Both the position numbers and the translations under genes were made by a program. From positions 1 to 64,000 of the forward strand of contig NZ_JAKLWS010000026.1 in NCBI RefSeq assembly GCF_022012475.1: a stretch of DNA of 64,000 nucleotides, given 5' to 3'. The notes beneath the pieces were generated by a model, which worked only from the letters and a program-made list of their open reading frames with translations, was not told the origin of the DNA and searched no databases. This stretch comes from Rhodohalobacter sulfatireducens (GTDB lineage Bacteria > Bacteroidota > Rhodothermia > Balneolales > Balneolaceae). Every line of letters begins with the position of its first letter. Position 1 is the first letter of the stretch. Below, one piece after another: positions 1 to 64,000 of the stretch.

Positions 1-274
1 TATATCTATATTATAATAGTACACTCTGGAAAATCTTATCCCCCGACTCACTCAAACAATCTGTTTATGTCTGTCTTTCAATATGTTTAAAGAACAAAAA
101 CGGACATGTTTTAAACCAACAATTGTTGGCGTTTCACATCCGCGAAAGGATTACAAATATAGGGGTAGTCAGTGCCAAATGTCAACCAATTTCCCAGTAT
201 TTTTTCTAAAAAAATTTCTTATTTAACAGCATAATGGAGTAAGTGTAGAATAGCCAGTAAGATAACCCCCGACC
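1..274. other. non-coding left edge, no gene seen
   Basis: AT-rich stretch downstream of the minus-strand transporter gene. I see no credible ORF or tRNA. A 14-base perfect palindrome (ccaacaattgttgg) lies at 116-129; its role is unknown. Whatever lies to the left is outside the window. Confidence 0.5.
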
Positions 275-1048
275 TTATGATTTGAATAATTTATAACCTT
301 CCGGATCTTCATCATAATCTTTAAAAAACCACACTGCAGCGTATACAATTGGAGTGTCAAATAGAGCAAACAGAAATTTAAAGAGGTAAGAGTTAATAAT
401 TAGAATTCCCAACAGGTAAAGATTCGTAATATTATCACCAAGGTTCCCTGAAAAGTAGAGAATACTTAATATTGCCGTACTATCAACCAACTGGCTGAAC
501 ATTGTGGAACCATTGTTGCGAATCCAGAGATAATTCCCCTTTGTAACTCGTTTCCAAAAATGAAATAAACGCACATCTACTGACTGAGCAATCAGATAAG
601 CAATCATACTGGAGATTGTATTTGCAATCACAAAATCATAAACACCCTCAAATAAATTCAGCCCACCGCTAACACCATATGTGTTTGGGAACCAATGTCC
701 CACGCTCATCAGAAATAGCATATACATGTTCATAAAGAAGCCAATCCAAACCACCATCTGAGCTTTCTTTCGTCCAAATAGTTCCGAAATCAGGTCTGTT
801 ACCAGGAATGTAAACGGATAAGCCACTAACCCCACGGGTATACTCATCGTATATGTTTTTCCATCTCTGACAAGTGATGGAGTAATTGACCGCAACCATG
901 CAGGCATTTCAAACGAAAAAATAGTTATGAACTTTGTTGTTCCCACAATATTCCCAAATACCAGGGCCGTTATGAAAATACCCGTTAAACAAAGAAAAAG
1001 GATATCTCGCTTTTGTGGATTTGATTTTCGTATTGAATTCAACGTCAT
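275..1048 (-). CDS. yhhQ: queuosine precursor transporter, YhhQ/VUT family
   Basis: A 257-residue hydrophobic inner-membrane protein with about six membrane segments. The family (DUF165/VUT, YhhQ) imports queuosine precursors such as preQ0/preQ1 for tRNA modification. Family features seen are the start of the first membrane helix near residue 20 with its GNIVGTTK loop, and the segment PFTFLVTDLISELFGRKKA near residues 77-95, which is the most conserved part of the family. Length is normal. The gene diverges from the TetR gene at 1129 with about 80 bases between. Whether the substrate is preQ0, preQ1 or queuine cannot be told from sequence. Confidence 0.9.
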   Translation of the reverse strand: MTLNSIRKSNPQKRDILFLCLTGIFITALVFGNIVGTTKFITIFSFEMPAWLRSITPSLVRDGKTYTMSIPVGLVAYPFTFLVTDLISELFGRKKAQMVVWIGFFMNMYMLFLMSVGHWFPNTYGVSGGLNLFEGVYDFVIANTISSMIAYLIAQSVDVRLFHFWKRVTKGNYLWIRNNGSTMFSQLVDSTAILSILYFSGNLGDNITNLYLLGILIINSYLFKFLFALFDTPIVYAAVWFFKDYDEDPEGYKLFKS

Positions 1049-1085
1049 GTGAACCTTTCAATAGTAGAAATTGGTTATAAGCTAC

Positions 1086-1134
1086 AGAACTATGGATGCT
1101 TCAATGCCGTTCAAAAATATTTAGAACTATGGAT
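1086..1134 (+). promoter_or_regulatory. 12-bp direct repeat around the TetR gene start
   Basis: The sequence agaactatggat occurs at 1086-1097 and again at 1123-1134, so the start context of the TetR gene is duplicated 37 bases upstream. The first copy opens a 10-codon ORF (1092-1124) that stops just before the second ATG at 1129. It may be a small leader ORF, a local duplication or an operator pair. Function is unproven. Confidence 0.3.
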
Positions 1135-1800
1135 AAACAGACAAAAAAGAAAATTAAAATCAGTGAAACTGCAGCGAGAAAATATATAGAAAATAATCGC
1201 TTTACCATTCAGTCACTTGCAAAGGAACTGGATATGGAGTCTTCTGAAATCTTCGAACTTTTTCCCAACAGAAAATCAATACTGCTCTATTTTTATGAAT
1301 CCAGAATACTGATCTACAAAGATCAGACAAAATCGATTGATGGCTATTCTGATTTCACATTGAGTGAAAAGTTAAGCAACCTCTTTCTCTCACTACTTGA
1401 TGAATTTTTAGAGTTCAGAGAGTTTGTTTTAGATACGTATCAAAAATTTATAGTTCAAAGTCCATTTGATACATTGTTTAAAAAGGGGTTTAAAAAAGAG
1501 CTCAACATGATTTTTGCTTCCGATAATCATATCTCTGCTTCAGCATCCTTTTTCGTGAACGGCTTCTTATATAAAACGATCTATTGCCATTATCATGCTT
1601 TGATTCTTTTTTGGGCGAACGACAGTAGCGAAAAATTTGAGCAGAGTTTTGCCCTTGTTGACAAATGGTGTTCACTTATTGAAGAAATATTCTACAACAA
1701 AATTCTGGACAAAGGTTTCGATTTTGGAAAATTCCTGTTCTACAATTCTCCATTTAATCAAGCCTTTTCAAACATCAAAAGTGATGGAGGAAAATCGTAA
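1129..1800 (+). CDS. TetR/AcrR-family transcriptional regulator
   Basis: About 223 residues from the ATG at 1129. An alternative ATG at 1096 would add 11 residues, but the first codons of the domain (MDKQTKKKIKIS) fit the later start. The N-terminus has the TetR helix-turn-helix pattern: helices around residues 8-45 with the SLAKELDMESSEIFELFPNRKSILLYFYE-type signature (two halves near residues 22-34 and 36-50). The rest is an all-helical ligand domain with no recognised relative. Its stop codon directly abuts the ATG of the ABC1-like kinase gene, so the two are almost certainly co-transcribed and the regulator probably controls this pair. Confidence 0.85.
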   Translation: MDKQTKKKIKISETAARKYIENNRFTIQSLAKELDMESSEIFELFPNRKSILLYFYESRILIYKDQTKSIDGYSDFTLSEKLSNLFLSLLDEFLEFREFVLDTYQKFIVQSPFDTLFKKGFKKELNMIFASDNHISASASFFVNGFLYKTIYCHYHALILFWANDSSEKFEQSFALVDKWCSLIEEIFYNKILDKGFDFGKFLFYNSPFNQAFSNIKSDGGKS

Positions 1801-3129
1801 ATGACAGATTTTCCATCATCGAAATATGAACGGGGTAAGATTTTTGCCAAAACGGGACTTAAGGTTGGCAAGAATTATGCTTCTCATTACTTAAAGACAC
1901 TTACGGGCCGTAAATCTGAAAAAGCTGATGTTAACAAAAAAACTGCAGAGGATGTGTTTGGTGAGTTCACAAACTTGCGTGGAACTGCTTTAAAGATTGC
2001 CCAAACTTTTAGTATTGACCAGGGATTTCTGCCCGAAGAGTTTACTGAGGTTATGACCCAGGCACAGTATAGTGTGCCGCCCATAAACCGATCGCTCGTG
2101 AGGTCAATCATCAGGAGAGAGCTAGGAAAGTACCCGGAGCAGATATTTGATGAATTCAACTCGGAAGCTTTAGCAGCTGCGTCGATCGGACAGGTTCATA
2201 AAGCCCGCCTTTCTAATGGTCAACCCGTAGCTATCAAAATTCAATATCCGGGAGTTCGGGACACAATTTCATCTGATATCTCTCTCGCGGGATCCATTTT
2301 TAAACGGCTTGCCAAAAATGGAGATCAGTTTGATGATTACATCGCCGAGATTGAATCAACCCTGATGAAAGAGACTGATTATATTGAGGAAGGTAAATCG
2401 ATAAATCGATTTCATGAGCGCTTTGCCTCCAATGGCATCGTTACCCCAGAATGGATTCCTGAATTATCTACTGAGAGAGTCCTGACTATGAGTTTTATAG
2501 AAGGACACCACTTAAAAGAGTTTTTGGAAACTGATCCCCCACAGGAAGAAAGAAACCACTTTGGACAGTTGCTTTGGGACTTTTTCCATCAACAGATAAG
2601 AGACAGAAGTGAAATTCACGCGGATACACACCCCGGAAATTTTATTTTCACCCCGGATAAAAAATTAGGTGTTGTTGACTACGGTTGTGTGAAATCATTC
2701 CCGGAAGAGTTTTTCATCAATTACCTGAAATTGTTGCCTGTTCACCTTCAAAGAGATGAAGAGGAGATCATAAGGTTATATAAAGAGTTGGATGTTTTGA
2801 AGGCGGATCCTGAGAACAACAAATCGGAAAAAGCTATTTATGAATTTTGCAAGAATTACGGTTACACATTTGCACTGCCCTACATAGAGGATGAATTCAA
2901 CTTCGGAGATTCAGAATATAAACGAATAATGGCAGGTTATACGAAGAATGCGCCCATTACAAATGGCCCTCGTGGTAGTAAACATTTTATTTTTACCACA
3001 AGAGTTCACCTCGGTCTTTACCATTTCTTAATGAAACTAAAGGCCGTTGTTAATACAAAACAGTCCAGAGAAATTGTTGATGAAGTGATCAGCGAATTTC
3101 ATAATGAACAAAAAGAAGCATATTCATAA
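1801..3129 (+). CDS. ABC1/AarF (UbiB/COQ8-like) atypical kinase
   Basis: A 442-residue member of the ABC1/ADCK family, atypical protein-kinase-like proteins linked to quinone or lipid metabolism. Visible motifs in order: RGTALKIAQ near residues 60-68 (the KxGQ motif with Ala instead of Gly), the alanine-rich ATP loop ALAAASIGQVHKA near 122-134, the lysine strand VAIKIQYPG near 142-150, the catalytic loop HADTHPGNF near 273-281 and the metal-binding VVDYG near 291-295. No transmembrane helices are obvious at the C-terminus, unlike E. coli UbiB. It starts one base after the TetR stop, forming a two-gene operon. The substrate is unknown; a stress- or lipid-linked role is only an inference. Confidence 0.88.
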   Translation: MTDFPSSKYERGKIFAKTGLKVGKNYASHYLKTLTGRKSEKADVNKKTAEDVFGEFTNLRGTALKIAQTFSIDQGFLPEEFTEVMTQAQYSVPPINRSLVRSIIRRELGKYPEQIFDEFNSEALAAASIGQVHKARLSNGQPVAIKIQYPGVRDTISSDISLAGSIFKRLAKNGDQFDDYIAEIESTLMKETDYIEEGKSINRFHERFASNGIVTPEWIPELSTERVLTMSFIEGHHLKEFLETDPPQEERNHFGQLLWDFFHQQIRDRSEIHADTHPGNFIFTPDKKLGVVDYGCVKSFPEEFFINYLKLLPVHLQRDEEEIIRLYKELDVLKADPENNKSEKAIYEFCKNYGYTFALPYIEDEFNFGDSEYKRIMAGYTKNAPITNGPRGSKHFIFTTRVHLGLYHFLMKLKAVVNTKQSREIVDEVISEFHNEQKEAYS

Positions 3130-3179
3130 TAAAAGTTCCGGATTCCTTTTTGATTTCTGAAAGAGCAGTTCCAATGAAC

Positions 3180-3204
3180 TACCCCGTCTGCTTGCAGCGG
3201 GGTA
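3180..3204 (+). terminator. hairpin after TetR-ABC1 operon, possible terminator
   Basis: A 7-bp perfect GC-rich stem (taccccg / cggggta) with an 11-base loop lies about 50 bases after the ABC1 stop codon. The following tract (tcaatttataa) is only weakly T-rich, so termination is plausible but not strong. Confidence 0.4.
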
Positions 3205-3251
3205 TCAATTTATAATCCAAATCGTTTCTACAAATTTGAACTTATTATAAA

Positions 3252-3497
3252 GTGTCCCCCTTTCCCCGAAGGGATCCCTTTTGGAGAAGGGGGCAATGGG
3301 GGATGATCAATGATGTCTCAAACCCAAAATTTGGATAAGCTTCAAAACGTAGTGGGTCGTCTCCAAACTCACTCTGCCTGTCTTCCGAAGCCTTGGGCGC
3401 AGGCGGGCCTGTCTTCCGAAGCTTCAGCGCAGGCAGGTTCGCTTCCCCCTTCGACCTGTGCACCGAAGCCTTAGGCGTAGGATGTAAGGGGGATTTT
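3252..3497. repeat. compound inverted-repeat element with three ~30-bp hairpin units
   Basis: The outer parts are G/C tracts in inverted orientation (gtccccctttcccc on the left, gtaagggggattttt on the right), like those of the element at 49292-49423. Inside are three near-identical units at 3376-3407, 3408-3437 and 3454-3484, each of the form ctgtcttccgaagc...gcgcaggcagg. The 18 bases at 3416-3433 recur exactly, inverted, at 51587-51604. The whole 3130-3690 gap holds no convincing gene. Confidence 0.65.
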
Positions 3498-3690
3498 TTT
3501 CTTTACCGACCCAGAGAGTCTGGGAATTAAACCACTTATGATTAAATAAATCTTTTGAGCTGAATATTCGTGATAAATTTTGGTCGAATTCGACTCATCT
3601 TCATTAACTGCTCTCAATTATATTACATATTTTAGATTTACTAAGTGCCCCTAAACAATTGTATTTTCTACTCTAATTGAGAACCAATCC

Positions 3691-4188
3691 ATGTTTCCAA
3701 TGAGTTACAGGCCTACATTATTACTAATTTGTCTATTTGTATTTACGAGTTGCTCTTCAAATCCCGGTACAAATGTTTACCAGGGGAAAAAAATTGAGAT
3801 AGATTATCGTTTCGCCGAGAATATACAAGACCAGAGCTGGGTAAAAGTTGATACGATAGAATTTCGACATGAAAGAGATCGCAGAGTAGCTGAAAATTCT
3901 GAGTTCATTTTACCAACCAGCGAAATTGTTCTTGACTCTTTAGAAACAGGACGAACTTTACGAACTAGGTCCAGCAGTAATTCAATACCAATGTATTTAT
4001 CTCGTGCTTTTGCATTGATAAATATATCTTCAAATGATGATGCAAAAAATACTGTAACCTATGTAGTTCCGGATCCAAGTATTGCTTCTGTTACAGGTAA
4101 ATTTGTGGTTCAGAAGAGTGATTCATCTTTAGTAAGGATTGAAGTGCCAAAAGGGTATCCAGCTGATGTGAATGTTTTGATTGATTGA
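3691..4188 (+). CDS. small lipoprotein of unknown function
   Basis: 165 residues beginning with a lipoprotein signal peptide: a hydrophobic run at residues 9-18 and a lipobox-like TSC with the lipidated Cys at position 21. ATG at 3700 (residue 4) is an equally good start. The mature part is polar and probably beta-rich with no recognised domain, and ends in alternating hydrophobic strands (TVTYVVPD, GKFVVQ, VRIEVPK). The gene stands alone between two non-coding stretches. I do not recognise a family; a cell-envelope location is the only supported inference. Confidence 0.7.
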   Translation: MFPMSYRPTLLLICLFVFTSCSSNPGTNVYQGKKIEIDYRFAENIQDQSWVKVDTIEFRHERDRRVAENSEFILPTSEIVLDSLETGRTLRTRSSSNSIPMYLSRAFALINISSNDDAKNTVTYVVPDPSIASVTGKFVVQKSDSSLVRIEVPKGYPADVNVLID

Positions 4189-4400
4189 ACGAGTTTACCT
4201 TTTAAATACCTTCGAAACGTCTGTAGGTTTTTGAAATGTTCTGAATTAGTGACCCTATGACCCTTGATTGAATTGTGACCGATGCAATCGGGACCATAGC
4301 CACTTCCAGGTCATTTCTACTGCTTAGCGGCATCAGCACTGATGAAATTACTACTTACTATTTCAAGATAGATTACTGAATGACAAAAGATCCCCCAATA

Positions 4401-4440
4401 AAAAAAGCCTCCACTATCTAAAGTGGAGGCTTATTTATTT
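4401..4440 (-). terminator. strong hairpin terminator for the SusC1-SusD1 operon
   Basis: A 9-bp perfect stem (gcctccact / agtggaggc, 4407-4415 with 4422-4430) with a 6-base loop, flanked by an A-run on the left and a T-rich tract on the right. It can act in both directions. It lies 15 bases beyond the SusD1 stop codon and most likely ends that transcript. Confidence 0.85.
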
Positions 4441-4454
4441 TAGAATTTTACGTT

Positions 4455-6233
4455 CTAAAAATTTCGCTTTGGCTTAGGACCAACATTTGTTGGATTGATT
4501 TCACCACCTTCACCTTTTCTAAAGATTTTTGGTCCGTACATTTCACTGTCGGCCTGAGTCATATTACTGAATCCAGCAGTTTTCGCCGGTGAACTTAAGA
4601 GCTGTTTCCAGCTATTCGCTCCATCAGCGGTACCCTCTTCTGAAGTATTTTCAGCTCCACCAAATGTGTAGTACGAAGCTCCTGTAATCTCAAGTTCCTG
4701 ACCAGGAATTGGATAATGAAGTGCAGTACCTGCCTGTAACATGTCGTGTCGCCGCATGAAGAACCATTCAGTACCAATACCTGCGATCATATAAAGTTCT
4801 ACAGAGTATTCTGTAAGCAATGCTGTTTGGAATTCAGCAACGGATGCGTCGGGGGCAATTGTATTACCACCAGACATTGATTGCTCTTCAGCAAGAATAT
4901 ATCCATTCTGTACAGCTGGAAGATCAATAGAAAAAGTAGTCGTTCCAGTTCCAAACGGGCTATTGTTGAGGATTGTTGCCGCTTCAGCAGCATTACCTGA
5001 CATCAGGTTAGCCTCTGCTCGTAAATATTCGATCTCGGAGGATGTCATATAAACAACTGGTTGACCCGTTTGACCCCAGTTATTACCACCAAACATTCGA
5101 ATACTCCAGTAGTTTGTAAAAATGGATCGATTACGTGTTGGATTCAAGAATCCGAAATTCGTGGTGTACACATAGTATCCAATTCTTGGATCTTCACTTT
5201 CAGCGGGTGCTAATACATCAGGTGCGGCAGGATAATTTGCTGGATAACTGTTATCCAACAATTTAATCACTTTAAGATCTGTCGGCAGATAACCGGCACC
5301 GGTATCGATTCCACCGGCAATCAAGAAGCCGCTCCAGTCTGCTAAGTTATTATAGAATACAAAGGGTCCTACACCGGAAGCCGTAAAGTCTAACATTGCT
5401 CCGCCATCAGCAGCATTAGGACCACCAAGTCCGGCATTCGCATATGTTAAGACTCGATTCCAGTCCATGCTCGCAGCTTCAGAAGCTGTTCGTGCCTCAC
5501 TTGCTGCAATTCTCGCAGCCATTGAATTCGCAATCACTTTAAACTGCTGAATATTCCAGCTGTCACCGGTTGGGAGATAGTCCCAAGTAAAATCAGAAAC
5601 TCCGTCAGCTAGTGTCATAGCCTGCTCGATATCAGCTAACCCGGCATTGATCAACTCGGTGTATGAAACGGTTTCTAATTGTGTCAGATCCGTATCGGGA
5701 TTTACGATATATCCTTGATCATAAACGGCTCCAAGGTAACCGCGAGAAATACCTCGTAAAAAGTAAGCACTCGCAAGCATTTTTTGGGAAACATCAACAC
5801 CGTCAACAACTAAAGTTTGACCATCTATCTCAATTTGCTGAATAATGGTATTTGCAGTAGATACCCCCGAATTGAATGTACTCCAGGGAGCATAGAAAAC
5901 ATCAGCATCAGCATAGGTTGTTCTGTTATTCAGCCTCAACCTGGGCTCTTCTGCAAAATCCCAGAATGAGAAGAAAGCATTGGTTGATGTCATTTGATCG
6001 GAAAGTCCATTCATATGAACTCCGTAGACATTTGTAATTTCGAAGAATACGTCCGCCGTACTCCCAGCTAAGAGATTTTGTACGTCTGCATCTTCGGCCA
6101 ACGCTCGTTCACGATCCGGATCGTTTTGATTCTCTACATCTAAATCAGCAAGACTTAGATCCTCACAACTGCTAATGGCCAGTGCCACAATCAGAAGCGA
6201 TACAATAAACTTCAATTTATTTAAGTATGTCAT
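4455..6233 (-). CDS. SusD/RagB-family outer-membrane lipoprotein
   Basis: A 592-residue SusD-like nutrient-binding lipoprotein. The signal peptide ends in a lipobox with Cys at residue 23 (AISSC), so it is anchored on the cell surface. The mature N-terminus carries the ENQNDPD stretch typical of SusD proteins, followed by the TPR-like helical region (for example SAYFLRGISRGYLGAVYD near residues 155-175). Family members cap a SusC TonB-dependent channel and deliver oligosaccharides, peptides or other large ligands. It lies 31 bases after the SusC gene, the usual pairing. No glycoside hydrolase is adjacent, so the ligand cannot be inferred. Confidence 0.93.
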   Translation of the reverse strand: MTYLNKLKFIVSLLIVALAISSCEDLSLADLDVENQNDPDRERALAEDADVQNLLAGSTADVFFEITNVYGVHMNGLSDQMTSTNAFFSFWDFAEEPRLRLNNRTTYADADVFYAPWSTFNSGVSTANTIIQQIEIDGQTLVVDGVDVSQKMLASAYFLRGISRGYLGAVYDQGYIVNPDTDLTQLETVSYTELINAGLADIEQAMTLADGVSDFTWDYLPTGDSWNIQQFKVIANSMAARIAASEARTASEAASMDWNRVLTYANAGLGGPNAADGGAMLDFTASGVGPFVFYNNLADWSGFLIAGGIDTGAGYLPTDLKVIKLLDNSYPANYPAAPDVLAPAESEDPRIGYYVYTTNFGFLNPTRNRSIFTNYWSIRMFGGNNWGQTGQPVVYMTSSEIEYLRAEANLMSGNAAEAATILNNSPFGTGTTTFSIDLPAVQNGYILAEEQSMSGGNTIAPDASVAEFQTALLTEYSVELYMIAGIGTEWFFMRRHDMLQAGTALHYPIPGQELEITGASYYTFGGAENTSEEGTADGANSWKQLLSSPAKTAGFSNMTQADSEMYGPKIFRKGEGGEINPTNVGPKPKRNF

Positions 6234-6264
6234 AGCTATATATAAAGTTTAGCTTAGAATTTTT

Positions 6265-9200
6265 TTAGAATCGGACCTGTACAGTTCCACTAAATGTCCG
6301 GTAGTTTGGATAGGCATATTCATCAAGCCTAAAGTTCGTTGCGTTCGTTCTCAATGCAACTTCTGGATCCCAACCGGTATAATCTGTAAATGTCAACAGA
6401 TTACGACCTGTAACCGATACTTTAATTTCATCAATCGCACCGGCGAGTGAACCCAGTATTTCCGGTCCAAACGTATAAGAAACTGCCACTTCACGAAGCT
6501 TCACATAACTTGCGTCTTCAACAAAGTAAGATGATGCGTTACTTAAGTTATAGATAGCAGATGATGCATCATTGTATGTTGGATCGAAGCCTTGTTCGGC
6601 GAACTTCTCAAAATCAGCGTGACGAGCATTAAAGTAGAGCAACTGTTTGGTGTAATTGTAAACATCTCCACCACTTACCATATCTAACAGTGCATATACT
6701 CCGAAACCTTTATACCTGAAATTAGCGGATACACCCGTTTTAAAGTCAGGAACAGTATCACCTATCTTCGTTGAAGACGGCTCGCCACTGTCGTCGGCCT
6801 GGTAAATTACCTGCTCATCAGGAGTTCCGTGAGTTCCGGCAGGAATTACATATCCGTGCTGGTTCACTTCAAAGTCGTTCGCTGTGATCGATCCATCACC
6901 GTTCACATCCATACCACCCGGATTGATGACTTCTCCATCAACAACTGTTAAATCATTTACAGAAGTAAGAACCTTGTTACCATACATGGCGCCATAAGAT
7001 TCTCCCTCCTCAACTCTAAACAGTGGTAAGGCAGCTGCAGCAAGGTCTCTGGTGAATGGCGGTACATCTCCAAGGTCTGTAATTTCCTGAGAATATGTAT
7101 CCCAACTGAGGTTCAATGCCAAAGACATGTCTCGCTTATTAATAATTTGGCCGCTCAATGCAAATTCAAGAGAGCTGGACTCAATTTCACCTATGTTTTG
7201 CCACTGTGTAGTAAAACCAGCCACACTTGATAACGGTACAGGAAGATAGTCGTCCGTTACATTTGTAAGAGCATAATTTGCCTCGAAGTTAAATCGATTT
7301 AAAAATGCAATATTGGTACCAAATTCAATCTCGCCAACAGTAGATGGCTTAATCTCATTATTACCAAGAACGTCCGGTGAAATACCTGTTGAAGTCGCGC
7401 TGTATGTTTCATACTGCGCCTCAAAAGGAGGACGGTTTCCTGAGGTTCCGTAAGATGCTCGAACTTTCCATTCATTTATATTCGGGAGTTCGAAATCTTC
7501 AGTGATTCGATAAGCCAATGAACCACGGAAGTATGTTTGCCATCTTTCTTCAGAACCGAAGAGTGAAGATCCGTCACGACGAATCAAACCACTGGCAATA
7601 ATTTTGTCTTGATAATCTACATCAAGATTTAAGAAAAAGTTCTCTGCTCGAATATCTTCCTGATATGAATCAATTCCATAAGTATCGTTGGCCAAGGAAC
7701 CAATATCACGAATACCCTGGGTTACGTATTCACTACCTTCTGCTTCAAACCACTCATAACTGCGATTTTCATACAGATATTTCGCAATCGCTCGTACATT
7801 AATGTCCTCATAGCTTTGATTTGCTTCAAACCAAAACTCTGTCACAGAAGTTGAGTTTTGTGTAGCTCTGCGCCACTCATAACCATCGTTTAAAGTTGCG
7901 TTTGGCGTTGGAGTTTCATAGCCGACAGGGAAAAATTGTTCTCTTTGAAGATAAGATTTATCTAAAGATTGACGAGCGTTCACAGAAATCCACTCAGCTA
8001 AATCGTATTTAAGATTCAATCCAGCAATAATTCGATCTCTGTCGAATGAATATTTTCGATTCTGTGCTACATAAAGAGGATTTTGCCAGTTGGAGCTTTG
8101 AACAGCATAACCGGTTGGGTTATTGGAAAAGTTTCCATCCTCAGATCTTTCGGTCATATCCAGAAATGGTTCTGATGTCAATACAGAATAGAAAAAGTTA
8201 TCGCCTTGTCCCTGTTCCTCACCGGAAAAATCAGGAGTTTCTACATTAATATACGACCCACTAAAACTCGCAGTGAAATTATCACTTGGAATAAAGTCGG
8301 CGTTCACTCTGAAGGTGTTTCTCTTGTAGTCGTCAACGGGTTCCAGAACACCACCCTGTGTCATGTTTTCAAAAGACACCAGGTAGTTAACATTCTCAGA
8401 AGAGTTGGCCAAAGAGAAATAATTTGAGTTATAGGGCTGTCCTGTGAATAACGCGTCAACGTTATCGTATAAAACAGGATATTCATTATCCCATCTGCGA
8501 TCTTCATCGTAATTGTTATAGCTTGGCCATTCTACTATGTACTGTCCGGTTTCATCCAAGACATAATCATTTGCATAGGGATGGGTTGTCGCTAATGGAT
8601 AGTCATCTGCAATTTCAGACTGTCCATATTCAGAGCGAATCGTAATTTCCGGTTCATCAACTTTACCAGCGTTTCGCTTTGTAATAATCTGAATTACACC
8701 ATTACCGGCAAGTGATCCGTAAATAGAGGAAGCAGCTGCACCCTTCACAACCTCGATTGACTCAACATCTTCCATATTAATGTCACGAAGACTTCCTGAA
8801 GTAATGACTCCATCTACAATAATGAGTGGAGACTGGTCCCCACTAATGGAGGTAGAACCACGGAGTCGAATATCAGGAGAGCTGGCTGGGTCACCGGAAG
8901 CCTGAACAACCGTTATACCCGGAATTTTTGCTCTCAAAGCATTACCGGGGTCTGTTGCGGGGACCTCGGCAAGTTCTGCTTCACCTACTTTGGAGACAGA
9001 AAAACCTAGTTTAGTTGTTTGAGTTCCTGAACCTACACCGGTAACAACGATCTCCTCAAGACCAAAAATGTCTTGCTGTAGTTCGATGTTTTGATTGACT
9101 GTTGAGTTACCTACCTCTATCTCGTTGGTGTATCTTTGATAACCAACATAGGTAACTGTCAACGTATATGTACCCTCAGGCACATTCAGTATTTCATATT

Positions 9201-9387
9201 CCCCATCTATATTTGTAGATGAGCCCGTTTGCAGTTCTTGTATGACGACATTTACCCCAGGTAAAAGTTCGCCAGTATTTGCATCTGTTACTGTACCCTG
9301 TACTGTTACCTGAGCAATGGCATCAAGCGAAAACAGAAAGGCACATACTAACATAGTCAGTAGCTTATAATTCATATAAGACCTCAT
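6265..9387 (-). CDS. SusC/RagA-family TonB-dependent outer-membrane transporter
   Basis: A 1040-residue SusC-like importer. After a signal peptide ending near AIAQ (residue 26) comes a carboxypeptidase-regulatory-like beta domain (residues ~28-110, with TGELLPGVNVVI and NIDGEYEILNVPEG), then the SusC-specific box EEIVVTG, the plug domain (~120-240, including SPLIIVDGV and the IEVVKGAAASSIYG segment) and a long beta-barrel ending in an aromatic/charged terminus (VQVRF). The ATG four codons inside (MNYKLL) is an alternative start. It pairs with the SusD gene downstream. Its untranslated leader matches that of the second susC gene at 18.7 kb. Confidence 0.95.
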   Translation of the reverse strand: MRSYMNYKLLTMLVCAFLFSLDAIAQVTVQGTVTDANTGELLPGVNVVIQELQTGSSTNIDGEYEILNVPEGTYTLTVTYVGYQRYTNEIEVGNSTVNQNIELQQDIFGLEEIVVTGVGSGTQTTKLGFSVSKVGEAELAEVPATDPGNALRAKIPGITVVQASGDPASSPDIRLRGSTSISGDQSPLIIVDGVITSGSLRDINMEDVESIEVVKGAAASSIYGSLAGNGVIQIITKRNAGKVDEPEITIRSEYGQSEIADDYPLATTHPYANDYVLDETGQYIVEWPSYNNYDEDRRWDNEYPVLYDNVDALFTGQPYNSNYFSLANSSENVNYLVSFENMTQGGVLEPVDDYKRNTFRVNADFIPSDNFTASFSGSYINVETPDFSGEEQGQGDNFFYSVLTSEPFLDMTERSEDGNFSNNPTGYAVQSSNWQNPLYVAQNRKYSFDRDRIIAGLNLKYDLAEWISVNARQSLDKSYLQREQFFPVGYETPTPNATLNDGYEWRRATQNSTSVTEFWFEANQSYEDINVRAIAKYLYENRSYEWFEAEGSEYVTQGIRDIGSLANDTYGIDSYQEDIRAENFFLNLDVDYQDKIIASGLIRRDGSSLFGSEERWQTYFRGSLAYRITEDFELPNINEWKVRASYGTSGNRPPFEAQYETYSATSTGISPDVLGNNEIKPSTVGEIEFGTNIAFLNRFNFEANYALTNVTDDYLPVPLSSVAGFTTQWQNIGEIESSSLEFALSGQIINKRDMSLALNLSWDTYSQEITDLGDVPPFTRDLAAAALPLFRVEEGESYGAMYGNKVLTSVNDLTVVDGEVINPGGMDVNGDGSITANDFEVNQHGYVIPAGTHGTPDEQVIYQADDSGEPSSTKIGDTVPDFKTGVSANFRYKGFGVYALLDMVSGGDVYNYTKQLLYFNARHADFEKFAEQGFDPTYNDASSAIYNLSNASSYFVEDASYVKLREVAVSYTFGPEILGSLAGAIDEIKVSVTGRNLLTFTDYTGWDPEVALRTNATNFRLDEYAYPNYRTFSGTVQVRF

Positions 9388-9465
9388 TTGTTATTGTTTT
9401 GGTTAAGTAGTAAAAGAAGAAGTACCCAAGAAGATTAGCATACCAATTCCTTGGGGAGAGTAGTT
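9388..9465 (-). promoter_or_regulatory. conserved leader upstream of susC1
   Basis: On the minus strand, the ~75 bases before the start codon (gtatgct..., cttcttttact, taaccaaaacaata, aatgaggtct) match the equivalent region of susC2 at 18675-18740 almost base for base, with small indels. Such conservation in non-coding sequence suggests a shared control element or a duplication. The rest of the gap up to 9865 is AT-rich with no gene. Confidence 0.6.
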
Positions 9466-9865
9466 GCGGTTTTTTGAATCGCCTAAAATGTTTTGGTTAA
9501 TGTCCTACGGCAATTATTACTTACTTCAAGCCTTTATTCATACCTACGTGGGCAATTTAGTATATGGGAAAACCCATTTCAACCCAATTGTAAAATTTTT
9601 AAAAAACGCCCTGTTTCGACCTTAACAGCGTTCCAAAAATGTTATAGAAAATAAGAATTTGTAGTTTATTTAAAAAAAATAACTTTTTAAAGAATTATGC
9701 CTAAAAATATTACCTCATTTTGGACCATTGGTATAATTAAAATACTCCAAAATATTAAAAAAATATGCGTAGGTGAATTATCTCATTCTTGTTTAGATAT
9801 GAGCCCTTTTACACTTTTTTAAGAATCTGTCGAAGGAGGCTTTAATCGTTCAAATCCTTTAAAAA

Positions 9866-10705
9866 TTAATCGCTGCAGCTCCCACTTGGATAAGATATTC
9901 GTTTACTTGTAACACCAATAACATACCCGGTCCCTTGTTCAACATTGGAAATTCCTTCGGGCAAAGCTATTAAATTACGGTCAATAGAAGGGAAGTCTAC
10001 CCAATCTTCTCCGGCACGAGCCACATATAGTTCACAATCAAAAATATCTACAGTTTCAAGGTCTTCAGTGGCCTGTGCAATTCGATTTGGTGCTATTGGG
10101 ATATAGTAACCGGCCGCAGTTGAGATGGTATCAGCAATAATTGGGATCGATTGGTTTAATGTAAACCCGGCTACATTGTATCTTATTTTAAACCGGATGG
10201 ATGCATCCGCCAGGTTATCAATCCCCTCAATAACTAATCGACCTTTATCACCAGGTACAGCAGGTGGATAATAAACCGGGTCTTTAAATGTATCCGGAAT
10301 TTCCACAGTCACACTGCTCATTGCACCATCAGAACGTTCAGCGGTTATCCGGTAAGTACTTCTTGGTTCAATATTCTGTTCGGTCCAGAAATTATATGCA
10401 TATAAATTTTCTGAATACTGAAATAGAGAATCATTAAGTACACTGGTTTCTCCATTCTCAAGATTTTCGAGTGTAATCGTTCCGTCAATGCCTTTGCCGG
10501 TTGTATCAGTCTCCTCCTGAAGATGGATAACCCGAATCCATTGCCTATCCGCAGATGAATCCAGATAACCGGCAATGGAGTATATGAATCGGTCATTCTC
10601 TTTTACTGGGTTTAAAGATTCATCACAGCCTGCAAAACTGAGTAAAACTAACATTGCCAATGGAATTAATAAGTATGATTTTCTCAAGTGATTAATCGAT
10701 TTCAT
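9866..10705 (-). CDS. DUF4249-like outer-membrane lipoprotein
   Basis: 279 residues with a lipoprotein signal peptide (hydrophobic run at residues 10-25, Cys 27 in FAGC). The mature part looks like the DUF4249 family: an early Ig-like strand set (IYSIAGYLDSSADRQWIRV), then a 'NGETSVLND'-type turn and a second beta region. The family normally follows a TonB-dependent receptor in Bacteroidota, as here, where only one base separates it from the receptor stop. It probably works as the surface partner of that receptor. Ligand unknown. Confidence 0.75.
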   Translation of the reverse strand: MKSINHLRKSYLLIPLAMLVLLSFAGCDESLNPVKENDRFIYSIAGYLDSSADRQWIRVIHLQEETDTTGKGIDGTITLENLENGETSVLNDSLFQYSENLYAYNFWTEQNIEPRSTYRITAERSDGAMSSVTVEIPDTFKDPVYYPPAVPGDKGRLVIEGIDNLADASIRFKIRYNVAGFTLNQSIPIIADTISTAAGYYIPIAPNRIAQATEDLETVDIFDCELYVARAGEDWVDFPSIDRNLIALPEGISNVEQGTGYVIGVTSKRISYPSGSCSD

Positions 10706-10706
10706 C

Positions 10707-13007
10707 TTAAAACTCCATTTTTAATGACGCATAGGGGGCAAATGGTAATTGATTAATTCTTCGTTGCGTAAACACATCATAGTAGAAAAGATTTGTACGG
10801 TTGTAGGTGTTTATAGCTCCCGCTTGAGCGAAAAGAGTACCAAAACCAACTTCAAATTCTCTTTCAAGGGAAACATCCAACCTGTGATAAATTGGTGTTC
10901 TTCCTTTGAATGGTTTGTCTAATATTACTCTGGGGGTTCCATAATCAGTTCTTACATTAGGCAAACCATCTTCATACAAAAAAATACCATCAGAACCCAT
11001 CTGTCTTGTAAACGGCAAACCGGTTCCCATCTGCCACCGAAGTCCAACGGTATACTTACCTAAATAGGCCGATACCATTGAATTTATCTGATGGCGCCTG
11101 TCGTGTCCTGGATGGTACGATTGAATTGGGCTGCCAAACCATACATTAAAATTTTCCTGTGCCGAGCGATACTTGGTCCAGGAGTAGCCATATCCCAAAA
11201 ATGCATAAAATAATCTGTGATTATACTCAAGGCGCACATCCGCTCCCCAAATATCCCCATTGGCAAAAGCGATATCCGTAGTGAATTCTGCAATTGTGCT
11301 CCATACAGAGACCGGGATATTTTGCAGTTTTTTATAGTAACCTTCAGCCGAAAACTGTAATCCACTGCCCAACTGCTGCTGCCAGCCAACCAAAGAATGT
11401 ATTGCCTCCATTCGCTCATCATTTGGGGTAGGCAGCCAGGCAATAAAAGCAGATCCGGCGTCTCTTAAATCTGAGATTCCGGCAATCGTCTGCCGATAGA
11501 TTCCAATAGATGCATTTAATTCCTGGTTATCGTTTCCAAAAGGCTGCCAGCTAAATCGCAATCTTGGCTCGATACTTGGATTATAGGTATTGGCATAAAA
11601 TGATAAAGAGGCGCCCGGACGTACAGTAATTTTTTCTCCAAGGGGAATTTCTGCTTCGGTAAATGAGCCGAGTCCCAACAAAATATCAGTTTCACTCTGC
11701 GGGATTTGAAAGAGTTCTTCAATGTTGTAGTTGATCCACTTCATATGAGAATTCACACCATAGTTTAATTTCACATTCCCTACGGTCTGATTTATGTCCA
11801 GATCTAAGCTGAATTTTGTTAAAGCAGAGGATAAATTCGTCTCAAGACTTCCTCCAATTTTATTGGATAAATGTGAGAGGCCGAAATTAAAATCAACAAA
11901 TGTATTTGATTCCTGCGGCAGGTGAGTACACTTTCCCCCGAGTACAAAATTGGACCAACTGAAGCTATTACCCATATCAAAATCGAGTTTCCCCCTGTCG
12001 TAGGTTCTCATGGCCATTGCCGAACAGCGGGTTCCATCCTCATTAAACCGGGTAAATTTCAGAAACTGACTATCGAATCGAAGCGGCTGAGTTTTCCCAA
12101 GAAACAGATCGCTGGTTTGTTCTATTTGTGAACTTCTTACGGATGCTATCCATGAGGAATTGTTTCCATCACCCAACGGCCCCTCCATCTGTATTTCAGT
12201 AAGAAAGGGACTGATGGAAACAGAACTATTTGTATTGTTAACATCACCGTCTCTCATCTGTACATCCAGTACGGAAGATATCCGGCCATTATATTTCGGG
12301 CTAAACCCGCCGGCATAAAAATCAGCATTTGCCAGCAGGTTTTCAGGAAATGCTGAAAAAAATCCAATAATATGAAAGGGCTGATAGATGGTTAATCCGT
12401 CAATAAGTACCAAATTTTCTGAAGGGGTCCCGCCTCTCACAAAAAGTTGTCCTCCCCGGTCTCCCGCTGATACTACACCCGGAAGAGCCTGCAGATAGTT
12501 AGCAATATCACCACTGCCTGCCGGTGTTACTACACGATTTAAATCAATTGCTGAAACTCTTTGATGTCCGCCTTTTAATTGTGCCGCCTCACTTTCTACT
12601 GAAACTACAAGTTCATCCAGTTCTGCGCTATTGACACGCAGGGATGTACTGTATGTAGTAATTTCTTCATTTTCGGCAATATTCAAGGTGTCAGTCTTAG
12701 TAATAAACCCGATATAACTGATTCGTATCCGGTACTCATCGGCACTAATGTTTTGCAACCTGTAAAATCCGTTTCTATCGCTTACGGTACCTTTTACTTG
12801 ATTATCGCCCTGATCGAAAAGCACAATATTTGCACCCTGAATCGTCTGTCCCGTAGATGCATCGGTTATAATTCCCCGAATTGTTTTTGATTGAGAAATA
12901 GCATCCGTTGAATTCAAGAAAATTATCACAAGGAATAGAAATCCACCAATTTTCTGTATTTGATTTCTAATCACTCTAAAATATTTTTTTTGATGCACAA
13001 ATAACAT
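10707..13007 (-). CDS. TonB-dependent receptor with carboxypeptidase-like N-terminal domain
   Basis: 766 residues. A positively charged, hydrophobic signal region (to about residue 39, AISQS) is followed by a carboxypeptidase-regulatory-like domain (~42-125, with GRGIITDASTGQTIQG-like start and NGFYRLQNISADEY), a plug domain (~140-260, including ANYLQALPGVV, GQLFVRGGTPSENLVLIDG) and a 22-strand-type barrel. It is shorter than SusC proteins and lacks the SusC box, so it belongs to the general TonB receptor class. It is co-transcribed with the DUF4249 lipoprotein gene and sits between the two SusCD operons. Confidence 0.92.
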   Translation of the reverse strand: MLFVHQKKYFRVIRNQIQKIGGFLFLVIIFLNSTDAISQSKTIRGIITDASTGQTIQGANIVLFDQGDNQVKGTVSDRNGFYRLQNISADEYRIRISYIGFITKTDTLNIAENEEITTYSTSLRVNSAELDELVVSVESEAAQLKGGHQRVSAIDLNRVVTPAGSGDIANYLQALPGVVSAGDRGGQLFVRGGTPSENLVLIDGLTIYQPFHIIGFFSAFPENLLANADFYAGGFSPKYNGRISSVLDVQMRDGDVNNTNSSVSISPFLTEIQMEGPLGDGNNSSWIASVRSSQIEQTSDLFLGKTQPLRFDSQFLKFTRFNEDGTRCSAMAMRTYDRGKLDFDMGNSFSWSNFVLGGKCTHLPQESNTFVDFNFGLSHLSNKIGGSLETNLSSALTKFSLDLDINQTVGNVKLNYGVNSHMKWINYNIEELFQIPQSETDILLGLGSFTEAEIPLGEKITVRPGASLSFYANTYNPSIEPRLRFSWQPFGNDNQELNASIGIYRQTIAGISDLRDAGSAFIAWLPTPNDERMEAIHSLVGWQQQLGSGLQFSAEGYYKKLQNIPVSVWSTIAEFTTDIAFANGDIWGADVRLEYNHRLFYAFLGYGYSWTKYRSAQENFNVWFGSPIQSYHPGHDRRHQINSMVSAYLGKYTVGLRWQMGTGLPFTRQMGSDGIFLYEDGLPNVRTDYGTPRVILDKPFKGRTPIYHRLDVSLEREFEVGFGTLFAQAGAINTYNRTNLFYYDVFTQRRINQLPFAPYASLKMEF

Positions 13008-13089
13008 TACTGAATAGTCTATACTTCTGTGTTAAATTGATTTACACTGTGTCTAATAATAAAAAAGCATAGTCCTATTATTAATAAAA

Positions 13090-13125
13090 GAAAAAGCCAC
13101 TCCTGTAAAACAGAAGTGGCTTTTC
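13090..13125 (-). terminator. hairpin terminator after the SusCD2 operon
   Basis: Stem formed by gccact...agtggc with an inner gtaaaac loop region (13095-13119), flanked by an A-run to the left and T-run to the right. Located 40 bases after the stop of the Calx-beta-like gene and upstream of the next operon. Confidence 0.75.
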
Positions 13126-13163
13126 TTACATAAACAATCTCTTATTAAACAGAAATTTGTTTT

Positions 13164-14000
13164 TTAAGGCTGAGGAGTCGCAACGATCTGGTAACCGAAA
13201 CCTGCAACACCACAACATTGGAAGGTAACATCTAATGTCAATTCACCAGCCGTATCATTGTAATTACCGGATACGTCAAGTATGATTGTTTCGAATCCTT
13301 CTTCGTGAGCATTTGGTGCACCTAATACATCTCCACCCGCTGTTACATTAAAAGCATAAGCAACATCTACTCCAAAGAGAGCACCGGCGATATTACTGGT
13401 TCTAAACAAGTAAGGTGCACCTCCTACAACGATTGGTGAATCAGGTTGTGTAATTTCAAATGTCCCTGAAAAAGGACCGAAATCACCGGTTGCTTCATAG
13501 GTATACGTTCCTGTCGGAACAGCTCCCAACCCGTTGATCACGAACGTTCTTTCAAGTCCAATATCACCCCGCCCTAGAGAGAGTGTTTCACCACTCTCGG
13601 TTGTAGCACTTTCAAGTGTAAAGGTTAAGTTTCTGGAAGTTCCAAGAGCTGCTTGAATCGGAAAATCCAAAGTAACGGACCCATTATCCAGACTTGTTGA
13701 TTCAGGATCATGTTCTATGGTTACCGTTCCAGGTGTTCCAGAGCTGAAAACGTAATCATCACCTTCAACCGCATCACCGCTTATGGTATATTCTACGGTT
13801 ACATTTTCATATTGCGTTTGGCCCAACTCAAAAACAACTTCAAGTGATCCTCCGGCAACAACGTCTTGTCCTTCAGTACCTATCGTAACAAACGCAGGCA
13901 CAGCCCCATCCTCGTAGGAGATGGGTTCATTCACGCTTTCGCATCCCAGTAACAGTAGTGTGAGAACTGAGACCGAAAATATAATTTTTATAATTTTCAT
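13164..14000 (-). CDS. Calx-beta-like lipoprotein of SusCD2 operon
   Basis: 278 residues with a lipoprotein signal peptide (Cys 20 in LLGC). Residues ~35-150 look like a Calx-beta type beta-sandwich: TVEYTISGDAVEGDDYVF with the downstream GTVTIEHDPES and LTFTLESA strands. A second beta-rich domain follows, with two adjacent cysteines near the C-terminus (FQCCGVAG). It is the third gene of the susC2-susD2 operon, 25 bases after SusD. Surface lipoproteins in this position usually help bind the imported ligand; that role is inferred from position only. Confidence 0.75.
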   Translation of the reverse strand: MKIIKIIFSVSVLTLLLLGCESVNEPISYEDGAVPAFVTIGTEGQDVVAGGSLEVVFELGQTQYENVTVEYTISGDAVEGDDYVFSSGTPGTVTIEHDPESTSLDNGSVTLDFPIQAALGTSRNLTFTLESATTESGETLSLGRGDIGLERTFVINGLGAVPTGTYTYEATGDFGPFSGTFEITQPDSPIVVGGAPYLFRTSNIAGALFGVDVAYAFNVTAGGDVLGAPNAHEEGFETIILDVSGNYNDTAGELTLDVTFQCCGVAGFGYQIVATPQP

Positions 14001-14025
14001 AATTTTATATCTCTAAATTTTTCAA

Positions 14026-15525
14026 TTAGTTCTCAAACCACATTGGCGTATCCAGGATCGGATCCTGTGGTGTATTTGGGTTTGATGACACTTCATCCGG
14101 CGGATATGGGAATCGTCGGATTACATCACCTAAATCTGCATTCTGTGCAACCGTCAGTTCCGGGAACTTCGTTCGTTTCCACTGGCTCCAGTTCTCGGGA
14201 GCGCGGTCCCATACCTCAATATACTGTTGAGTGTGTATGGCTTCTAATGCCTGATCTTCACTGGAAAAACCTGCCGGTAAATTCGCAATGTAGGCATCCA
14301 TTTCAGCGGTTGAGATTCCATCAGATTGTCCGGCCCGTGAATTTAAAACCGTGTAAGGTGCTAAGAATTCAAGAGATGCTCGTACACCTTGGATATAGGC
14401 ATCGTGAGCACCCGCTAAATCGCCGGTTGTAGCCAAAAACTCGGCTTCATAAAATAGAACTTCTGATGCGGTGAGCATACGATTTGGCCAGTCTCTTCGA
14501 ATGATGTTCTGGCTAATCATCGCTGTGCCATCACCGTAATTGGAAACGCCGGCTTCCTGCCCTTCATACTCGGTACTTTCAAAAGTTTCACCACCGTCAA
14601 AGGTTGGGAAAGCGAAATATGTCTCTCTTCTGGGGTCTTGCAGTTCATTCATCATATCTACAAGTGTTTCACCTGCAAAAATGAAGTTATTACCGTTTCC
14701 GGCATCTGTAAAACCACCAAAGAGGTTATTTAAAGTCCACACGTTATTCGCATTGTCATCACTGTCAAAAAACGGAACTGCAGCTTCGTCAGCATTTGTA
14801 CGAATCAGTTCTGCATTGTTCAGTAATGCACTAATTTCGCTATCAACAGATGGATCCTGGTTACGGAGAAACATATATGTCCGTAATTTCAGTGAGTTGG
14901 CAAACTTTGTCCATTGTATCATATCTCCGCCGTAGATCAAGTCACCATCACCCACGGAAGCCTCACCAGGCTGGATCTGTCCCAAAGCTTCATCAAGCAA
15001 AGTAATGACACCCCGCAAGACTGTTTCCTGATCGTCAAATTCAGGTTCAGGAAACTCATCAGGATCGAAAGCCTGATTGAATGGTATATCTTCCCACATC
15101 ATGGTTAATGAAAAGAAAAGATAGGCTTGTACGATCTTTGCTTGTGCAGCCACGTTTGGCCTGTTAGGTTCTTGATTTTCAGCCGCCTGGATCATCAATT
15201 GCAGATTCCTGCTGCTGGTACCATACCAGTTTCCCCAGGTATTTCCAGTTGAAAATGGACTAATGGTATATCTGTCGGGTCTTATAAAAACTCCTGTAGA
15301 ACCATTAGGCGCCCACGCATTGATAAAGAATGCGTTTGATGGCATAATCTCCATTGCCCTGTTAGAAGCAATGTTTGCCAATACTGTTGGGAACAACAGG
15401 TCTGGCGATACAGATGTTGCGGCGTTCGGATCGGTATTGATATCCAAATAATCATCGCAACTTGTCAGCGCAAATATTAGCGCCGTCAGTAAAATTAACT
15501 TTTTCGATATTTTCATAATTATCAA
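14026..15525 (-). CDS. SusD-like (SusD/RagB superfamily) lipoprotein
   Basis: 499 residues, close in style to the SusD-like_2 subgroup. The signal peptide ends with LTSC (Cys 23 from the first ATG; the ATG at 15516 fits the signal peptide better). The mature start, DDYLDINTDPNAAT, is diagnostic of the family. Helical repeats follow (for example AQAKIVQAYLFFSLTMMWEDIPF). It is expected to sit on the cell surface and cap the SusC2 channel. The gene lies 11 bases after SusC2. Ligand unknown. Confidence 0.93.
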   Translation of the reverse strand: MIIMKISKKLILLTALIFALTSCDDYLDINTDPNAATSVSPDLLFPTVLANIASNRAMEIMPSNAFFINAWAPNGSTGVFIRPDRYTISPFSTGNTWGNWYGTSSRNLQLMIQAAENQEPNRPNVAAQAKIVQAYLFFSLTMMWEDIPFNQAFDPDEFPEPEFDDQETVLRGVITLLDEALGQIQPGEASVGDGDLIYGGDMIQWTKFANSLKLRTYMFLRNQDPSVDSEISALLNNAELIRTNADEAAVPFFDSDDNANNVWTLNNLFGGFTDAGNGNNFIFAGETLVDMMNELQDPRRETYFAFPTFDGGETFESTEYEGQEAGVSNYGDGTAMISQNIIRRDWPNRMLTASEVLFYEAEFLATTGDLAGAHDAYIQGVRASLEFLAPYTVLNSRAGQSDGISTAEMDAYIANLPAGFSSEDQALEAIHTQQYIEVWDRAPENWSQWKRTKFPELTVAQNADLGDVIRRFPYPPDEVSSNPNTPQDPILDTPMWFEN

Positions 15526-15536
15526 AATTTCTTGGA

Positions 15537-18500
15537 TTAAAATCTCAATTGAATGTTAGCGCCATAAGATCTGGTAGAAGGCAATACATTCCACTCAATT
15601 CCCTGCCCGTTTGAAGCAGATCCAAAAAGACCTGTCTCGGGGTCGATATGTGGTACCTCACTATAGAGTAAAAACAGGTTTCTGCCTTCAACGCCTACAG
15701 TCAGACTGCTCAAAGGAGTGTTTTCAATCCATCTTCTTGGCAATTCATATTCAACTTTCACCTCTCTAAGTTTCACATAAGTAGAGCTGAATGTATTTCC
15801 TTCATGGACGTTTGCGCTTGCATAATTATTCCAGAAAGATTCAACATCCTGAACGGGAGTCGTGTTTTGACTGTAGCTTCCGTCAGCATTTTCAACCAAG
15901 CCGTCGATTATAAATGTGCCGCCCCGGTTTTCTAATGTTTCTTCGGCTACACCAGCTCTTCTGAGTGATCCAACAGTTTGTGAGAAAAGAACTCCTCCCT
16001 GCCGGTAATCCAAAAGGAAACTAAAATTCAATCCTTTGTAGTTGAACTGATTATTTAAGCTGAGCCTGTAATCAGGATCAATTTTACCCAGTCGTGTTTC
16101 GCCACCGGTTCGAATCAGCCCTGTATCAGGGTTGATGATCAATTCTCCGGTATCTTCATCACGTAAAAAGCCTGGTCCATACAGACCTAAAGGCTTACCG
16201 GGCTCTGCACGTACCTGTAATCCGTTAAAAGCACTTTGAATCACAATTTCATCTACACCGGGTGCTAAAGATTCAACGACATTTTGGTTTGTCGTGAAGT
16301 TCACAGTAGCAACATGGTTAAATGTTGAAGTTCGGATTGGATTGAGATTTACAGACAACTCAATACCTTTATTTGAAACTTCACCAATATTTGTTCTCAG
16401 TGCGCCAAAACCAGTTGTTTCTGGAGTAGGAATAGATATGATTTGATCTTCAGTTCTCACATCGTAGTAAGTGAAGTCGAAACCAAATCTTCCGTCAAAG
16501 AATTGTAACTCGGCTCCTACCTCGAAAGATTTTTGAAGCTGTGGCTTCAAGTCTTGAGGTGGCAGTGTTCCGGTTGCATTAAACCCGGTTCTTCCGCCAA
16601 ATGGGAAATTCTGACCCGTTCCATACTGCCCGAAAATACTCGATACCGGGAAGTACCTGAAGTCTAACTGATAAGGAGCTTCATCACTACCTACCTGAGC
16701 ATAATTAGCTCGTAGCTTACCATAAGAGAGTATATTACCTGCAACATCAAATGCTTCGGTAAACACAAAACTCGTATTTATAGATGGGTAGAAAAACGAA
16801 TTATTATCTTCCGGAAGTGTTGAAGACCAGTCGTTTCTGCCTGTAGCGTTTAAGAACAAGTAGTTCTTGTAACCAAACGTTACGTCTGCAAATACACCCA
16901 GTAACCTTCGTTGACTGTAATAGTTTGAAGGGTTATTAGAAGATGCATTCGCAAAGTTCAGGAGACCCGGAACATCAAGTGTAGATGCAGTATTTCTCAA
17001 AACACTTTGCTCACGTGTGTTCAGGTTATATCCGACAACACCTTGAAATGAAATGTCTTCATTGATGTCTCGAACAATTTCCGCTAAAAGGTCAACATTA
17101 ATCTGCTCTTCCTGGATAATATCGAGTGAAAAGTCACCGTCATCACGTCCCAGGGTTCCGACAGAATTTTGTCGTTGTCTATCCTCTGTATAATAGTCTA
17201 ATCCAGCCCTGGCCGTAAGAGTAAGCCAGTCTAATGGAGAGTATCGAGCCTGAGCATTTCCAAAAACACGCTGAATTGTATTTTCGAATGGGTTTTCATT
17301 TACAATCCAGTACGGGTTATTCGTCTGAGAAGAAAGTGCTCGCTGAGTTCCGTCTTCGTTTTTGTAATTCTTTAAATCTGTAAGATTTGTTGTTCGCGGT
17401 AAAGTATTGATCAACGATGTAAGTACATTCGGATCATTACCACCGGCAACAGCTCTACCCGTTGTGGAAAGGTCGGTATATGTACCTGATAATCTTACCT
17501 GGAAATTTTCCGTCATATTTCTGCCGGTATTCACAGTAATGGCTGTTCTGTCTAATGTATTATTAGGAACAATTCCACTTTGATCTGTTCGCGTAACAGC
17601 TACTCGCAAATCAGAGATTTCATCGGCATTTGAAAAAGATATACTGTTTATGGCAGTCAAATTACTGTTATAAAAATCTTTAACATTATCCGGATATGCC
17701 TGAAGTGTAACTTCTTCGCCACGAATATTTTCAACTTGCTGTCCTGCAATTGGAGGACCCCAACCATTCAAGCTATTGCTATCGTATTTACCATTATCTC
17801 CCTGCGCGTATTCATTTTGGAAATCTGGTAATCTTAAAGGTGAGGAAGTTCGTACACTTGAATTAACAGTTACAGACTGGCCAGTTTGAGCTGAACCTCT
17901 TTTCGTAGTAATAAGAATTACACCGTCTTTTGCACGCTGTCCATAAAGAGCAGCTGAGGCAGCGCCTTTCAAAACTGTTACACTTTCAATATCGTCAGCA
18001 TTCAAGTCTCCACCCCTGTTACCAACATCAACAGCGCCTGTCAATCGGTCCTGGCTAGTATTTCCAACAATATTAGAGTTTGAAATGGGTACACCATCAA
18101 CAACAAAAAGTGGTTGATTACTGCCTGAAAGAGAAGAAATTCCACGAATGGTGATACGAGTAGAAGCACCAATATTACCAGACTGACTTTGAACTTCTAC
18201 GCCCGGTACTTTTCCGGCTAAAGCATCAACAAAGTTGGTTTCTCGAGCTTTCGTAACCTCTTCGCCGGTCACGGTAGAAATTGAGTAAGCAAGAGCTCTT
18301 TCCTGCCTTTCAATCTGCTGACCCGTAACAACGATTTCGTCAAGACCAACAAGATCTTGTCTGAGTTCGATATCCACCGTGTTATTTCCGGCAGTAATAT
18401 TAAGAGTTAGTTCTTGACGTACATACCCAATGAACGACGCAGTCACATTATACTCGCCTGTGGGTATCGATTGAATGCTATACACACCATCAAGATTGGT

Positions 18501-18674
18501 TACTGCACCACGATCTATATCTGGTATATAAATGTTAACTCCCGGTAATTCTTCACCGGTTCTTGAATCTGTTACTGTACCAGTTAATGTACCTGTCTGA
18601 GCATACGCTGAAGACATGAGGAACAAACTGAGTAACAATGAAAATAGTAGCCTATAATTCATATGAGACCTCAT
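15537..18674 (-). CDS. SusC/RagA-family TonB-dependent outer-membrane transporter
   Basis: A 1045-residue SusC protein. Signal peptide to about residue 25 (AYAQ), carboxypeptidase-regulatory-like domain (~28-110, TGEELPGVNIYIPD), SusC box DEIVVTG near 120, plug domain (~135-255, including QPLFVVDGVPI and the VTVLKGAASAALYG segment) and a long barrel ending in IQLRF. It heads the operon susC2-susD2-Calx-beta lipoprotein. The first ten residues and the leader match susC1, yet the two proteins differ clearly in the barrel, so they probably bind different ligands. Confidence 0.95.
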   Translation of the reverse strand: MRSHMNYRLLFSLLLSLFLMSSAYAQTGTLTGTVTDSRTGEELPGVNIYIPDIDRGAVTNLDGVYSIQSIPTGEYNVTASFIGYVRQELTLNITAGNNTVDIELRQDLVGLDEIVVTGQQIERQERALAYSISTVTGEEVTKARETNFVDALAGKVPGVEVQSQSGNIGASTRITIRGISSLSGSNQPLFVVDGVPISNSNIVGNTSQDRLTGAVDVGNRGGDLNADDIESVTVLKGAASAALYGQRAKDGVILITTKRGSAQTGQSVTVNSSVRTSSPLRLPDFQNEYAQGDNGKYDSNSLNGWGPPIAGQQVENIRGEEVTLQAYPDNVKDFYNSNLTAINSISFSNADEISDLRVAVTRTDQSGIVPNNTLDRTAITVNTGRNMTENFQVRLSGTYTDLSTTGRAVAGGNDPNVLTSLINTLPRTTNLTDLKNYKNEDGTQRALSSQTNNPYWIVNENPFENTIQRVFGNAQARYSPLDWLTLTARAGLDYYTEDRQRQNSVGTLGRDDGDFSLDIIQEEQINVDLLAEIVRDINEDISFQGVVGYNLNTREQSVLRNTASTLDVPGLLNFANASSNNPSNYYSQRRLLGVFADVTFGYKNYLFLNATGRNDWSSTLPEDNNSFFYPSINTSFVFTEAFDVAGNILSYGKLRANYAQVGSDEAPYQLDFRYFPVSSIFGQYGTGQNFPFGGRTGFNATGTLPPQDLKPQLQKSFEVGAELQFFDGRFGFDFTYYDVRTEDQIISIPTPETTGFGALRTNIGEVSNKGIELSVNLNPIRTSTFNHVATVNFTTNQNVVESLAPGVDEIVIQSAFNGLQVRAEPGKPLGLYGPGFLRDEDTGELIINPDTGLIRTGGETRLGKIDPDYRLSLNNQFNYKGLNFSFLLDYRQGGVLFSQTVGSLRRAGVAEETLENRGGTFIIDGLVENADGSYSQNTTPVQDVESFWNNYASANVHEGNTFSSTYVKLREVKVEYELPRRWIENTPLSSLTVGVEGRNLFLLYSEVPHIDPETGLFGSASNGQGIEWNVLPSTRSYGANIQLRF

Positions 18675-18740
18675 TTATTGTTTTGGTTAAGTAAAAGAAG
18701 ATGAGCCCAAAATGATGAGCATACTCATGCTAAACTATTT
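18675..18740 (-). promoter_or_regulatory. conserved leader upstream of susC2
   Basis: This is the partner of the leader at 9388-9465. Reading on the minus strand: gtatgctcatc, cttcttttact, taaccaaaacaata, aatgaggtct, then the ATG. A short imperfect palindrome (agcatgagtatgct, about 18718-18731) lies at its far end. The remainder of the gap to 19120 is AT-rich and shows no gene. Confidence 0.6.
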
Positions 18741-19120
18741 GATGAGTAGTAACGTTTCTAAAGATGTTTTTTTATTTTGAAGATTAATTTTCAACGTGTT
18801 TCGCTGACTCCGAGCCTACATTTCTGAGCATTTATTAAATTATTAGTTGAAAGAATCCATATCAAATTGTCAGTAAACTTTTCAAACAATTTAGATTCTT
18901 TAAAATAGTTACCTAACTCTCCGTTTTTTCCAGTTAAAATTTAAATTATCTTTACAGATAAGGTTAAGAAAATAAATACTTTGGAGTTCTCAATTGTAAT
19001 CTCTTTCATTCATACCCCTATAAGATAAGTAAAAATTTTAATTGGCATGGCTAAAATTTTTTACATTCTAATCACCAATATCTGAGCACATTTAGTGTAT
19101 CCTGTTAAATTTTAAAAACC

Positions 19121-19915
19121 CTATTGGTTCAACAGATAATCGACAAATTTCAGGCTTTGAAAGGCCGTGGACCGGTTTTGGGGAGACCTCAGCAGCTGGC
19201 CACTGCGATATGGATAGAGCCTGTAGATGACAAATACGTTTTCATTCCCAAAATCAGGGGGTGAAACCTCAATTTCTTCCTTCTCCCGCATCTGATAATT
19301 TGCTTTATGATATCCATACATACCACTCGACAATAAGAACAGATATGTTTGATTTAAATCGGGACGGTTATCGCTCCCGGCTACACGGGATGAATTTCTT
19401 TGCCTGATGATGATTGTATCTGTTGCAATTTCTCCTTTCAACACTTCGGATACTTCAACAGATACAGTCACACCAAAACCGTCCTCCTCAAATTCCTCAG
19501 CAATTACGTCTGTCACGGTTCCAACGAGCGCCACATCTGAAAGCAGAGATTGTTCATCGAACGGCCGTACATTCGCGGTTATCGCATTTATTACATCCAC
19601 CCCATTCTGTTGAAGTTTATAATAGTCTGCCGGCTTTACAGCGCTTAGTAACAAAACCATCGAAAAGAAATTGGCATTGTCTCTGTAATATGCTTCCGGT
19701 TCACCCTCCACTTGGTGGATCAGCTCATTTTGAAGAATATTTCTCATGACGATAAAATCGTCTTCCCACCCTATCGCCTTCATATAATCTTCGTGAGCAA
19801 TTCCAAGACGTTGCGTACTGCCCGATTCTGGAAAAGTGAAAATCAAAAGAAAACAGATCGCGGCTATTGAAGTGAGATAAAATCGGTCTTTTGTAACCAT
19901 AGTTCTGGAATTCAT
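19121..19915 (-). CDS. exported protein of unknown function
   Basis: 264 residues with an N-terminal hydrophobic export signal (residues ~12-28, TSIAAICFLLIFTF). A helical first half is followed by a beta-rich segment at ~125-200 with strands ALVGTVTDVIAEE, VTVSVEVSEVLKGEI and DTIIIRQR. This is a pattern seen in many secreted OB/NTR-like bacterial domains. No enzyme motif or family is recognised. The gene stands alone upstream of the divergent SDR gene at 20100. Confidence 0.6.
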   Translation of the reverse strand: MNSRTMVTKDRFYLTSIAAICFLLIFTFPESGSTQRLGIAHEDYMKAIGWEDDFIVMRNILQNELIHQVEGEPEAYYRDNANFFSMVLLLSAVKPADYYKLQQNGVDVINAITANVRPFDEQSLLSDVALVGTVTDVIAEEFEEDGFGVTVSVEVSEVLKGEIATDTIIIRQRNSSRVAGSDNRPDLNQTYLFLLSSGMYGYHKANYQMREKEEIEVSPPDFGNENVFVIYRLYPYRSGQLLRSPQNRSTAFQSLKFVDYLLNQ

Positions 19916-20099
19916 TATTCAATTGTAAGTATATCTAAGGAAATAAATAAAATCTGAAAATCATTTCACTTGAATAAATAGATGTATCAACCATTTTGTA
20001 ATCTCTAATTCCTGAAGATGAGAGAACGATGCTATTTCTTTAGCTGTTCGATGATAAGATTGTAAATCTCCGATAAAGAAAAAATTACGTTTAATAAAT

Positions 20100-20786
20100 A
20101 TGAGTAAGAATATTGTATTAGTCGGTGGTAGCAGTGGTATTGGTTTAAAACTTGCAGAATTACTTAAGGAGCAGCACTCGCTAACGATTATCTCGCGAAC
20201 AGATCCTGAGTTAACGGGGGTCACGCATCACACAGCAGACATTACATCAGATGAGCTACCTGAACTGGATGATCCGATTGACGGCCTTGTTTACCTGCCG
20301 GGCTCAATCAACCTAAAGCCTTTTAAAATGTTAAGAGAAGATAATTTTCGTGATGACTTTGAGATCAACCTTCTCGGTGCTGTAAAAGCTATCAAAAAAT
20401 TTGAGCAGAATTTAAAAGATTCCGGTAATGCCTCCGTCGTTATGTTCTCTACGGTTGCAGTTCAGCAAGGACTCTCCTTTCATGCATCCATTTCTGCAGC
20501 AAAAGGTGCTGTGGAAGGCTTTATTCGCTCGATGGCAGCCGAATATGCACCCGATATACGGTTTAATGCAATAGCACCATCCATTGTAGATACGCCCCTG
20601 GCTAAAAACCTATTACGAAATGAAAAACAAAAAAAGCGGTCTGAAGAAAGACATCCAATGAGACGTATTGGTGAACCCAAAGATATTGCGGCTGCTGCTA
20701 AATTTTTACTTTCGGATGAATCAAGCTGGATGACGGGACAAATTATACATATCGACGGCGGACTATCGTCCATTAAACAGATGTAA
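20100..20786 (+). CDS. SDR-family oxidoreductase lacking the catalytic tyrosine
   Basis: 228 residues with a Rossmann fold. The NAD(P) motif VGGSSGIG is at residues 8-15 and the strand-end STVA serine at ~117. In classical SDRs the active site is YxxxK; here the sequence is ISAAK (131-135), so the Lys is kept but the Tyr is Ile. The C-terminal DGG near 220 is typical. The next gene, a flavin reductase-like protein, begins one base after the stop, so they form a pair. It may use an altered mechanism or not be a dehydrogenase. Confidence 0.85.
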   Translation: MSKNIVLVGGSSGIGLKLAELLKEQHSLTIISRTDPELTGVTHHTADITSDELPELDDPIDGLVYLPGSINLKPFKMLREDNFRDDFEINLLGAVKAIKKFEQNLKDSGNASVVMFSTVAVQQGLSFHASISAAKGAVEGFIRSMAAEYAPDIRFNAIAPSIVDTPLAKNLLRNEKQKKRSEERHPMRRIGEPKDIAAAAKFLLSDESSWMTGQIIHIDGGLSSIKQM

Positions 20787-20787
20787 T

Positions 20788-21423
20788 ATGGAATCTATTT
20801 ACAGCAAAGATATCGAGAAAATGGACCCCGTTTACAGGTTACACCTAATCAATAGTGTAACGGGGTTCAAGTCTGCGAATCTTATTGGGTCAAAATCCAA
20901 TGATGGTATACCAAACCTTGCAGTATTCAGTAGTGTAACTCATCTGGGTTCAAACCCACCTATGGTTGGTTTTTTTGTTCGTCCCGGAGATAGTCCACCT
21001 GACACTTACAGAAATATTCTCGAAACAAAGAGCTACACCATTAATCATATCCCCGCTAATCTGACCTCAAAAGCACACCAAACCTCTGCTGCATATTCCT
21101 TTCATCACTCTGAATTTGAAAAGATTGGCCTTAATGAAGAGTATACAGATTCTGTTTATGCTCCTTATGTTAAAGAGTGTACAATTAAGCTCGGTATGGC
21201 ATACCGCGACCACTACCCAGTTTCAATAAATGGAACCGTTTTAATTGTTGGAGAAATTGTTGAATTAAAGATCCCAAAAAATTTAATCGAGACTGACGGA
21301 CATATTGATTTGAATGAAGCGGAGACAGTAACGATAAGCGGTTTAGATGCTTATCACAGACCAAAAATCATTCATCGGCTTGAATATGCAACCCTAAAAG
21401 AAGCATCCGCTAATAAAAGTTAG
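20788..21423 (+). CDS. flavin reductase-like, FMN-binding split-barrel protein
   Basis: 211 residues of the flavin reductase-like domain family (FMN-binding split barrel). The early part VTGFKSANLIGSKSNDGIPNLAVFSSV (split near residues 24-50) and the NPPMVGFFVRP strand (55-65) form the usual FMN-binding region; SYTINHIPAN near 83-92 is also typical. These proteins bind FMN and either reduce it for a partner oxygenase or carry flavin chemistry. It is co-transcribed with the SDR-like gene and converges on alr with 12 bases between. No partner monooxygenase is visible nearby. Confidence 0.85.
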   Translation: MESIYSKDIEKMDPVYRLHLINSVTGFKSANLIGSKSNDGIPNLAVFSSVTHLGSNPPMVGFFVRPGDSPPDTYRNILETKSYTINHIPANLTSKAHQTSAAYSFHHSEFEKIGLNEEYTDSVYAPYVKECTIKLGMAYRDHYPVSINGTVLIVGEIVELKIPKNLIETDGHIDLNEAETVTISGLDAYHRPKIIHRLEYATLKEASANKS

Positions 21424-21435
21424 ATTTGGCAGACG

Positions 21436-22614
21436 CTAATCTCCGTTTTGTACAATTCTCGGAATAGTTGTTGGAAGGCGAACCAATACTTCGTAATTCA
21501 AATTATTTGTCATCTCTCCGAACGAAGCAACCGTAATTTCATCGTCTCCCTGTTGCCCAATCAATACGACTTCATCTCCTTTTTTGGCTCCGTCAATATG
21601 TGTGACATTAATCGTGATCATATTCATATTTACCAATCCAACAACTCCGGCACGTGTTCCGTGAATCAGTACATACCCGGCATTGGTAAGGTTCCGCCCA
21701 AATCCATGAGTATAGCCAATAGGAACCGTCGCAATTTTCATTCTCCGTCCGGCCAGGTAAACATTTCCGTAACCGATAAAATCACCACTGTTTACCCATT
21801 TTATATTCATAATTTCACTCTTCCATCTTAGCACACGTTTCAGAGGGTCTTCTCCCTGATCCAGGTCCAGTGATTTCATGATCTGCATGTATGTTTCCCG
21901 GCTGGGCCAAAAACCGTATTGCGCAATTCCGATCCGTGCCATATCGTAATGCATTTTCGGCCGCGAAAGATATGCGGCAGAGCTCGCAGCATGAACCGGC
22001 GGCAGTTCATCTAAAATATCTTTGGCAAGGTTTAAAGCCTTTTGCAGTTGATTATTCTGATTTTCAATACGGTAATAATTCGCCACACTCTCAGCACCTG
22101 CATAATGTGTGCAAATTCCCTCAACTTTAATCTCTTTCTTATTTTTTTGAACGGTTTCAAACACCTGTTTCCAGGTGGGCTCTTCAAATCCGGTCCTGTT
22201 CATTCCTGTTTCTATCTGGAGATGTACCCGTGCCCTTTTTTGCATCTTTTTTGCACTCTCTATGGCAGCTTCCAGGCGATCCAGTTCAAAAATATAGAAC
22301 TCCACGTCATTTTCTATCGCCCATTCAAGCTCATCATCCCGAATCATCCCCATAATCATGATATCTGTCTCGGGATGAGTTTGCGTTTTTTTAGCGATCA
22401 GTGCTTCATTCGCGCTAAAAACGGAAAAATGATTCATCCCTGATGACTCTGCAATAGGCAAAAAATTTGTGATACCATGCCCATATGCATTTCCCTTTAT
22501 CACGGAAGAGAGTTTTACGGAGTTTTTAGCACGGTGCTTTAAAAACTGAATATTATTTTTGAGGGCGCCCTCGTCCAGTTCAATTACCGAAGGCTGGAGA
22601 AAAGATGATTTCAT
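21436..22614 (-). CDS. alr: alanine racemase
   Basis: 392 residues. It converts L- and D-alanine using pyridoxal phosphate for cell-wall synthesis. The PLP lysine K40 lies in VIKGNAYGHG, and the second catalytic base is Y282 in the GYGNVY motif of the C-terminal beta domain. Both domains are complete and of normal length. It is the last gene of the minus-strand cluster that starts with a Na+ symporter at 27690, though 94 bases separate it from the amidohydrolase. Alanine racemases often stand near murF; its placement here is unusual and suggests either a catabolic or a dual role. Confidence 0.93.
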   Translation of the reverse strand: MKSSFLQPSVIELDEGALKNNIQFLKHRAKNSVKLSSVIKGNAYGHGITNFLPIAESSGMNHFSVFSANEALIAKKTQTHPETDIMIMGMIRDDELEWAIENDVEFYIFELDRLEAAIESAKKMQKRARVHLQIETGMNRTGFEEPTWKQVFETVQKNKKEIKVEGICTHYAGAESVANYYRIENQNNQLQKALNLAKDILDELPPVHAASSAAYLSRPKMHYDMARIGIAQYGFWPSRETYMQIMKSLDLDQGEDPLKRVLRWKSEIMNIKWVNSGDFIGYGNVYLAGRRMKIATVPIGYTHGFGRNLTNAGYVLIHGTRAGVVGLVNMNMITINVTHIDGAKKGDEVVLIGQQGDDEITVASFGEMTNNLNYEVLVRLPTTIPRIVQNGD

Positions 22615-22708
22615 ACAAAAAAACTACAGAACTTAAATATGTTGCAAGAAAATGGCCCCGGGGAGCAAACTTGAAGTTCAATCACAACTTGGGACTGAAC
22701 CCAAAAAA

Positions 22709-23881
22709 CTACATTGATTGGTAATAGTCAACTATTCCTCTGAACATTGCAATTCCGGCAGGAATCAGGTTATCATTAAAATCAAATTTTTCCGAATGAA
22801 GCGGAGGTTTATCCTGACCGGCTCCCAAACCAAAAATTGCGATTGGAAACTGTTGCCCAAACTCTCCAAAATCCTCACTCCAGGGAAACGGTGCATTCAA
22901 TTCCTTGTAATCTAATCCCTGTTTTTCAGAAACATTCATGATCACTTCTGCACCCTCTTCACTATTAATAGTTGCTCGAAATGGTTCTACCTTCTTCAGT
23001 GAAACTTGCCCGGTAAAATCTTGCTTTACTTTATCGATGATTTCATAAACCAGCTTTACACCGGTATCCAGTTTTTCATCCGATGCAGAACGAATTGTAA
23101 ATCCTATCCGTGCCTTCCCCGGACTAATGCCAAACGCCCGTTCTCCCATTTTGATGTAGGTGCAGACAATTTTGTTGCTTTCATTTTCGTCCCGGAACGC
23201 TTTCATCCTTGCATCAATTTCTGTGATGAGCTGTGCAACCGTTACTGATGGATTCAGACCTCTTTCAGGGTAAGCCGCATGGCTAAACGCTCCTTTTACT
23301 GAGATTTCAAGCCCGACTGAACCGGCCGCAAACGGTCCCGATTTACAGATGATTCTGTTTTCAGCAAAACCGGACAGATTGTGCAATGCAAATCCATGGT
23401 CAATGTTCAATTCTTTAAATCGATCATCTTCTAGCACCCTGGCCGCTCCTTCGCCCGTTTCCTCCGATGGTTGAAAGAGCAAATACACGTCGATCTCTTT
23501 CGGTCGATTCTTGTGTAATTCTTTTGCCAAACCAATGAGAATTGTCATATGCCCGTCATGTCCGCACCCGTGCATAGCACCTTTCAGGCTAGATTGATAG
23601 GGCAGGTTTGTTTCTTCCTCCACAGAGATGGCGTCCAACTCAGCACGGAAAAGCAATCTTTTTTCCGGATTTTTCGATGAGCATCGAAATGTTGCTAATA
23701 CACCGTGTCCGCCCAGACCAGTAAGAATTTCATCAGCACCGCACTTTTCAAGTTCACCTTTGATCCGTTTAGCAGTCTCCTTCTCTTCACCGGAAGTTTC
23801 CGGATGTTTATGAAGGTCTTTCCTTAGTTGAATGAGGTCTGATAACATCAGGTAGTTACTTAATTTTGCAGGTATAAGCAC
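22709..23881 (-). CDS. M20-family metallo-amidohydrolase
   Basis: 390 residues, cytoplasmic. The M20 aminoacylase/hippurate hydrolase family removes N-acyl groups from amino acids or splits peptides. Metal-site features: D83 in AELDAI, and the HGCGHDGH motif at 104-111 with bridging Cys 106. A second-half histidine set is present (GFALHN, SHAAYPERG dimerisation region). The proper start may be the ATG at 23848, since the first 11 residues look non-conserved. It lies 12 bases after the M23-like gene, within the amino acid cluster. The acyl group and amino acid are unknown. Confidence 0.9.
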   Translation of the reverse strand: MLIPAKLSNYLMLSDLIQLRKDLHKHPETSGEEKETAKRIKGELEKCGADEILTGLGGHGVLATFRCSSKNPEKRLLFRAELDAISVEEETNLPYQSSLKGAMHGCGHDGHMTILIGLAKELHKNRPKEIDVYLLFQPSEETGEGAARVLEDDRFKELNIDHGFALHNLSGFAENRIICKSGPFAAGSVGLEISVKGAFSHAAYPERGLNPSVTVAQLITEIDARMKAFRDENESNKIVCTYIKMGERAFGISPGKARIGFTIRSASDEKLDTGVKLVYEIIDKVKQDFTGQVSLKKVEPFRATINSEEGAEVIMNVSEKQGLDYKELNAPFPWSEDFGEFGQQFPIAIFGLGAGQDKPPLHSEKFDFNDNLIPAGIAMFRGIVDYYQSM

Positions 23882-23893
23882 TTAATTTTAAAC

Positions 23894-24538
23894 CTAATAA
23901 ATATCCCCAAGTAAAATTCTTGGATCGGGATATCTTTCACGCGCCGGAATAAGGTTTTCTTTCGCTACAACACCAGGCATATCCGGTTCTCCGGGATCTT
24001 CAATGCAAAGTTGGTAATGTAGATGCGTGGGCCAGTTTCCATTTTCTGATTCTTCCCCCAGCCATCCAACCACCTCACCTTTCTTTTTCTTCTCCCCATT
24101 AATGTGCAGTTCCAGGCTTTCTTTTGATAGATGACCATAAAGAGCATAAATCTCCTGGCCTTCAACCATATGTTTCAGTATCAGTGTACCTCCGTAATTG
24201 CCCTCATCATTTTGAAATGTTGAATAGGCAACCACTCCGTCAAGAACTGCATAGACGGGCTCACCGGCTTTTGCCCAAATATCAATTCCCATGTGAATAT
24301 TTCTTCCATCGGCATATCGCGGTGCACTATACATAACTCCTCTTTTTTCCAGGTAACCGCCAACAGCCCAACCTCCGGATTTTACAAATGCGGTTATGGA
24401 ATCGCGATCGAATTCAGAGGTGAGATTGAACTCTTCATAGTCAACCGGAAGATCCATAACCGGATGTGTATCCTTTTTTTTGACCGCCGATTTTATAATG
24501 CTTTCAAAATCGAATGAGGGGAGTTCCGAAAGTTCCAT
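23894..24538 (-). CDS. signal-less M23 (LytM-like) metallopeptidase domain protein
   Basis: 214 residues with an intact LytM zinc site: H82 and D86 in HMGID, H136 in YGHLS, and H172/H174 in HLHYQ. M23 enzymes usually cut peptidoglycan cross-bridges outside the cell, but this protein has no signal peptide or membrane anchor and starts directly with MELSELPSFDFES. From memory, similar cytoplasmic M23 domains occur fused to PLP-dependent aminotransferases, which fits the racemase and amidohydrolase neighbours. It starts 6 bases after the racemase stop. It may process a small amino acid derivative instead of cell wall. Confidence 0.8.
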   Translation of the reverse strand: MELSELPSFDFESIIKSAVKKKDTHPVMDLPVDYEEFNLTSEFDRDSITAFVKSGGWAVGGYLEKRGVMYSAPRYADGRNIHMGIDIWAKAGEPVYAVLDGVVAYSTFQNDEGNYGGTLILKHMVEGQEIYALYGHLSKESLELHINGEKKKKGEVVGWLGEESENGNWPTHLHYQLCIEDPGEPDMPGVVAKENLIPARERYPDPRILLGDIY

Positions 24539-24544
24539 ATCCTT

Positions 24545-25618
24545 TCAATCTGCTACTTTTTTCTCGATATAATCAGAACTCATTAAACCGAGAGCTCCCA
24601 TATATTTTAATTTGAACCGAATCATATCGCCAACTTTATAACCTTTTGGGTTGGAGCCAACATCCAGAACAAGCATATCAGAACTGGCATCTGTTATGGT
24701 AATGTTATCGTCCACCGGGATTAAATAATTCGGTTGGATATCCAAAACTCCAATATCGATAATCGCCCTGTAGGATGTTTTTCCATAATCTTCCTCTGAA
24801 ATTTCAGTGGTTTCTCCCTGTGGATTCACACCCAGCTCGCCCATCGGTACTTTAGGTTTTTCAGAAAGCTCGATGATTTGTGTAAAAAGTTCCAAAACAC
24901 GATCGCTCATTCCTTCAATCACACCATCCGAAAACAGGTTTTTGCCGAAAAACAGGGCTTCACCCACACGGAAATGGTTAATGCCTGTAGGCAATTGATT
25001 TTTTAAAAGCAGTGGAATAGTCACCGTTGTTCCACCGGATACTAATGGAATTTCTTTCTTAAATCGCAGCTCAATGATCTGTTTATAAAGTGCAAGCTGT
25101 ATCAATTTATCACCATCGGGCATTACCCCGTGCAAGCAGTTGAGATTTGTACCAAGCCCAACGACCTCAATTCCCGGTAGCCGAAAAACTTTTTCGTAAA
25201 AATTGATCAGGTCATCCCGCATCACACCTTCACGCAGGTCGCCCATCTCAATCATGATAATAACCTTATGGACCTTATTTTGGCGTTCTGCCTCCTCCGA
25301 AAGATCATGAAGGGTTGCCAGTTCCGTATTGAGGCTGATATCTGCGTATTTCACCACATCGCGAACAATATCTTTTGGTGGGGGTTTGATGTAGATTGTA
25401 ACCGTGTCCGGATCAATCTCTTTTATCACTTTCAGGTTACTTACCCTGGAATCGTGAACCTCACCGACACCGAGATCAATAACCTCATTCAGAAATGCTT
25501 TGTTACCACAAAAAAGTTTTGTGGTGATTCCCCATTTAATACCATTTTTTTTGAACAGTTCATCCAGGAATTGAAAGTTATGCCGCAACTCCTCTCTGTA
25601 TAATTTTAAATAAGCCAT
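24545..25618 (-). CDS. alanine/ornithine racemase-family PLP enzyme
   Basis: 357 residues. This belongs to the ornithine racemase-like (Orr/YhfX-type) branch of the alanine-racemase N-terminal-domain family. The PLP lysine is K34 in GITTKLFCGN. The family features GLGTNLNCLHG near 178-188 and VSGGTTVTIPLL near 217-228 are present, and the final ~120 residues form the beta domain. The true substrate could be ornithine, lysine, alanine or another amino acid. It lies between the GNAT and M23 genes, so it probably acts on the imported amino acid. It is distinct from Alr downstream. Confidence 0.85.
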   Translation of the reverse strand: MAYLKLYREELRHNFQFLDELFKKNGIKWGITTKLFCGNKAFLNEVIDLGVGEVHDSRVSNLKVIKEIDPDTVTIYIKPPPKDIVRDVVKYADISLNTELATLHDLSEEAERQNKVHKVIIMIEMGDLREGVMRDDLINFYEKVFRLPGIEVVGLGTNLNCLHGVMPDGDKLIQLALYKQIIELRFKKEIPLVSGGTTVTIPLLLKNQLPTGINHFRVGEALFFGKNLFSDGVIEGMSDRVLELFTQIIELSEKPKVPMGELGVNPQGETTEISEEDYGKTSYRAIIDIGVLDIQPNYLIPVDDNITITDASSDMLVLDVGSNPKGYKVGDMIRFKLKYMGALGLMSSDYIEKKVAD

Positions 25619-25696
25619 ATCGGGTATTCAGGTTTCAGTATGCGTCGTTGGGGTATTCGTTGTTTATTACTTATTTAATGTGCCGATTATTGTTGC

Positions 25697-26146
25697 TTAT
25701 TTCTTTGCAGACCGTCTCATTTCCAAATACTTGTTTGTAAAACCCACCTTTTCATACAAATATTTCGCAGGATTGTTGGGTTCAACGTGCAGCGCGATAT
25801 CACCGGTTGTAGCTTCAATGATTCGATTCATAAGTTCCTTTCCTACTCCCTGTCCTCGGGTTTTTTCGTGAACCGCAATGTACACAAGAATATTCTCGGG
25901 AATATATTCACTCATATTGGTTTTATTAATGATTACTGCCCCCACTATTTCGTCCTCTTCGTGTGCAATGAGGATGAAACCATCCTGCCCGGGATTGTCA
26001 CCGTAAGCATACCCGATACATTTTAAAATAGCAGACTTTGTATCGCCATATTCATCTAAATGTTTATACAGAAAATCGGCTATTTGATCTCTCGAAAACC
26101 CGGTCGGGTTAGTCTCATCGGAATGGCTGATCTCATATTTAATCAT
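25697..26146 (-). CDS. GNAT-family N-acetyltransferase
   Basis: 149 residues. The acetyl-CoA site is visible as TRGQGVGKELM (residues ~99-109) after the strand ILVYIAVHE, and the C-terminal NNPAKYLYEKVGF motif is typical of amino acid/small-molecule GNATs. It is 20 bases downstream of the Na+ symporter gene and upstream of the racemase. Next to an M20 deacylase, it suggests N-acetylation and later deacetylation of an amino acid; that link is an inference from gene order. Confidence 0.88.
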   Translation of the reverse strand: MIKYEISHSDETNPTGFSRDQIADFLYKHLDEYGDTKSAILKCIGYAYGDNPGQDGFILIAHEEDEIVGAVIINKTNMSEYIPENILVYIAVHEKTRGQGVGKELMNRIIEATTGDIALHVEPNNPAKYLYEKVGFTNKYLEMRRSAKK

Positions 26147-26166
26147 TTCATTTCAAATTTTAAGTA

Positions 26167-27690
26167 TTATTCCTTCTTCAAATTCTCAGATTTCACTTTA
26201 TCAGGAAACAGGAGTGATACAGTTACAAATATTACAGCAGATGCTGAAATTCCAAACACATTCGGGTCCAATCCATAAGGTAAGGCAATTTCTATAAAAT
26301 CGATGGCAATATCATTCCAGAACGACAGACTGAATCCCTCCCAGCTAAGAACTGGATGACCCAATGTTAGATATACAGTAGTTGTACCGCCAATCAGCAT
26401 CGCAGAAATTGCGCCGGCACTACTGCTTCTCTCCCAATACAACGCTCCTATAATCGGTACAAATAGTCCTGAAACCATAAATGCATATGAATAGAGCATA
26501 AGGTTTAGAACACTCTGCATGGAACTTGCCAATAGGAGTGCTCCTGCTCCAATTATGAAGGTTGTTATTTGTGAAAACCGTAAAAACCTCGGACTTTCGT
26601 GATCAATCTTTTTGAAATAGCCGATGATATCAGAAACTACATTTCCGGATGATGCCATAAGGCAACTGTCTGCGGTGGATAGAATAGCTGAAAAATAGGC
26701 TGACATCATAATTCCCATCAGCCCAACAGGGAGTACAGTACGCAGCAGCATCGGCAAACCTGTTTCCGGATCAGTATCTGATATGTCGGCCGCACCAAGG
26801 TAATCAAACATACCCTGGGAAGCGGCAACCTTAGCAAAAAGCCCTAATAAAACACCCATAAAAGCCATTACCGGCCACTCAAAAAGCCCGGCAAGATACC
26901 AGGCCCGTTTTGCAGTTCTTTCATCCCGGCAGGCATAAATGCGTTGATAGAGTGTCATACCCACGAACCATATCGGGATGATTGTTGCCCCCCAGTAAAC
27001 AACCCTCTGCCAGGTTATATTTCCAAGGGTGAGTAATTGAGGATCAACAGCCGCTTGTATTTCACTCCAGCCGCCCACTGCATCATAGGAAACCGGAATC
27101 CCGATGAATATCAACCCGAGCATTAAAATAGTCCACTGTATCGTATCTGTATAAATAACAGCTTTCAGGCCACCCAGTACGGTGTAGAGAACTGCCACGG
27201 TTCCCATGATAATAAGAGCGGTTTGAAGATCGAGGTTAGCAAAAGTACCATTTGCGAGTTTCGCGCCGGCCAGGATTTGTGAACTTGTGAAACCGGCATA
27301 CCCAATGGCTGAAATAATTCCGGCTATCAGGGCTACCTTTGCATTAAAAAAATGCTTAAAGACTTCGGGAAAGGTATAGGCTTTATCAAATGCCCGGTTC
27401 CCTTTTACTTTTGGAATCAGTAGAACAGCCGCCATCCAGGCACCAATTAATCCTGTAAACAGCATCCAAGAACCGGCAAGTCCCATGGTAAAACCAAGTC
27501 CGCCAAGTCCGATGGAAAAACCACCACCAACATCAGTTGCTACAACGGAAAGCCCAATATGCAGACTGTTCATGTCTCTTCCGCCTACATAGTAGTCTTC
27601 TCCTCCCTTGTTTTGCCTGAAAAAGTAATATCCAAATCCAAGCAGTCCTACGATATATACTACAAACAGTGCGAGATCTATATAGTGCAT
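26167..27690 (-). CDS. sodium:solute symporter (SSS family)
   Basis: 507 residues with about 13 transmembrane helices. Early family signature: LGFGYYFFRQNKGGEDYYVGGRD, with the GGxDYYVGGRxM motif near residues 29-41, then IGLSVVATDVGGGFSIGLGG. It drives uptake of small solutes (amino acids, organic acids) with Na+. It is the first gene of the cluster and transcribes away from the histidine kinase at 28110. The substrate is not determined; downstream genes point to an amino acid or derivative. Confidence 0.92.
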   Translation of the reverse strand: MHYIDLALFVVYIVGLLGFGYYFFRQNKGGEDYYVGGRDMNSLHIGLSVVATDVGGGFSIGLGGLGFTMGLAGSWMLFTGLIGAWMAAVLLIPKVKGNRAFDKAYTFPEVFKHFFNAKVALIAGIISAIGYAGFTSSQILAGAKLANGTFANLDLQTALIIMGTVAVLYTVLGGLKAVIYTDTIQWTILMLGLIFIGIPVSYDAVGGWSEIQAAVDPQLLTLGNITWQRVVYWGATIIPIWFVGMTLYQRIYACRDERTAKRAWYLAGLFEWPVMAFMGVLLGLFAKVAASQGMFDYLGAADISDTDPETGLPMLLRTVLPVGLMGIMMSAYFSAILSTADSCLMASSGNVVSDIIGYFKKIDHESPRFLRFSQITTFIIGAGALLLASSMQSVLNLMLYSYAFMVSGLFVPIIGALYWERSSSAGAISAMLIGGTTTVYLTLGHPVLSWEGFSLSFWNDIAIDFIEIALPYGLDPNVFGISASAVIFVTVSLLFPDKVKSENLKKE

Positions 27691-28109
27691 AAATCAGCGT
27701 GGGGATCGATGAGATATAGCCTGAATATTGCTCGTAGGTTTTTGTTTCGTTTCCACTTCCGTGTCAATTCATTAGGTATGAAAGGTACAAGCTTCATCAG
27801 CAAGCATCAAACAAAAACAAGGCTATTCTTCCAACCTGAAAAATTCAAATATGCCATTTAGGATAGATTCTGATCGGTTTTAAGGCCAATTGTTAATTTT
27901 TTTTAAAATATTTTGTTAAAAAATTGATAAGTTCTCTATTTCAAACATCTTTAAAATGCAGGCGTACCAGATATAGAGCATAAATCTTGTTGGCCTCTAA
28001 TTTGCTGGTTTTGAATAGATCAATACATCTTATTTTGATTAAAAAGGGGAAAATCAGGCAATTGTTGTAATCGACTATGGCAACACAATACGTATTTATT
28101 TAATCGGGT
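27691..28109. other. divergent intergenic region
   Basis: A 419-base AT-rich gap between the symporter (minus) and histidine kinase (plus). It must hold both promoters. No repeat, tRNA or credible ORF was seen. Confidence 0.5.
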
Positions 28110-29714
28110 ATGAAAAATAAGGACTACAATTTTATTTGGAGGCCCGTCTCAATAGACTTTCTTACCTCAAATTTTAAAATTTCAGATACCAGGCTGTATG
28201 GCCCAATAATTGTCTGGGTATTCATTATTGTTGCTTCCTTGTTAATTACAGCTAATCTAATGCAACAAGAATGGCTTACTCTAACTTCAGACAGGGTTGA
28301 GATCATCAATTTCTTCCTGTTGAATCCCGCTTTGATCATCGGGATGATTTTGCTGTTTTGGTTTGGTTTTGAGTGGGGGTTTATTCCCGTTTATCTCTGC
28401 ACATTTACCGTGGCATATATGTCAAACATCACTGTGCTGTGGGCTTCCCTGATCGGTATGTCGTTTATTTTTGGGATGGGATTTTTTGCATTGGCGTACC
28501 ACAGTATTCGAATTCCGTATACTCTGAGAAGTATTAAAAGTGTAGCTGCTTTTGTGGTAATCTCGTTCATTGCAGCACTTGCCAGCTCTATGGGATCTTT
28601 TATTTGGAGTTTCTTCCTTCAACTCTCGGCTCAAGATACACTGATTGTTTGGAAAAGCTGGTGGACCGGGATCTTTTTTCAATCTATTCTGATATTAGGC
28701 CCACTTCTATTCATACTGTCGCCTTGGGTTGAGAAGAAGAAAAGTCAACTTTTTGAGCTTCCGGAACAGAAAGACGTTTCCCCAAAATGGATTTATGGGT
28801 CTGTAGTCAGTGTGGCACTTACCCTGGCACTTTTTATATTCTCCGGGTATCTGCTTGGGCGGTCTACTGTTCGCGAAACCGTTGGCAGCAGCGACATGGT
28901 ACTGGTCACAGACATCATGGGGTCTCTCGAAGCGTTCGAGATCATTACCTGGACATCCATCGGGCTGATTCTTATTACCGGATTTGCCGCTATCTACCTT
29001 CTGCACAGTTGGAACGAAAATTTACGGGAGCAAGTCTCAGAACGAACCGCTGACCTTCTTGAAAGCCGTGAAGAGCTAAAAGTTTCACTCAAAGAGAAAG
29101 ATATCTTGTTTAAAGAGATTCAGCACCGTGTAAAAAATAATCTTGCACAGGTACACGGCATGCTTGAGCTGCAGGAGACAATGAGCGAAAACGAAAGTGT
29201 AGCGGATCTACTGAAGATCTCGAAATCCAGAATTCGTACAATGTCTCTCGCACATGAGGCCCTCTACAATAATGAAAACTTTTCGAAAATCAGCCTTAAA
29301 AATTATATCGAAAACATCGCTGAAGTCACCCATCGTTCATTCCATGATGGTAATAAAGTTGTGAATCTGAACTATGAAGTGGACGACCTCCACCTCGATA
29401 TGGCAAAGGCTATTCCACTCGGTTTGATGATTAGCGAAATCCTGATCAATGCACATAAGCATGCGTTTAACGAAACAAAAAATGGCAGCATCAAGATTTT
29501 ATCGAGCATAAAGGATCATTCAATGCAGCTAAACATTAGCGACAACGGCTCCGGCATCCCTGAAGATCTCGATCTGAAGAAAAGCAACTCGTTGGGTATG
29601 ACACTCGTCAACAGTTTTACAGATCAGTTAAAAGCCAACATGACGATCAACAGCAATAGTCATGGCACGCGTTTTGAATTTTCGATTCCGCTGGAGTCGA
29701 TCATCAGTGAGTAA
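28110..29714 (+). CDS. membrane histidine kinase (MASE1-like, HisKA_2 family)
   Basis: 534 residues. The first ~300 form a multi-helix membrane sensor resembling MASE1, with eight or so helices. A short coiled linker (302-330) leads to the HisKA_2-type dimer domain: the phospho-accepting H339 is in FKEIQHRVKNNL. The ATPase domain follows with the N-box (SEILINAHKHAF near 449-460), DNGSG (near 477-481) and a G2-like GTRFEFSIPL. No response regulator is adjacent, so it is an orphan kinase. Such kinases often feed PhyR-like or single-domain regulators elsewhere. The signal is unknown. Confidence 0.9.
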   Translation: MKNKDYNFIWRPVSIDFLTSNFKISDTRLYGPIIVWVFIIVASLLITANLMQQEWLTLTSDRVEIINFFLLNPALIIGMILLFWFGFEWGFIPVYLCTFTVAYMSNITVLWASLIGMSFIFGMGFFALAYHSIRIPYTLRSIKSVAAFVVISFIAALASSMGSFIWSFFLQLSAQDTLIVWKSWWTGIFFQSILILGPLLFILSPWVEKKKSQLFELPEQKDVSPKWIYGSVVSVALTLALFIFSGYLLGRSTVRETVGSSDMVLVTDIMGSLEAFEIITWTSIGLILITGFAAIYLLHSWNENLREQVSERTADLLESREELKVSLKEKDILFKEIQHRVKNNLAQVHGMLELQETMSENESVADLLKISKSRIRTMSLAHEALYNNENFSKISLKNYIENIAEVTHRSFHDGNKVVNLNYEVDDLHLDMAKAIPLGLMISEILINAHKHAFNETKNGSIKILSSIKDHSMQLNISDNGSGIPEDLDLKKSNSLGMTLVNSFTDQLKANMTINSNSHGTRFEFSIPLESIISE

Positions 29715-29735
29715 ATAGAGAGTAGGAGGACCAGA

Positions 29736-30060
29736 ATGCCTCCCATGAAAAAATACTAAAGATCCGCTCGCCTCCTTCGAAGAGTTTAAAAAGAACTCAA
29801 AACCACCTGATAAAAAAGAGTCTCTCTTTCAAATATTTCGAAATTGCTGCATAGCTGTTCTCTTCGGAATCGTTTTCTTCCATATTCTTTTCTATGACTC
29901 GAAATTTTTTGCCAGAATAGCCATTGGAGAATCTTTTTACTGGTTTAAAAATCCCTATTTCTTAAACTATCTTGGATTATGTGCAGTACTTGGCTGGTGG
30001 AAAGCTCAAAAATTTACACGATGGCTCCATGAGGAGATTGGCTATTTGAGGTTTTGGTAA
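29736..30060 (+). pseudogene. small two-helix membrane protein, frameshifted by one A
   Basis: A good Shine-Dalgarno (aggagga, 29724-29730) precedes the ATG at 29736, but that frame stops after 7 codons (29757-29759). One base less in the six-A run at 29748-29753 opens a continuous 107-codon frame to the TAA at 30060. The restored protein has a charged N-terminus with SFEEFKKNSKPP, a hydrophobic helix CCIAVLFGIVFFHILFY, a second helix NYLGLCAVLGWW and the ending EEIGYLRFW. It sits directly after the histidine kinase gene. It is either a real broken gene, a slippage-regulated gene or an assembly error. No family is recognised. Confidence 0.7.
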
Positions 30061-30166
30061 TAAGTAATTCTTTCTTTTTAGAATCTGATTTGGTTTAAAT
30101 CTTTCTGTCTTTCCATCGTTATTAATACATTGAGTCAAAATTTATTTACATAAAGTGGCGATTTTA

Positions 30167-30355
30167 ATGGGAAAAACACGATTAAAAGAAAAAGTAGAAT
30201 CCCTTTTAAATGATCTGCCCGAAGATGCAGATTGGAATGATTTGATGTACAAAATCTATGTAAGGCAATCTATTGAACATGGTTTAAAGGACCTAGAGGA
30301 GGGTAATGTATTATCACACAAGGAGATCAAAAAAAAGTTCAACATTGAGAGATGA
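30167..30355 (+). CDS. antitoxin of a ParE/RelE-type toxin-antitoxin pair
   Basis: A 62-residue acidic helical protein (a GTG 12 bases upstream would add 4 residues). The helix with SLLNDLPEDADWNDLMYKIYVRQSIEHGLKDLEEG is typical of short antitoxins of the type in which the region GNVLSHKEIKKKF ends the protein. Its stop overlaps the ATG of the toxin gene (30352) by four bases, the classic arrangement. It should bind and block the toxin and probably its own promoter. No DNA-binding motif is obvious. Confidence 0.8.
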   Translation: MGKTRLKEKVESLLNDLPEDADWNDLMYKIYVRQSIEHGLKDLEEGNVLSHKEIKKKFNIER

Positions 30356-30640
30356 AAATAATCTGGACTTCTAAAGCAGAAAAACATCTCTCACAGATTT
30401 TTGACTACATTGCGGAAGACTCTCCTTACTACGCTTCTCGAACAATTGAAAGAATTATTAGTATCGCCGAAAAAATTTCTAAAAATCCACATAAGGGAAG
30501 GACTGTTCCTGAATATCAGGATAGAAATATTAGGGAGGTTTTTATGCATCCTTACAGAATTATTTACTTCATTAAAGAAATCAGAAATTTATATTCTTAG
30601 TGTAATTCACGAGGCGAGAAGTTTGCCAGATAACATGTAA
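30352..30640 (+). pseudogene. RelE/ParE-family toxin, C-terminus frameshifted
   Basis: The first ~75 residues match the ParE/RelE fold: KIIWTSKAEKHLSQIFDYIAED at the start, then the strand REVFMHPYRIIYFIKE. In this frame it ends at 30600 as IRNLYS, before the last strand. Removing one A from the run at 30578-30580 gives SEIYILSVIHEARSLPDNM ending at 30640, which is exactly the usual ParE C-terminus. The last strand carries functional residues, so the toxin is likely inactive as written. The fault may be genuine inactivation or a one-base error. Confidence 0.8.
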
Positions 30641-30667
30641 AAATAAATAATCGGATAATTCTAAACC

Positions 30668-33094
30668 CTACTCAACCGCATCCACATCCACATTAATCCT
30701 CACGGAGGATGCACCTTTCGGTTTCATCGATTTATACTTGTCAAAAATTCTATTCAGCAGCTCTTCAATTACATGGGCATTATACGTTCTCTTCAGTTTG
30801 ATATTGGCCTCCCATTGGAATTGCCCATTCATCCATTCAATAACAGATGGGGAAGGCCCCATCACAACATTTTCGCCCACTACTTTTCGCATGGCGTCAC
30901 AAAAACGGTTCGAAACCGTTTGTATCTTGCTTATTGATTTGGATTTAAATTGAAACACCACCATTCGCGAGTAAGGTGGAAAGTTTAGCATCTCCCGGTT
31001 TGCAAGTTCTTGTTTTGCAAAAGATTTAAAATCGTGCGTACGTGCCGAGACAATAGCCGGATGATCCGGTTTCCAGGTTTGGACGTAAACAATCCCCGGC
31101 TTTTCGGCACGGCCGGCACGGCCCGCTACCTGGCTCAGCAATTGAAACATTCTCTCGCCGGCTCTGAAAGATGGAAATGCAAGTTCCGTGTCTGCGTTCA
31201 CAACCCCAACTACGGTTACATTCGGAAAGTCGAGCCCCTTTGCCACAAGTTGAGTTCCGATCAAAATATCAGCCTCACCATTCAGAAATTTCTCATAAAT
31301 TTTCTGATGACCAAATTTCCCGGATGTCGTATCGCGGTCCATCCTCAACAGTCGAGCATCCGGGAACAGATCCTGCATCTCCTCCTCCACTTTTTGAGTC
31401 CCGCTCCCCTTAGACACCATATTGTCAGATCCGCATTTTTCACAGTGAGTATCCGCCCGGCGAGAATAGCCACTGTAATGGCACAGCAGAATATTTTTCT
31501 TTTTGTGATAAGTGAGACTCGTTGAACTGTGTGGACTTTGGGGAATATGTCCACAGTCTTCGCATTGCAAATAGGAAGAGTAACCCCTGCGATTGTAGAG
31601 TAAAATCACCTGCTCATCTCGCTCCAGTGCTTCTTCTATTTCTAAATGAAGTTCCGCAGTCAAAGAACCTTTCATTGCATGCTTGTATTCCAACAGGTTC
31701 AGAATTTTTACCTCAGGCATGGTTCCGGTTGGGCGCAACGGCAGCTGCAGCATTTCATGTTTCTTTTCCATCACCGCTTTCACGGAAACCATTCCCGGTG
31801 TGGCCGATCCCAACACCACAACTGCATTTTCCATGTGAGCCCGCATCACAGCAACATCCCTGGCATGATAGCGTGGAGACGGATCAAACTGTTTATACGA
31901 GGTATCATGTTCCTCATCCACCACAATCAATCCAACATCCTGAACCGGTGCAAACACAGCTGAGCGCGGCCCAATGGCAATTCGCTTATCACCGGATTTC
32001 AAACTTTGCCACGCTTCGAACCGTTCACGATCACTGAGTCTGCTGTGTAGAACAGCTATCTGATCTCCAAAAATCTGGTAAAACCGCTGAACTGTTTGAG
32101 GTGTAAGCGCAATTTCCGGTACAAGTACCAGTCCGCCTCTGTCCTGTTCTAAACAGTGTTTGAGAGCGTGAATATAGACTTCCGTCTTTCCTGAGCCGGT
32201 TACGCCGTACAGCAGAAAACTTTTGAACACTCGTTCATCAAGCGGTTCTCTAATGGCATCAAATGAATTCTTCTGTTTTTCAGTAAGCGTTTTAATTAGT
32301 TCAGGATCATGTACGCCGATATTCTGCGAATTCGTTTCTACGGGCAAATCGACCGATTCAATCCAACCCTCTTCTTCGATTCTTTTGAGTGTGTAGGGTG
32401 TAAAAAGTTCATCTCCAAGTAGATCCCGGTGAGTTTTTGGCAGATCCAGTTTTGTTAATTCCTCAAACGCCTGTTCCCATTTTTTGGATTGACCCTTCTC
32501 CGATAAATCTTCAAGGATCTCTTTCGGCTCAATGGATGCAGGGATCTTCCAATGCTTTGCCGTTTTGTAGTCCACACGCTGCCTGGGCTGTTCCCAAACC
32601 TCAATCCAGCCGGATTTTATTGCTTTGTTTAGAAGCTTTTTTTCCACTCCATCCCGCCATCGTTTTCGGGCGTTCTGGAGTGTATAATCTCCAGCCTCTA
32701 GATCCTCAAGAAGTTCTTTCTCTTTTTTTGTGAGTTGATCTCGATTTGATTTTTTAACCCGCAGTTTTTTCACTGAACTAAAATTCAGCCCAACCGGCAA
32801 CGCTGCCTGAATCGCTTCTCCCCAGCTACAGTAGTAAAATCTGTGAATCCATTCGGTAAGCTGAAGCATGGTTTCATTCATGATCGGCTCATCATCCAAA
32901 ACTTGCTCAACCGGTTTTGTCTTAAAATCCGGCCTGTGTTCGTGAACCTGAACCGCCATTCCGATGGCATATTCATTACGCAGCGGCACCCAAACCCGCA
33001 TTCCGGGCATTATGGTTTGATCCTCAGAGATTTGATAAGTAAATAATCTGCGAACGGCAGTTGGAAATGCTATATCAACATAAGTTTTTGGCAT
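30668..33094 (-). CDS. priA: primosomal helicase PriA with altered zinc site
   Basis: 808 residues, full PriA. It restarts stalled replication forks by loading the replicative helicase. The N-terminal DNA-binding domain is followed by the SF2 helicase core with Walker A GVTGSGKTEVY (near residues 295-305) and DEEHD. The zinc-binding insert normally has eight Cys; here it has C511, C514, C538, C551 and C554, but Ser at 520, 523 and 541, where the family has Cys. The codons are AGT, each one base from TGT. The C-terminal ENVVMGPSPS-type region is intact. It diverges from the DUF3311 gene. Confidence 0.95.
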   Translation of the reverse strand: MPKTYVDIAFPTAVRRLFTYQISEDQTIMPGMRVWVPLRNEYAIGMAVQVHEHRPDFKTKPVEQVLDDEPIMNETMLQLTEWIHRFYYCSWGEAIQAALPVGLNFSSVKKLRVKKSNRDQLTKKEKELLEDLEAGDYTLQNARKRWRDGVEKKLLNKAIKSGWIEVWEQPRQRVDYKTAKHWKIPASIEPKEILEDLSEKGQSKKWEQAFEELTKLDLPKTHRDLLGDELFTPYTLKRIEEEGWIESVDLPVETNSQNIGVHDPELIKTLTEKQKNSFDAIREPLDERVFKSFLLYGVTGSGKTEVYIHALKHCLEQDRGGLVLVPEIALTPQTVQRFYQIFGDQIAVLHSRLSDRERFEAWQSLKSGDKRIAIGPRSAVFAPVQDVGLIVVDEEHDTSYKQFDPSPRYHARDVAVMRAHMENAVVVLGSATPGMVSVKAVMEKKHEMLQLPLRPTGTMPEVKILNLLEYKHAMKGSLTAELHLEIEEALERDEQVILLYNRRGYSSYLQCEDCGHIPQSPHSSTSLTYHKKKNILLCHYSGYSRRADTHCEKCGSDNMVSKGSGTQKVEEEMQDLFPDARLLRMDRDTTSGKFGHQKIYEKFLNGEADILIGTQLVAKGLDFPNVTVVGVVNADTELAFPSFRAGERMFQLLSQVAGRAGRAEKPGIVYVQTWKPDHPAIVSARTHDFKSFAKQELANREMLNFPPYSRMVVFQFKSKSISKIQTVSNRFCDAMRKVVGENVVMGPSPSVIEWMNGQFQWEANIKLKRTYNAHVIEELLNRIFDKYKSMKPKGASSVRINVDVDAVE

Positions 33095-33123
33095 GAACCA
33101 AAGCTATGGAATCTTACGGAGAT

Positions 33124-33186
33124 AGTCATCGGATGAGTACTTTTTGCTAAATAATCATAATAAGTTTATTCATACATCCGAGCACT
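33124..33186. repeat. remnant of the AGTCATCGGATGAGT element
   Basis: agtcatcggatgagt at 33124-33138 is identical to the inverted end of the elements at 39854-39932 and 55888-55968. The other end (catacatccgagcact, to about 33186) is degenerate, so this is a worn copy. It lies between priA and the DUF3311 gene. Confidence 0.5.
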
Positions 33187-33270
33187 TTTTGGAAACCTTG
33201 CAGATCTTTCAGTTTAGGCTTTTAAAAACTATATTCACGCTTCATCCAATCACGAATAACCAAAAATACC

Positions 33271-33516
33271 GTGGCAAATACTTCCAGCAGTACAAGCAGC
33301 CGATCATCCTTCCGAACATCCAGGGTGATTTTTTGTATCATGATAACACTTATTGCCCTGATGATCATCTGGCCCGGATATACTTTTTTCTCATCAGCCA
33401 CTCCATTGATTTTAGGTTTCCCTCTCTCCTTTGCTTGGATCATTTTTTGCACAATCGCAGGGTTTATCTCTTTGCTTCTCCTTTACAGATCTGATCATAA
33501 ATCAAAAACAGGATAG
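33271..33516 (+). CDS. DUF3311-like small subunit of Na+ symporter
   Basis: 81 residues from a GTG at 33271 (an ATG lies inside at 33340). Two hydrophobic helices, RVIFCIMITLIALMIIWPGYTFF and FAWIIFCTIAGFISLLLLY, are split by PLILGFPLS. This matches DUF3311-type small membrane proteins that are found next to SSS symporters. The stop (TAG) is followed immediately by the ATG of the symporter. The protein probably helps its assembly or function; this is inferred from position. Confidence 0.75.
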   Translation: MANTSSSTSSRSSFRTSRVIFCIMITLIALMIIWPGYTFFSSATPLILGFPLSFAWIIFCTIAGFISLLLLYRSDHKSKTG

Positions 33517-34992
33517 ATGGAAACCGGCACAATTATTCTCATTATTGTTGGCCTGTACCTTCTTATCTCCCTTCTCACAGGCGTACTGCCATCACTCAAA
33601 ATTTCGAAAAGTGTCAGCGGATATGTAGCAGGCGACCGCAGCATGAATGTGTTTATCCTCTATTTTGTGCTGGGTGCATCGATCTTTTCATCTTTCGCAT
33701 TTCTTGGTGGGCCCGGCTGGGCGTACTCCCGTGGCGCTGCTGCTTTTTACATCATCGCTTATGGCGTGATTGGCATTGTGCCGTTCTACTTTTTTGGCCC
33801 GCGAACCTGGCGTTTGGGAGAGAAATACGGATATGTAACTCAAGCGGAACTTTTGGCCGACCGGTTCGACAGCAAATTTATATCTGTAATGCTGGCGCTG
33901 CTCAGTGTCGTCGTTTTTATTCCCTACCTCACACTTCAAATGGTGGGCGCCGGGTATGTACTGAATGTAATCAGTGAAGGGATAATCCCCTATTGGCTTG
34001 GAGCAGGAGTTACTTATTTGGTTGTTCTGATATACGTTTATTTTAGTGGTGTGATGGGGGTTGGGTGGTCCAACGCCTTCCAGGGAATGTTCATGATGGT
34101 AATGGCTTGGGTACTGGGAATTTACCTGCCAAATACACTCTATGGTGGAATTGGTGAGATGTTTACAGCTATTATGGAGAGTGGAAAAACAGCTATGTTG
34201 GAAGCCCCGGGATTGGCAGCCGACGGCACTCCCTGGGATTGGTGGGGATACAGCTCAGCCGTTCTTGTCTCGGCTTTTGGTTTTTCCATGTGGCCTCATC
34301 TTTTCATGAGAAGCTACGCTGCAAAAAGTGTAAAATCATTGCGATTGAGTGTCGTTCTTTATCCCACATTTTTGATTTTTCTTGTCCCTATTCTGATGAT
34401 CGGTTTTTCTGCCATCGTTGCTTTTCCGGGAGTTGAAGAAGCAGACAGTATATTACCTTACATCCTTATGCAGCTTGATCTTCCGGCCATTGTGGTGGGG
34501 CTGTTTTGCGCCGGTGCATTGGCTGCATCGATGTCTTCCGGTGATGCGATTCTTCATTCAGCGGCATCCATTGGAATCCGGGATGGCATAAGTCAGTTAG
34601 TACGTCATCCATTGAGCGATAAAAAAGAGCGGCTACTCATTCAGCTATCTGTTGTTTTCATTGGTTTGATCGCATACCTGTTTGCTGTTGTGATTGATGT
34701 ATCAATCGTGGCCTTACTACTTGGATCTTATGGCGGTGTTGCTCAAATTTTCCCCATCGTCTTCGCCATGTTCTACTGGAGACGAGCTACGAAAGCCGGT
34801 GCTCTTGCCGGGCTGTTTGGAGGAATTTTGATAAATACTCTCTGCCTGATCTTTCCTGAAATCAAACCGTTCCCGATGCACGAAGGAATTTATGGGTTGA
34901 TTGTAAATGTGGTCCTCCTCGTAAGCGTGAGCCTGATGACCAGACCGGATGATCCCGAACGGGTTGAGAAGTTTGTGAATTCGGGTGGGTGA
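33517..34992 (+). CDS. sodium:solute symporter (SSS family, monocarboxylate-type)
   Basis: 491 residues, about 13 helices, with the SSS signature in the second half (near residues 325-345: GALAASMSSGDAILHSAAS). The N-terminal VAGDRSMNVFILYFVLGASIFSSFAFLGGPGWAYSRG fits SSS transporters for pantothenate or monocarboxylates. The immediately upstream DUF3311-like partner favours the organic acid subgroup. Exact substrate unknown. It is separate from the amino acid symporter at 27 kb. Confidence 0.9.
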   Translation: METGTIILIIVGLYLLISLLTGVLPSLKISKSVSGYVAGDRSMNVFILYFVLGASIFSSFAFLGGPGWAYSRGAAAFYIIAYGVIGIVPFYFFGPRTWRLGEKYGYVTQAELLADRFDSKFISVMLALLSVVVFIPYLTLQMVGAGYVLNVISEGIIPYWLGAGVTYLVVLIYVYFSGVMGVGWSNAFQGMFMMVMAWVLGIYLPNTLYGGIGEMFTAIMESGKTAMLEAPGLAADGTPWDWWGYSSAVLVSAFGFSMWPHLFMRSYAAKSVKSLRLSVVLYPTFLIFLVPILMIGFSAIVAFPGVEEADSILPYILMQLDLPAIVVGLFCAGALAASMSSGDAILHSAASIGIRDGISQLVRHPLSDKKERLLIQLSVVFIGLIAYLFAVVIDVSIVALLLGSYGGVAQIFPIVFAMFYWRRATKAGALAGLFGGILINTLCLIFPEIKPFPMHEGIYGLIVNVVLLVSVSLMTRPDDPERVEKFVNSGG

Positions 34993-35280
34993 GAGTGATT
35001 TGCTTTCTTCAGAGTTCGGCATTTCTATTCTGAATCAGTCTGCGAGGTTTCCTTCAAAATTGGAGTTTCTGAGAGGATGTTCCAAAGGCGGTCAACTACG
35101 CTAAAGCTCCGATGACCAGGAACTTTTGGTATAAGTAAACCTCTTGCGTTGTATCTCAAAGGAGGACCTTGGGTGCGAACTAAGTCGAGATGACATCATT
35201 GCCATCTACTACCTCCACTAACCCCTCCTTGCACAGGAGGGGAAATTTCCTGAGACCTAAATCTACCGACTTGTATATAA
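34993..35280. repeat. intergenic repeat with GC-tract end
   Basis: Between the symporter and the trans-sulfuration gene. At 35211-35253 acctccactaacccctcc...aggaggggaaattt resembles one end of the inverted-repeat element at 49292-49423; its other end, if present, is degenerate (aaaggaggaccttgg near 35159). No gene seen. Confidence 0.4.
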
Positions 35281-36399
35281 TTATCCTAGTGCCCGCTCCA
35301 AGTCCTCAATAATATCATCGGGATGTTCGAGGCCAACACTGATACGGATCATATTTTCCGGCGATACCGAACCGTCCCCTTCACTGCTTCTTCGGTGCTC
35401 CCAGGTTGTTTCTACACCTCCAAGACTGGTTGCACGCTTGATCAACTTTGCCCGTCCAACAACTTTAATTGTATCATCATAATCGCCATCCACTAAGAAG
35501 GAGATCATGCCGCCAAAACCTTTCATCTGCTTTTTGGCGATTTCATGTCCTGTGTGAGATTCCAATCCCGGGTAAAACACATCCTCAACTTTTGGATGAT
35601 CTGCCAGGAAAGCAGCTACTTTTCCAGCATGCTCATTATGACCTCTCATTCTATACGAAAGCGTTCGGGTACTGCGACTCAGCAGCCAGCAGTCGTGGGG
35701 TGAGGGGACAGAGCCTCCCATTTTCTGAACGGTCAAAACACGCTCAAAAAAGTCATCCTCTTTCTTTGAAACTACAGCTCCGCCAAGAATATCACTGTGT
35801 CCGCCAAAATATTTAGAGGTAGAGTGCAGAACAAGGTCAACTCCCAATGCAAGCGGTAACTGGTTTACCGGTGTCGGCCAGGTATTATCAGCCACGGTTC
35901 GGATATTATTCGAATTTGCCAATTCGGCGACCGCTGCAATATCCGTTATACGCATCAACGGGTTTGAAGGGGTTTCAATCCAGATAATTTTCGTATTTGG
36001 TTTGATATGAGAATCGATATTATCCACGTCTGTCATATCGATAAAATCTGACTCCAACCCCCAGCGAGTCATAATTTTTTTGATCATCATTCGGTTTCCG
36101 GCATACACATCTTCGGGAATGATTACATGATCACCTGGATCGAGAGCTTGCAAAATGGCCGTTCCCGCGGCAATTCCGGAAGAGAAGGCTGCCGCAGTTT
36201 CACCACCTTCCAAAGCAGCAATCAAATGTTCAAACTGCTGCCGGTTCGGATTTTGCAGTCGGGTGTAATGCAGATCATCCGGGTTTCTGCCCTCCTCATC
36301 AATTTCAAAAATGGTACTTGGGGAGATGGGTGGAATAATAGCTTTTGAAGGATTCCCAATATCGAGTCCTGCGTGGATAGCCAGCGTTTCAAATTTCAT
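35281..36399 (-). CDS. cystathionine gamma-lyase/synthase family PLP enzyme
   Basis: 372 residues. The trans-sulfuration family makes or splits cystathionine, O-acetylhomoserine or methionine. The PLP lysine is K196 in HSTSKYFGGHSD, and the phosphate-binding YTRLQNP at 45-51 is present, as are the AFSSGIAAG turn (71-79) and the substrate-side region VETTWEHRRSS near 330. Which of lyase, synthase or sulfhydrylase it is cannot be fixed from sequence; features near the start and length favour the cystathionine gamma-lyase/synthase branch. It lies just after the redox operon and may belong to sulfur metabolism with it. Confidence 0.88.
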   Translation of the reverse strand: MKFETLAIHAGLDIGNPSKAIIPPISPSTIFEIDEEGRNPDDLHYTRLQNPNRQQFEHLIAALEGGETAAAFSSGIAAGTAILQALDPGDHVIIPEDVYAGNRMMIKKIMTRWGLESDFIDMTDVDNIDSHIKPNTKIIWIETPSNPLMRITDIAAVAELANSNNIRTVADNTWPTPVNQLPLALGVDLVLHSTSKYFGGHSDILGGAVVSKKEDDFFERVLTVQKMGGSVPSPHDCWLLSRSTRTLSYRMRGHNEHAGKVAAFLADHPKVEDVFYPGLESHTGHEIAKKQMKGFGGMISFLVDGDYDDTIKVVGRAKLIKRATSLGGVETTWEHRRSSEGDGSVSPENMIRISVGLEHPDDIIEDLERALG

Positions 36400-36493
36400 A
36401 ATATTCTCTGGAGATTTTTTTCAACCAATTGTTATTCATAGACTTCGTTTGCCAAATTCTATAAACATACAAGAAAAACAAACGGCATTAAAT

Positions 36494-36952
36494 CTATTCT
36501 ACTTTTTGGGAAATGTAAACGCTGGGATCAAAAATTATTTTTGAGTGAATGGACCGGGTTACCAGGCAGATCTCCTCTGCTTTCTCCATGATCCGGTACG
36601 CTTTCTTTTCTTTGGATTCATCATTTATTGTCAGAACGGGTCTTAATATCACCTTGTTCATAACATATTTACCGTCCTCATTACGGTTCATCTCACCTGA
36701 ACTTTCAACTTCCAGATCTACAAAATCCAGTTTTGAATAATCGGCAATAGCCGCAAATGAGGTGAAAAAGCAACTCACAATTGAAGCTGTATAGAGGTGC
36801 TCGGGTGACCATACACCGTCTACACCTCCTGGAAATTGTGGAGGTGTAGCCACTTCTATTGTTTCGGAAATGCCCGCTGCTGAAAGCTCACCTTTTCGTC
36901 CCTCTTTAAAGGATAGTTTTACATCGTAGCTGTGACTCTCAGGCAGCTTCAT
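36494..36952 (-). CDS. OsmC/Ohr-family protein
   Basis: 152 residues. OsmC-like proteins reduce organic hydroperoxides with two cysteines. Here they are C61 in SIVSCFFTS and C129 in EEICLVTRS, matching the family spacing. It overlaps the thioredoxin gene by 14 bases, so translation is coupled. Its partner thioredoxin is likely the electron donor. It is the last gene of the DUF2892-thioredoxin-OsmC operon. Confidence 0.9.
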   Translation of the reverse strand: MKLPESHSYDVKLSFKEGRKGELSAAGISETIEVATPPQFPGGVDGVWSPEHLYTASIVSCFFTSFAAIADYSKLDFVDLEVESSGEMNRNEDGKYVMNKVILRPVLTINDESKEKKAYRIMEKAEEICLVTRSIHSKIIFDPSVYISQKVE

Positions 36953-37274
36953 GTTCCTCCAGTTTCTGCCGGATAATCGTTTCGAGTTGTGGAGCCTGTA
37001 TTACTCCCGCCTGCTGCCATAAAACATCACCCTTGTGGAAAAGAATCATGTTCGGAATTCCCCTCACATTGTAATGAATAGCTACATCGGGATTTTTTTC
37101 AGTATCAATTTTAATGATTTGCAGATCATCGCCAAACCGGTTTTTTACCTCTTGTAAAATCGGTGGCATCATTCGGCACGGACCACACCAATCTGCATAA
37201 AAATCAACCAGTACAGGCGTTTCTCCTTTAATCAAATCGTTAAATGTGATCTCTTTTGCTTCTGTGTTATTCAT
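36939..37274 (-). CDS. thioredoxin
   Basis: 111 residues with the active-site WCGPC (C30 and C33), the cis-proline region RGIPNMILFHKG (near 73-84) and a normal thioredoxin fold. It has no signal peptide, so it is cytoplasmic. It starts 4 bases after the DUF2892 gene and overlaps the OsmC gene. It most likely feeds electrons to the OsmC-like peroxidase. Confidence 0.93.
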   Translation of the reverse strand: MNNTEAKEITFNDLIKGETPVLVDFYADWCGPCRMMPPILQEVKNRFGDDLQIIKIDTEKNPDVAIHYNVRGIPNMILFHKGDVLWQQAGVIQAPQLETIIRQKLEEHEAA

Positions 37275-37278
37275 AGTT

Positions 37279-37533
37279 TTAATGGGTTTTTATTTCTTCA
37301 AAGGTTACATCGTCCAGGTCTGAATCGGTTTTGGCTTGATAATCTACAGACGGCGAGCAGCGACCAAGCAAGCACCCCGTATTGGTTACTGCCTGGAATA
37401 AAATAATGAGCGACAGCAGGCCGGAGATAGCCGCACCGTTGGCCAGGTAATTATATCCAAGTACAATTCCCACAATAAGCATAAACCAACGCATGGGATA
37501 CCAGTTCGACAAAAGCTGCTCTTTTATATTCAT
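37279..37533 (-). CDS. DUF2892-family inner-membrane protein
   Basis: 84 residues, two helices (MRWFMLIVGIVLGYNYL and ISGLLSLIILFQAVTN), ending with a Cys-rich tail GCLLGRCSP. The family (YgaP-like DUF2892) is often found with rhodanese, TusA and thioredoxin genes under Crp/Fnr-type control. It is first in the three-gene redox operon. Function unknown; a membrane role in sulfur or redox chemistry is inferred. Confidence 0.8.
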   Translation of the reverse strand: MNIKEQLLSNWYPMRWFMLIVGIVLGYNYLANGAAISGLLSLIILFQAVTNTGCLLGRCSPSVDYQAKTDSDLDDVTFEEIKTH

Positions 37534-38036
37534 ATCTATTATTTGATTTCTACCGTTATTGATTCAAATCGTAAGACTATTGAGGATTGAGTAATTAAAC
37601 CTGAATACTCAATCAACGAAGAGAAATATACCAAGCCATTTTTTCCAACTCAGTAACATTTGTTACAGTAGGGTAAATTTGAGATAAGAACTTATTAAAG
37701 TTCAAAGGGGCAATGGATATTTTCGATCATCAAAACTTGGATATTCAACTCAAACAGTTATTTACCCGTTCATCCTATGCTCACTGCGTTCGCTTCCACC
37801 CTTCAAATTAGTACAAGCTCTATTTTTACTCAACCTCTCAATGCATTACAATAACGCGTTTATCGGTTAAAAGACGCTCAAGCGTCCGTCCCGAGTTGTC
37901 GGGAAAGCGTCCTTTTTGGTGATTGCTTTAAGAACACGTGACTCTTGAAGGACTTCCGCTCTGTCTGTCTGCCGAAGCCTCGGCACAGACAGGCTTCAGA
38001 CGCTTCAAGGACACTGCTTTGGCTAACCTAAACGGG
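37534..38036. repeat. gene-free region with nested hairpins
   Basis: The left half is AT-rich. At 37873-37911 gacgctcaagcgtc and cccgagttgtcggg form two neighbouring hairpins, with a following T-run. At 37961-37992 ctgtctgtctgccgaagcctcggcacagacag is a long nested inverted repeat of the same style as the units at 3376-3484. No gene was found here; it holds the promoter of the DUF2892 operon. Confidence 0.55.
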
Positions 38037-38672
38037 TTACAATAGAGTGATCTTATTTCTTCCAAGCTTCAGAACTTCCTTTTTCTCCAGTTCCTTAAGC
38101 AGTCTCGATATCACCACCCGTGCGGTTCCCAGTTCGTTGGCAAGTTCTTCATGGGTGATTTTGAGGGTTGATTTTCCTGTAATCTCCCTCTTCTTTTCAA
38201 TGAAATCCAACAACCGCTCATCCATTTTTTTGAAGGCTACAGCATTCACAACGTCCAACAGTTCATGAAACCGCTGGTGGTAAACATCAAAAATATACTC
38301 CACCCACTCAGGATGATGTTTAATGATTTTCCCGATTTTTTGCACCGGTATGAGAAGCACATGGCTATCTTCTGTTGCCACGGCTTTTATCTTGCTCGAC
38401 TCGTTGTACAAGCCCCCCATGAACGACATAATGCACATATCACCCTTCTCAAGGTAGTAGAGAAGCATCTCGCGGTAATCATCATCCAGTTGGTAAACAC
38501 TGATTGCACCTTCAAGAATAATGGGGATGTCCGATATGGGTCTGCCGGGCTTTACAAGAACATCCCCTTTTTTGAACTCCCGCTCATATCCCTCCTCTTT
38601 CAGTTCTGCGATAATATCAGAAATCGGTTTCTGTTGGGAAGCATGGCGGAGTGATTTAAATGATGGATTCAT
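38037..38672 (-). CDS. Crp/Fnr-family transcriptional regulator
   Basis: 211 residues. A cyclic-nucleotide-binding-type beta-barrel (residues ~20-130, with FKKGDVLVKPGRPISDIPIIL) is followed by a long dimer helix and a winged HTH (~165-205, ITHEELANELGTARVVISRLLKELE). It lacks the N-terminal cysteine cluster of FNR, so it is probably not an Fe-S oxygen sensor, but it could sense redox state or another ligand. It directly abuts the aldo/keto reductase gene upstream. The nearby DUF2892-thioredoxin-OsmC operon is a likely target. Confidence 0.9.
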   Translation of the reverse strand: MNPSFKSLRHASQQKPISDIIAELKEEGYEREFKKGDVLVKPGRPISDIPIILEGAISVYQLDDDYREMLLYYLEKGDMCIMSFMGGLYNESSKIKAVATEDSHVLLIPVQKIGKIIKHHPEWVEYIFDVYHQRFHELLDVVNAVAFKKMDERLLDFIEKKREITGKSTLKITHEELANELGTARVVISRLLKELEKKEVLKLGRNKITLL

Positions 38673-39671
38673 CTATGGGCGGAAATCAGTTTCATCTTCA
38701 GGTTTGTTGTCGAGAACAGCTTCGATTCTTTCCATAACGTCATCATTTAGTTGTTCTACTTTGTCAATCGCTTTCATATTCTGCCGGACCTGTTCCGGTT
38801 TGGAAGCCCCTGTGATAACAGTACTCACATTCGGGTTTTTCAGGCACCAGGCCAAAGCCATCTCAGGCATTGTAACCTCTGCATCCTCGGCAACTTCTGC
38901 CAGCTTTTTAACTTTCCGGAGCTTTTGTTTTCCGCTTTCCGTTTCAAGAAGTTTCTCACGAAGCCAATCGTAATTATCCATTGCCAGGCGGCTGTTTTCG
39001 GGAATACCATCGTTATATTTTCCCGTAAGAAGGCCGCTCGCAAGCGGACTCCAAATAGTTGTACCTAAACCAATTTCATCATACAGTCGCGCATATTCCC
39101 CTTCTACTTTATCCCGCTTAAACATATTGTATTGCGGCTGCTCCATGAGAGGAGGGCGTAACTGTTCACGCCTGGCAACCTGATAGGCTTCCCGAATCTG
39201 TTCGGATGACCACTCGCTGGTGCCCCAATAAAATGCTTTTCCTTCGCGGATTACCTGGTCCATAGCGCGAACGGTTTCTTCAATGGGTGTAAATTTGTCC
39301 GGACGGTGACAAAAGATAAGATCCACATAATCGGTCTGCATTCTTTTAAGTGATGCATTTGTCCCCTCAATAATATGCTTATATGAGAGCCCGGTATCAT
39401 TCGGCCCTTCTCCTCCCCAGAAAATTTTAGTAGACAATACAAGGTCTGAACGTTTCCAACCCTGCTTTTTGATGATATTTCCCATCATCGTTTCGGACTT
39501 GCCGCCAGCATATGCCTCTGCATTATCGAAAAAATTAACACCGGCATCGTAAGCTTCAAGCATACATTCAGTTGCGAGCTGTTCATCAATCTGCTCTCCA
39601 AATGTAACCCATGATCCGAATGAAAGCGCAGATACTTTCAGACCGGATCGTCCTAAAAATCTATACTCCAT
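38673..39671 (-). CDS. aldo/keto reductase
   Basis: 332 residues of the AKR superfamily, resembling the Kv-beta/YghZ-like group. The tetrad is complete: D49, Y54, K82 and H122 (FFDNAEAYAGG, VLSTKIF, LIFCHRP). The later GTSEWSSEQI and TTIWSPLASGLLTGKY regions fit NADPH-dependent aldehyde reductases. It shares a transcript with the Crp/Fnr gene (zero-base spacing). The physiological aldehyde is unknown. Confidence 0.9.
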   Translation of the reverse strand: MEYRFLGRSGLKVSALSFGSWVTFGEQIDEQLATECMLEAYDAGVNFFDNAEAYAGGKSETMMGNIIKKQGWKRSDLVLSTKIFWGGEGPNDTGLSYKHIIEGTNASLKRMQTDYVDLIFCHRPDKFTPIEETVRAMDQVIREGKAFYWGTSEWSSEQIREAYQVARREQLRPPLMEQPQYNMFKRDKVEGEYARLYDEIGLGTTIWSPLASGLLTGKYNDGIPENSRLAMDNYDWLREKLLETESGKQKLRKVKKLAEVAEDAEVTMPEMALAWCLKNPNVSTVITGASKPEQVRQNMKAIDKVEQLNDDVMERIEAVLDNKPEDETDFRP

Positions 39672-39853
39672 TTTTTACCTCTTTTTGTAGTTCTACTTCT
39701 ATTGTAAACTACAAAAACAGCACAACTTATGGGTTCGTTCTATCGGATATGCAGATCGGCTCGCTGAGCTGATTACTTGGCTAATGTATCGGAAAAAAGA
39801 AAAAGAAAGTCCCCAAATTTAAACGAATTTTAATCAACAATCAGCTTCCGTGA

Positions 39854-39932
39854 AGTCATCGGATGAGTCAATTCTGAAACAGCACAATAATTCAAAAGTA
39901 TCTGCTTTTTCGAAAGAAATCATCCGATGACT
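39854..39932. repeat. ~80-bp inverted-repeat element, copy A
   Basis: A 79-base element bounded by agtcatcggatgagt (39854-39868) and atcatccgatgact (39919-39932, inverted). Its interior, read on the minus strand (cttttgaattattgtgctg), closely matches that of copy B at 55888-55968. The rest of 39672-40024 shows no gene. Confidence 0.8.
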
Positions 39933-40024
39933 GTTATCCAGCTTCTAAATGTTTAAAGTAGACATTACACTGATTTATCCGAGTTATTATGCATTCACGG
40001 TTCGGTGATCCGTGCTACATCCAT

Positions 40025-40582
40025 CTAAATCATCCGGCGTTCAGCTTGAGAAACAAATCGCCGGGCATCACGGCGGGTGAAATCTTCCATGATGTACACA
40101 TCATCAATTTCGAGCTCCCCGAAAATCTCCTCTCCGTCGTAATCGATAATATGAAGTTTCCCGTCCTTGTAATATACCTCACGGATCTCCCGAATCGGTA
40201 TTTCAAGTGCATGATTTAGTAGCGTATTGACTCCGCTGCTGATCATCGATGTGAGTACTTCTGCCAGAACTGATGCTTCATCTACATCTGCTTCGCTGCG
40301 AATTTCATCGTCCAAATCGGAAAGAAAACGGTCGGAAAACTGAATCACAACGGTGTTATCGGTCAGCATCAGGTCTACCGACCCTTCGCGGGTGGTCATA
40401 GCATATTCGGCATCATCATGAAGCATACGGTCAGTGATATCGGCATCTAAGTCATCATGGCCTGTAAAGATATCATTGTGTTGGGCTGCTATTTGAGATG
40501 GAATTACAAGTAAAGTAAATGCAACAAGCGATAGAAAGGGTACAATTGTTTTCTTGAATTTATTATGCATTTTCATAAGCAA
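40025..40582 (-). CDS. exported protein of unknown function
   Basis: 185 residues with a signal peptide (hydrophobic region ~12-30, cleavage likely at IAAQ). The mature protein is acidic with short alternating strands and helices (TVVIQFSDRFLSDLDDE, IREIREVYYKDGKLHIIDYDG). No known domain is recognised. It diverges from the epimerase gene at 40710 and is preceded in that gap by likely promoters. Confidence 0.6.
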   Translation of the reverse strand: MLMKMHNKFKKTIVPFLSLVAFTLLVIPSQIAAQHNDIFTGHDDLDADITDRMLHDDAEYAMTTREGSVDLMLTDNTVVIQFSDRFLSDLDDEIRSEADVDEASVLAEVLTSMISSGVNTLLNHALEIPIREIREVYYKDGKLHIIDYDGEEIFGELEIDDVYIMEDFTRRDARRFVSQAERRMI

Positions 40583-40709
40583 AAAGAGTGTATTAAGGAT
40601 TTAAATAAGTTACGATTCGATGAAAAGATTTGTTTCGCAATTTGGGTTCTTTTTCCATGATCATACTTATATCTTATATAAAAGAATGACTTAAAATACT
40701 TACGTAATC

Positions 40710-41645
40710 ATGCAAACAATTCTTGGAGCAGGCAGTGCAATCGGCACAGAACTTGCAAAATCACTTCCTCAATACACCCATTCCATCAGGCTTGTCAGCC
40801 GAAACCCGGTGAAAGTGAATGAATCTGACGAAATCTATTCTGCAGATTTGATGGATTCAGAAGCTGTAAAAAAAGCTGTTTCGGGATCTGATATCTGCTA
40901 TCTGACTGTTGGCTTAAAGTACGATAAAAAGGTATGGAAAAGATCATGGCCCGTTATCATGAAAAACGTAATTGAGGCCTGTGAAGAACACAACTCGAAG
41001 CTGGTTTTCTTTGATAATGTTTACCTTTATGATCCCGATCACCTGAATCCCATGACGGAGGAAACACCGGTTAATCCATCAAGTGAAAAGGGCAAAGTAC
41101 GAGCCGAAATTGTAAAAATGCTTTGGGATGCTGCAGAAAAGGGTCGAATTGAGGCTTTGGTTGCCAGATCTGCCGACTTTTATGGGCCCGGTTTTGAGAA
41201 ACCGCTCTCGATCTTGATTGAAACCGTTTTTAAACCACTCAGCCAGGGATCAACAGCAAACTGGTTGGGCGGTGATTCTTTCAAACACTCCTTCACCTAT
41301 ACTCCGGATGCAGGCAAAGCCACAGCCCTCTTAGGTAATACACCCCGGGCTTTTGGGGAATCATGGCACTTACCAACGGCTTCGAATCCAGATACAGGAA
41401 AGGAATGGGTTGAAGAAGTAGCCGAAGCCATGAATCAGAAACCGAAATACAGAACCGTTTCAACATTCATTGTTCGGCTCATGGGACTCTTTATGCCGAT
41501 TATGAGAGAAAATATAGAGATGATGTACCAGTACGATCGCGATTACATTTTCAACAGCGAGAAGTTTGAACAAAAGTTCAATTTAAAGCCCACGCCATAC
41601 AGGGAAGGCATCAGGAAAGTGGTTGAAACTGATTTTCAGTCCTGA
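40710..41645 (+). CDS. NAD-dependent epimerase/dehydratase family protein
   Basis: 311 residues of an extended-SDR fold. The nucleotide-binding start MQTILGAGSAIGTELAKSL fits G-x-G-x-x-G variants. FFDNVYLYDPDHL near 92-104 lies where the family has its active site (YxxxK is not clear here), and the C-terminal third is a substrate region with FNSEKFEQKFNLKPTPYREGI. This resembles NAD-binding epimerases/reductases of Bacteroidota of unknown substrate. It stands alone. Confidence 0.8.
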   Translation: MQTILGAGSAIGTELAKSLPQYTHSIRLVSRNPVKVNESDEIYSADLMDSEAVKKAVSGSDICYLTVGLKYDKKVWKRSWPVIMKNVIEACEEHNSKLVFFDNVYLYDPDHLNPMTEETPVNPSSEKGKVRAEIVKMLWDAAEKGRIEALVARSADFYGPGFEKPLSILIETVFKPLSQGSTANWLGGDSFKHSFTYTPDAGKATALLGNTPRAFGESWHLPTASNPDTGKEWVEEVAEAMNQKPKYRTVSTFIVRLMGLFMPIMRENIEMMYQYDRDYIFNSEKFEQKFNLKPTPYREGIRKVVETDFQS

Positions 41646-41699
41646 GATTTTTTCTGATCTGCATTCATTCAGCAACTCTGTATTTTAATTTATTCGGGA

Positions 41700-41800
41700 T
41701 GGTGCGCAGTCCGGCAGCCCCGACGGTTCGGAATTCGGTACGACCAGGTCGCAGGTTTTCGCATGGCGATCCCTTCGGGAAAATCCAGTCATCCCGACCA
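41700..41800. repeat. short hairpin-rich non-coding sequence
   Basis: GC-rich sequence with ttcggaattcg and cccttcgggaaaatcc motifs and an ending tcatcccgaccat, similar to the two units at 41884 and 42019. No gene seen in 41646-42057. Confidence 0.35.
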
Positions 41801-41883
41801 TATCAAAAAACTTATTCATCATTCTCTATCCTAATTGAGATTTTTTCTATAAAGAAGTTGAACTGAACATCTTGCCTCTTTTG

Positions 41884-42068
41884 CCCCGAAGACATGCTTC
41901 GGGGTTTCCCAAATCCTCGAGATCACCCCGACCATCCTACTTGCCTTCAATTCTGTTATCTCCCGTTTTCCATGTTCTATGAGCACTTTGGCAGTTCTAA
42001 ATTGAGGGTCCTTTGGGGTTCCGAAGCAGTGCTTCGGGGTTTCCCGAATCCTCAGGATTATACCGACT
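41884..42068. repeat. two copies of a ~50-bp hairpin repeat
   Basis: ccccgaagacatgcttcggggtttcccaaatcctcgagatc (41884-41924, continuing to 41933) and ttccgaagcagtgcttcggggtttcccgaatcctcaggattat (42019-42061, continuing to 42068) are about 80 percent identical, each with a cgaag/cttcg hairpin. The second unit runs into the last codons and stop of the TMEM220 gene at 42058. Confidence 0.6.
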
Positions 42069-42420
42069 TTTTATCTTTACGAATGGAGTAGGTCAGGACT
42101 GACATCCAAGCTGCAATTAATATCAAGCCTGAGAATTCACGGGCTGCTTCGACTCCTGTTTGAATCATTCGAACCTCATCAAACATGTGCCGAAATCCGC
42201 TTAAAGTAAGTTCCGGGGTTATAAATAGTGCCCAGATCAAACAAATAATAGCAAGAGCCGTAGCTGTGGTCCAGTGCAATCTTTTCATAGCAAATAGAAT
42301 AGATAATACAGTTGCAGCACCGTAGATCAACATCCATCGGACTGCCTCTACATCATTATATTGTACAATAGCAGCTATGGCAAATACAATGATAACAACG
42401 TAATTTATATATTTTAACAT
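42058..42420 (-). CDS. TMEM220-family membrane protein
   Basis: 120 residues, four predicted helices. The N-terminal IVQYNDVEAVRWMLIYGAA fits the TMEM220 (transmembrane family 220) signature, in which a QYNDPD-like motif follows helix 1. Function is unknown. The C-terminal end (DKKSV) and stop codon lie inside a dispersed hairpin repeat, so the end of the gene may have been reshaped by that repeat. Confidence 0.8.
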   Translation of the reverse strand: MLKYINYVVIIVFAIAAIVQYNDVEAVRWMLIYGAATVLSILFAMKRLHWTTATALAIICLIWALFITPELTLSGFRHMFDEVRMIQTGVEAAREFSGLILIAAWMSVLTYSIRKDKKSV

Positions 42421-42570
42421 AGATTAATTCAAATAGTTATCGCTATTTCTTTAGGATAAGTTATTATTATAATGAGAAATGAAGCTACTTATAAGTCTTT
42501 AAAAATTCAGGAAAAACCTGATACATTTCTCTTTCCACTCTGCTATTTTATAAGTATAGTTAACAAATTA

Positions 42571-42612
42571 GAGGTATCTACATCTTTTTTACCGAAGATA
42601 CCTCCTTTTAAC
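42571..42612 (+). promoter_or_regulatory. leader hairpin upstream of the SUMF1 gene
   Basis: gaggtatct (42571-42579) and agatacctc (42596-42604) form a perfect 9-bp stem with a 16-base loop, followed by ctttta. It lies 26 bases before the ATG at 42630, where it could act as an attenuator, a terminator of an upstream transcript or an mRNA-stabilising hairpin. No known riboswitch pattern is seen. Confidence 0.45.
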
Positions 42613-42629
42613 ATTAATTTTAAGGTATC

Positions 42630-43775
42630 ATGAAGTCTTTTAAGTTTGTAAGAAAATTGCCCAACCTGTCGATTCTTTTATTGTACATGGTATTGCCTTT
42701 CTTTCTATTCTCCTGTAAAGGAACAGAAGTTCAAACTGTTTCAACACCAGATCAGCCAACCGAACAAGAACAATCAGTAAGCGAACCTGAATCCAGCACG
42801 GAAATTTCTGAATACTCTGCTGATATTCCCGGATCTGATGAAGAGATTGAAATGGTCTTGGTTCCGGGTGGAACATACAGTATGGGTCCATTTCAAGACT
42901 CCGGAACCTATGAAGTGAAAGTGGATTCGTTCTGGATTGGGAAATACGAAATCACCTGGGATGAATACAACCTGTTCCGGAATGAGATGCTTGAAGAGAT
43001 ACGCTCCCAGGTCTATAAAAATTTGTATGGAGTTGATATTGATTCAGACGCAGTCTCTTCACCAACCCTTACTGAAGAAGCACTCGATTTACTTAGAGAC
43101 AACGACATTCCCGCTGATATCATCTCTCTGCCTTCGCCTCCATACTCCGATATCACTGCCGGCATGGGAACCAATGGTTTCCCGGCTGTGAGTATGACTC
43201 ATTATTCCGCATTTATGTTTACAAAATGGCTGACCGTAAAAACCGGTGATTTTTATCGCCTGCCAACGGAAGCCGAGTGGGAATATGCATGTCGTGCCGC
43301 AAATTCAAATTCTTATGAGCCGATCAAAAATCAAGCTGAACTGAATGAATATGCCTGGTATCGAGGGAATAGCAACCGGAAATATCATCAGCCCGGAGCT
43401 AAAGAGCCAAACGCCCTGGGTATTTATGATATGCTCGGAAACGTAGCCGAATGGACATTCGATCAGTATCACGAAGATTATGCTTCCACATTGGAACATA
43501 ATCCTGCAGATAATCCCTACTTTAAACCAACTGAATTATACCCTCGCGCTGTACGAGGCGGATCTTGGATGGATTCTGCCGAGGCCGTAAGCTGCCTTCA
43601 GCGACGAGGATCAGATCCGTCGTGGAAAATGAGAGATCCTCAGCTTCCAAAAAGTCTGTGGTGGCACACAAATGCTCCATTTGTGGGACTTCGTGTTGTA
43701 CGCCCGGTCAATGAGCCCGGTTCGGTAGATGAGATGGAAGAATACTGGATTGAAGCTATTCAAGATTATAATTAG
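42630..43775 (+). CDS. SUMF1/FGE-family lipoprotein
   Basis: 381 residues. A lipoprotein signal peptide ends in LFSC (Cys 29). A Pro/Glu-rich linker is followed by the formylglycine-generating-enzyme fold: EMVLVPGGTYSMG (~72-84), WIGKYEITWDEYN (~99-111), FYRLPTEAEWEYACRAA (~208-224) and AVRGGSWMDS (~308-317). Only one Cys is present in the C-terminal region (VSCLQRRGS), not the two active-site Cys of true FGE, so it is probably not a sulfatase activator. It precedes exported Gfo/Idh and isomerase-like genes, possibly as a periplasmic partner. Confidence 0.85.
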   Translation: MKSFKFVRKLPNLSILLLYMVLPFFLFSCKGTEVQTVSTPDQPTEQEQSVSEPESSTEISEYSADIPGSDEEIEMVLVPGGTYSMGPFQDSGTYEVKVDSFWIGKYEITWDEYNLFRNEMLEEIRSQVYKNLYGVDIDSDAVSSPTLTEEALDLLRDNDIPADIISLPSPPYSDITAGMGTNGFPAVSMTHYSAFMFTKWLTVKTGDFYRLPTEAEWEYACRAANSNSYEPIKNQAELNEYAWYRGNSNRKYHQPGAKEPNALGIYDMLGNVAEWTFDQYHEDYASTLEHNPADNPYFKPTELYPRAVRGGSWMDSAEAVSCLQRRGSDPSWKMRDPQLPKSLWWHTNAPFVGLRVVRPVNEPGSVDEMEEYWIEAIQDYN

Positions 43776-43816
43776 TATATCAAAACTAAACCATAACACA
43801 TGTAAACCCGATAATC

Positions 43817-45181
43817 ATGGAAAATAAAGATCAGTTAAAATCAACAATAACAAGAAGAGATTTTATGAAAAAAACGTCACTTGCGGCAGGAGGTGGTATT
43901 CTTCTGAGTTCACTACCGGTCAGTTCAAGTGCGTATGTAGCTGCTAACGATGTAATTAATGTAGCTGTTGTAGGATGTGGTGGACGAGGTACAGGCGCTG
44001 CAAACCAGGCACTTAATGCAGATGAAGGAGTTAAAATTGTTGCATTGGCTGATCTATTCCGTGACCGACTTGATGACTGCTATAATACTCTCACTCAGGC
44101 TCATCCCGATGGAGATAGAATTGATGTGCCCGAAGAACACAAGTTTGTGGGTTTTGACGGATATAAAAATGCTATTGAACTGGCCGATGTTGTGATCCTG
44201 GCTACAACTCCAGGATATCGTCCCGCTCATTTTGAAGAAGCGGTTCGCCAGGGCAAACACGTTTTCATGGAAAAACCTTTGGGTACCTCAGCAGATGGTG
44301 TACGCAGAATATTGCAGGCCGGACGCGAAGCGGAACAGAAAAACCTAAACGTGGTAGTGGGCCTCCAAAGGCATTATCAAACCAATTACCATGAAGCCTT
44401 GAAACACGTTCAGGACAATAGAATCGGAAAGATTACGGCAGGACAAGTGTATTGGAACAGCGCCGGTGTTTGGGTGCGTGAACGACAACCTGATCAGACC
44501 GAACTGGAATATCAAAACAGAAACTGGTACTACTTTAATTGGCTTTGTGGCGACCATATCCTCGAACAGCACATTCATAACATTGACGTCGCAAACTGGT
44601 TTATCGGTGAATACCCGATTTCCGCACAAGGAATGGGCGGACGTGAAGTTCGTACTGGAAAAGATCACGGACAGATTTACGACCACCATTTTGTAGAATA
44701 TACCTACCCAAGTGGAGCTGTTATTGCCAGCCAGTGCCGGCATCAACCCGATACATTCTCGAGAGTTGCCGAGCATTTCCAGGGAACTTATGGCACCCTT
44801 GAAGTAGATTCAAGCAATAAGGCTCTTATCAAAGACCACGACGGAGTGGTTCTTTACGATCATGATGGCATGAATGATCCAAACCCTTACCAGGTAGAAC
44901 ACGACAAGCTGTTTGCTGCTATCCGGAATGGTGATGTGATAAGCGACACCGAAAATGGAGCTAAAAGCACACTTGCCGCCATTATGGGACGCATGGCAAC
45001 ATATTCAGGGCAAGTGATTACATGGGATCAAGCCATTAACGCGCAAGACAAAATGGTGCCCGACAATATGACCTGGGATACACCACCTCCTGTAATGCCT
45101 GATGAAAATGGCAATTACCCGGTTCCAAAACCCGGCATTACCAGTGTACTGGGAGAGGAATCAACTGTGAGTAGAGGATAG
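43817..45181 (+). CDS. Tat-exported Gfo/Idh/MocA-family oxidoreductase
   Basis: 454 residues. A twin-arginine signal (TRRDFMKKTSLAAGGGILL, residues ~13-31) sends it folded, with its cofactor, to the periplasm. Then comes the Rossmann motif VVGCGGRGTG (~51-60) and the FMEKPLGTS signature (~154-162), followed by the C-terminal beta-sheet domain. Family members oxidise sugars or sugar acids at C3 or similar with tightly bound NAD(P). It lies 41 bases after the SUMF1-like gene. Sugar substrate unknown. Confidence 0.92.
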   Translation: MENKDQLKSTITRRDFMKKTSLAAGGGILLSSLPVSSSAYVAANDVINVAVVGCGGRGTGAANQALNADEGVKIVALADLFRDRLDDCYNTLTQAHPDGDRIDVPEEHKFVGFDGYKNAIELADVVILATTPGYRPAHFEEAVRQGKHVFMEKPLGTSADGVRRILQAGREAEQKNLNVVVGLQRHYQTNYHEALKHVQDNRIGKITAGQVYWNSAGVWVRERQPDQTELEYQNRNWYYFNWLCGDHILEQHIHNIDVANWFIGEYPISAQGMGGREVRTGKDHGQIYDHHFVEYTYPSGAVIASQCRHQPDTFSRVAEHFQGTYGTLEVDSSNKALIKDHDGVVLYDHDGMNDPNPYQVEHDKLFAAIRNGDVISDTENGAKSTLAAIMGRMATYSGQVITWDQAINAQDKMVPDNMTWDTPPPVMPDENGNYPVPKPGITSVLGEESTVSRG

Positions 45182-45205
45182 TTCTATTCTTAAATGAAAG
45201 GTATA

Positions 45206-45246
45206 GATCCGCGAGATTTACTGAATCTTCGCGGATCTTTTTTTTC
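45206..45246 (+). terminator. hairpin terminator between Gfo/Idh and isomerase genes
   Basis: gatccgcgagatt and aatcttcgcggatc (45206-45237) form a long stem with a short loop, directly followed by at least eight T. It is a strong intrinsic terminator for the SUMF1-Gfo/Idh transcript, unless read through. Confidence 0.85.
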
Positions 45247-45270
45247 TAAACCCCTAAAATTTCTATATCC

Positions 45271-46212
45271 ATGAATCGAAAAAAATTCCTGAAGAATTCA
45301 CTGTTGGCCGGTACGGCTGTTGCAACAGGCTCTGTGTTTTCCCCATCACAAGCTAAATCACTCAATAAGTCCGACCTACTCCAAACGCATGACTTCAAAC
45401 TGAAATATTCTCCACACTTCGGGATGTTTGAAAATCATGCAGGTAGTGACCTAATCGATCAACTTCAATTTATGAGTGATGTTGGGTTCAGGGGATTGGA
45501 AGATAATGGAATGAAGGGAAGAAACCGGCGAACCCAAGAGCAGATCGGCCAAAAACTGGATGATCTCGGGATGGATATGGGCGTATTTGTGGCTCATCAA
45601 ATCTACTGGAATGAACCAAGCCTGAGTACGGGTGATCCTGAATATGTGGACCAATTTTTGGATGAGATTCGTGAATCCGTAGAAGTAGCTCAACGTGTAG
45701 GTGCAACTTGGATGACGGTCGTTCCCGGTCATGTGGACATGCGGCTTGATATGAATTACCAGGAGCTGAACCTTATCGATGCTTTAAAACGTGCTTCTGA
45801 AATCCTGGAACCACATGGATTGGTGATGGTCCTCGAACCATTAAACACCCTTCGAAATCACCCCGGGATGATTCTTACCAAAATCTCTCAAGCGAATCGA
45901 ATATGTAAACATGTAGACAGCCCGTCCTGCAAAATTCTGTTTGATATCTACCATCAGCAAATCACCGAGGGCAACCTGATACCTAATATTGATGCCGCCT
46001 GGGATGAAATCCCATACTATCAGTTGGGAGATAACCCCGGCAGAAATGAACCATATACAGGTGAAATCAACTACCGAAACATCTTCAAACATCTTTATAA
46101 TAAAAAGTTCGATGGCATCGTGGGTATGGAACACGGGAAATCTATGAATGGAGAAGAGGGGGAGCTTGCCTTGATTGATGCCTATGTAAGGGCTGACGAT
46201 TTTGAGATTTGA
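45271..46212 (+). CDS. exported xylose-isomerase-like TIM barrel (hydroxypyruvate isomerase family)
   Basis: 313 residues. An export signal (KFLKNSLLAGTAVATGSVF) is followed by an AP-endonuclease-2/hydroxypyruvate-isomerase TIM barrel. Conserved strands are VMVLEPLNTL (~188-197), CKILFDIYHQQITEGNLI (~229-246), and GIVGMEHGKS (~286-295), which supply the Glu, Asp/His and Glu metal ligands. Such exported isomerases occur with Gfo/Idh enzymes in Bacteroidota sugar loci. A function on an oxidised sugar is inferred. Confidence 0.85.
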   Translation: MNRKKFLKNSLLAGTAVATGSVFSPSQAKSLNKSDLLQTHDFKLKYSPHFGMFENHAGSDLIDQLQFMSDVGFRGLEDNGMKGRNRRTQEQIGQKLDDLGMDMGVFVAHQIYWNEPSLSTGDPEYVDQFLDEIRESVEVAQRVGATWMTVVPGHVDMRLDMNYQELNLIDALKRASEILEPHGLVMVLEPLNTLRNHPGMILTKISQANRICKHVDSPSCKILFDIYHQQITEGNLIPNIDAAWDEIPYYQLGDNPGRNEPYTGEINYRNIFKHLYNKKFDGIVGMEHGKSMNGEEGELALIDAYVRADDFEI

Positions 46213-46219
46213 TAAGGTT

Positions 46220-46250
46220 GATCCGCGAAGTTGTTAAAAACTTCGCGGGT
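46220..46250. terminator. hairpin between convergent genes
   Basis: ccgcgaagttgttaaaaacttcgcgg forms a 10-bp perfect stem between the isomerase (plus) and phosphatase D-like (minus) genes. It is nearly the same stem as at 45206. T-runs are poor, so it may stabilise RNA more than terminate. Confidence 0.5.
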
Positions 46251-46260
46251 CTACAACAGT

Positions 46261-47628
46261 TTACATCTTTCGAAGGTCTTCTTGGGAGAGAAGATGAGCA
46301 ACACGCACTTCACCCCGGTGATCAATCAACTTTAACACAACTGAGCGATCATTTTCATCCCCTGAAAATTCCAAAAGTCCGAAGTTGTATACATCCAGGT
46401 CATTGACTATAGGACCATCAAAATTTCTATTGTGTCCGGTCACCGCCCTGTTTCTGCTATATTGATGGGCATCAGCCTCTACGGTATGGACACCCGCATT
46501 CGAGCTGATTAACTCGTAAAGCGGGTACCCCTCATCAGAAAAATCGACCCGGCTCAGAGAACCGACATGCCAATCTCCAGAGAGGAAAAAGACCCCTTCA
46601 ATATTTTCAGAAAACATCCAGTTCAAAAAATCTTCACGCTCAGTTCCAAAATTTGCCCAGTACTCCCCGGATCCCTTCCTGTCAATTGACATCGTATGGC
46701 CGTTCACTATTACTTTAAACGTTGCGGTACTTGCTTGTAGTTGATCTTTAAGCCAGGCAAGTTGTTGTTCGCCAAGCATAGTTTTACGGTCGGGTGCATT
46801 ATTGGGATCGCGGTGATAGCGGTCATCCATCATAAAAAACTCAACATCTGCTATTTTAAAAGAATAAAAGATACCCGGTGTATCTGATGTACCCGCCGCC
46901 GGATTTGGCCAGTATTTTTTAAACAGATCCAGGCTTAATTCTCTCCACTCAAACGTCCGGTCGGAGTTATTCGGGCCATAATCATGGTCATCCCAAATGC
47001 CGTACGTGGGGGTCGTTGCCAGGACCGTTCTGAGTCCCGGCACATCTCGCAAAAATCGGTGATAACGGCCCATCGCATACTTAACCGTACTTTCAGAGGT
47101 TTCATATTCCTCGGCACTGTTTGGCATATAGTTATTGTCACCAATCAAGAAAAAAGCATCCGGATCGAAAACAGCAACTTGAGTCCAAATTGGTTGAAGA
47201 GGTATTCTTGATGGATTCATACAGGAAGCAAAAGCCACTTTAAAATCAACAAAGGAATCTTCTTCAGGTAACAGGGTAAACGATTGGATGGTTTGAGGCC
47301 TGATGGGGCGGCCATCGATCTCCAATTCATAATGAACAGTTCCCCCGGACGGTACATTTGTCAATTCCACAACTCCGGTGTGTGGTTCATCTTCATTTGT
47401 TCTGCCATTAGCAACACCTCTTTCAATCGGGCGCGACCCGGATTCAACCCAATAATGGATCTTTACCTCAGCTGGTTTGTCGGTTTCTATCCAGATATTG
47501 GCTTCCGATGACGTGGTATGACCGACCATTGGGCCGCTTAATAACTGTACAGGGTGCTGATTGATATCCTGTGCAAATGAGTTCAGTGAAAAAATAATGA
47601 CGGATAAAACAGAGAGAAGAAATTTCAT
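46261..47628 (-). CDS. alkaline phosphatase D-like (PhoD) phosphodiesterase
   Basis: 455 residues with a Sec signal peptide (FLLSVLSVIIFSLNSFAQ). An N-terminal beta domain (fibronectin-like, ~25-120) precedes the metallophosphoesterase core with LIGDNNYMP (~155-163), GIWDDHDYGP (~210-219), VNGHTMS (~312-318) and FLSGDWHVGS (~355-364). PhoD enzymes cut phosphodiesters or monoesters in the periplasm with Fe/Ca. It is a stand-alone transcript, facing the isomerase. It could support phosphate scavenging, as do the other exported hydrolases at 56-59 kb. Confidence 0.9.
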   Translation of the reverse strand: MKFLLSVLSVIIFSLNSFAQDINQHPVQLLSGPMVGHTTSSEANIWIETDKPAEVKIHYWVESGSRPIERGVANGRTNEDEPHTGVVELTNVPSGGTVHYELEIDGRPIRPQTIQSFTLLPEEDSFVDFKVAFASCMNPSRIPLQPIWTQVAVFDPDAFFLIGDNNYMPNSAEEYETSESTVKYAMGRYHRFLRDVPGLRTVLATTPTYGIWDDHDYGPNNSDRTFEWRELSLDLFKKYWPNPAAGTSDTPGIFYSFKIADVEFFMMDDRYHRDPNNAPDRKTMLGEQQLAWLKDQLQASTATFKVIVNGHTMSIDRKGSGEYWANFGTEREDFLNWMFSENIEGVFFLSGDWHVGSLSRVDFSDEGYPLYELISSNAGVHTVEADAHQYSRNRAVTGHNRNFDGPIVNDLDVYNFGLLEFSGDENDRSVVLKLIDHRGEVRVAHLLSQEDLRKM

Positions 47629-48033
47629 ATTGGAAAAGGTAAGTGGATTGAAATATTTGATCTCAAATAATCTACAAATATTTTCAAAAGGTACAATATG
47701 TAGCTACATCTGTAACAGTTATTTTGCTAAAAAACCTGAATTCGAGAATAAAATGTTGAAAAAGATATCCCCTCTTATGATTAGGAGGGGCTAGGGGAGG
47801 TAGAAAAGAACTTTGATTCTGAAATTTGAACAGAATTCTGTTTTCTATCGGGATGCCTAATGGCAACCACACCTAAATCTCGTTCCCGACGGTTTGGGAC
47901 AGGCTCTTGCAAAAGGAGGGGATTTTTTACACCAATTTTTTACCCTGATCTTGAATTCAAGCTAAGTATTGATACCCAGGAAATGTACCAATTGATTGTA
48001 GGTGAACAGAATTTAGTAGAGTGGTTTTAAAAA
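47629..48033. repeat. intergenic inverted-repeat element, GC-tract ends
   Basis: An element from about 47764 (atatcccctcttatgattaggaggggctagggg) to 47928 (caaaaggaggggatttttt) shows GC-tract inverted ends like the 49292-49423 element, with an extra hairpin (cgttcccgacggtttgggacaggctc, 47881-47907) near its right end. No gene seen in the gap. Confidence 0.55.
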
Positions 48034-49056
48034 TTAATCCAGAAAATGCCTTGCACCTTCTGAATAAAATTCACGAATGGCCTCTCCCTCATTCACAAAA
48101 AGGATCGCTTCAGTTTGATTCATTCCGTTTATTAATGTGATTCCCTCTTCCGGACTCATCAAGGTTAATATGGATGACAATGCATCCGCCTCCATTCCCT
48201 GCACTGCAATGACAGTAGCTTGTATTTGATTTGTTGCTCCCAACCCCGTCATTGGATTGAGAATATGGGAATACCGCTCGCCGTCGATTTCTACAAACTG
48301 GAACAGGTCCCCCGATGTGGTAACTGTTCGGTTGGCTGTGTTTAGTGTGACAAAATTCGTTTCTCCTTCCTCCCAATTTTTAGGTACGGCTACATTCCAG
48401 GAATCCCGTCCGGGAGGTGAATCTCCAAGCGTAACATCACCGCCGGCATCGATCAATGCCCGTTCTATTCCAAAACTGTTCAATACTTTCAACGCCTCTT
48501 CAGCAGCATATCCTTTTGCGATGCCGCCTAAATCGAGCTGCATATTCGGCTTTAGAAGTTCCACGGTTTGATCCTCCTCATTCAACCTGATATGCTCATA
48601 TCCAACTTGCTCCTCAAACTCTGATAACTCCTGATCCGTAGGAAGTTGCGGATCGGGCGACATTCTTACGACACGCCAAAAACGACTCATCGGGCCGATG
48701 GTGATATCAAACAGACCATCACTCAAATCCGCCATCCGAATCGATTCTTTGAGCACTGCAAACAAGTCATCACTTACTTGTACTGCCTCACCGGATCCTG
48801 AAGTCCGGGATAGCCGATTGAGTTCACTGTCTTCCTCATAATCACTCATGATTTGGTTCAACTGTTCGATCCGAGCAAATGCATCATCAGCGGCTTTTTT
48901 TGTTGTGGAGTCTTTACCCGCTTCATCATAGAGTACAATATTGAACTGCGTACCCATGTGGTAGGATTGAAAAACGTATCGCTCCAGCTCTTGCGACGCG
49001 GACGACCGGGCAAGGAACAACGACATCAAAACAGTTAAAATCAGTTGAATTCTCAT
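48034..49056 (-). CDS. apbE: FAD:protein FMN transferase (ApbE family)
   Basis: 340 residues with an export signal (VLMSLFLARSSASQ). The ApbE enzyme attaches FMN to Thr on membrane flavoproteins such as NqrB/C. Motifs: MGTQFNIVLYDEAG early, LDLGGIAKGYAAEEAL (~178-193), ALIDAGGDVTLGD (~204-216), SHILNPMTGLG (~264-274) and the Asp/Thr-metal region MEADALSSILTLM (~286-298). No Nqr or Rnf gene is adjacent. Function is firm by family. Confidence 0.92.
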   Translation of the reverse strand: MRIQLILTVLMSLFLARSSASQELERYVFQSYHMGTQFNIVLYDEAGKDSTTKKAADDAFARIEQLNQIMSDYEEDSELNRLSRTSGSGEAVQVSDDLFAVLKESIRMADLSDGLFDITIGPMSRFWRVVRMSPDPQLPTDQELSEFEEQVGYEHIRLNEEDQTVELLKPNMQLDLGGIAKGYAAEEALKVLNSFGIERALIDAGGDVTLGDSPPGRDSWNVAVPKNWEEGETNFVTLNTANRTVTTSGDLFQFVEIDGERYSHILNPMTGLGATNQIQATVIAVQGMEADALSSILTLMSPEEGITLINGMNQTEAILFVNEGEAIREFYSEGARHFLD

Positions 49057-49291
49057 ATCAGAAAAATAGTAGATTTATTGAACGAATGAGAATATATGAA
49101 CCTATTATTTCACTTTTTATTTCTGCGGCAACGCTCGCTGCAATATTTAACGTTCTTCCAATCGCGTTCCCATTTCTTTCTCCATCTGAACGGACGATTG
49201 CAGACAGGACATATTTTAGTTGGAAGATTTTTTTTAGACATGTTCTATGTTTTTTTATACACGGTGAGAATCAGTAATAAGAAATCGAAGT

Positions 49292-49423
49292 AAAATCTCC
49301 CCTCTTTTTTAAGGAGGGGCTGGGGGTGGTTGTCATTTGTTGCTCAATATTTAAAATTATTAAACAGTAACTGAACGTCTTTTCAACCACCCCTGAATCC
49401 CCACTTACTCTGGAGGGGATTTT
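49292..49423. repeat. ~132-bp MITE-like element with long inverted ends
   Basis: Left arm aaaatctcccctc...ctgggggtggttg (49292-49332) pairs with the right arm caaccacccctgaatcccc...ggaggggatttt (49384-49423, inverted), giving ~40-bp imperfect inverted repeats around a ~50-bp AT-rich core. No ORF inside. Related ends occur at 3252, 35211 and 47764. The rest of 49057-49478 holds no gene. Confidence 0.75.
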
Positions 49424-49478
49424 CTGATATAATTTTAAAAAAAATCTATAGTTAAAATCACACTTCAAAAAAACTTCT

Positions 49479-50948
49479 CTATCTCCTATTCTTCACATGC
49501 TTCTTCAATATCCATTGATTCTCCTTTTTCACCTCTTTACTCCCTTTTTTTCTCCATAGAATCTTACTGGCACGATGATATGATGCCTTTACATCCGAAA
49601 CAATCGGCTCCGGGTAGTCTGACCCGATCTTAAAGTTGTACATCTCCTGTTCCATCTTGCTCATCTTCCATGGTTCGTGAATCAGTTCGGTGGGAACATC
49701 TTTCAGTTCAGGGATCCATTCACGAATAAAATCCCCTTCGGGGTCATGATCATATCCCTGCTTAATCGGGTTGTAAATTCGGATGGTATTTACACCCATC
49801 GTTCCGGCCTGCATCTGGAACTGGGAGTAGTGAATGCCAGGCTCAAAATCCAGGAACTGCTTGGCCAAATGCAGCGATCCTTTCGGCCAGTCGAGCCAGA
49901 GATGATGGGTCAAAAATGAAACCAGCATTGCACGCATTCGGAAATTCAGGTACCCGGTTGCAATTACGCTTCGCATGCAGGCATCCACCATTGGAAAACC
50001 GGTTCTGCCCTCTTTCCAGGCCTGGAATTTTTCTTCATCCCACTCAGTTCGGATATCATCATACCCGCGATTCATATTCTCAAACTCAATTCGTGGCTCC
50101 GACTCAAACTTCTGGATAAAATGGCAGTGCCATTTTAGTCGCGATTTAAAACTCATCACCCCACGTTTGCTGGGAGCATCATCATAATGCTGATCAAGAT
50201 AGTGAATGATCTGCCGGATACTCAGATTTCCCCACGTTACGTATGGCGACAACCGGCTGCATCCCGTTCTCGCAGGACCCGGTGCCGAGATCGAATCATT
50301 GTAAACTGCACACCTTTCATAAATGAAACTCTCCAAATGCTTCCACGCTTTTGATTCTCCACCTGTTTGGAATTGGTCATCAGGCTCTTTAAATCGATCA
50401 GGAATGATTTGATTGAAATCACCGAGCAGATGTTCCTCTATCGTCACGGATTTCAATATAGACAAATCAGGATCTTCCAGTTCCGCATACATTTTTTCAT
50501 TCCACTTCTTTCGCCAACCATCGCGATGCATCAAGCCTCGCTCTACAGCATTCGTGGGTGATTCATCCCAGTCGATATTCAGTTCATCAAACAGACTCGA
50601 GACCCATTTATCCCGTTCAAAGGTCAATTCGATTCCCGTCTCTTCGTGGCTATAGACCGTTTCAATAATGAAGTACTCGTTCAGTTTCTGAAATGCTTGA
50701 CCTGCTTCTTTCAAAAGGACATAAAGGTTATGGCCTCTCTTTTGAAGAGATTCTTTCATCTCCATCAACGACTGCCAAACGAACCGCCAATGCCTCCCAT
50801 CGTAATGAGGATCTTCAATCAAAGAGGGTTCATACAGGTAGAGCAGCAGCACTGGGCGATCGCTTTCACACGCTTTTCTGAGGGGGAGGTGATCGGCCAA
50901 TCTCAAATCACGCTTGAACCAAAGAATATCGATTGTTGGTTTTGACAT
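49479..50948 (-). CDS. deoxyribodipyrimidine photolyase/cryptochrome family protein
   Basis: 489 residues. The N-terminal photolyase domain starts [18 protein letters not shown] (~5-22). The FAD-binding domain (~270-470) has the signature [21 protein letters not shown] (split near 325-345) and [13 protein letters not shown]. No C-terminal extension typical of signalling cryptochromes is seen, so DNA repair is more likely, but the signature features also fit bacterial cryptochrome-like repair enzymes. No light-response genes lie nearby. Confidence 0.9.
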
Positions 50949-51113
50949 GCCATCCCAACAACGTCAACTATGGAAGGGTTCATAGAAAATCTGACTTCAG
51001 AACCATAGCTGTCCAAAACGTTTCTAAAGTTGGAAAGAATCTTTGTTTTTCGAGTGTATGGTCAGATTTGGCGTAATTTTCTAAATTCAACCCCTACTTG
51101 AACAAACCGGGAA

Positions 51114-51294
51114 CTGTCTCAGGCTTTTCCCAGGGATACCTTTGGTGCAGCCTGCCTGCAGGAATTGGTTCTTCCACCCAGGGCGAGGCCCCGGGCTGTG
51201 ATGTTTCAGGCTGAAAGCCTGTTACAACGTAGCTTGGGGCAACGCCTCAAGTCTATTTGTGGAATCCTGCAAACAGGCTGAAAGCCTGAGACAG
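51114..51294. repeat. 181-bp element with 14-bp perfect inverted ends and nested palindromes
   Basis: The ends ctgtctcaggcttt (51114-51127) and aaagcctgagacag (51281-51294) are perfect inverted repeats. Inside, caggctgaaagcctg occurs at 51207-51221 and 51274-51288, together with cccagggcgaggccccggg. The composition resembles REP-like sequences associated with RAYT transposases; no transposase is in the window. No gene was seen in 50949-51633. Confidence 0.7.
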
Positions 51295-51492
51295 ACTCTA
51301 CGTCTTCTGATTTCAAAAAAAAATGTTTTGGACTGATGTGCTTCAGAACAGGAAAAAATTCAGATTGAAATAGTTTAATCTCACCTGAAAAGTGCCTAAC
51401 TTTATGACTCTTTAGAAGCCGGAGCCCACCTGCATAAAATTTCGGTGGACAATTCCTATGGTTGGAAGTTATTTTATTTTTTGATGCACTAA

Positions 51493-51626
51493 GCCGAGGT
51501 AGCTCAACCCTCCTTCGTTAAAACTACGGAGGACAGGGGGTAGAGTACCGGGCGAAAAGAGCCTTAAGCCAATGTAGCTCAGCCCTCCTGCGCTGAAGCT
51601 TCGGAGACAAGTGGTAGTGAAATACA
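51493..51626 (+). repeat. two broken tRNA 5' heads fused to ~30-bp hairpins
   Basis: gccgaggtagctcaa (51493-51507) and gccaatgtagctcag (51568-51582) match the first 15 bases of the intact tRNA at 51634. Each is followed at the D-loop by a hairpin unit (ccctccttcgttaaaactacggaggacagg; ccctcctgcgctgaagcttcggagacaag). The second hairpin contains an 18-base exact match, inverted, to 3416-3433. Confidence 0.8.
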
Positions 51627-51633
51627 TATACAA

Positions 51634-51706
51634 GCCAATGTAGCTCAGTTGGTAGAGCAACGCTCTCGTAAAGCGTAGGTCGTCGGTTCGAATCCGATCA
51701 TTGGCT
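51634..51706 (+). tRNA. tRNA-Thr (anticodon CGU)
   Basis: A 73-base cloverleaf. Acceptor arms gccaatg/cattggc, D-stem gctc/gagc, anticodon stem acgct/agcgt with loop ctcgtaa (anticodon CGT, reading ACG), and T-stem gtcgg/ccgat around ttcgaat. Everything pairs. It sits amid broken tRNA copies, two upstream and one downstream. Confidence 0.95.
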
Positions 51707-51729
51707 CTTTTCAAGTCAGGATAAAGATT

Positions 51730-51790
51730 AGGTCGTCGGTTCCCTCGACCCTGAACGCTTTCGGGATTGGGAAAATCCGATCTCCGGCTC
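51730..51790 (+). repeat. broken tRNA 3' tail interrupted by a hairpin unit
   Basis: aggtcgtcggttc (51730-51742) and aatccgatctccggctc (51774-51790) are the two halves of the T-arm and acceptor end of a threonine-type tRNA, split by about 31 bases containing ccctgaacgctttcgggattggg, a hairpin like the units at 41884 and 42019. This is the counterpart of the upstream 5' heads. Confidence 0.75.
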
Positions 51791-52452
51791 ATTAATGAAT
51801 TATTTCATAGTTCTGTAACTCTGTAGTTTAACCGGTTCTGCGTGGATATATGATAAGTAATTGATAATTTTTGATTTTAATGTTTTAATTATTGATTACT
51901 ATTTGATTAGAAAATCCACTTATCTTATTAATATAAAGGTTGTTGATAACTGAATGATTACAAAAATCATCTTCATTTAAGAGTATTTATGAGGACTTAC
52001 TGTAGATTTATAGGGTCTTTTATCCCAAAATCCTACCCACTTAAATGTATGTTCATTCTCCCTTCATTTTGGACATTTGAATTTTATACGTTTGTTTTTG
52101 AGTATTTTCCTTACTTTGTAAAAAAAATTGATTGAAGTAACCTCTTATAAACAGTAACACTTCAAATCCTGACTTTTTCTATTTCTTTCCTTAGTTGGTA
52201 GTCCGTAAGAGTTTTAAAATGGAAAGGGATCTTTATTGGACTTTGGAGTCATCACTCCACGTCCGAGGTAAATCTCTTCGTATTTGTAGTCATAGGGATA
52301 ACATTTCGGTTGGTAAATTAGAGCGATTAAGATTGTGATTTATGATTTAAATTTCGTTCAATCATTACATTCAAAAAAGTATATTGCCCTTTGCATTTAT
52401 TTATCGGTTTCTAAATCTGAGTTTAATTAAAAAATCATTACTAACATTAGCT
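51791..52452. other. AT-rich non-coding stretch
   Basis: About 660 bases of AT-rich sequence with no credible ORF, tRNA or clear repeat. It lies between the tRNA-Thr region and the BspA-like lipoprotein. The base composition is lower in GC than the surrounding genes. Confidence 0.5.
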
Positions 52453-53379
52453 ATGAGAATTATAAACACTTCACTACTCTTTTTATTTGTTGGTGTTATT
52501 ACACTTTCTTGTGGGACTGATTCCTCGACCCCTAAAAATCAATTCTTTTTAGATTCTAACAATGTAACTATTAAGTGTCCCGGCACTTCTCCTGGTGATA
52601 TGGGAATAGTTAATGCTACAGAGTTTGAGTCCGTGGATAATGAACTTTTTAGGAGTAAAGTACAATCAGGGGCAGATTTGACAAAAGTTTGTACCTCTAT
52701 GGTTACAGATATGAGTGAGCTATTTAATGGAACTTTTGAAGAGCCAAACAATTTCAACCAACCTATTTCCAGTTGGGATGTGAGTAGTGTAACAGATATG
52801 AATTCAATGTTCTACCGATCAAAATTTGATCAACCTATTGGCGAATGGGACGTCAGTAACGTTACTGATATGAGTTCTATGTTCCACGATTCTCATTTTA
52901 ATCAGGATATAAGTGGTTGGGATGTGGGCAATGTAGTTGATATGAGTGGTATGTTTACCCTTACACCCTTTAATTACCCAATAGGCAATTGGAATGTCAG
53001 TAATGTGACAAATATGAGGTCTATGTTTGCTGTTTCCGGATTTAATCAAGATATAAGCCAGTGGGATGTCAATAATGTCACAGATATGGGGGGTATGTTT
53101 AATGAGAGCAATTTCAACCAACAAATTGGAGATTGGATAGTTAGTAAAGTAGAAAACATGAGTTATATGTTCCAATCTACAGCCTTTAACCAACCGATAG
53201 AAAGTTGGGATGTGAGTTCTGTAATCGAAATGGAAAATATGTTTTTTGATGCGTACGAATTTAACCAAAATATTTCATCTTGGTGCGTTCAATTTATTCA
53301 AACAGAACCCGATGAGTTTTCAACAAATTCTGCCCTCACCGAAGAAAACAAACCTGTTTGGGGAACTTGCCCTGAGTAG
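52453..53379 (+). CDS. BspA-like (DUF285 repeat) lipoprotein
   Basis: 308 residues from the ATG at 52453; a longer frame starts at 52384, but only the later ATG gives a proper lipoprotein signal (MRIINTSLLFLFVGVITLSC, Cys 20). The mature part is made of about eight tandem repeats of ~24 residues of the form FNQPIGDWDVSNVTDMSSMF, the DUF285 leucine-rich-like repeat, from residue ~85 to ~290. Such proteins are surface-exposed in Bacteroidota and Mycoplasma and may bind host or other proteins, and are often laterally gained. It lies between two tRNA genes. Confidence 0.9.
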   Translation: MRIINTSLLFLFVGVITLSCGTDSSTPKNQFFLDSNNVTIKCPGTSPGDMGIVNATEFESVDNELFRSKVQSGADLTKVCTSMVTDMSELFNGTFEEPNNFNQPISSWDVSSVTDMNSMFYRSKFDQPIGEWDVSNVTDMSSMFHDSHFNQDISGWDVGNVVDMSGMFTLTPFNYPIGNWNVSNVTNMRSMFAVSGFNQDISQWDVNNVTDMGGMFNESNFNQQIGDWIVSKVENMSYMFQSTAFNQPIESWDVSSVIEMENMFFDAYEFNQNISSWCVQFIQTEPDEFSTNSALTEENKPVWGTCPE

Positions 53380-53450
53380 AATTATCTGTTATATGTGTAG
53401 AATTTCAAAACTTAACTACCATAACTTATTGATAATTAATTTCTCATATT

Positions 53451-53523
53451 AACCCTGTAGTTCAACCGGATAGAACGAAAGCCTCCTAAGCTTTAAATCC
53501 CGGTTCAAGTCCGGGCGGGGTTA
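53451..53523 (+). tRNA. tRNA-Arg (anticodon CCU)
   Basis: A 73-base cloverleaf. Acceptor aaccctg/cggggtt (one G-U), D-stem gttc/gaac, anticodon stem aaagc/gcttt with loop ctcctaa (anticodon CCT, reading AGG), and T-stem cccgg/ccggg around ttcaagt. CCA is not encoded. It is the only other tRNA in the window. Confidence 0.95.
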
Positions 53524-53582
53524 CTTTGGTAAATGTTGAATTGGTACGTTAAGCATCTAATTTCAGTATGTATATTATTGTC

Positions 53583-54758
53583 TTAAATAGACCCTTCCGG
53601 ATACAATTTCGGAAAATAATACCCAACTACCTTCCCGGGAATATTGAACCGCAGTGGGCTGCGATGACTTTCTGATGTGATTAGCTCTTCTCTTACAAGC
53701 TGACTCGTAAGATCCCTTGCCGTACGCTCTCCTAATCCGGAAATTCGTTTCACTTCTCCTCTTGCAACTTCTCCCCGCGTCATGATTTCAGCTAATACAT
53801 ACTTCGCCTCCTCTCTTAATGTCCCATCATCAGGAATCATATTTTGGGATCGTAGATTCACATACCCAATGATTCGCTCCCGTAAATTTTCAAGTTGAAG
53901 CAACTCAATCATAAATGAGATTTGATCTTCTGCTACCTCAAAGAAATATTTACAAAATCTGGTTAGACCCTTTTGGGATAAATTTCCTCGTCCGTCGTAA
54001 TCTCCTTTCCGATTTGCATCAGCCACCGCTAAATAATTTATGTAATCATCCGAACGCCTGGCCAGCCCCCGGGAAATGGTCCATAAACCGAGAGAATCTA
54101 ATTTCACTTTCTTCATATAAGCATAACTAAATAGCCGGTTTACTCTGCCATTGCCATCCAGGAATGGATGGATCCAGGCGAGTCGATGATGACTTGCAGC
54201 GGCAGTTATTAGCTTTTTATGACCCAGTAAATTATCGGGAGTATATACTTCCTCAAAACGACTTATAAATCGTTCAACAGAATCAGGGGTTGGCGGGACA
54301 TGGTCACCAATCGTTACCAGTCGATTCCTCAATTCTCCGGGTACCATTTGAATCGTTGCCCCAGATTCCGGATCGTATATATTTAAAAAGCTCTCGGGTA
54401 CCCGTGCATAGAATTCACGGTGTATACTGCATAAAAAATCTTTAGAGCAGACATTAATATCAGGCTCTTTCGCCAACCATTCATCAATCAACGCTTGTAC
54501 TTCAATGTGAGCAACACTTAGTAGTTGCAATCGCTTTCTATCTTCATCTTTGCTGTACTCTTTTTTTACAGCCTTCTCGATATCTGCCGGTGTAGTATGC
54601 TCACCCTCAATTCGGTTGGAATAGTAGCTATTAATATGACGGAGTAAACGAGTGACTTCTTTCTGCGTAATTGGGTGAAGCAAACCATCCAGTGAGGCAG
54701 ATTTTCTATATACCTCCATCACAAGATCTACCAGTGAACTGCTTTCTCTTGGAAACAT
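53583..54758 (-). CDS. Fic-family protein, adenylyltransferase with winged-helix
   Basis: 391 residues. A Fic domain is present with motif HPFLDGNGRVNR at residues 197-208, so AMP transfer should be possible. An N-terminal inhibition motif SNRIEG (47-52) resembles the (S/T)xxxE(G/N) of class II Fic proteins, suggesting self-inhibition. The C-terminal ~80 residues look like a winged helix (AEIMTRGEVARGEVKRISGLGERTARDL), so it may also bind DNA. Its promoter has a duplicated 18-base motif. Target unknown. Confidence 0.92.
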   Translation of the reverse strand: MFPRESSSLVDLVMEVYRKSASLDGLLHPITQKEVTRLLRHINSYYSNRIEGEHTTPADIEKAVKKEYSKDEDRKRLQLLSVAHIEVQALIDEWLAKEPDINVCSKDFLCSIHREFYARVPESFLNIYDPESGATIQMVPGELRNRLVTIGDHVPPTPDSVERFISRFEEVYTPDNLLGHKKLITAAASHHRLAWIHPFLDGNGRVNRLFSYAYMKKVKLDSLGLWTISRGLARRSDDYINYLAVADANRKGDYDGRGNLSQKGLTRFCKYFFEVAEDQISFMIELLQLENLRERIIGYVNLRSQNMIPDDGTLREEAKYVLAEIMTRGEVARGEVKRISGLGERTARDLTSQLVREELITSESHRSPLRFNIPGKVVGYYFPKLYPEGSI

Positions 54759-54810
54759 GGGCTACATATGTCGGGGATGATCAAAAGTATCCAAAATATT
54801 TCTGTTTATA

Positions 54811-54920
54811 TTGCCGGTTTATTTTCCGGTTCAATAGTATTTATAAATAGCTGAATAACAATAGAATATCGAACAAATAAATTAATATTTAAAGAGTTAT
54901 TTTGCCGGTTTATTTTCCGC
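54811..54920 (-). promoter_or_regulatory. direct-repeat operator-like sites upstream of fic
   Basis: ttgccggtttattttccg occurs twice, at 54811-54828 and 54902-54919 (91 bases apart). The first continues as ccggtttattttccgg, an inverted CCGG-N8-CCGG pair. Both lie between fic and the NagB-like gene, upstream of fic. A winged-helix Fic protein binding here for autoregulation is a reasonable inference. The remainder of 54759-55078 holds no gene. Confidence 0.6.
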
Positions 54921-55078
54921 TTACTTGATGGGTTTATCCAACACATCCATTTCGCAAAAACATGAAGAGTATAGAACACGCATCCTTAGAACATACGCTT
55001 TTCCCAATTATGCTATAATGGATGCGACAAGTGAAACTTAATATCGTTGCCAATTCCCCACTTTTTCAACTCAAATAC

Positions 55079-55795
55079 CTAACCCGCCAAACTCTCTTCA
55101 TCTATTAAAAATTCTGTCTGATTCTTAAGCAGTAGAAATGTGGAAGGATTTTTGGATGTGATTTTTCCGTCAAGAAGCTCCCGAATCACGTCTTTCTTTC
55201 CTTTTCCTGTTACCAAAAGCAGGATCTTTTTTGAATTTAGAATTTCACTCATCCCCAATGTGATCCCATATTTTGGAATTTCATCCATCTCCTGTGCCAT
55301 TGAATGCTGCATCGATTCTCTGCTTAATTCAGTAACATGACAAAACGGTGAAAGCGAGGTTGATGGTTCATTAAACCCAATATGCCCATTTTTGCCAATG
55401 CCCAACACTGTAAGATCCAGTGGCAAAAGATCATCTACAATGTTTTTCATCCGTTGGCATTCAGCCTCCGGGTTTTTGGGATCGGAATCAAATCTTAGAA
55501 ACCTGCTATCTTCTACTTTCAGGGGATCCACCAAGAATTTTTTTAGGTATGATTCACAGCTGTTCGGATCTCCTTTGGATAGTCCGAGCCACTCGTCCAA
55601 CGCAAGAATTTTTAACTTTTGAACATAGTCCTCGTCACCCCTGATCGATTCAACAAAATAGTGATAGAGTAAGCTCGGCGAATGTCCGGATGCAGCACAA
55701 AGAACCGGTTCACCCAAACCATGTAAAGAACTCTTGAGCAGATCTGCACCATACCTGCTTAATTCTTCATAATTTTTGAAGTACCTGACGTTCAA
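55079..55795 (-). CDS. glucosamine/galactosamine-6-phosphate isomerase (NagB-like)
   Basis: 238 residues of the NagB/RpiA-like family. Sugar-phosphate motifs are CAASGHSPSLLYH (~33-45), ALDEWLGL (~65-72) and LGIGKNGHIGFNEP (~131-144), with His in the GHIGFN motif as catalytic base. It is closer to the galactosamine-6-phosphate isomerase (AgaI/AgaS-type) group than to standard NagB because of the short length; the precise amino sugar is uncertain. No amino sugar transporter or NagA is adjacent. Confidence 0.88.
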   Translation of the reverse strand: MNVRYFKNYEELSRYGADLLKSSLHGLGEPVLCAASGHSPSLLYHYFVESIRGDEDYVQKLKILALDEWLGLSKGDPNSCESYLKKFLVDPLKVEDSRFLRFDSDPKNPEAECQRMKNIVDDLLPLDLTVLGIGKNGHIGFNEPSTSLSPFCHVTELSRESMQHSMAQEMDEIPKYGITLGMSEILNSKKILLLVTGKGKKDVIRELLDGKITSKNPSTFLLLKNQTEFLIDEESLAG

Positions 55796-55887
55796 GATGA
55801 TCCTTTCTTATGTTATTCTACAACAGTATTAAATCCAAAAGATTCTGCAATTGTCATGTCAACTGAAATGTGTAGTAACTGGATTAC

Positions 55888-55968
55888 AGTCATCGGGTGA
55901 GTTATTTCGAAAAAAACAGGTACTTTTGAATTCTTGCACTGTTTTCAGAGTTTACTCATCCGATGACT
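55888..55968. repeat. ~80-bp inverted-repeat element, copy B
   Basis: 81 bases bounded by agtcatcgggtgagt (55888-55902) and actcatccgatgact (55954-55968). Its interior (tacttttgaattcttgcactgtttt) closely matches the reverse complement of copy A at 39854-39932, so the two copies sit in opposite orientation 16 kb apart. Confidence 0.8.
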
Positions 55969-56030
55969 CACCGACAGTTGATCCTTGACAAAACAATAGT
56001 CTAATTTCGTTTTTTTCCACTTTAACTCGA

Positions 56031-57041
56031 TCAATTTGTTGAATCTGCAGGCTTGAAATCGATCTCCATATAGCCGCCGCTTGCATTGTCGTCTGATACA
56101 AATTGTGGAATGCCGTTGATACTTTCCATCGTGGAGCGATGAATGTGCCCGGCAAAAACACCCAAAAGATTGGGGGTATTAAAAACCTCCTCATGAAAAT
56201 CCATTGTAGTCTGAGTATGCCCGCTCTCCGGCCACCTGGGTCGACGTTCAAGTTCGTAATTTCGGTCGGTTGCAGCGCCCCACTCCGGATGACCAACACC
56301 GTAACCGACGGATCGGCCCGGTACATACAGCGGGATATGCATCATAAGTACAGTGGGTGTACCATCTTCAGTTTGATCTCTGTAAAAAGCAAGTTGCTCA
56401 TCTGAAATCTGGTAGGTAGAATCATCGATCGTAAGGAAGCGAATCCCTCCAATTTCATAGGATGCCATCATTGGGTTTTTCCCTTGATACAGCGGCAGCA
56501 GCCTTCTTTCAATCCACTCACTGCGCAGATCTTCCAAGCTGCCTTCCATCCCTTCATAGTGCCAGTCGTGATTTCCTGCCGTATAGATATAAGATACCCC
56601 AGACTTCTCCAGTTTGTCATAGGCCCATTCAATCGCAGCTTCCGAAGGCCAGCTTACCAGGTCTCCAGGCAGGGCTAACAGGTCCGCTTCTACATCTTGA
56701 GTGTATGTAATAATATTCTCAAAACACTCCTCGGGATTTGTCAGCTCCCCGGTTTCGAAGTGGGTCGTTTCGTTGTACGCTTTCGCCATTCTATCGCTAT
56801 ATTTTCGGTAAGGATCCCCCCTTTCATCATCTCTCCACAGATGGGTATCACTCGCAAAAATAACTTTTACAGGACGTTTAATATCATCAACATAAAATGT
56901 GACGTGATTTCCACTGACCGTAAACGATTCATGACCGGCGGCTATCCATTCGTCACTTTGAGTTTGTTTTCCCAATTGTGATATCCAGCCGATACCAAAC
57001 AAACCAGATGCAGCTTTTTGAAGAAAGGAAAGTCGGTTCAT
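56031..57041 (-). CDS. calcineurin-type metallophosphoesterase, probably exported
   Basis: 336 residues with an N-terminal export signal (SFLQKAASGLFGIGW). The full metallophosphoesterase motif set is seen: VIFASDTHLW (~60-69), ALPGDLVSW (~122-130), TAGNHDWH (~155-162), MMHIPL and GVFAGHIHRS (~298-307). It is probably a periplasmic phosphatase or phosphodiesterase. It follows an alkaline-phosphatase-like gene on the same strand with a terminator between. Substrate unknown. Confidence 0.88.
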   Translation of the reverse strand: MNRLSFLQKAASGLFGIGWISQLGKQTQSDEWIAAGHESFTVSGNHVTFYVDDIKRPVKVIFASDTHLWRDDERGDPYRKYSDRMAKAYNETTHFETGELTNPEECFENIITYTQDVEADLLALPGDLVSWPSEAAIEWAYDKLEKSGVSYIYTAGNHDWHYEGMEGSLEDLRSEWIERRLLPLYQGKNPMMASYEIGGIRFLTIDDSTYQISDEQLAFYRDQTEDGTPTVLMMHIPLYVPGRSVGYGVGHPEWGAATDRNYELERRPRWPESGHTQTTMDFHEEVFNTPNLLGVFAGHIHRSTMESINGIPQFVSDDNASGGYMEIDFKPADSTN

Positions 57042-57093
57042 TTTTATAGTCTTTACGTTATAGATTATGTTTTAACTTACATCCCCAACGTTC

Positions 57094-57131
57094 AGAAAAA
57101 AATCCCGAATATCAAAAAGATACCCGGGATG
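57094..57131 (-). terminator. hairpin terminator after the phosphodiesterase-like gene
   Basis: Read on the minus strand, atcccgggtatctttttgata is followed by ttcgggat and then a run of seven T. A 6-7-bp stem with a T tail, between two minus-strand genes. The ~130 bases upstream of it carry no gene. Confidence 0.65.
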
Positions 57132-57260
57132 ACCACTATCAATGGATCTTATGTTTATAAACAACCAGCTACGGATGTTTCAATTCCGGACTCAATAATG
57201 AGTCTTGAATTGTTATCTCATCAAGAAGACAATTGAGATGGAAGATACCCTGTAATTTAT

Positions 57261-58352
57261 TTACTGCGTGATGGTTTCAATTACATCACCCACAGGCCTC
57301 TGATTCCGGTAATCCAGGCCTAATAAATGTGCAACTGTTTTAGCAATTTGAGTTTGGTAAATAGTTTCAGAATTTCTGACTTCTCCAAGCTCCGGCGTAT
57401 CCGGACCGATAGCAGCTATCCAAATTTCATCCGCACCTTCAATATCTGTTCCATGATGCTGCCAGGTATCCAGTGGCTCAGTTCCCCGCCCATGATCTGT
57501 TGTGATAATAAACGTTGTCTTATCCCGGTAGGATTCATGGTTTTGTACAAATTCCCACAGATCAGAAATAAATTTGTCCGTTTGTAATGTCGATTTTATG
57601 TAAGCCTCGTAATTCCCGTTGTGCGCAAAGTCATCTGTCTCACCATAGGCTATATAAAGCAGTCTTGGAGCGTTCTTTTTCAAAGTTTCCAAGGCATAAT
57701 GGTGGGTAAAGGCATCGAGCCGAACAGATCCCCACGGGCTTGGAATTTCATGAATGAGTTCGTTCAGAAATCGTTCTCGATCCGTTAGATTTTCCCCTTC
57801 AACGGGTTCAAAACCCGCATTTACAGGTATCCCGCTTCGCTTTGCATTAATGATATACGGAAAGACATCCCAGGATCCGAAAGCAGCAACTTTGCCATTG
57901 TACATGGGTTGATTGTTTACAAACTCCAGAACGGTTCTGTTAGGATTCCAGATTTTATCATTACTGTCTATTCTCTCATCCGCGAAACCGGTCAGAATTT
58001 CATTATATCCAGGGTATGAAAAATCCAATCCATTGGTTACCAGCACCCGGCTTCCAAGATCTTGATTGCCATACAACTGACCTTCTTCAGCGATGGTATT
58101 CCAAAAAAACGGCATCAATTTTTCTCTTCGTACAGCTGGGTCATCATCCCAAAATCGATCTCGAAGATCATCGCCATTTTCTACATAATCCTCATGCATC
58201 ATCAGTTTTTCATCGATTCCGGAAAAGAGTTCCTGCCAGCGTAATCCATCCAGAGAAATTAAAATCACATTTTCAGTTTTCAGCGCAGGTTGCGAATAGG
58301 CAGTTACACTCACACTGAGTAATACGGCAATTAATAATAAAGTCCTGACCAT
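57261..58352 (-). CDS. alkaline phosphatase/type I phosphodiesterase-family protein
   Basis: 363 residues with a signal peptide (TLLLIAVLLSVSVTAYSQ). It belongs to the alkaline-phosphatase superfamily: metal-site ILISLDGLRW (~30-39), the YPGYNEILTG region (~113-122), TDDFAHNGNY (~234-243) and FIITTDHGRG (~284-293). The family cuts phosphate or sulfate esters, or acts on phosphonates. The nucleophile residue is not certain here. It is exported and probably serves nutrient scavenging with its neighbours. Confidence 0.85.
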   Translation of the reverse strand: MVRTLLLIAVLLSVSVTAYSQPALKTENVILISLDGLRWQELFSGIDEKLMMHEDYVENGDDLRDRFWDDDPAVRREKLMPFFWNTIAEEGQLYGNQDLGSRVLVTNGLDFSYPGYNEILTGFADERIDSNDKIWNPNRTVLEFVNNQPMYNGKVAAFGSWDVFPYIINAKRSGIPVNAGFEPVEGENLTDRERFLNELIHEIPSPWGSVRLDAFTHHYALETLKKNAPRLLYIAYGETDDFAHNGNYEAYIKSTLQTDKFISDLWEFVQNHESYRDKTTFIITTDHGRGTEPLDTWQHHGTDIEGADEIWIAAIGPDTPELGEVRNSETIYQTQIAKTVAHLLGLDYRNQRPVGDVIETITQ

Positions 58353-58416
58353 ATGTAAAAGGATCTATTTGTTTTTTGGTTGATTTTAGCGAATTAAATT
58401 AATTGTGCTTTCGAAG

Positions 58417-59241
58417 TCATTTTGAATAAAATAAAGGCTCGTAAAAAGAATCTACCTGGAAATAACTTATCCCCAAATCCATGAGCCGCTCTATGTCATC
58501 ACGAGCGGCATCCCAAACATCCTCATCAGCTTGCCTATACCTGAAAACATTGATGGCAGCTACAACTGTTACACCAAGTTCATTTGCCTTTTCTATCATC
58601 GCATGATCCAGGTTGCTTCCCAACTCAAAGAGGTGATACAGATTTTTTACATCCACTCCCTTTTTGCTTTGCTCTATCAATTTATCAAAACCGGCCGAGA
58701 GTGATGCTTTATTTTTAAAATAGGACTGAGCCTCCGACCCGCTTAATATGAATGTATCTAAGAGGAGATTAAAACGAACCAATATCTGTTCAATTTTTTG
58801 ATAATAATCTTTGCCGTAATCGTTTCCTTTTACGTCAAGCATCAATCCCACTTGGCCTTCAGCCAGTTTTGCCACTTCCTCAAACAGCAGGGGCCGGTGA
58901 CCATCCTTTTTTGATCTCAATTCTTTGATCTCGCTCCAGTCCATCTCTGCAACAGCTCCTGAATAACCATAATCACTTTCGAATGTTGGGTCATGATGTA
59001 CGACAATTCTCCCGTCGCGAGACTTCCTGAGGTCTACTTCCAGCATCCTGTACCCTCGTTTTATGGCCTCTTTGATGGCAGAAGCAGAGTTTTCGGCTCG
59101 ATGTTCATCCACAACCCCTCCCCGATGGGCAATCAGGTTGGCTTTTAGTTCTCCATTTTCCTGCCCATGCAGATGCCCGGGCAGGATTAGGAGTATAGTC
59201 AGTAGTAGGGGCGAAATCTTAAATCGATTGAACAGAATCAT
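58417..59241 (-). CDS. glycerophosphodiester phosphodiesterase
   Basis: 274 residues from the ATG at 59241; a longer frame from 59286 overlaps the dehydrogenase gene and lacks the signal start. Signal peptide: ISPLLLTILLILPGHLHGQ. The GDPD motifs are LIAHRGG (~35-41), E in HRAEN, MLEVDLRKSRDG (~65-76), VVHHDPT (~79-85) and MLDVKGND (~140-147). It is exported and releases glycerol-3-phosphate from glycerophosphodiesters or related esters. It follows the dehydrogenase gene on the same strand. Confidence 0.9.
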   Translation of the reverse strand: MILFNRFKISPLLLTILLILPGHLHGQENGELKANLIAHRGGVVDEHRAENSASAIKEAIKRGYRMLEVDLRKSRDGRIVVHHDPTFESDYGYSGAVAEMDWSEIKELRSKKDGHRPLLFEEVAKLAEGQVGLMLDVKGNDYGKDYYQKIEQILVRFNLLLDTFILSGSEAQSYFKNKASLSAGFDKLIEQSKKGVDVKNLYHLFELGSNLDHAMIEKANELGVTVVAAINVFRYRQADEDVWDAARDDIERLMDLGISYFQVDSFYEPLFYSK

Positions 59242-59255
59242 AATTCTTGTAGAGT

Positions 59256-60737
59256 TTAAAATACGCGATCCCAATCCCGAATCCATCGTTCTACAACTAC
59301 TTTTGTCTGAGTATAAAACTCAACAGCATGACTTCCCTGTGCATGCAGATCGCCAAAAAAGCTCTCTTTCCATCCGCTGAACGGGTAGTATGCCATAGGT
59401 GCGGCAACACCAATATTAATACCGATATTACCGGCCGTAGCTTCATACCTGAATTGCCTTGCAGATGCACCACTGCTGGTAAATAAACACGCCATATTTC
59501 CATACGACTGGGTGTTTATCAGAGCAATTGCATCGTCAATCGTATCCACATGCATCAATCCAAAGAGAGGTCCAAAGACCTCCGTTTTTGCTAAAGAACT
59601 ACCAGGTGAAACATTATCAATGATTGTTGGGTAACTCCAATTTCCATTTTTGAATTTTTCTACGGTTTTGCCGCGTCCATCTACAAGAACTCTTCCACCT
59701 TCATTCTTCCCGGTTTCTACAAAACGTTCAATCCGCTCCCGACTATCCGGAGAGATAACGGGTCCCATTTCTGTCTCTTCTTCCAATCCATAACCAACTT
59801 TTAAATTGGCGGCTTTTTCTGCAATCGCCTCTGTAAAGGGTTTACGGGCTTTACCCACGGTTACTGCAAGTGAGTTCGCAAGACAGCGCTGACCTGCACA
59901 GCCAAAAGCTGAATCACCCACAATCCGAGTCGTCATATTGATTTCAGCATCCGGCAGAACAACCACCATATTCTTGGCACCCCCCTGTGCCTGTACCCGC
60001 TTCCCATGAGCAGTCCCTTTACTATATATATGCCTTGCTACGGCCGATGATCCAACAAAACTGATCGCTTTGACGGCTGAGTTTTCCAGTAATTCGTCAA
60101 CGGCTTCTTTATCACCGTTCACAAGCTGAACTACTCCTTCAGGCAGGTTCAGCCTATCAAGCAGTTCAAAAATATATTTTGCCGACATGGGCACCTTTTC
60201 GCTTGGTTTAAGAATGAAACAGTTTCCGCAAGCTATAGCATAGGGGAGAAACCAAAGGGGGATCATGGCCGGGAAATTAAAAGGTGTAATTGCCGCAACC
60301 ACTCCCAGCGGCTGGCGAATCATATGTTCGTCAATTCCGGTGGCAATATCCTCATTATTATATCCCTGCATCAAAGTTGGCATTCCGCAAGCGTTTTCCA
60401 CATTTTCTATACCCCTGCGAATCTCTCCGACACTTTCTTTGAATGTCTTACCACACTCATTCGTAATAATTTTTGCAAGATCATCGATATGATCTTCTAA
60501 CAAATTCTTGAAGTGAAAAAGGTATTGTATTCTATTGGTTACGGGTGTACGTCGCCAATCGTAAAAAGCCTGATCGGCAATTTCCACAGCCTCCTTTACA
60601 TCACTTTTGCCGGACATATGGACCGTTGCGATCTGCTCCATGCTGGCAGGATTCATCACAGGCAAGTCATTTCCTGATCCGGGTTGCTTCCAGGTTCCAT
60701 TTATATAATTTAGAATCTCATTACTCGTATTTTCCAT
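59256..60737 (-). CDS. mmsA: CoA-acylating methylmalonate-semialdehyde dehydrogenase
   Basis: 493 residues. MmsA/IolA converts methylmalonate or malonate semialdehyde to propionyl- or acetyl-CoA with NAD. The catalytic Cys is C285 in GCAGQRCLANS, and N154 in TPFNFP is in place. The NAD site is SFVGSSAVA (~226-234). Length and the short C-terminus are normal. It serves valine or myo-inositol breakdown; no other genes of those pathways are nearby. It lies between the DUF1080 and GDPD genes, both exported, so they may be only co-transcribed. Confidence 0.93.
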   Translation of the reverse strand: MENTSNEILNYINGTWKQPGSGNDLPVMNPASMEQIATVHMSGKSDVKEAVEIADQAFYDWRRTPVTNRIQYLFHFKNLLEDHIDDLAKIITNECGKTFKESVGEIRRGIENVENACGMPTLMQGYNNEDIATGIDEHMIRQPLGVVAAITPFNFPAMIPLWFLPYAIACGNCFILKPSEKVPMSAKYIFELLDRLNLPEGVVQLVNGDKEAVDELLENSAVKAISFVGSSAVARHIYSKGTAHGKRVQAQGGAKNMVVVLPDAEINMTTRIVGDSAFGCAGQRCLANSLAVTVGKARKPFTEAIAEKAANLKVGYGLEEETEMGPVISPDSRERIERFVETGKNEGGRVLVDGRGKTVEKFKNGNWSYPTIIDNVSPGSSLAKTEVFGPLFGLMHVDTIDDAIALINTQSYGNMACLFTSSGASARQFRYEATAGNIGINIGVAAPMAYYPFSGWKESFFGDLHAQGSHAVEFYTQTKVVVERWIRDWDRVF

Positions 60738-60794
60738 CTGCTTTTCTAATTATTTTTCAATTGATAACGATTTCTAATCTGTTATTCAGAGCCC

Positions 60795-61628
60795 TTAAAG
60801 TTCTTTGACTCGAATATTTTTCCAGAGTACTTCATCACCCCACCATGTATCTGTTCCATGTACCTGGAGAGCAATATGTCCCTCATCCCCCACGGTTTGA
60901 TACATCTGTTCTTTATCAAAATTTGGATTTTTACTGCCGGCAGCATCGAACTTGCAGATCTTCGTCCCATTTATCCATGTTGTTATGATTGGATATTTGC
61001 CTTCACAGCGGATTTTAAGTGTATTGAAATCATTTAATTTCCATGCTGACCTCCATTCTTCAGGTGTACAAGCATACCGTAATGGATTCTCCTCGTAGTC
61101 CTCATAAGGTGTAAACGGTCTCATTTCCAAATCTACTAATTCATCCCCCTCAAAAACCCCATCGTATCGAAACGGCTCGGTACGCCATCCACCGGTGCTT
61201 TGTCCATAGATAAATCCTACAATTCCGCCATTATTCGGTTCACTGTGGTAGTCGACATACACCTGATAGGACTCACCATTTGGCTGAGATCTCAAAAATA
61301 CTCCCGAATCACAACCCCAGCCCGGTTTTACATCAATCATCAGCTCAAAGTCACTGTACATTTTATCGGTCAGTAATATTCCACCATTTCCTGATCCCGG
61401 CGGTTCCTGTTCAGAGATAATCATTCCATCCCGCACGGTCCACCGCGCACCGTTTTTATGCCAGCCATCCAGGGATTCACCGTCAAAAAGCGAAACGTAT
61501 CCTTCTTCGTGAGAGTGATATGATTTATTTGCTTGATTGAGACCGGAAATGACTGATGAGAGTCCAAGGCCGGTTGTGAATGTTGCTGATGAGTGTAAAA
61601 ACTGACGTCGATTCATTTCTTTTTTCAT
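60795..61628 (-). CDS. DUF1080 exported protein (3-keto-disaccharide hydrolase-like)
   Basis: 277 residues with a Tat-like signal (MNRRQFLHSSATFTTGLGLSS). DUF1080 beta-sandwich features: SLFDGESLDGWH (~46-57), ARWTVRDGMII (~61-71), LLTDKMYSDFELMIDVKPG (~85-103), GVFLRSQPNGESYQV (~109-123) and the end GHIALQVHGTDTWWGDEVLWKNIRV. Several members hydrolyse 3-keto-glycosides. This would fit the exported Gfo/Idh oxidase and isomerase at 43.8-46.2 kb, although these are far away on the other strand. Confidence 0.9.
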   Translation of the reverse strand: MKKEMNRRQFLHSSATFTTGLGLSSVISGLNQANKSYHSHEEGYVSLFDGESLDGWHKNGARWTVRDGMIISEQEPPGSGNGGILLTDKMYSDFELMIDVKPGWGCDSGVFLRSQPNGESYQVYVDYHSEPNNGGIVGFIYGQSTGGWRTEPFRYDGVFEGDELVDLEMRPFTPYEDYEENPLRYACTPEEWRSAWKLNDFNTLKIRCEGKYPIITTWINGTKICKFDAAGSKNPNFDKEQMYQTVGDEGHIALQVHGTDTWWGDEVLWKNIRVKEL

Positions 61629-61651
61629 GATTGGTAGAGTTTTTCTTGGGA

Positions 61652-62584
61652 TTAAGGCTGAGTGAGAACAATTTCTGCAAGAACGGGAAGGTGATCGGAT
61701 GGAAAATGTCCGTCGCGAACATCTGCAAGCGCACCGTGATACATTACTTGAAAGCCATCATTTACAAAGATGTAGTCGATTCGGCGATCCGGCCGGATCG
61801 CTTCAAATCCATTCGAGGTAGAGTTTGGCCCGTGATGACCGTTTTCAGAATGGTAAAATCCATCATAGAGTACCAAGTCCGACCCCTCTCTCTCGGTAGC
61901 AGTAATAATTTTATAGGGTTCCCGGTCATCAGTTGTATTAAAATCACCGGTCAATACGACTGGCTCGCCACCGGCAATTTGCTCAATTTTTTCTACAATC
62001 AATTTTGCACTGTTTATCCGGGCTTCAACTCCCCTGTGATCGAAATGGGTATTGAATGCATAAAAGTTTTCATTGTTTAATCGATCTCTAAAGTAAGCCC
62101 AACTGACAATTCGCGTCTGATCTGCATCCCAATGCAGGCTGCCGGGCACATCCGGGGTTTGGGATAGCCAAAAGTCTCCTGTTTCGATGGGGTCGAATCG
62201 ATCAGACCTGTAATATATTGCACTAAATTCCCCTGCCTCTTCACCATCATTTCGACCCACACCCACTCTTTCAAATCCATCTAAAAAACCATCCAATTCA
62301 TTGAGTTGGTGAATTAACCCTTCCTGGATTCCAACAATATCTGATTTGTGAAACAGGATTGTACTTGCTACAAATTCCTTCCTGTTCGGCCACGCATCAG
62401 GGCCATCATCCGGATTATCATAACGGATATTGAATGACATAACCCGAACAGGTTCAATCTCGGCAGAATTGTCGTTAGCGGTATTCGTGCTTTCGGAGTT
62501 ACCGCAACCAACTGCTATTAAAACAATGATTATTACTGTGATTACTTTTTGGACAACAAGGGTAGTTTTATTCATATCAATCAA
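61652..62584 (-). CDS. exported endonuclease/exonuclease/phosphatase-family protein
   Basis: 310 residues with a lipoprotein signal (IVLIAVGC, Cys 27). The EEP fold is complete: VMSFNIRYDN (~47-56), IVGIQEGL (~79-86), FYAFNTHFDHRG (~172-183), VLTGDFNTTDD (~208-218), RRIDYIFVND (~270-279) and SDHLPV (~298-303). Lipid anchoring puts it on the outer membrane. Many such exported members are phosphodiesterases or sphingomyelinase-like enzymes acting on sugar-phosphates or lipids. Substrate unknown. Confidence 0.88.
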   Translation of the reverse strand: MIDMNKTTLVVQKVITVIIIVLIAVGCGNSESTNTANDNSAEIEPVRVMSFNIRYDNPDDGPDAWPNRKEFVASTILFHKSDIVGIQEGLIHQLNELDGFLDGFERVGVGRNDGEEAGEFSAIYYRSDRFDPIETGDFWLSQTPDVPGSLHWDADQTRIVSWAYFRDRLNNENFYAFNTHFDHRGVEARINSAKLIVEKIEQIAGGEPVVLTGDFNTTDDREPYKIITATEREGSDLVLYDGFYHSENGHHGPNSTSNGFEAIRPDRRIDYIFVNDGFQVMYHGALADVRDGHFPSDHLPVLAEIVLTQP

Positions 62585-62615
62585 ATTATGTTTGTAATGG
62601 TGGAAAATATTTCAG

Positions 62616-64000
62616 TCATGGGGTTCTGGTCCTGCAGTTCCCTGATTCATTGCAAATCGTTAGTTGCTCCACGTTTTTACCTACAAATAATATTCTGCTT
62701 TTTTGTGACAAAAACCCTCCTCCTTCGTAGAATTCTCGTTTTTCAACACGTCCATTGATATACTTTATTTCTACAGTTCTGTCATCGGGTTGTAAACGCA
62801 ACGCAATTTGTTCTTTGCTTTGGTTCGCTTCAAAAATTTCAAGTTTCCCGTTATTTCTGGCAGCAAGAATCAGTTTTTCATCATTAACACCTGTTAAACT
62901 TGCCAGAGATTTGGCGTCACCGGGAAAATAGAATCCGCTTTTGGAGAAGGGGACTGCTTCAAAATTGCCGTCTCCGTTACCCTTTAAGAACAGGCCGCTA
63001 AAGGCATCGTACCAACCTGTAAATGTTTCTGTTGAAAATGAATTACCCGTCATAAGAATGTCTGGAAATCCATCAGCATCAAAATCTCCCGCCTGGAGCC
63101 CAAAAACGGGAGCAAACTGAGCTTCTGCAGGTAACGTTTCAACTCGAAAACTTTCACCCTCTTCATTTATAAAAACAGTGGTTTCAAAGGTGTCCACTGT
63201 ATAGTTCTTATCACTGGCAAGGTGCTCGCTAGAGAGTACATCCGACAGTGCAGCTTCACCATATGATTTATATGTTGGATATCTACTCTCCAGCACTGGC
63301 ATCTGCATCAACATATCGTCTCTTAGATGAACAGGTTTTCGAATTCCATTCAACATTTGTGATATGACCGGATCGGTTAAACCGTCTCTGTTAAAGTCAC
63401 CAAATGTTATCTGAACATTTCCGTTTTCAGTATTTTGAACAGTTGAATTAAGGCCCAGATTCCCGGCCACATAATCTATATACCCATCTTGATTGAAATC
63501 TCCTGCTATGATACTATTCCACCAACCTACAGTTTCGGACAAGCCTAATTCATCCGTTACATTTTCTAATCTTCCCTCTCGATTTTCAAATACAGTAATA
63601 GGCATCCATTCTCCTGTTACGATTAGATCCGGCCATTTGTCATTATTAAAATCCGACCAGGTGGCACCCGATACCAGACCAATTTCCTTCATTTGAGGAG
63701 CAACGGCATCGGTAATATTTACAAATCGACCCTCTTGATATGTGAGGATATAACTTTGGGGCGGGTTGGGATACTGGTTCGGTAAAATTCTTCCGCCAAC
63801 AAAAATGTCTTGTGTTCCATCACGGTCGAAATCAGCCGCAGCAACAACCGATGAGCTGGTATAGATCGGGGGGAGAACATCTTTTTGAAGTGTAAAACCA
63901 CCATCTCCATCACCAAAGTATACCCGGTCCTGGTAGTATTCTGACCCGGTTCGAAATTCACTTCCCCCACTTGATACATAGAGATCTTTAAAACTATCGC
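62616..64000 (-). CDS. FG-GAP/VCBS-repeat protein with UnbV-like C-terminus (partial)
   Basis: The reading frame is open from 62616 to the right edge, at least 460 residues, so its start lies outside the window. It contains several FG-GAP/VCBS repeats with calcium-binding D-x-D-x-D-G cores (for example DFNQDGYIDYVAG, DFNRDGLTDPVIS, DFDADGFPDILMTG, DFDRDGTQDIFVGG), likely forming a beta-propeller. The end resembles the ASPIC/UnbV domain of CRTAC-like proteins. It is probably a surface or exported protein of unknown ligand. Confidence 0.85.
   Translation of the reverse strand, partial: DSFKDLYVSSGGSEFRTGSEYYQDRVYFGDGDGGFTLQKDVLPPIYTSSSVVAAADFDRDGTQDIFVGGRILPNQYPNPPQSYILTYQEGRFVNITDAVAPQMKEIGLVSGATWSDFNNDKWPDLIVTGEWMPITVFENREGRLENVTDELGLSETVGWWNSIIAGDFNQDGYIDYVAGNLGLNSTVQNTENGNVQITFGDFNRDGLTDPVISQMLNGIRKPVHLRDDMLMQMPVLESRYPTYKSYGEAALSDVLSSEHLASDKNYTVDTFETTVFINEEGESFRVETLPAEAQFAPVFGLQAGDFDADGFPDILMTGNSFSTETFTGWYDAFSGLFLKGNGDGNFEAVPFSKSGFYFPGDAKSLASLTGVNDEKLILAARNNGKLEIFEANQSKEQIALRLQPDDRTVEIKYINGRVEKREFYEGGGFLSQKSRILFVGKNVEQLTICNESGNCRTRTP

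Follow-up and report, generated by a model that had tools for sequence, protein, structure and literature searches.

A conserved six-gene operon of Rhodohalobacter sulfatireducens pairs a GNAT acetyltransferase with an Orr-like racemase and may handle a D/L-amino acid

What brings a sodium symporter, an acetyltransferase, two racemases, a peptidase-fold protein and a deacylase together in one row of genes, and on which compound might they act? The row was detected in the window, a stretch of 64,000 nucleotides from Rhodohalobacter sulfatireducens, at positions 21436-27690 of the minus strand, where all six ORFs were confirmed at their coordinates, with intergenic gaps of 20, 78, 6, 12 and 94 bp from the SSF gene to the Alr gene. 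An earlier note had described six same-strand genes with short gaps, which was borne out in ORFs, strand and spacing (6-94 bp), and its family assignments (SSF, GNAT, Orr-like PLP racemase, M23, M20 and Alr) were upheld by profile matches.

The first gene (26167..27690, minus strand) encodes a PutP/PanF-like SSF sodium/solute symporter (PF00474, 2.7e-52), which scores 159 bits against the PutP model TIGR02121, under the curated cut-off of 515.5, and in which 206 of the 507 positions are ≥95% conserved among 39 sequences. The GNAT N-acetyltransferase (25697..26146, minus strand; PF13508, 9.5e-15, and PF00583) reaches 36 bits against the RimI model TIGR01575, under the curated cut-off of 86.4, and its alignment of 24 sequences contains 41 invariant columns. 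Near the other end, the M20 N-acyl-amino-acid amidohydrolase (22709..23881, minus strand) scores 213 bits against TIGR01891, over the curated cut-off of 153.75, its nearest solved relatives being an IAA-amino-acid hydrolase, YxeP and N-alpha-acyl-glutamine aminoacylase; it starts with GTG, with an alternative in-frame start 11 codons further in. The last gene (21436..22614, minus strand) encodes a second alanine racemase, Alr, with 278 bits against TIGR00492 (curated cut-off 168), while another alr on contig C138 of the same genome scores 307 bits and is about 23% identical to the operon Alr.

The exact six-gene order was recovered in at least 25 of the 38 Balneolales loci, and nearly all the others retain part of the set with its order unchanged. 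Rearranged versions of the set were observed in Ignavibacteria, Salinivirgaceae and Marinilabiliales, the genes being regrouped as M23-GNAT-ORR-SSF-M20-ALR in an Ignavibacteria locus (L174) and as SSF-M20-GNAT-ORR-M23-ALR in a Salinivirgaceae locus (L175), while the order SSF-GNAT-M20-ALR-ORR was found at L125, L126 and L130. The conserved gene order is far beyond chance. Every one of these families is common by itself, which might suggest unrelated housekeeping genes that became neighbors by accident, but this reading is refuted by an exact order kept within Balneolales and a set regrouped in other classes, and its probability is very small. The search for this gene order in relatives, proposed in the earlier note, and the view of the row as one functional unit thus both came out in its favor; the six genes are a real operon and one conserved functional unit.

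The tightest link in the unit is that between GNAT and racemase, and these two, rather than M23, are the invariant core. The GNAT gene adjoins the racemase gene in nearly all relatives, and the racemase was present in 71 of the 74 GNAT-anchored loci, including those of Cloacimonadota and archaeal MAGs; this count and the 25 of 38 above are lower bounds because the ORF caller retains the longest ORF, so that the racemase is sometimes masked by an antisense ORF (at L044 it was hidden from ORF calling but found in place). In Balneolales, M23 and racemase occur together in 26 genomes, the racemase alone in 1 and neither in at least 19, an association that its p value overstates because the genomes are related, and outside Balneolales the co-occurrence is weak (15 of 35 genomes, p 0.08). 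The GNAT-racemase pair would then form a minimal module, with the other four genes as accessories gained or lost by lineage. The neighbors of the pair in Cloacimonadota and other lineages gave an inconsistent clue to the substrate (TPR, PP2C, MarC, RND efflux and unknown proteins), and a literature search for an ornithine racemase with an acetyltransferase returned nothing relevant among the papers covered.

The racemase of the pair (24545..25618, minus strand) is an Orr-like fold-III PLP enzyme of a GNAT-partnered clade, about 41% identical to the Orr of Acetoanaerobium, with a Pfam match to Ala_racemase_N (6.8e-12). Against the Orr model NF040742 it scores 319 bits, under the cut-off of 480, while the true Acetoanaerobium Orr scores 549.6. 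The GNAT-partnered racemases form a single clade apart from true Orr (support 100/100), with diagnostic changes from true Orr at K78 (from R), D288 (from A) and M315 (from H); K34, R129, C161, R217, D314 and Y339 are kept. Because of the separate clade and these residue changes, the specificity may have shifted from that of true Orr. Structurally, the AF2 model is similar to Alr, lysine racemase and D-Thr aldolase; no solved relative was found by sequence, profile search included, and one single-protein query against viral contigs revealed no viral copies. Classical D-ornithine fermentation with Orr would fit the 41% identity, but the score below cut-off, the separate clade and the absence of ora genes from the loci make it extremely improbable. 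It was ruled out for this genome, since ornithine aminomutase is missing: no oraS/oraE was found in the operon, and the genome search returned a B12-domain match only.

Relatives of the racemase provide clues to the substrate. A D-ornithine aminomutase gene adjoins them at L151 and L258, another relative has as its neighbor a gene whose full length matches the solved D-ornithine/D-lysine decarboxylase of Salmonella, and in Shinella a relative lies beside genes for a D-amino-acid dehydrogenase and a 2-ketoarginine decarboxylase. Because of these neighbors of Orr relatives, a basic amino acid of the ornithine, lysine or arginine type appears to be the likeliest substrate. D-ornithine/D-lysine decarboxylation in the source genome was also considered and rejected, the matches being remote (≤27% identity) and diaminopimelate-decarboxylase-like, and the operon itself lacks a dehydrogenase, decarboxylase or aminomutase dedicated to subsequent catabolism.

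PLP racemases require a free alpha-amine. The earlier note had proposed the order uptake, N-acetylation, racemisation and deacylation, which does not hold in this form, as both operon racemases are fold-III PLP enzymes; N-acetylation before racemisation is chemically unlikely, and alpha-N-acetylation would have to follow racemisation or the acetyl group would have to sit on a side-chain amine. DgcA, in the D-glutamate route, is an enolase-type enzyme for which the free alpha-amine is not needed. A linear pathway of the DgcN/DgcA kind, in which an imported amino acid is alpha-N-acetylated, racemised in the acetylated state and deacylated, would make use of the transporter, acetyltransferase, racemase and deacylase that are all encoded, and would work with these racemases only if the GNAT acetylated a side-chain amine, so that we consider it quite unlikely. 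In its favor are the DgcN-like DUF1611 genes that adjoin Orr-like racemases in other bacteria (Vibrio and roseobacters) and the DgcN pathway itself, by which acidic D-amino acids are described as being racemised irreversibly (PMC12363236). The recurrence of an acetyltransferase-racemase pairing with unrelated enzymes also speaks for the reading preferred below.

The reading that we prefer, with a probability of roughly 0.4, is that the operon handles a probably basic D/L-amino acid by racemisation and GNAT acetylation, with reversal by M20, import by the SSF symporter, and Alr and M23 acting on D-Ala. The symporter would use sodium to take up the amino acid, or else a small acylated derivative, and the Orr-like racemase would interconvert the enantiomers via an aldimine between PLP and the free alpha-amine. 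One product could then be acetylated by the GNAT, so that one enantiomer is trapped as an N-acetyl-amino acid or a side-chain amine is capped, and M20 would strip off the acyl group whenever the amino acid is needed in its free form. D-alanine would be converted by Alr, and the M23 protein, as a cytoplasmic hydrolase, could release it from small D-Ala-containing peptides. It counts against this reading that GNAT and M20 together look futile unless regulated, that the specificity of the racemase may have shifted, that a dedicated catabolic enzyme is lacking, and that M23 co-occurs only weakly with the racemase outside Balneolales. Acetylated diamino acids are known osmolytes, and the same enzymes might maintain an N-acetylated (D-)amino acid as an osmolyte or nitrogen store, made by racemase and GNAT, released by M20 and recovered by SSF. 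The stability of GNAT-racemase as a unit alone and the many carriers in marine or halophilic genera agree with such a store, but the pair also occurs in Cloacimonadota and other non-halophilic lineages and the operon is without an osmotic regulator, which leaves the store unlikely.

The M23/LytM-fold protein (23894..24538, minus strand; PF01551, 2.7e-16) consists of 214 aa, and its zinc motifs HxxxD and HxH (H82, D86, H172 and H174), plus H136, are invariant in 37 sequences. Its N-terminus shows no hydrophobic segment, 15-residue hydropathy peaking at 0.71 within residues 1-60, and the protein is predicted to be cytoplasmic, so that the intact-zinc cytoplasmic M23 of the earlier note gains support at the level of sequence. 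The AF2 model (pLDDT 89) matches DipM, lysostaphin and EnvC at Z about 14; its further matches to EIIA-Glc domains (Z 6 to 7) we take to reflect no more than a common arrangement. The combination had been called unusual, which stands, but it is not unique, as members of the family are common in Bacteroidota as separate proteins and also form the central part of APH-M23-aminotransferase fusions (NF004799). With its fold and zinc ligands intact, the protein might cleave imported D-amino-acid peptides or muropeptides in the cytoplasm, after which M20, Alr and the racemase would turn the released residues into L-amino acids. Such a salvage would suit a second, divergent alr dedicated to the operon and one locus (L093) where M23-M20-ALR form a group of their own, away from the remaining three genes; it is doubtful, since peptides are not the usual SSF cargo, M23 is missing from most GNAT-racemase core loci (present in 10 of 74) and the GNAT is left unexplained.

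A little more tentatively than the preferred reading, the operon may represent a new pathway, present across Bacteroidota, Ignavibacteria and Cloacimonadota, in which the racemisation of a basic amino acid is coupled to acetylation, with a racemase clade that functions solely alongside its own GNAT and a LytM-fold enzyme that acts in the cytoplasm on a small metabolite and not on the cell wall. The earlier note knew of no described pathway with these genes, and none came up among the papers covered by the literature search. The analysis offers a testable function for three generically annotated families (the alanine/ornithine racemase family, GNAT and cytoplasmic M23) in hundreds of environmental genomes. 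D-amino acids are a large, slowly degraded pool of marine nitrogen, and Bacteroidota would gain an added route to use or store them; a LytM-fold enzyme active in the cytoplasm would also bear on the unexplained kinase-M23-aminotransferase fusions.

Compared with known systems, the DgcN/DgcA D-glutamate pathway likewise couples an acetyltransferase to an amino-acid racemase, but the operon carries a GNAT instead of the unrelated DUF1611 family, a PLP racemase and probably another substrate; neither DUF1611 nor an enolase-type racemase is among its proteins. The Ong cluster, which acts on oxidised chitin (OngIT, OngB and OngC; PMC9537276), combines an SSS-family importer with an N-deacetylase and a PLP enzyme, and its cytoplasmic route has been compared to the catabolism of D-amino acids. 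OngB, however, has its relatives among D-aminoacylases and not M20 enzymes, OngC is a deaminase, and GNAT and M23 are absent. The PRK06148/NF004799 fusion of APH, M23 and class III aminotransferase contains the best model match of the operon M23, which aligns with its middle domain, N-terminal extension included (residues 410-572, 103.6 bits). As only these profile positions match, the APH and aminotransferase domains are absent from the M23 chain, which is free-standing here; contig C52 of the source genome carries a separate APH-aminotransferase fusion without M23, and a literature search for M23 fused to a kinase and an aminotransferase found nothing relevant in the papers covered. With the Orr of clostridial D-ornithine fermentation the racemase shares the fold-III PLP family and the catalytic core residues, while it differs in its score below the family cut-off, its clade, its GNAT partner and the lack of ora genes. 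The Salmonella D-ornithine/D-lysine decarboxylase locus likewise has an Orr-like racemase, with amino-acid permeases and a further fold-III PLP enzyme as its neighbors, but is without M23 and has a decarboxylase where the present operon has GNAT, M20 and Alr.

Six minus-strand genes, transcribed in the order SSF-GNAT-ORR-M23-M20-ALR (sodium symporter, N-acetyltransferase, Orr-like fold-III PLP racemase, M23 protein, M20 enzyme and Alr), occupy positions 27690-21436 of the window, a range bounded at both ends by the operon's outer genes, with intergenic gaps of 20, 78, 6, 12 and 94 bp in transcription order. Gene positions and family models bore out every part of the set, strand and families observed in the earlier note. 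The downstream side carries a convergent SDR-flavin reductase pair, while upstream lies a divergent histidine kinase (28110-29714); since homologues of this kinase occupy the upstream position at several loci from the genus (L053, L054, L056, L061, L064-L066), a regulatory link to the operon is possible. A second SSF-type symporter (33517-34992, plus strand) near a gene for a Cys/Met-metabolism PLP enzyme (35281-36399), and several consecutive TonB-dependent receptor and SusD-like pairs (4455-18674), resembling polysaccharide/protein uptake loci, were also recognised by eye.

The gene order, which the earlier note had proposed to check in relatives, is conserved, the exact order being found in 25 of 38 Balneolales loci, covering about 20 genera. 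Nearly all the remaining loci show the same order minus genes, cuts at contig ends or genes masked by the ORF caller, and one (L072) is a rotated version. Both M23 and racemase were present in 26 Balneolales genomes, racemase alone in 1 and neither in at least 19, these genomes being mutually related, so that a p value overstates the association. The set was also observed regrouped, as M23-GNAT-ORR-SSF-M20-ALR in Ignavibacteria (L086/L174), SSF-M20-GNAT-ORR-M23-ALR in Salinivirgaceae (L175), M20-GNAT-ORR-M23-ALR in a Marinilabiliales MAG (L181), GNAT-ORR-SSF-M20-ALR in Melioribacteraceae (L137, L164), SSF-GNAT-M20-ALR-ORR in one family of Bacteroidota (L125, L126, L130, L155) and SSF-GNAT-ORR in Cyclobacteriaceae (L212, L215, L223). 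One genome of this last kind carries M23-M20-ALR at a separate site (L121 and L093). Such reassembly in differing orders supports a joint function better than conserved order alone, and the six genes are a real functional unit.

A GNAT-anchored scan returned 80 named loci, with GNAT called in 74, where its partners were the racemase (71), SSF (35), M20 (23), Alr (20) and M23 (10); GNAT and racemase are the core of the operon. Pairs without the other four genes occur in Cloacimonadota, Persicobacter (L159) and MAGs labelled archaeal, which may be binning errors.

The AF2 model of the racemase (pLDDT 81, some weak stretches) resembles alanine racemases, lysine and broad-specificity racemases and D-threonine aldolase. 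In a 61-row tree, midpoint-rooted and with some long branches, so that its finer branching is not readable, the GNAT-partnered racemases form a single clade (47 rows, support 100/100), while a second contains the true Orr of the Acetoanaerobium ora operon, DUF1611-linked enzymes and the Shinella and Salmonella enzymes. The Orr model NF040742 (cut-off 480) scored the true Orr at 550 versus 291-326 for three GNAT-clade members scored. Both clades share K34, R129, C161, R217, D314 and Y339, but the GNAT-partnered one differs at four positions, where K78, M315, D288 and Y76 stand in place of R, H, A and L, respectively; from the sequence, M315 would lie near the substrate, with a by-eye likeness to the 'SMD' motif of Alr. 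Outer-clade relatives adjoin ornithine aminomutase (L151, L258), one adjoins a gene that aligns along its full length with the Salmonella D-ornithine/D-lysine decarboxylase of solved structure, and another is accompanied by D-amino-acid dehydrogenase and 2-ketoarginine decarboxylase genes; because of these neighbours, a basic amino acid is our best guess for the substrate. A 595-aa protein with an Orr-like racemase domain adjoins D-amino-acid dehydrogenase and RidA genes at L163 and L261, the Shinella version also having a 2-ketoarginine decarboxylase gene, and these loci look like an arginine racemase pathway.

The M23 protein lacks a signal-like N-terminus, and its best model is the middle section of NF004799, an APH-M23-aminotransferase fusion (103.6 bits; exported M23 peptidases about 33). 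Sinorhizobium megaplasmids carry matches of 34-36% identity, N-terminal extension included. Among 394 sampled Bacteroidota genomes, members of the family are either stand-alone proteins of about 220-260 aa or parts of fusions of about 1000-1200 aa. Fused and separate forms both exist, since the window genome encodes an APH-aminotransferase fusion without M23 on a separate contig (L255:9179-11440, equal to C52:47693-49936); most free-standing-M23 carriers tested are without this fusion. In the L107 relatives, the M23 domain sits between the kinase (APH) and a class III aminotransferase, giving a clean fused/split pair with the window genome. The M23 protein adopts a LytM fold with strictly conserved zinc-site residues and is likely catalytic in the cytoplasm. 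At L097:8505-9773, the cytoplasmic M23 protein carries an in-frame insertion of a DUF559 nuclease-like domain directly before its zinc motif.

Fold-III PLP racemases form their aldimine on a free alpha-amine and hence cannot use an amino acid acetylated there. The sequence earlier proposed, with N-acetylation ahead of racemisation, is therefore chemically unlikely for the alpha-amine, both racemases being of this fold. Either the racemase would act first and GNAT then acetylate one enantiomer, pulling the equilibrium, or GNAT would acetylate a side-chain amine and the racemase act on that product; in both orders M20, an aminoacylase-type amidohydrolase (TIGR01891) whose nearest solved relatives are IAA-amino-acid hydrolase, YxeP and N-alpha-acyl-glutamine aminoacylase, would reverse the acetylation. 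DgcN-like DUF1611 genes adjoin Orr-like racemases in Vibrio and roseobacters, which seems to be a second, unrelated and uncharacterised acetyltransferase-racemase coupling. We tentatively prefer racemisation before acetylation because the pairing recurs with this unrelated family and because the DgcN route is described as irreversible racemisation (PMC12363236). DUF1611 lies directly before the racemase on Vibrio and roseobacter plasmids (L161, DgcN-like; L244, L245, L246, L247, L262). The proposed route could serve D-amino-acid use or the making of an N-acetylated D-amino acid. Alr and M23 might form a side branch recovering D-Ala from small peptides, the weakest step of the proposal. D-Ala probably has a source besides the operon Alr, since another Alr, about 23% identical, is encoded on contig C138. 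SSF is closer to PutP/PanF-kind carriers, scoring under both models' cut-offs.

We give about one chance in three that the operon is a distinct pathway. A literature search, with most subscription journals outside its coverage, found no paper describing this gene set, in line with the earlier note's statement that it knew of no described pathway. Because of this, and because its enzymes differ by family or partner from the known parallels, namely DgcN/DgcA, the Ong cluster (PMC9537276) and the Salmonella locus, the operon is called a new variant of D-amino-acid metabolism.
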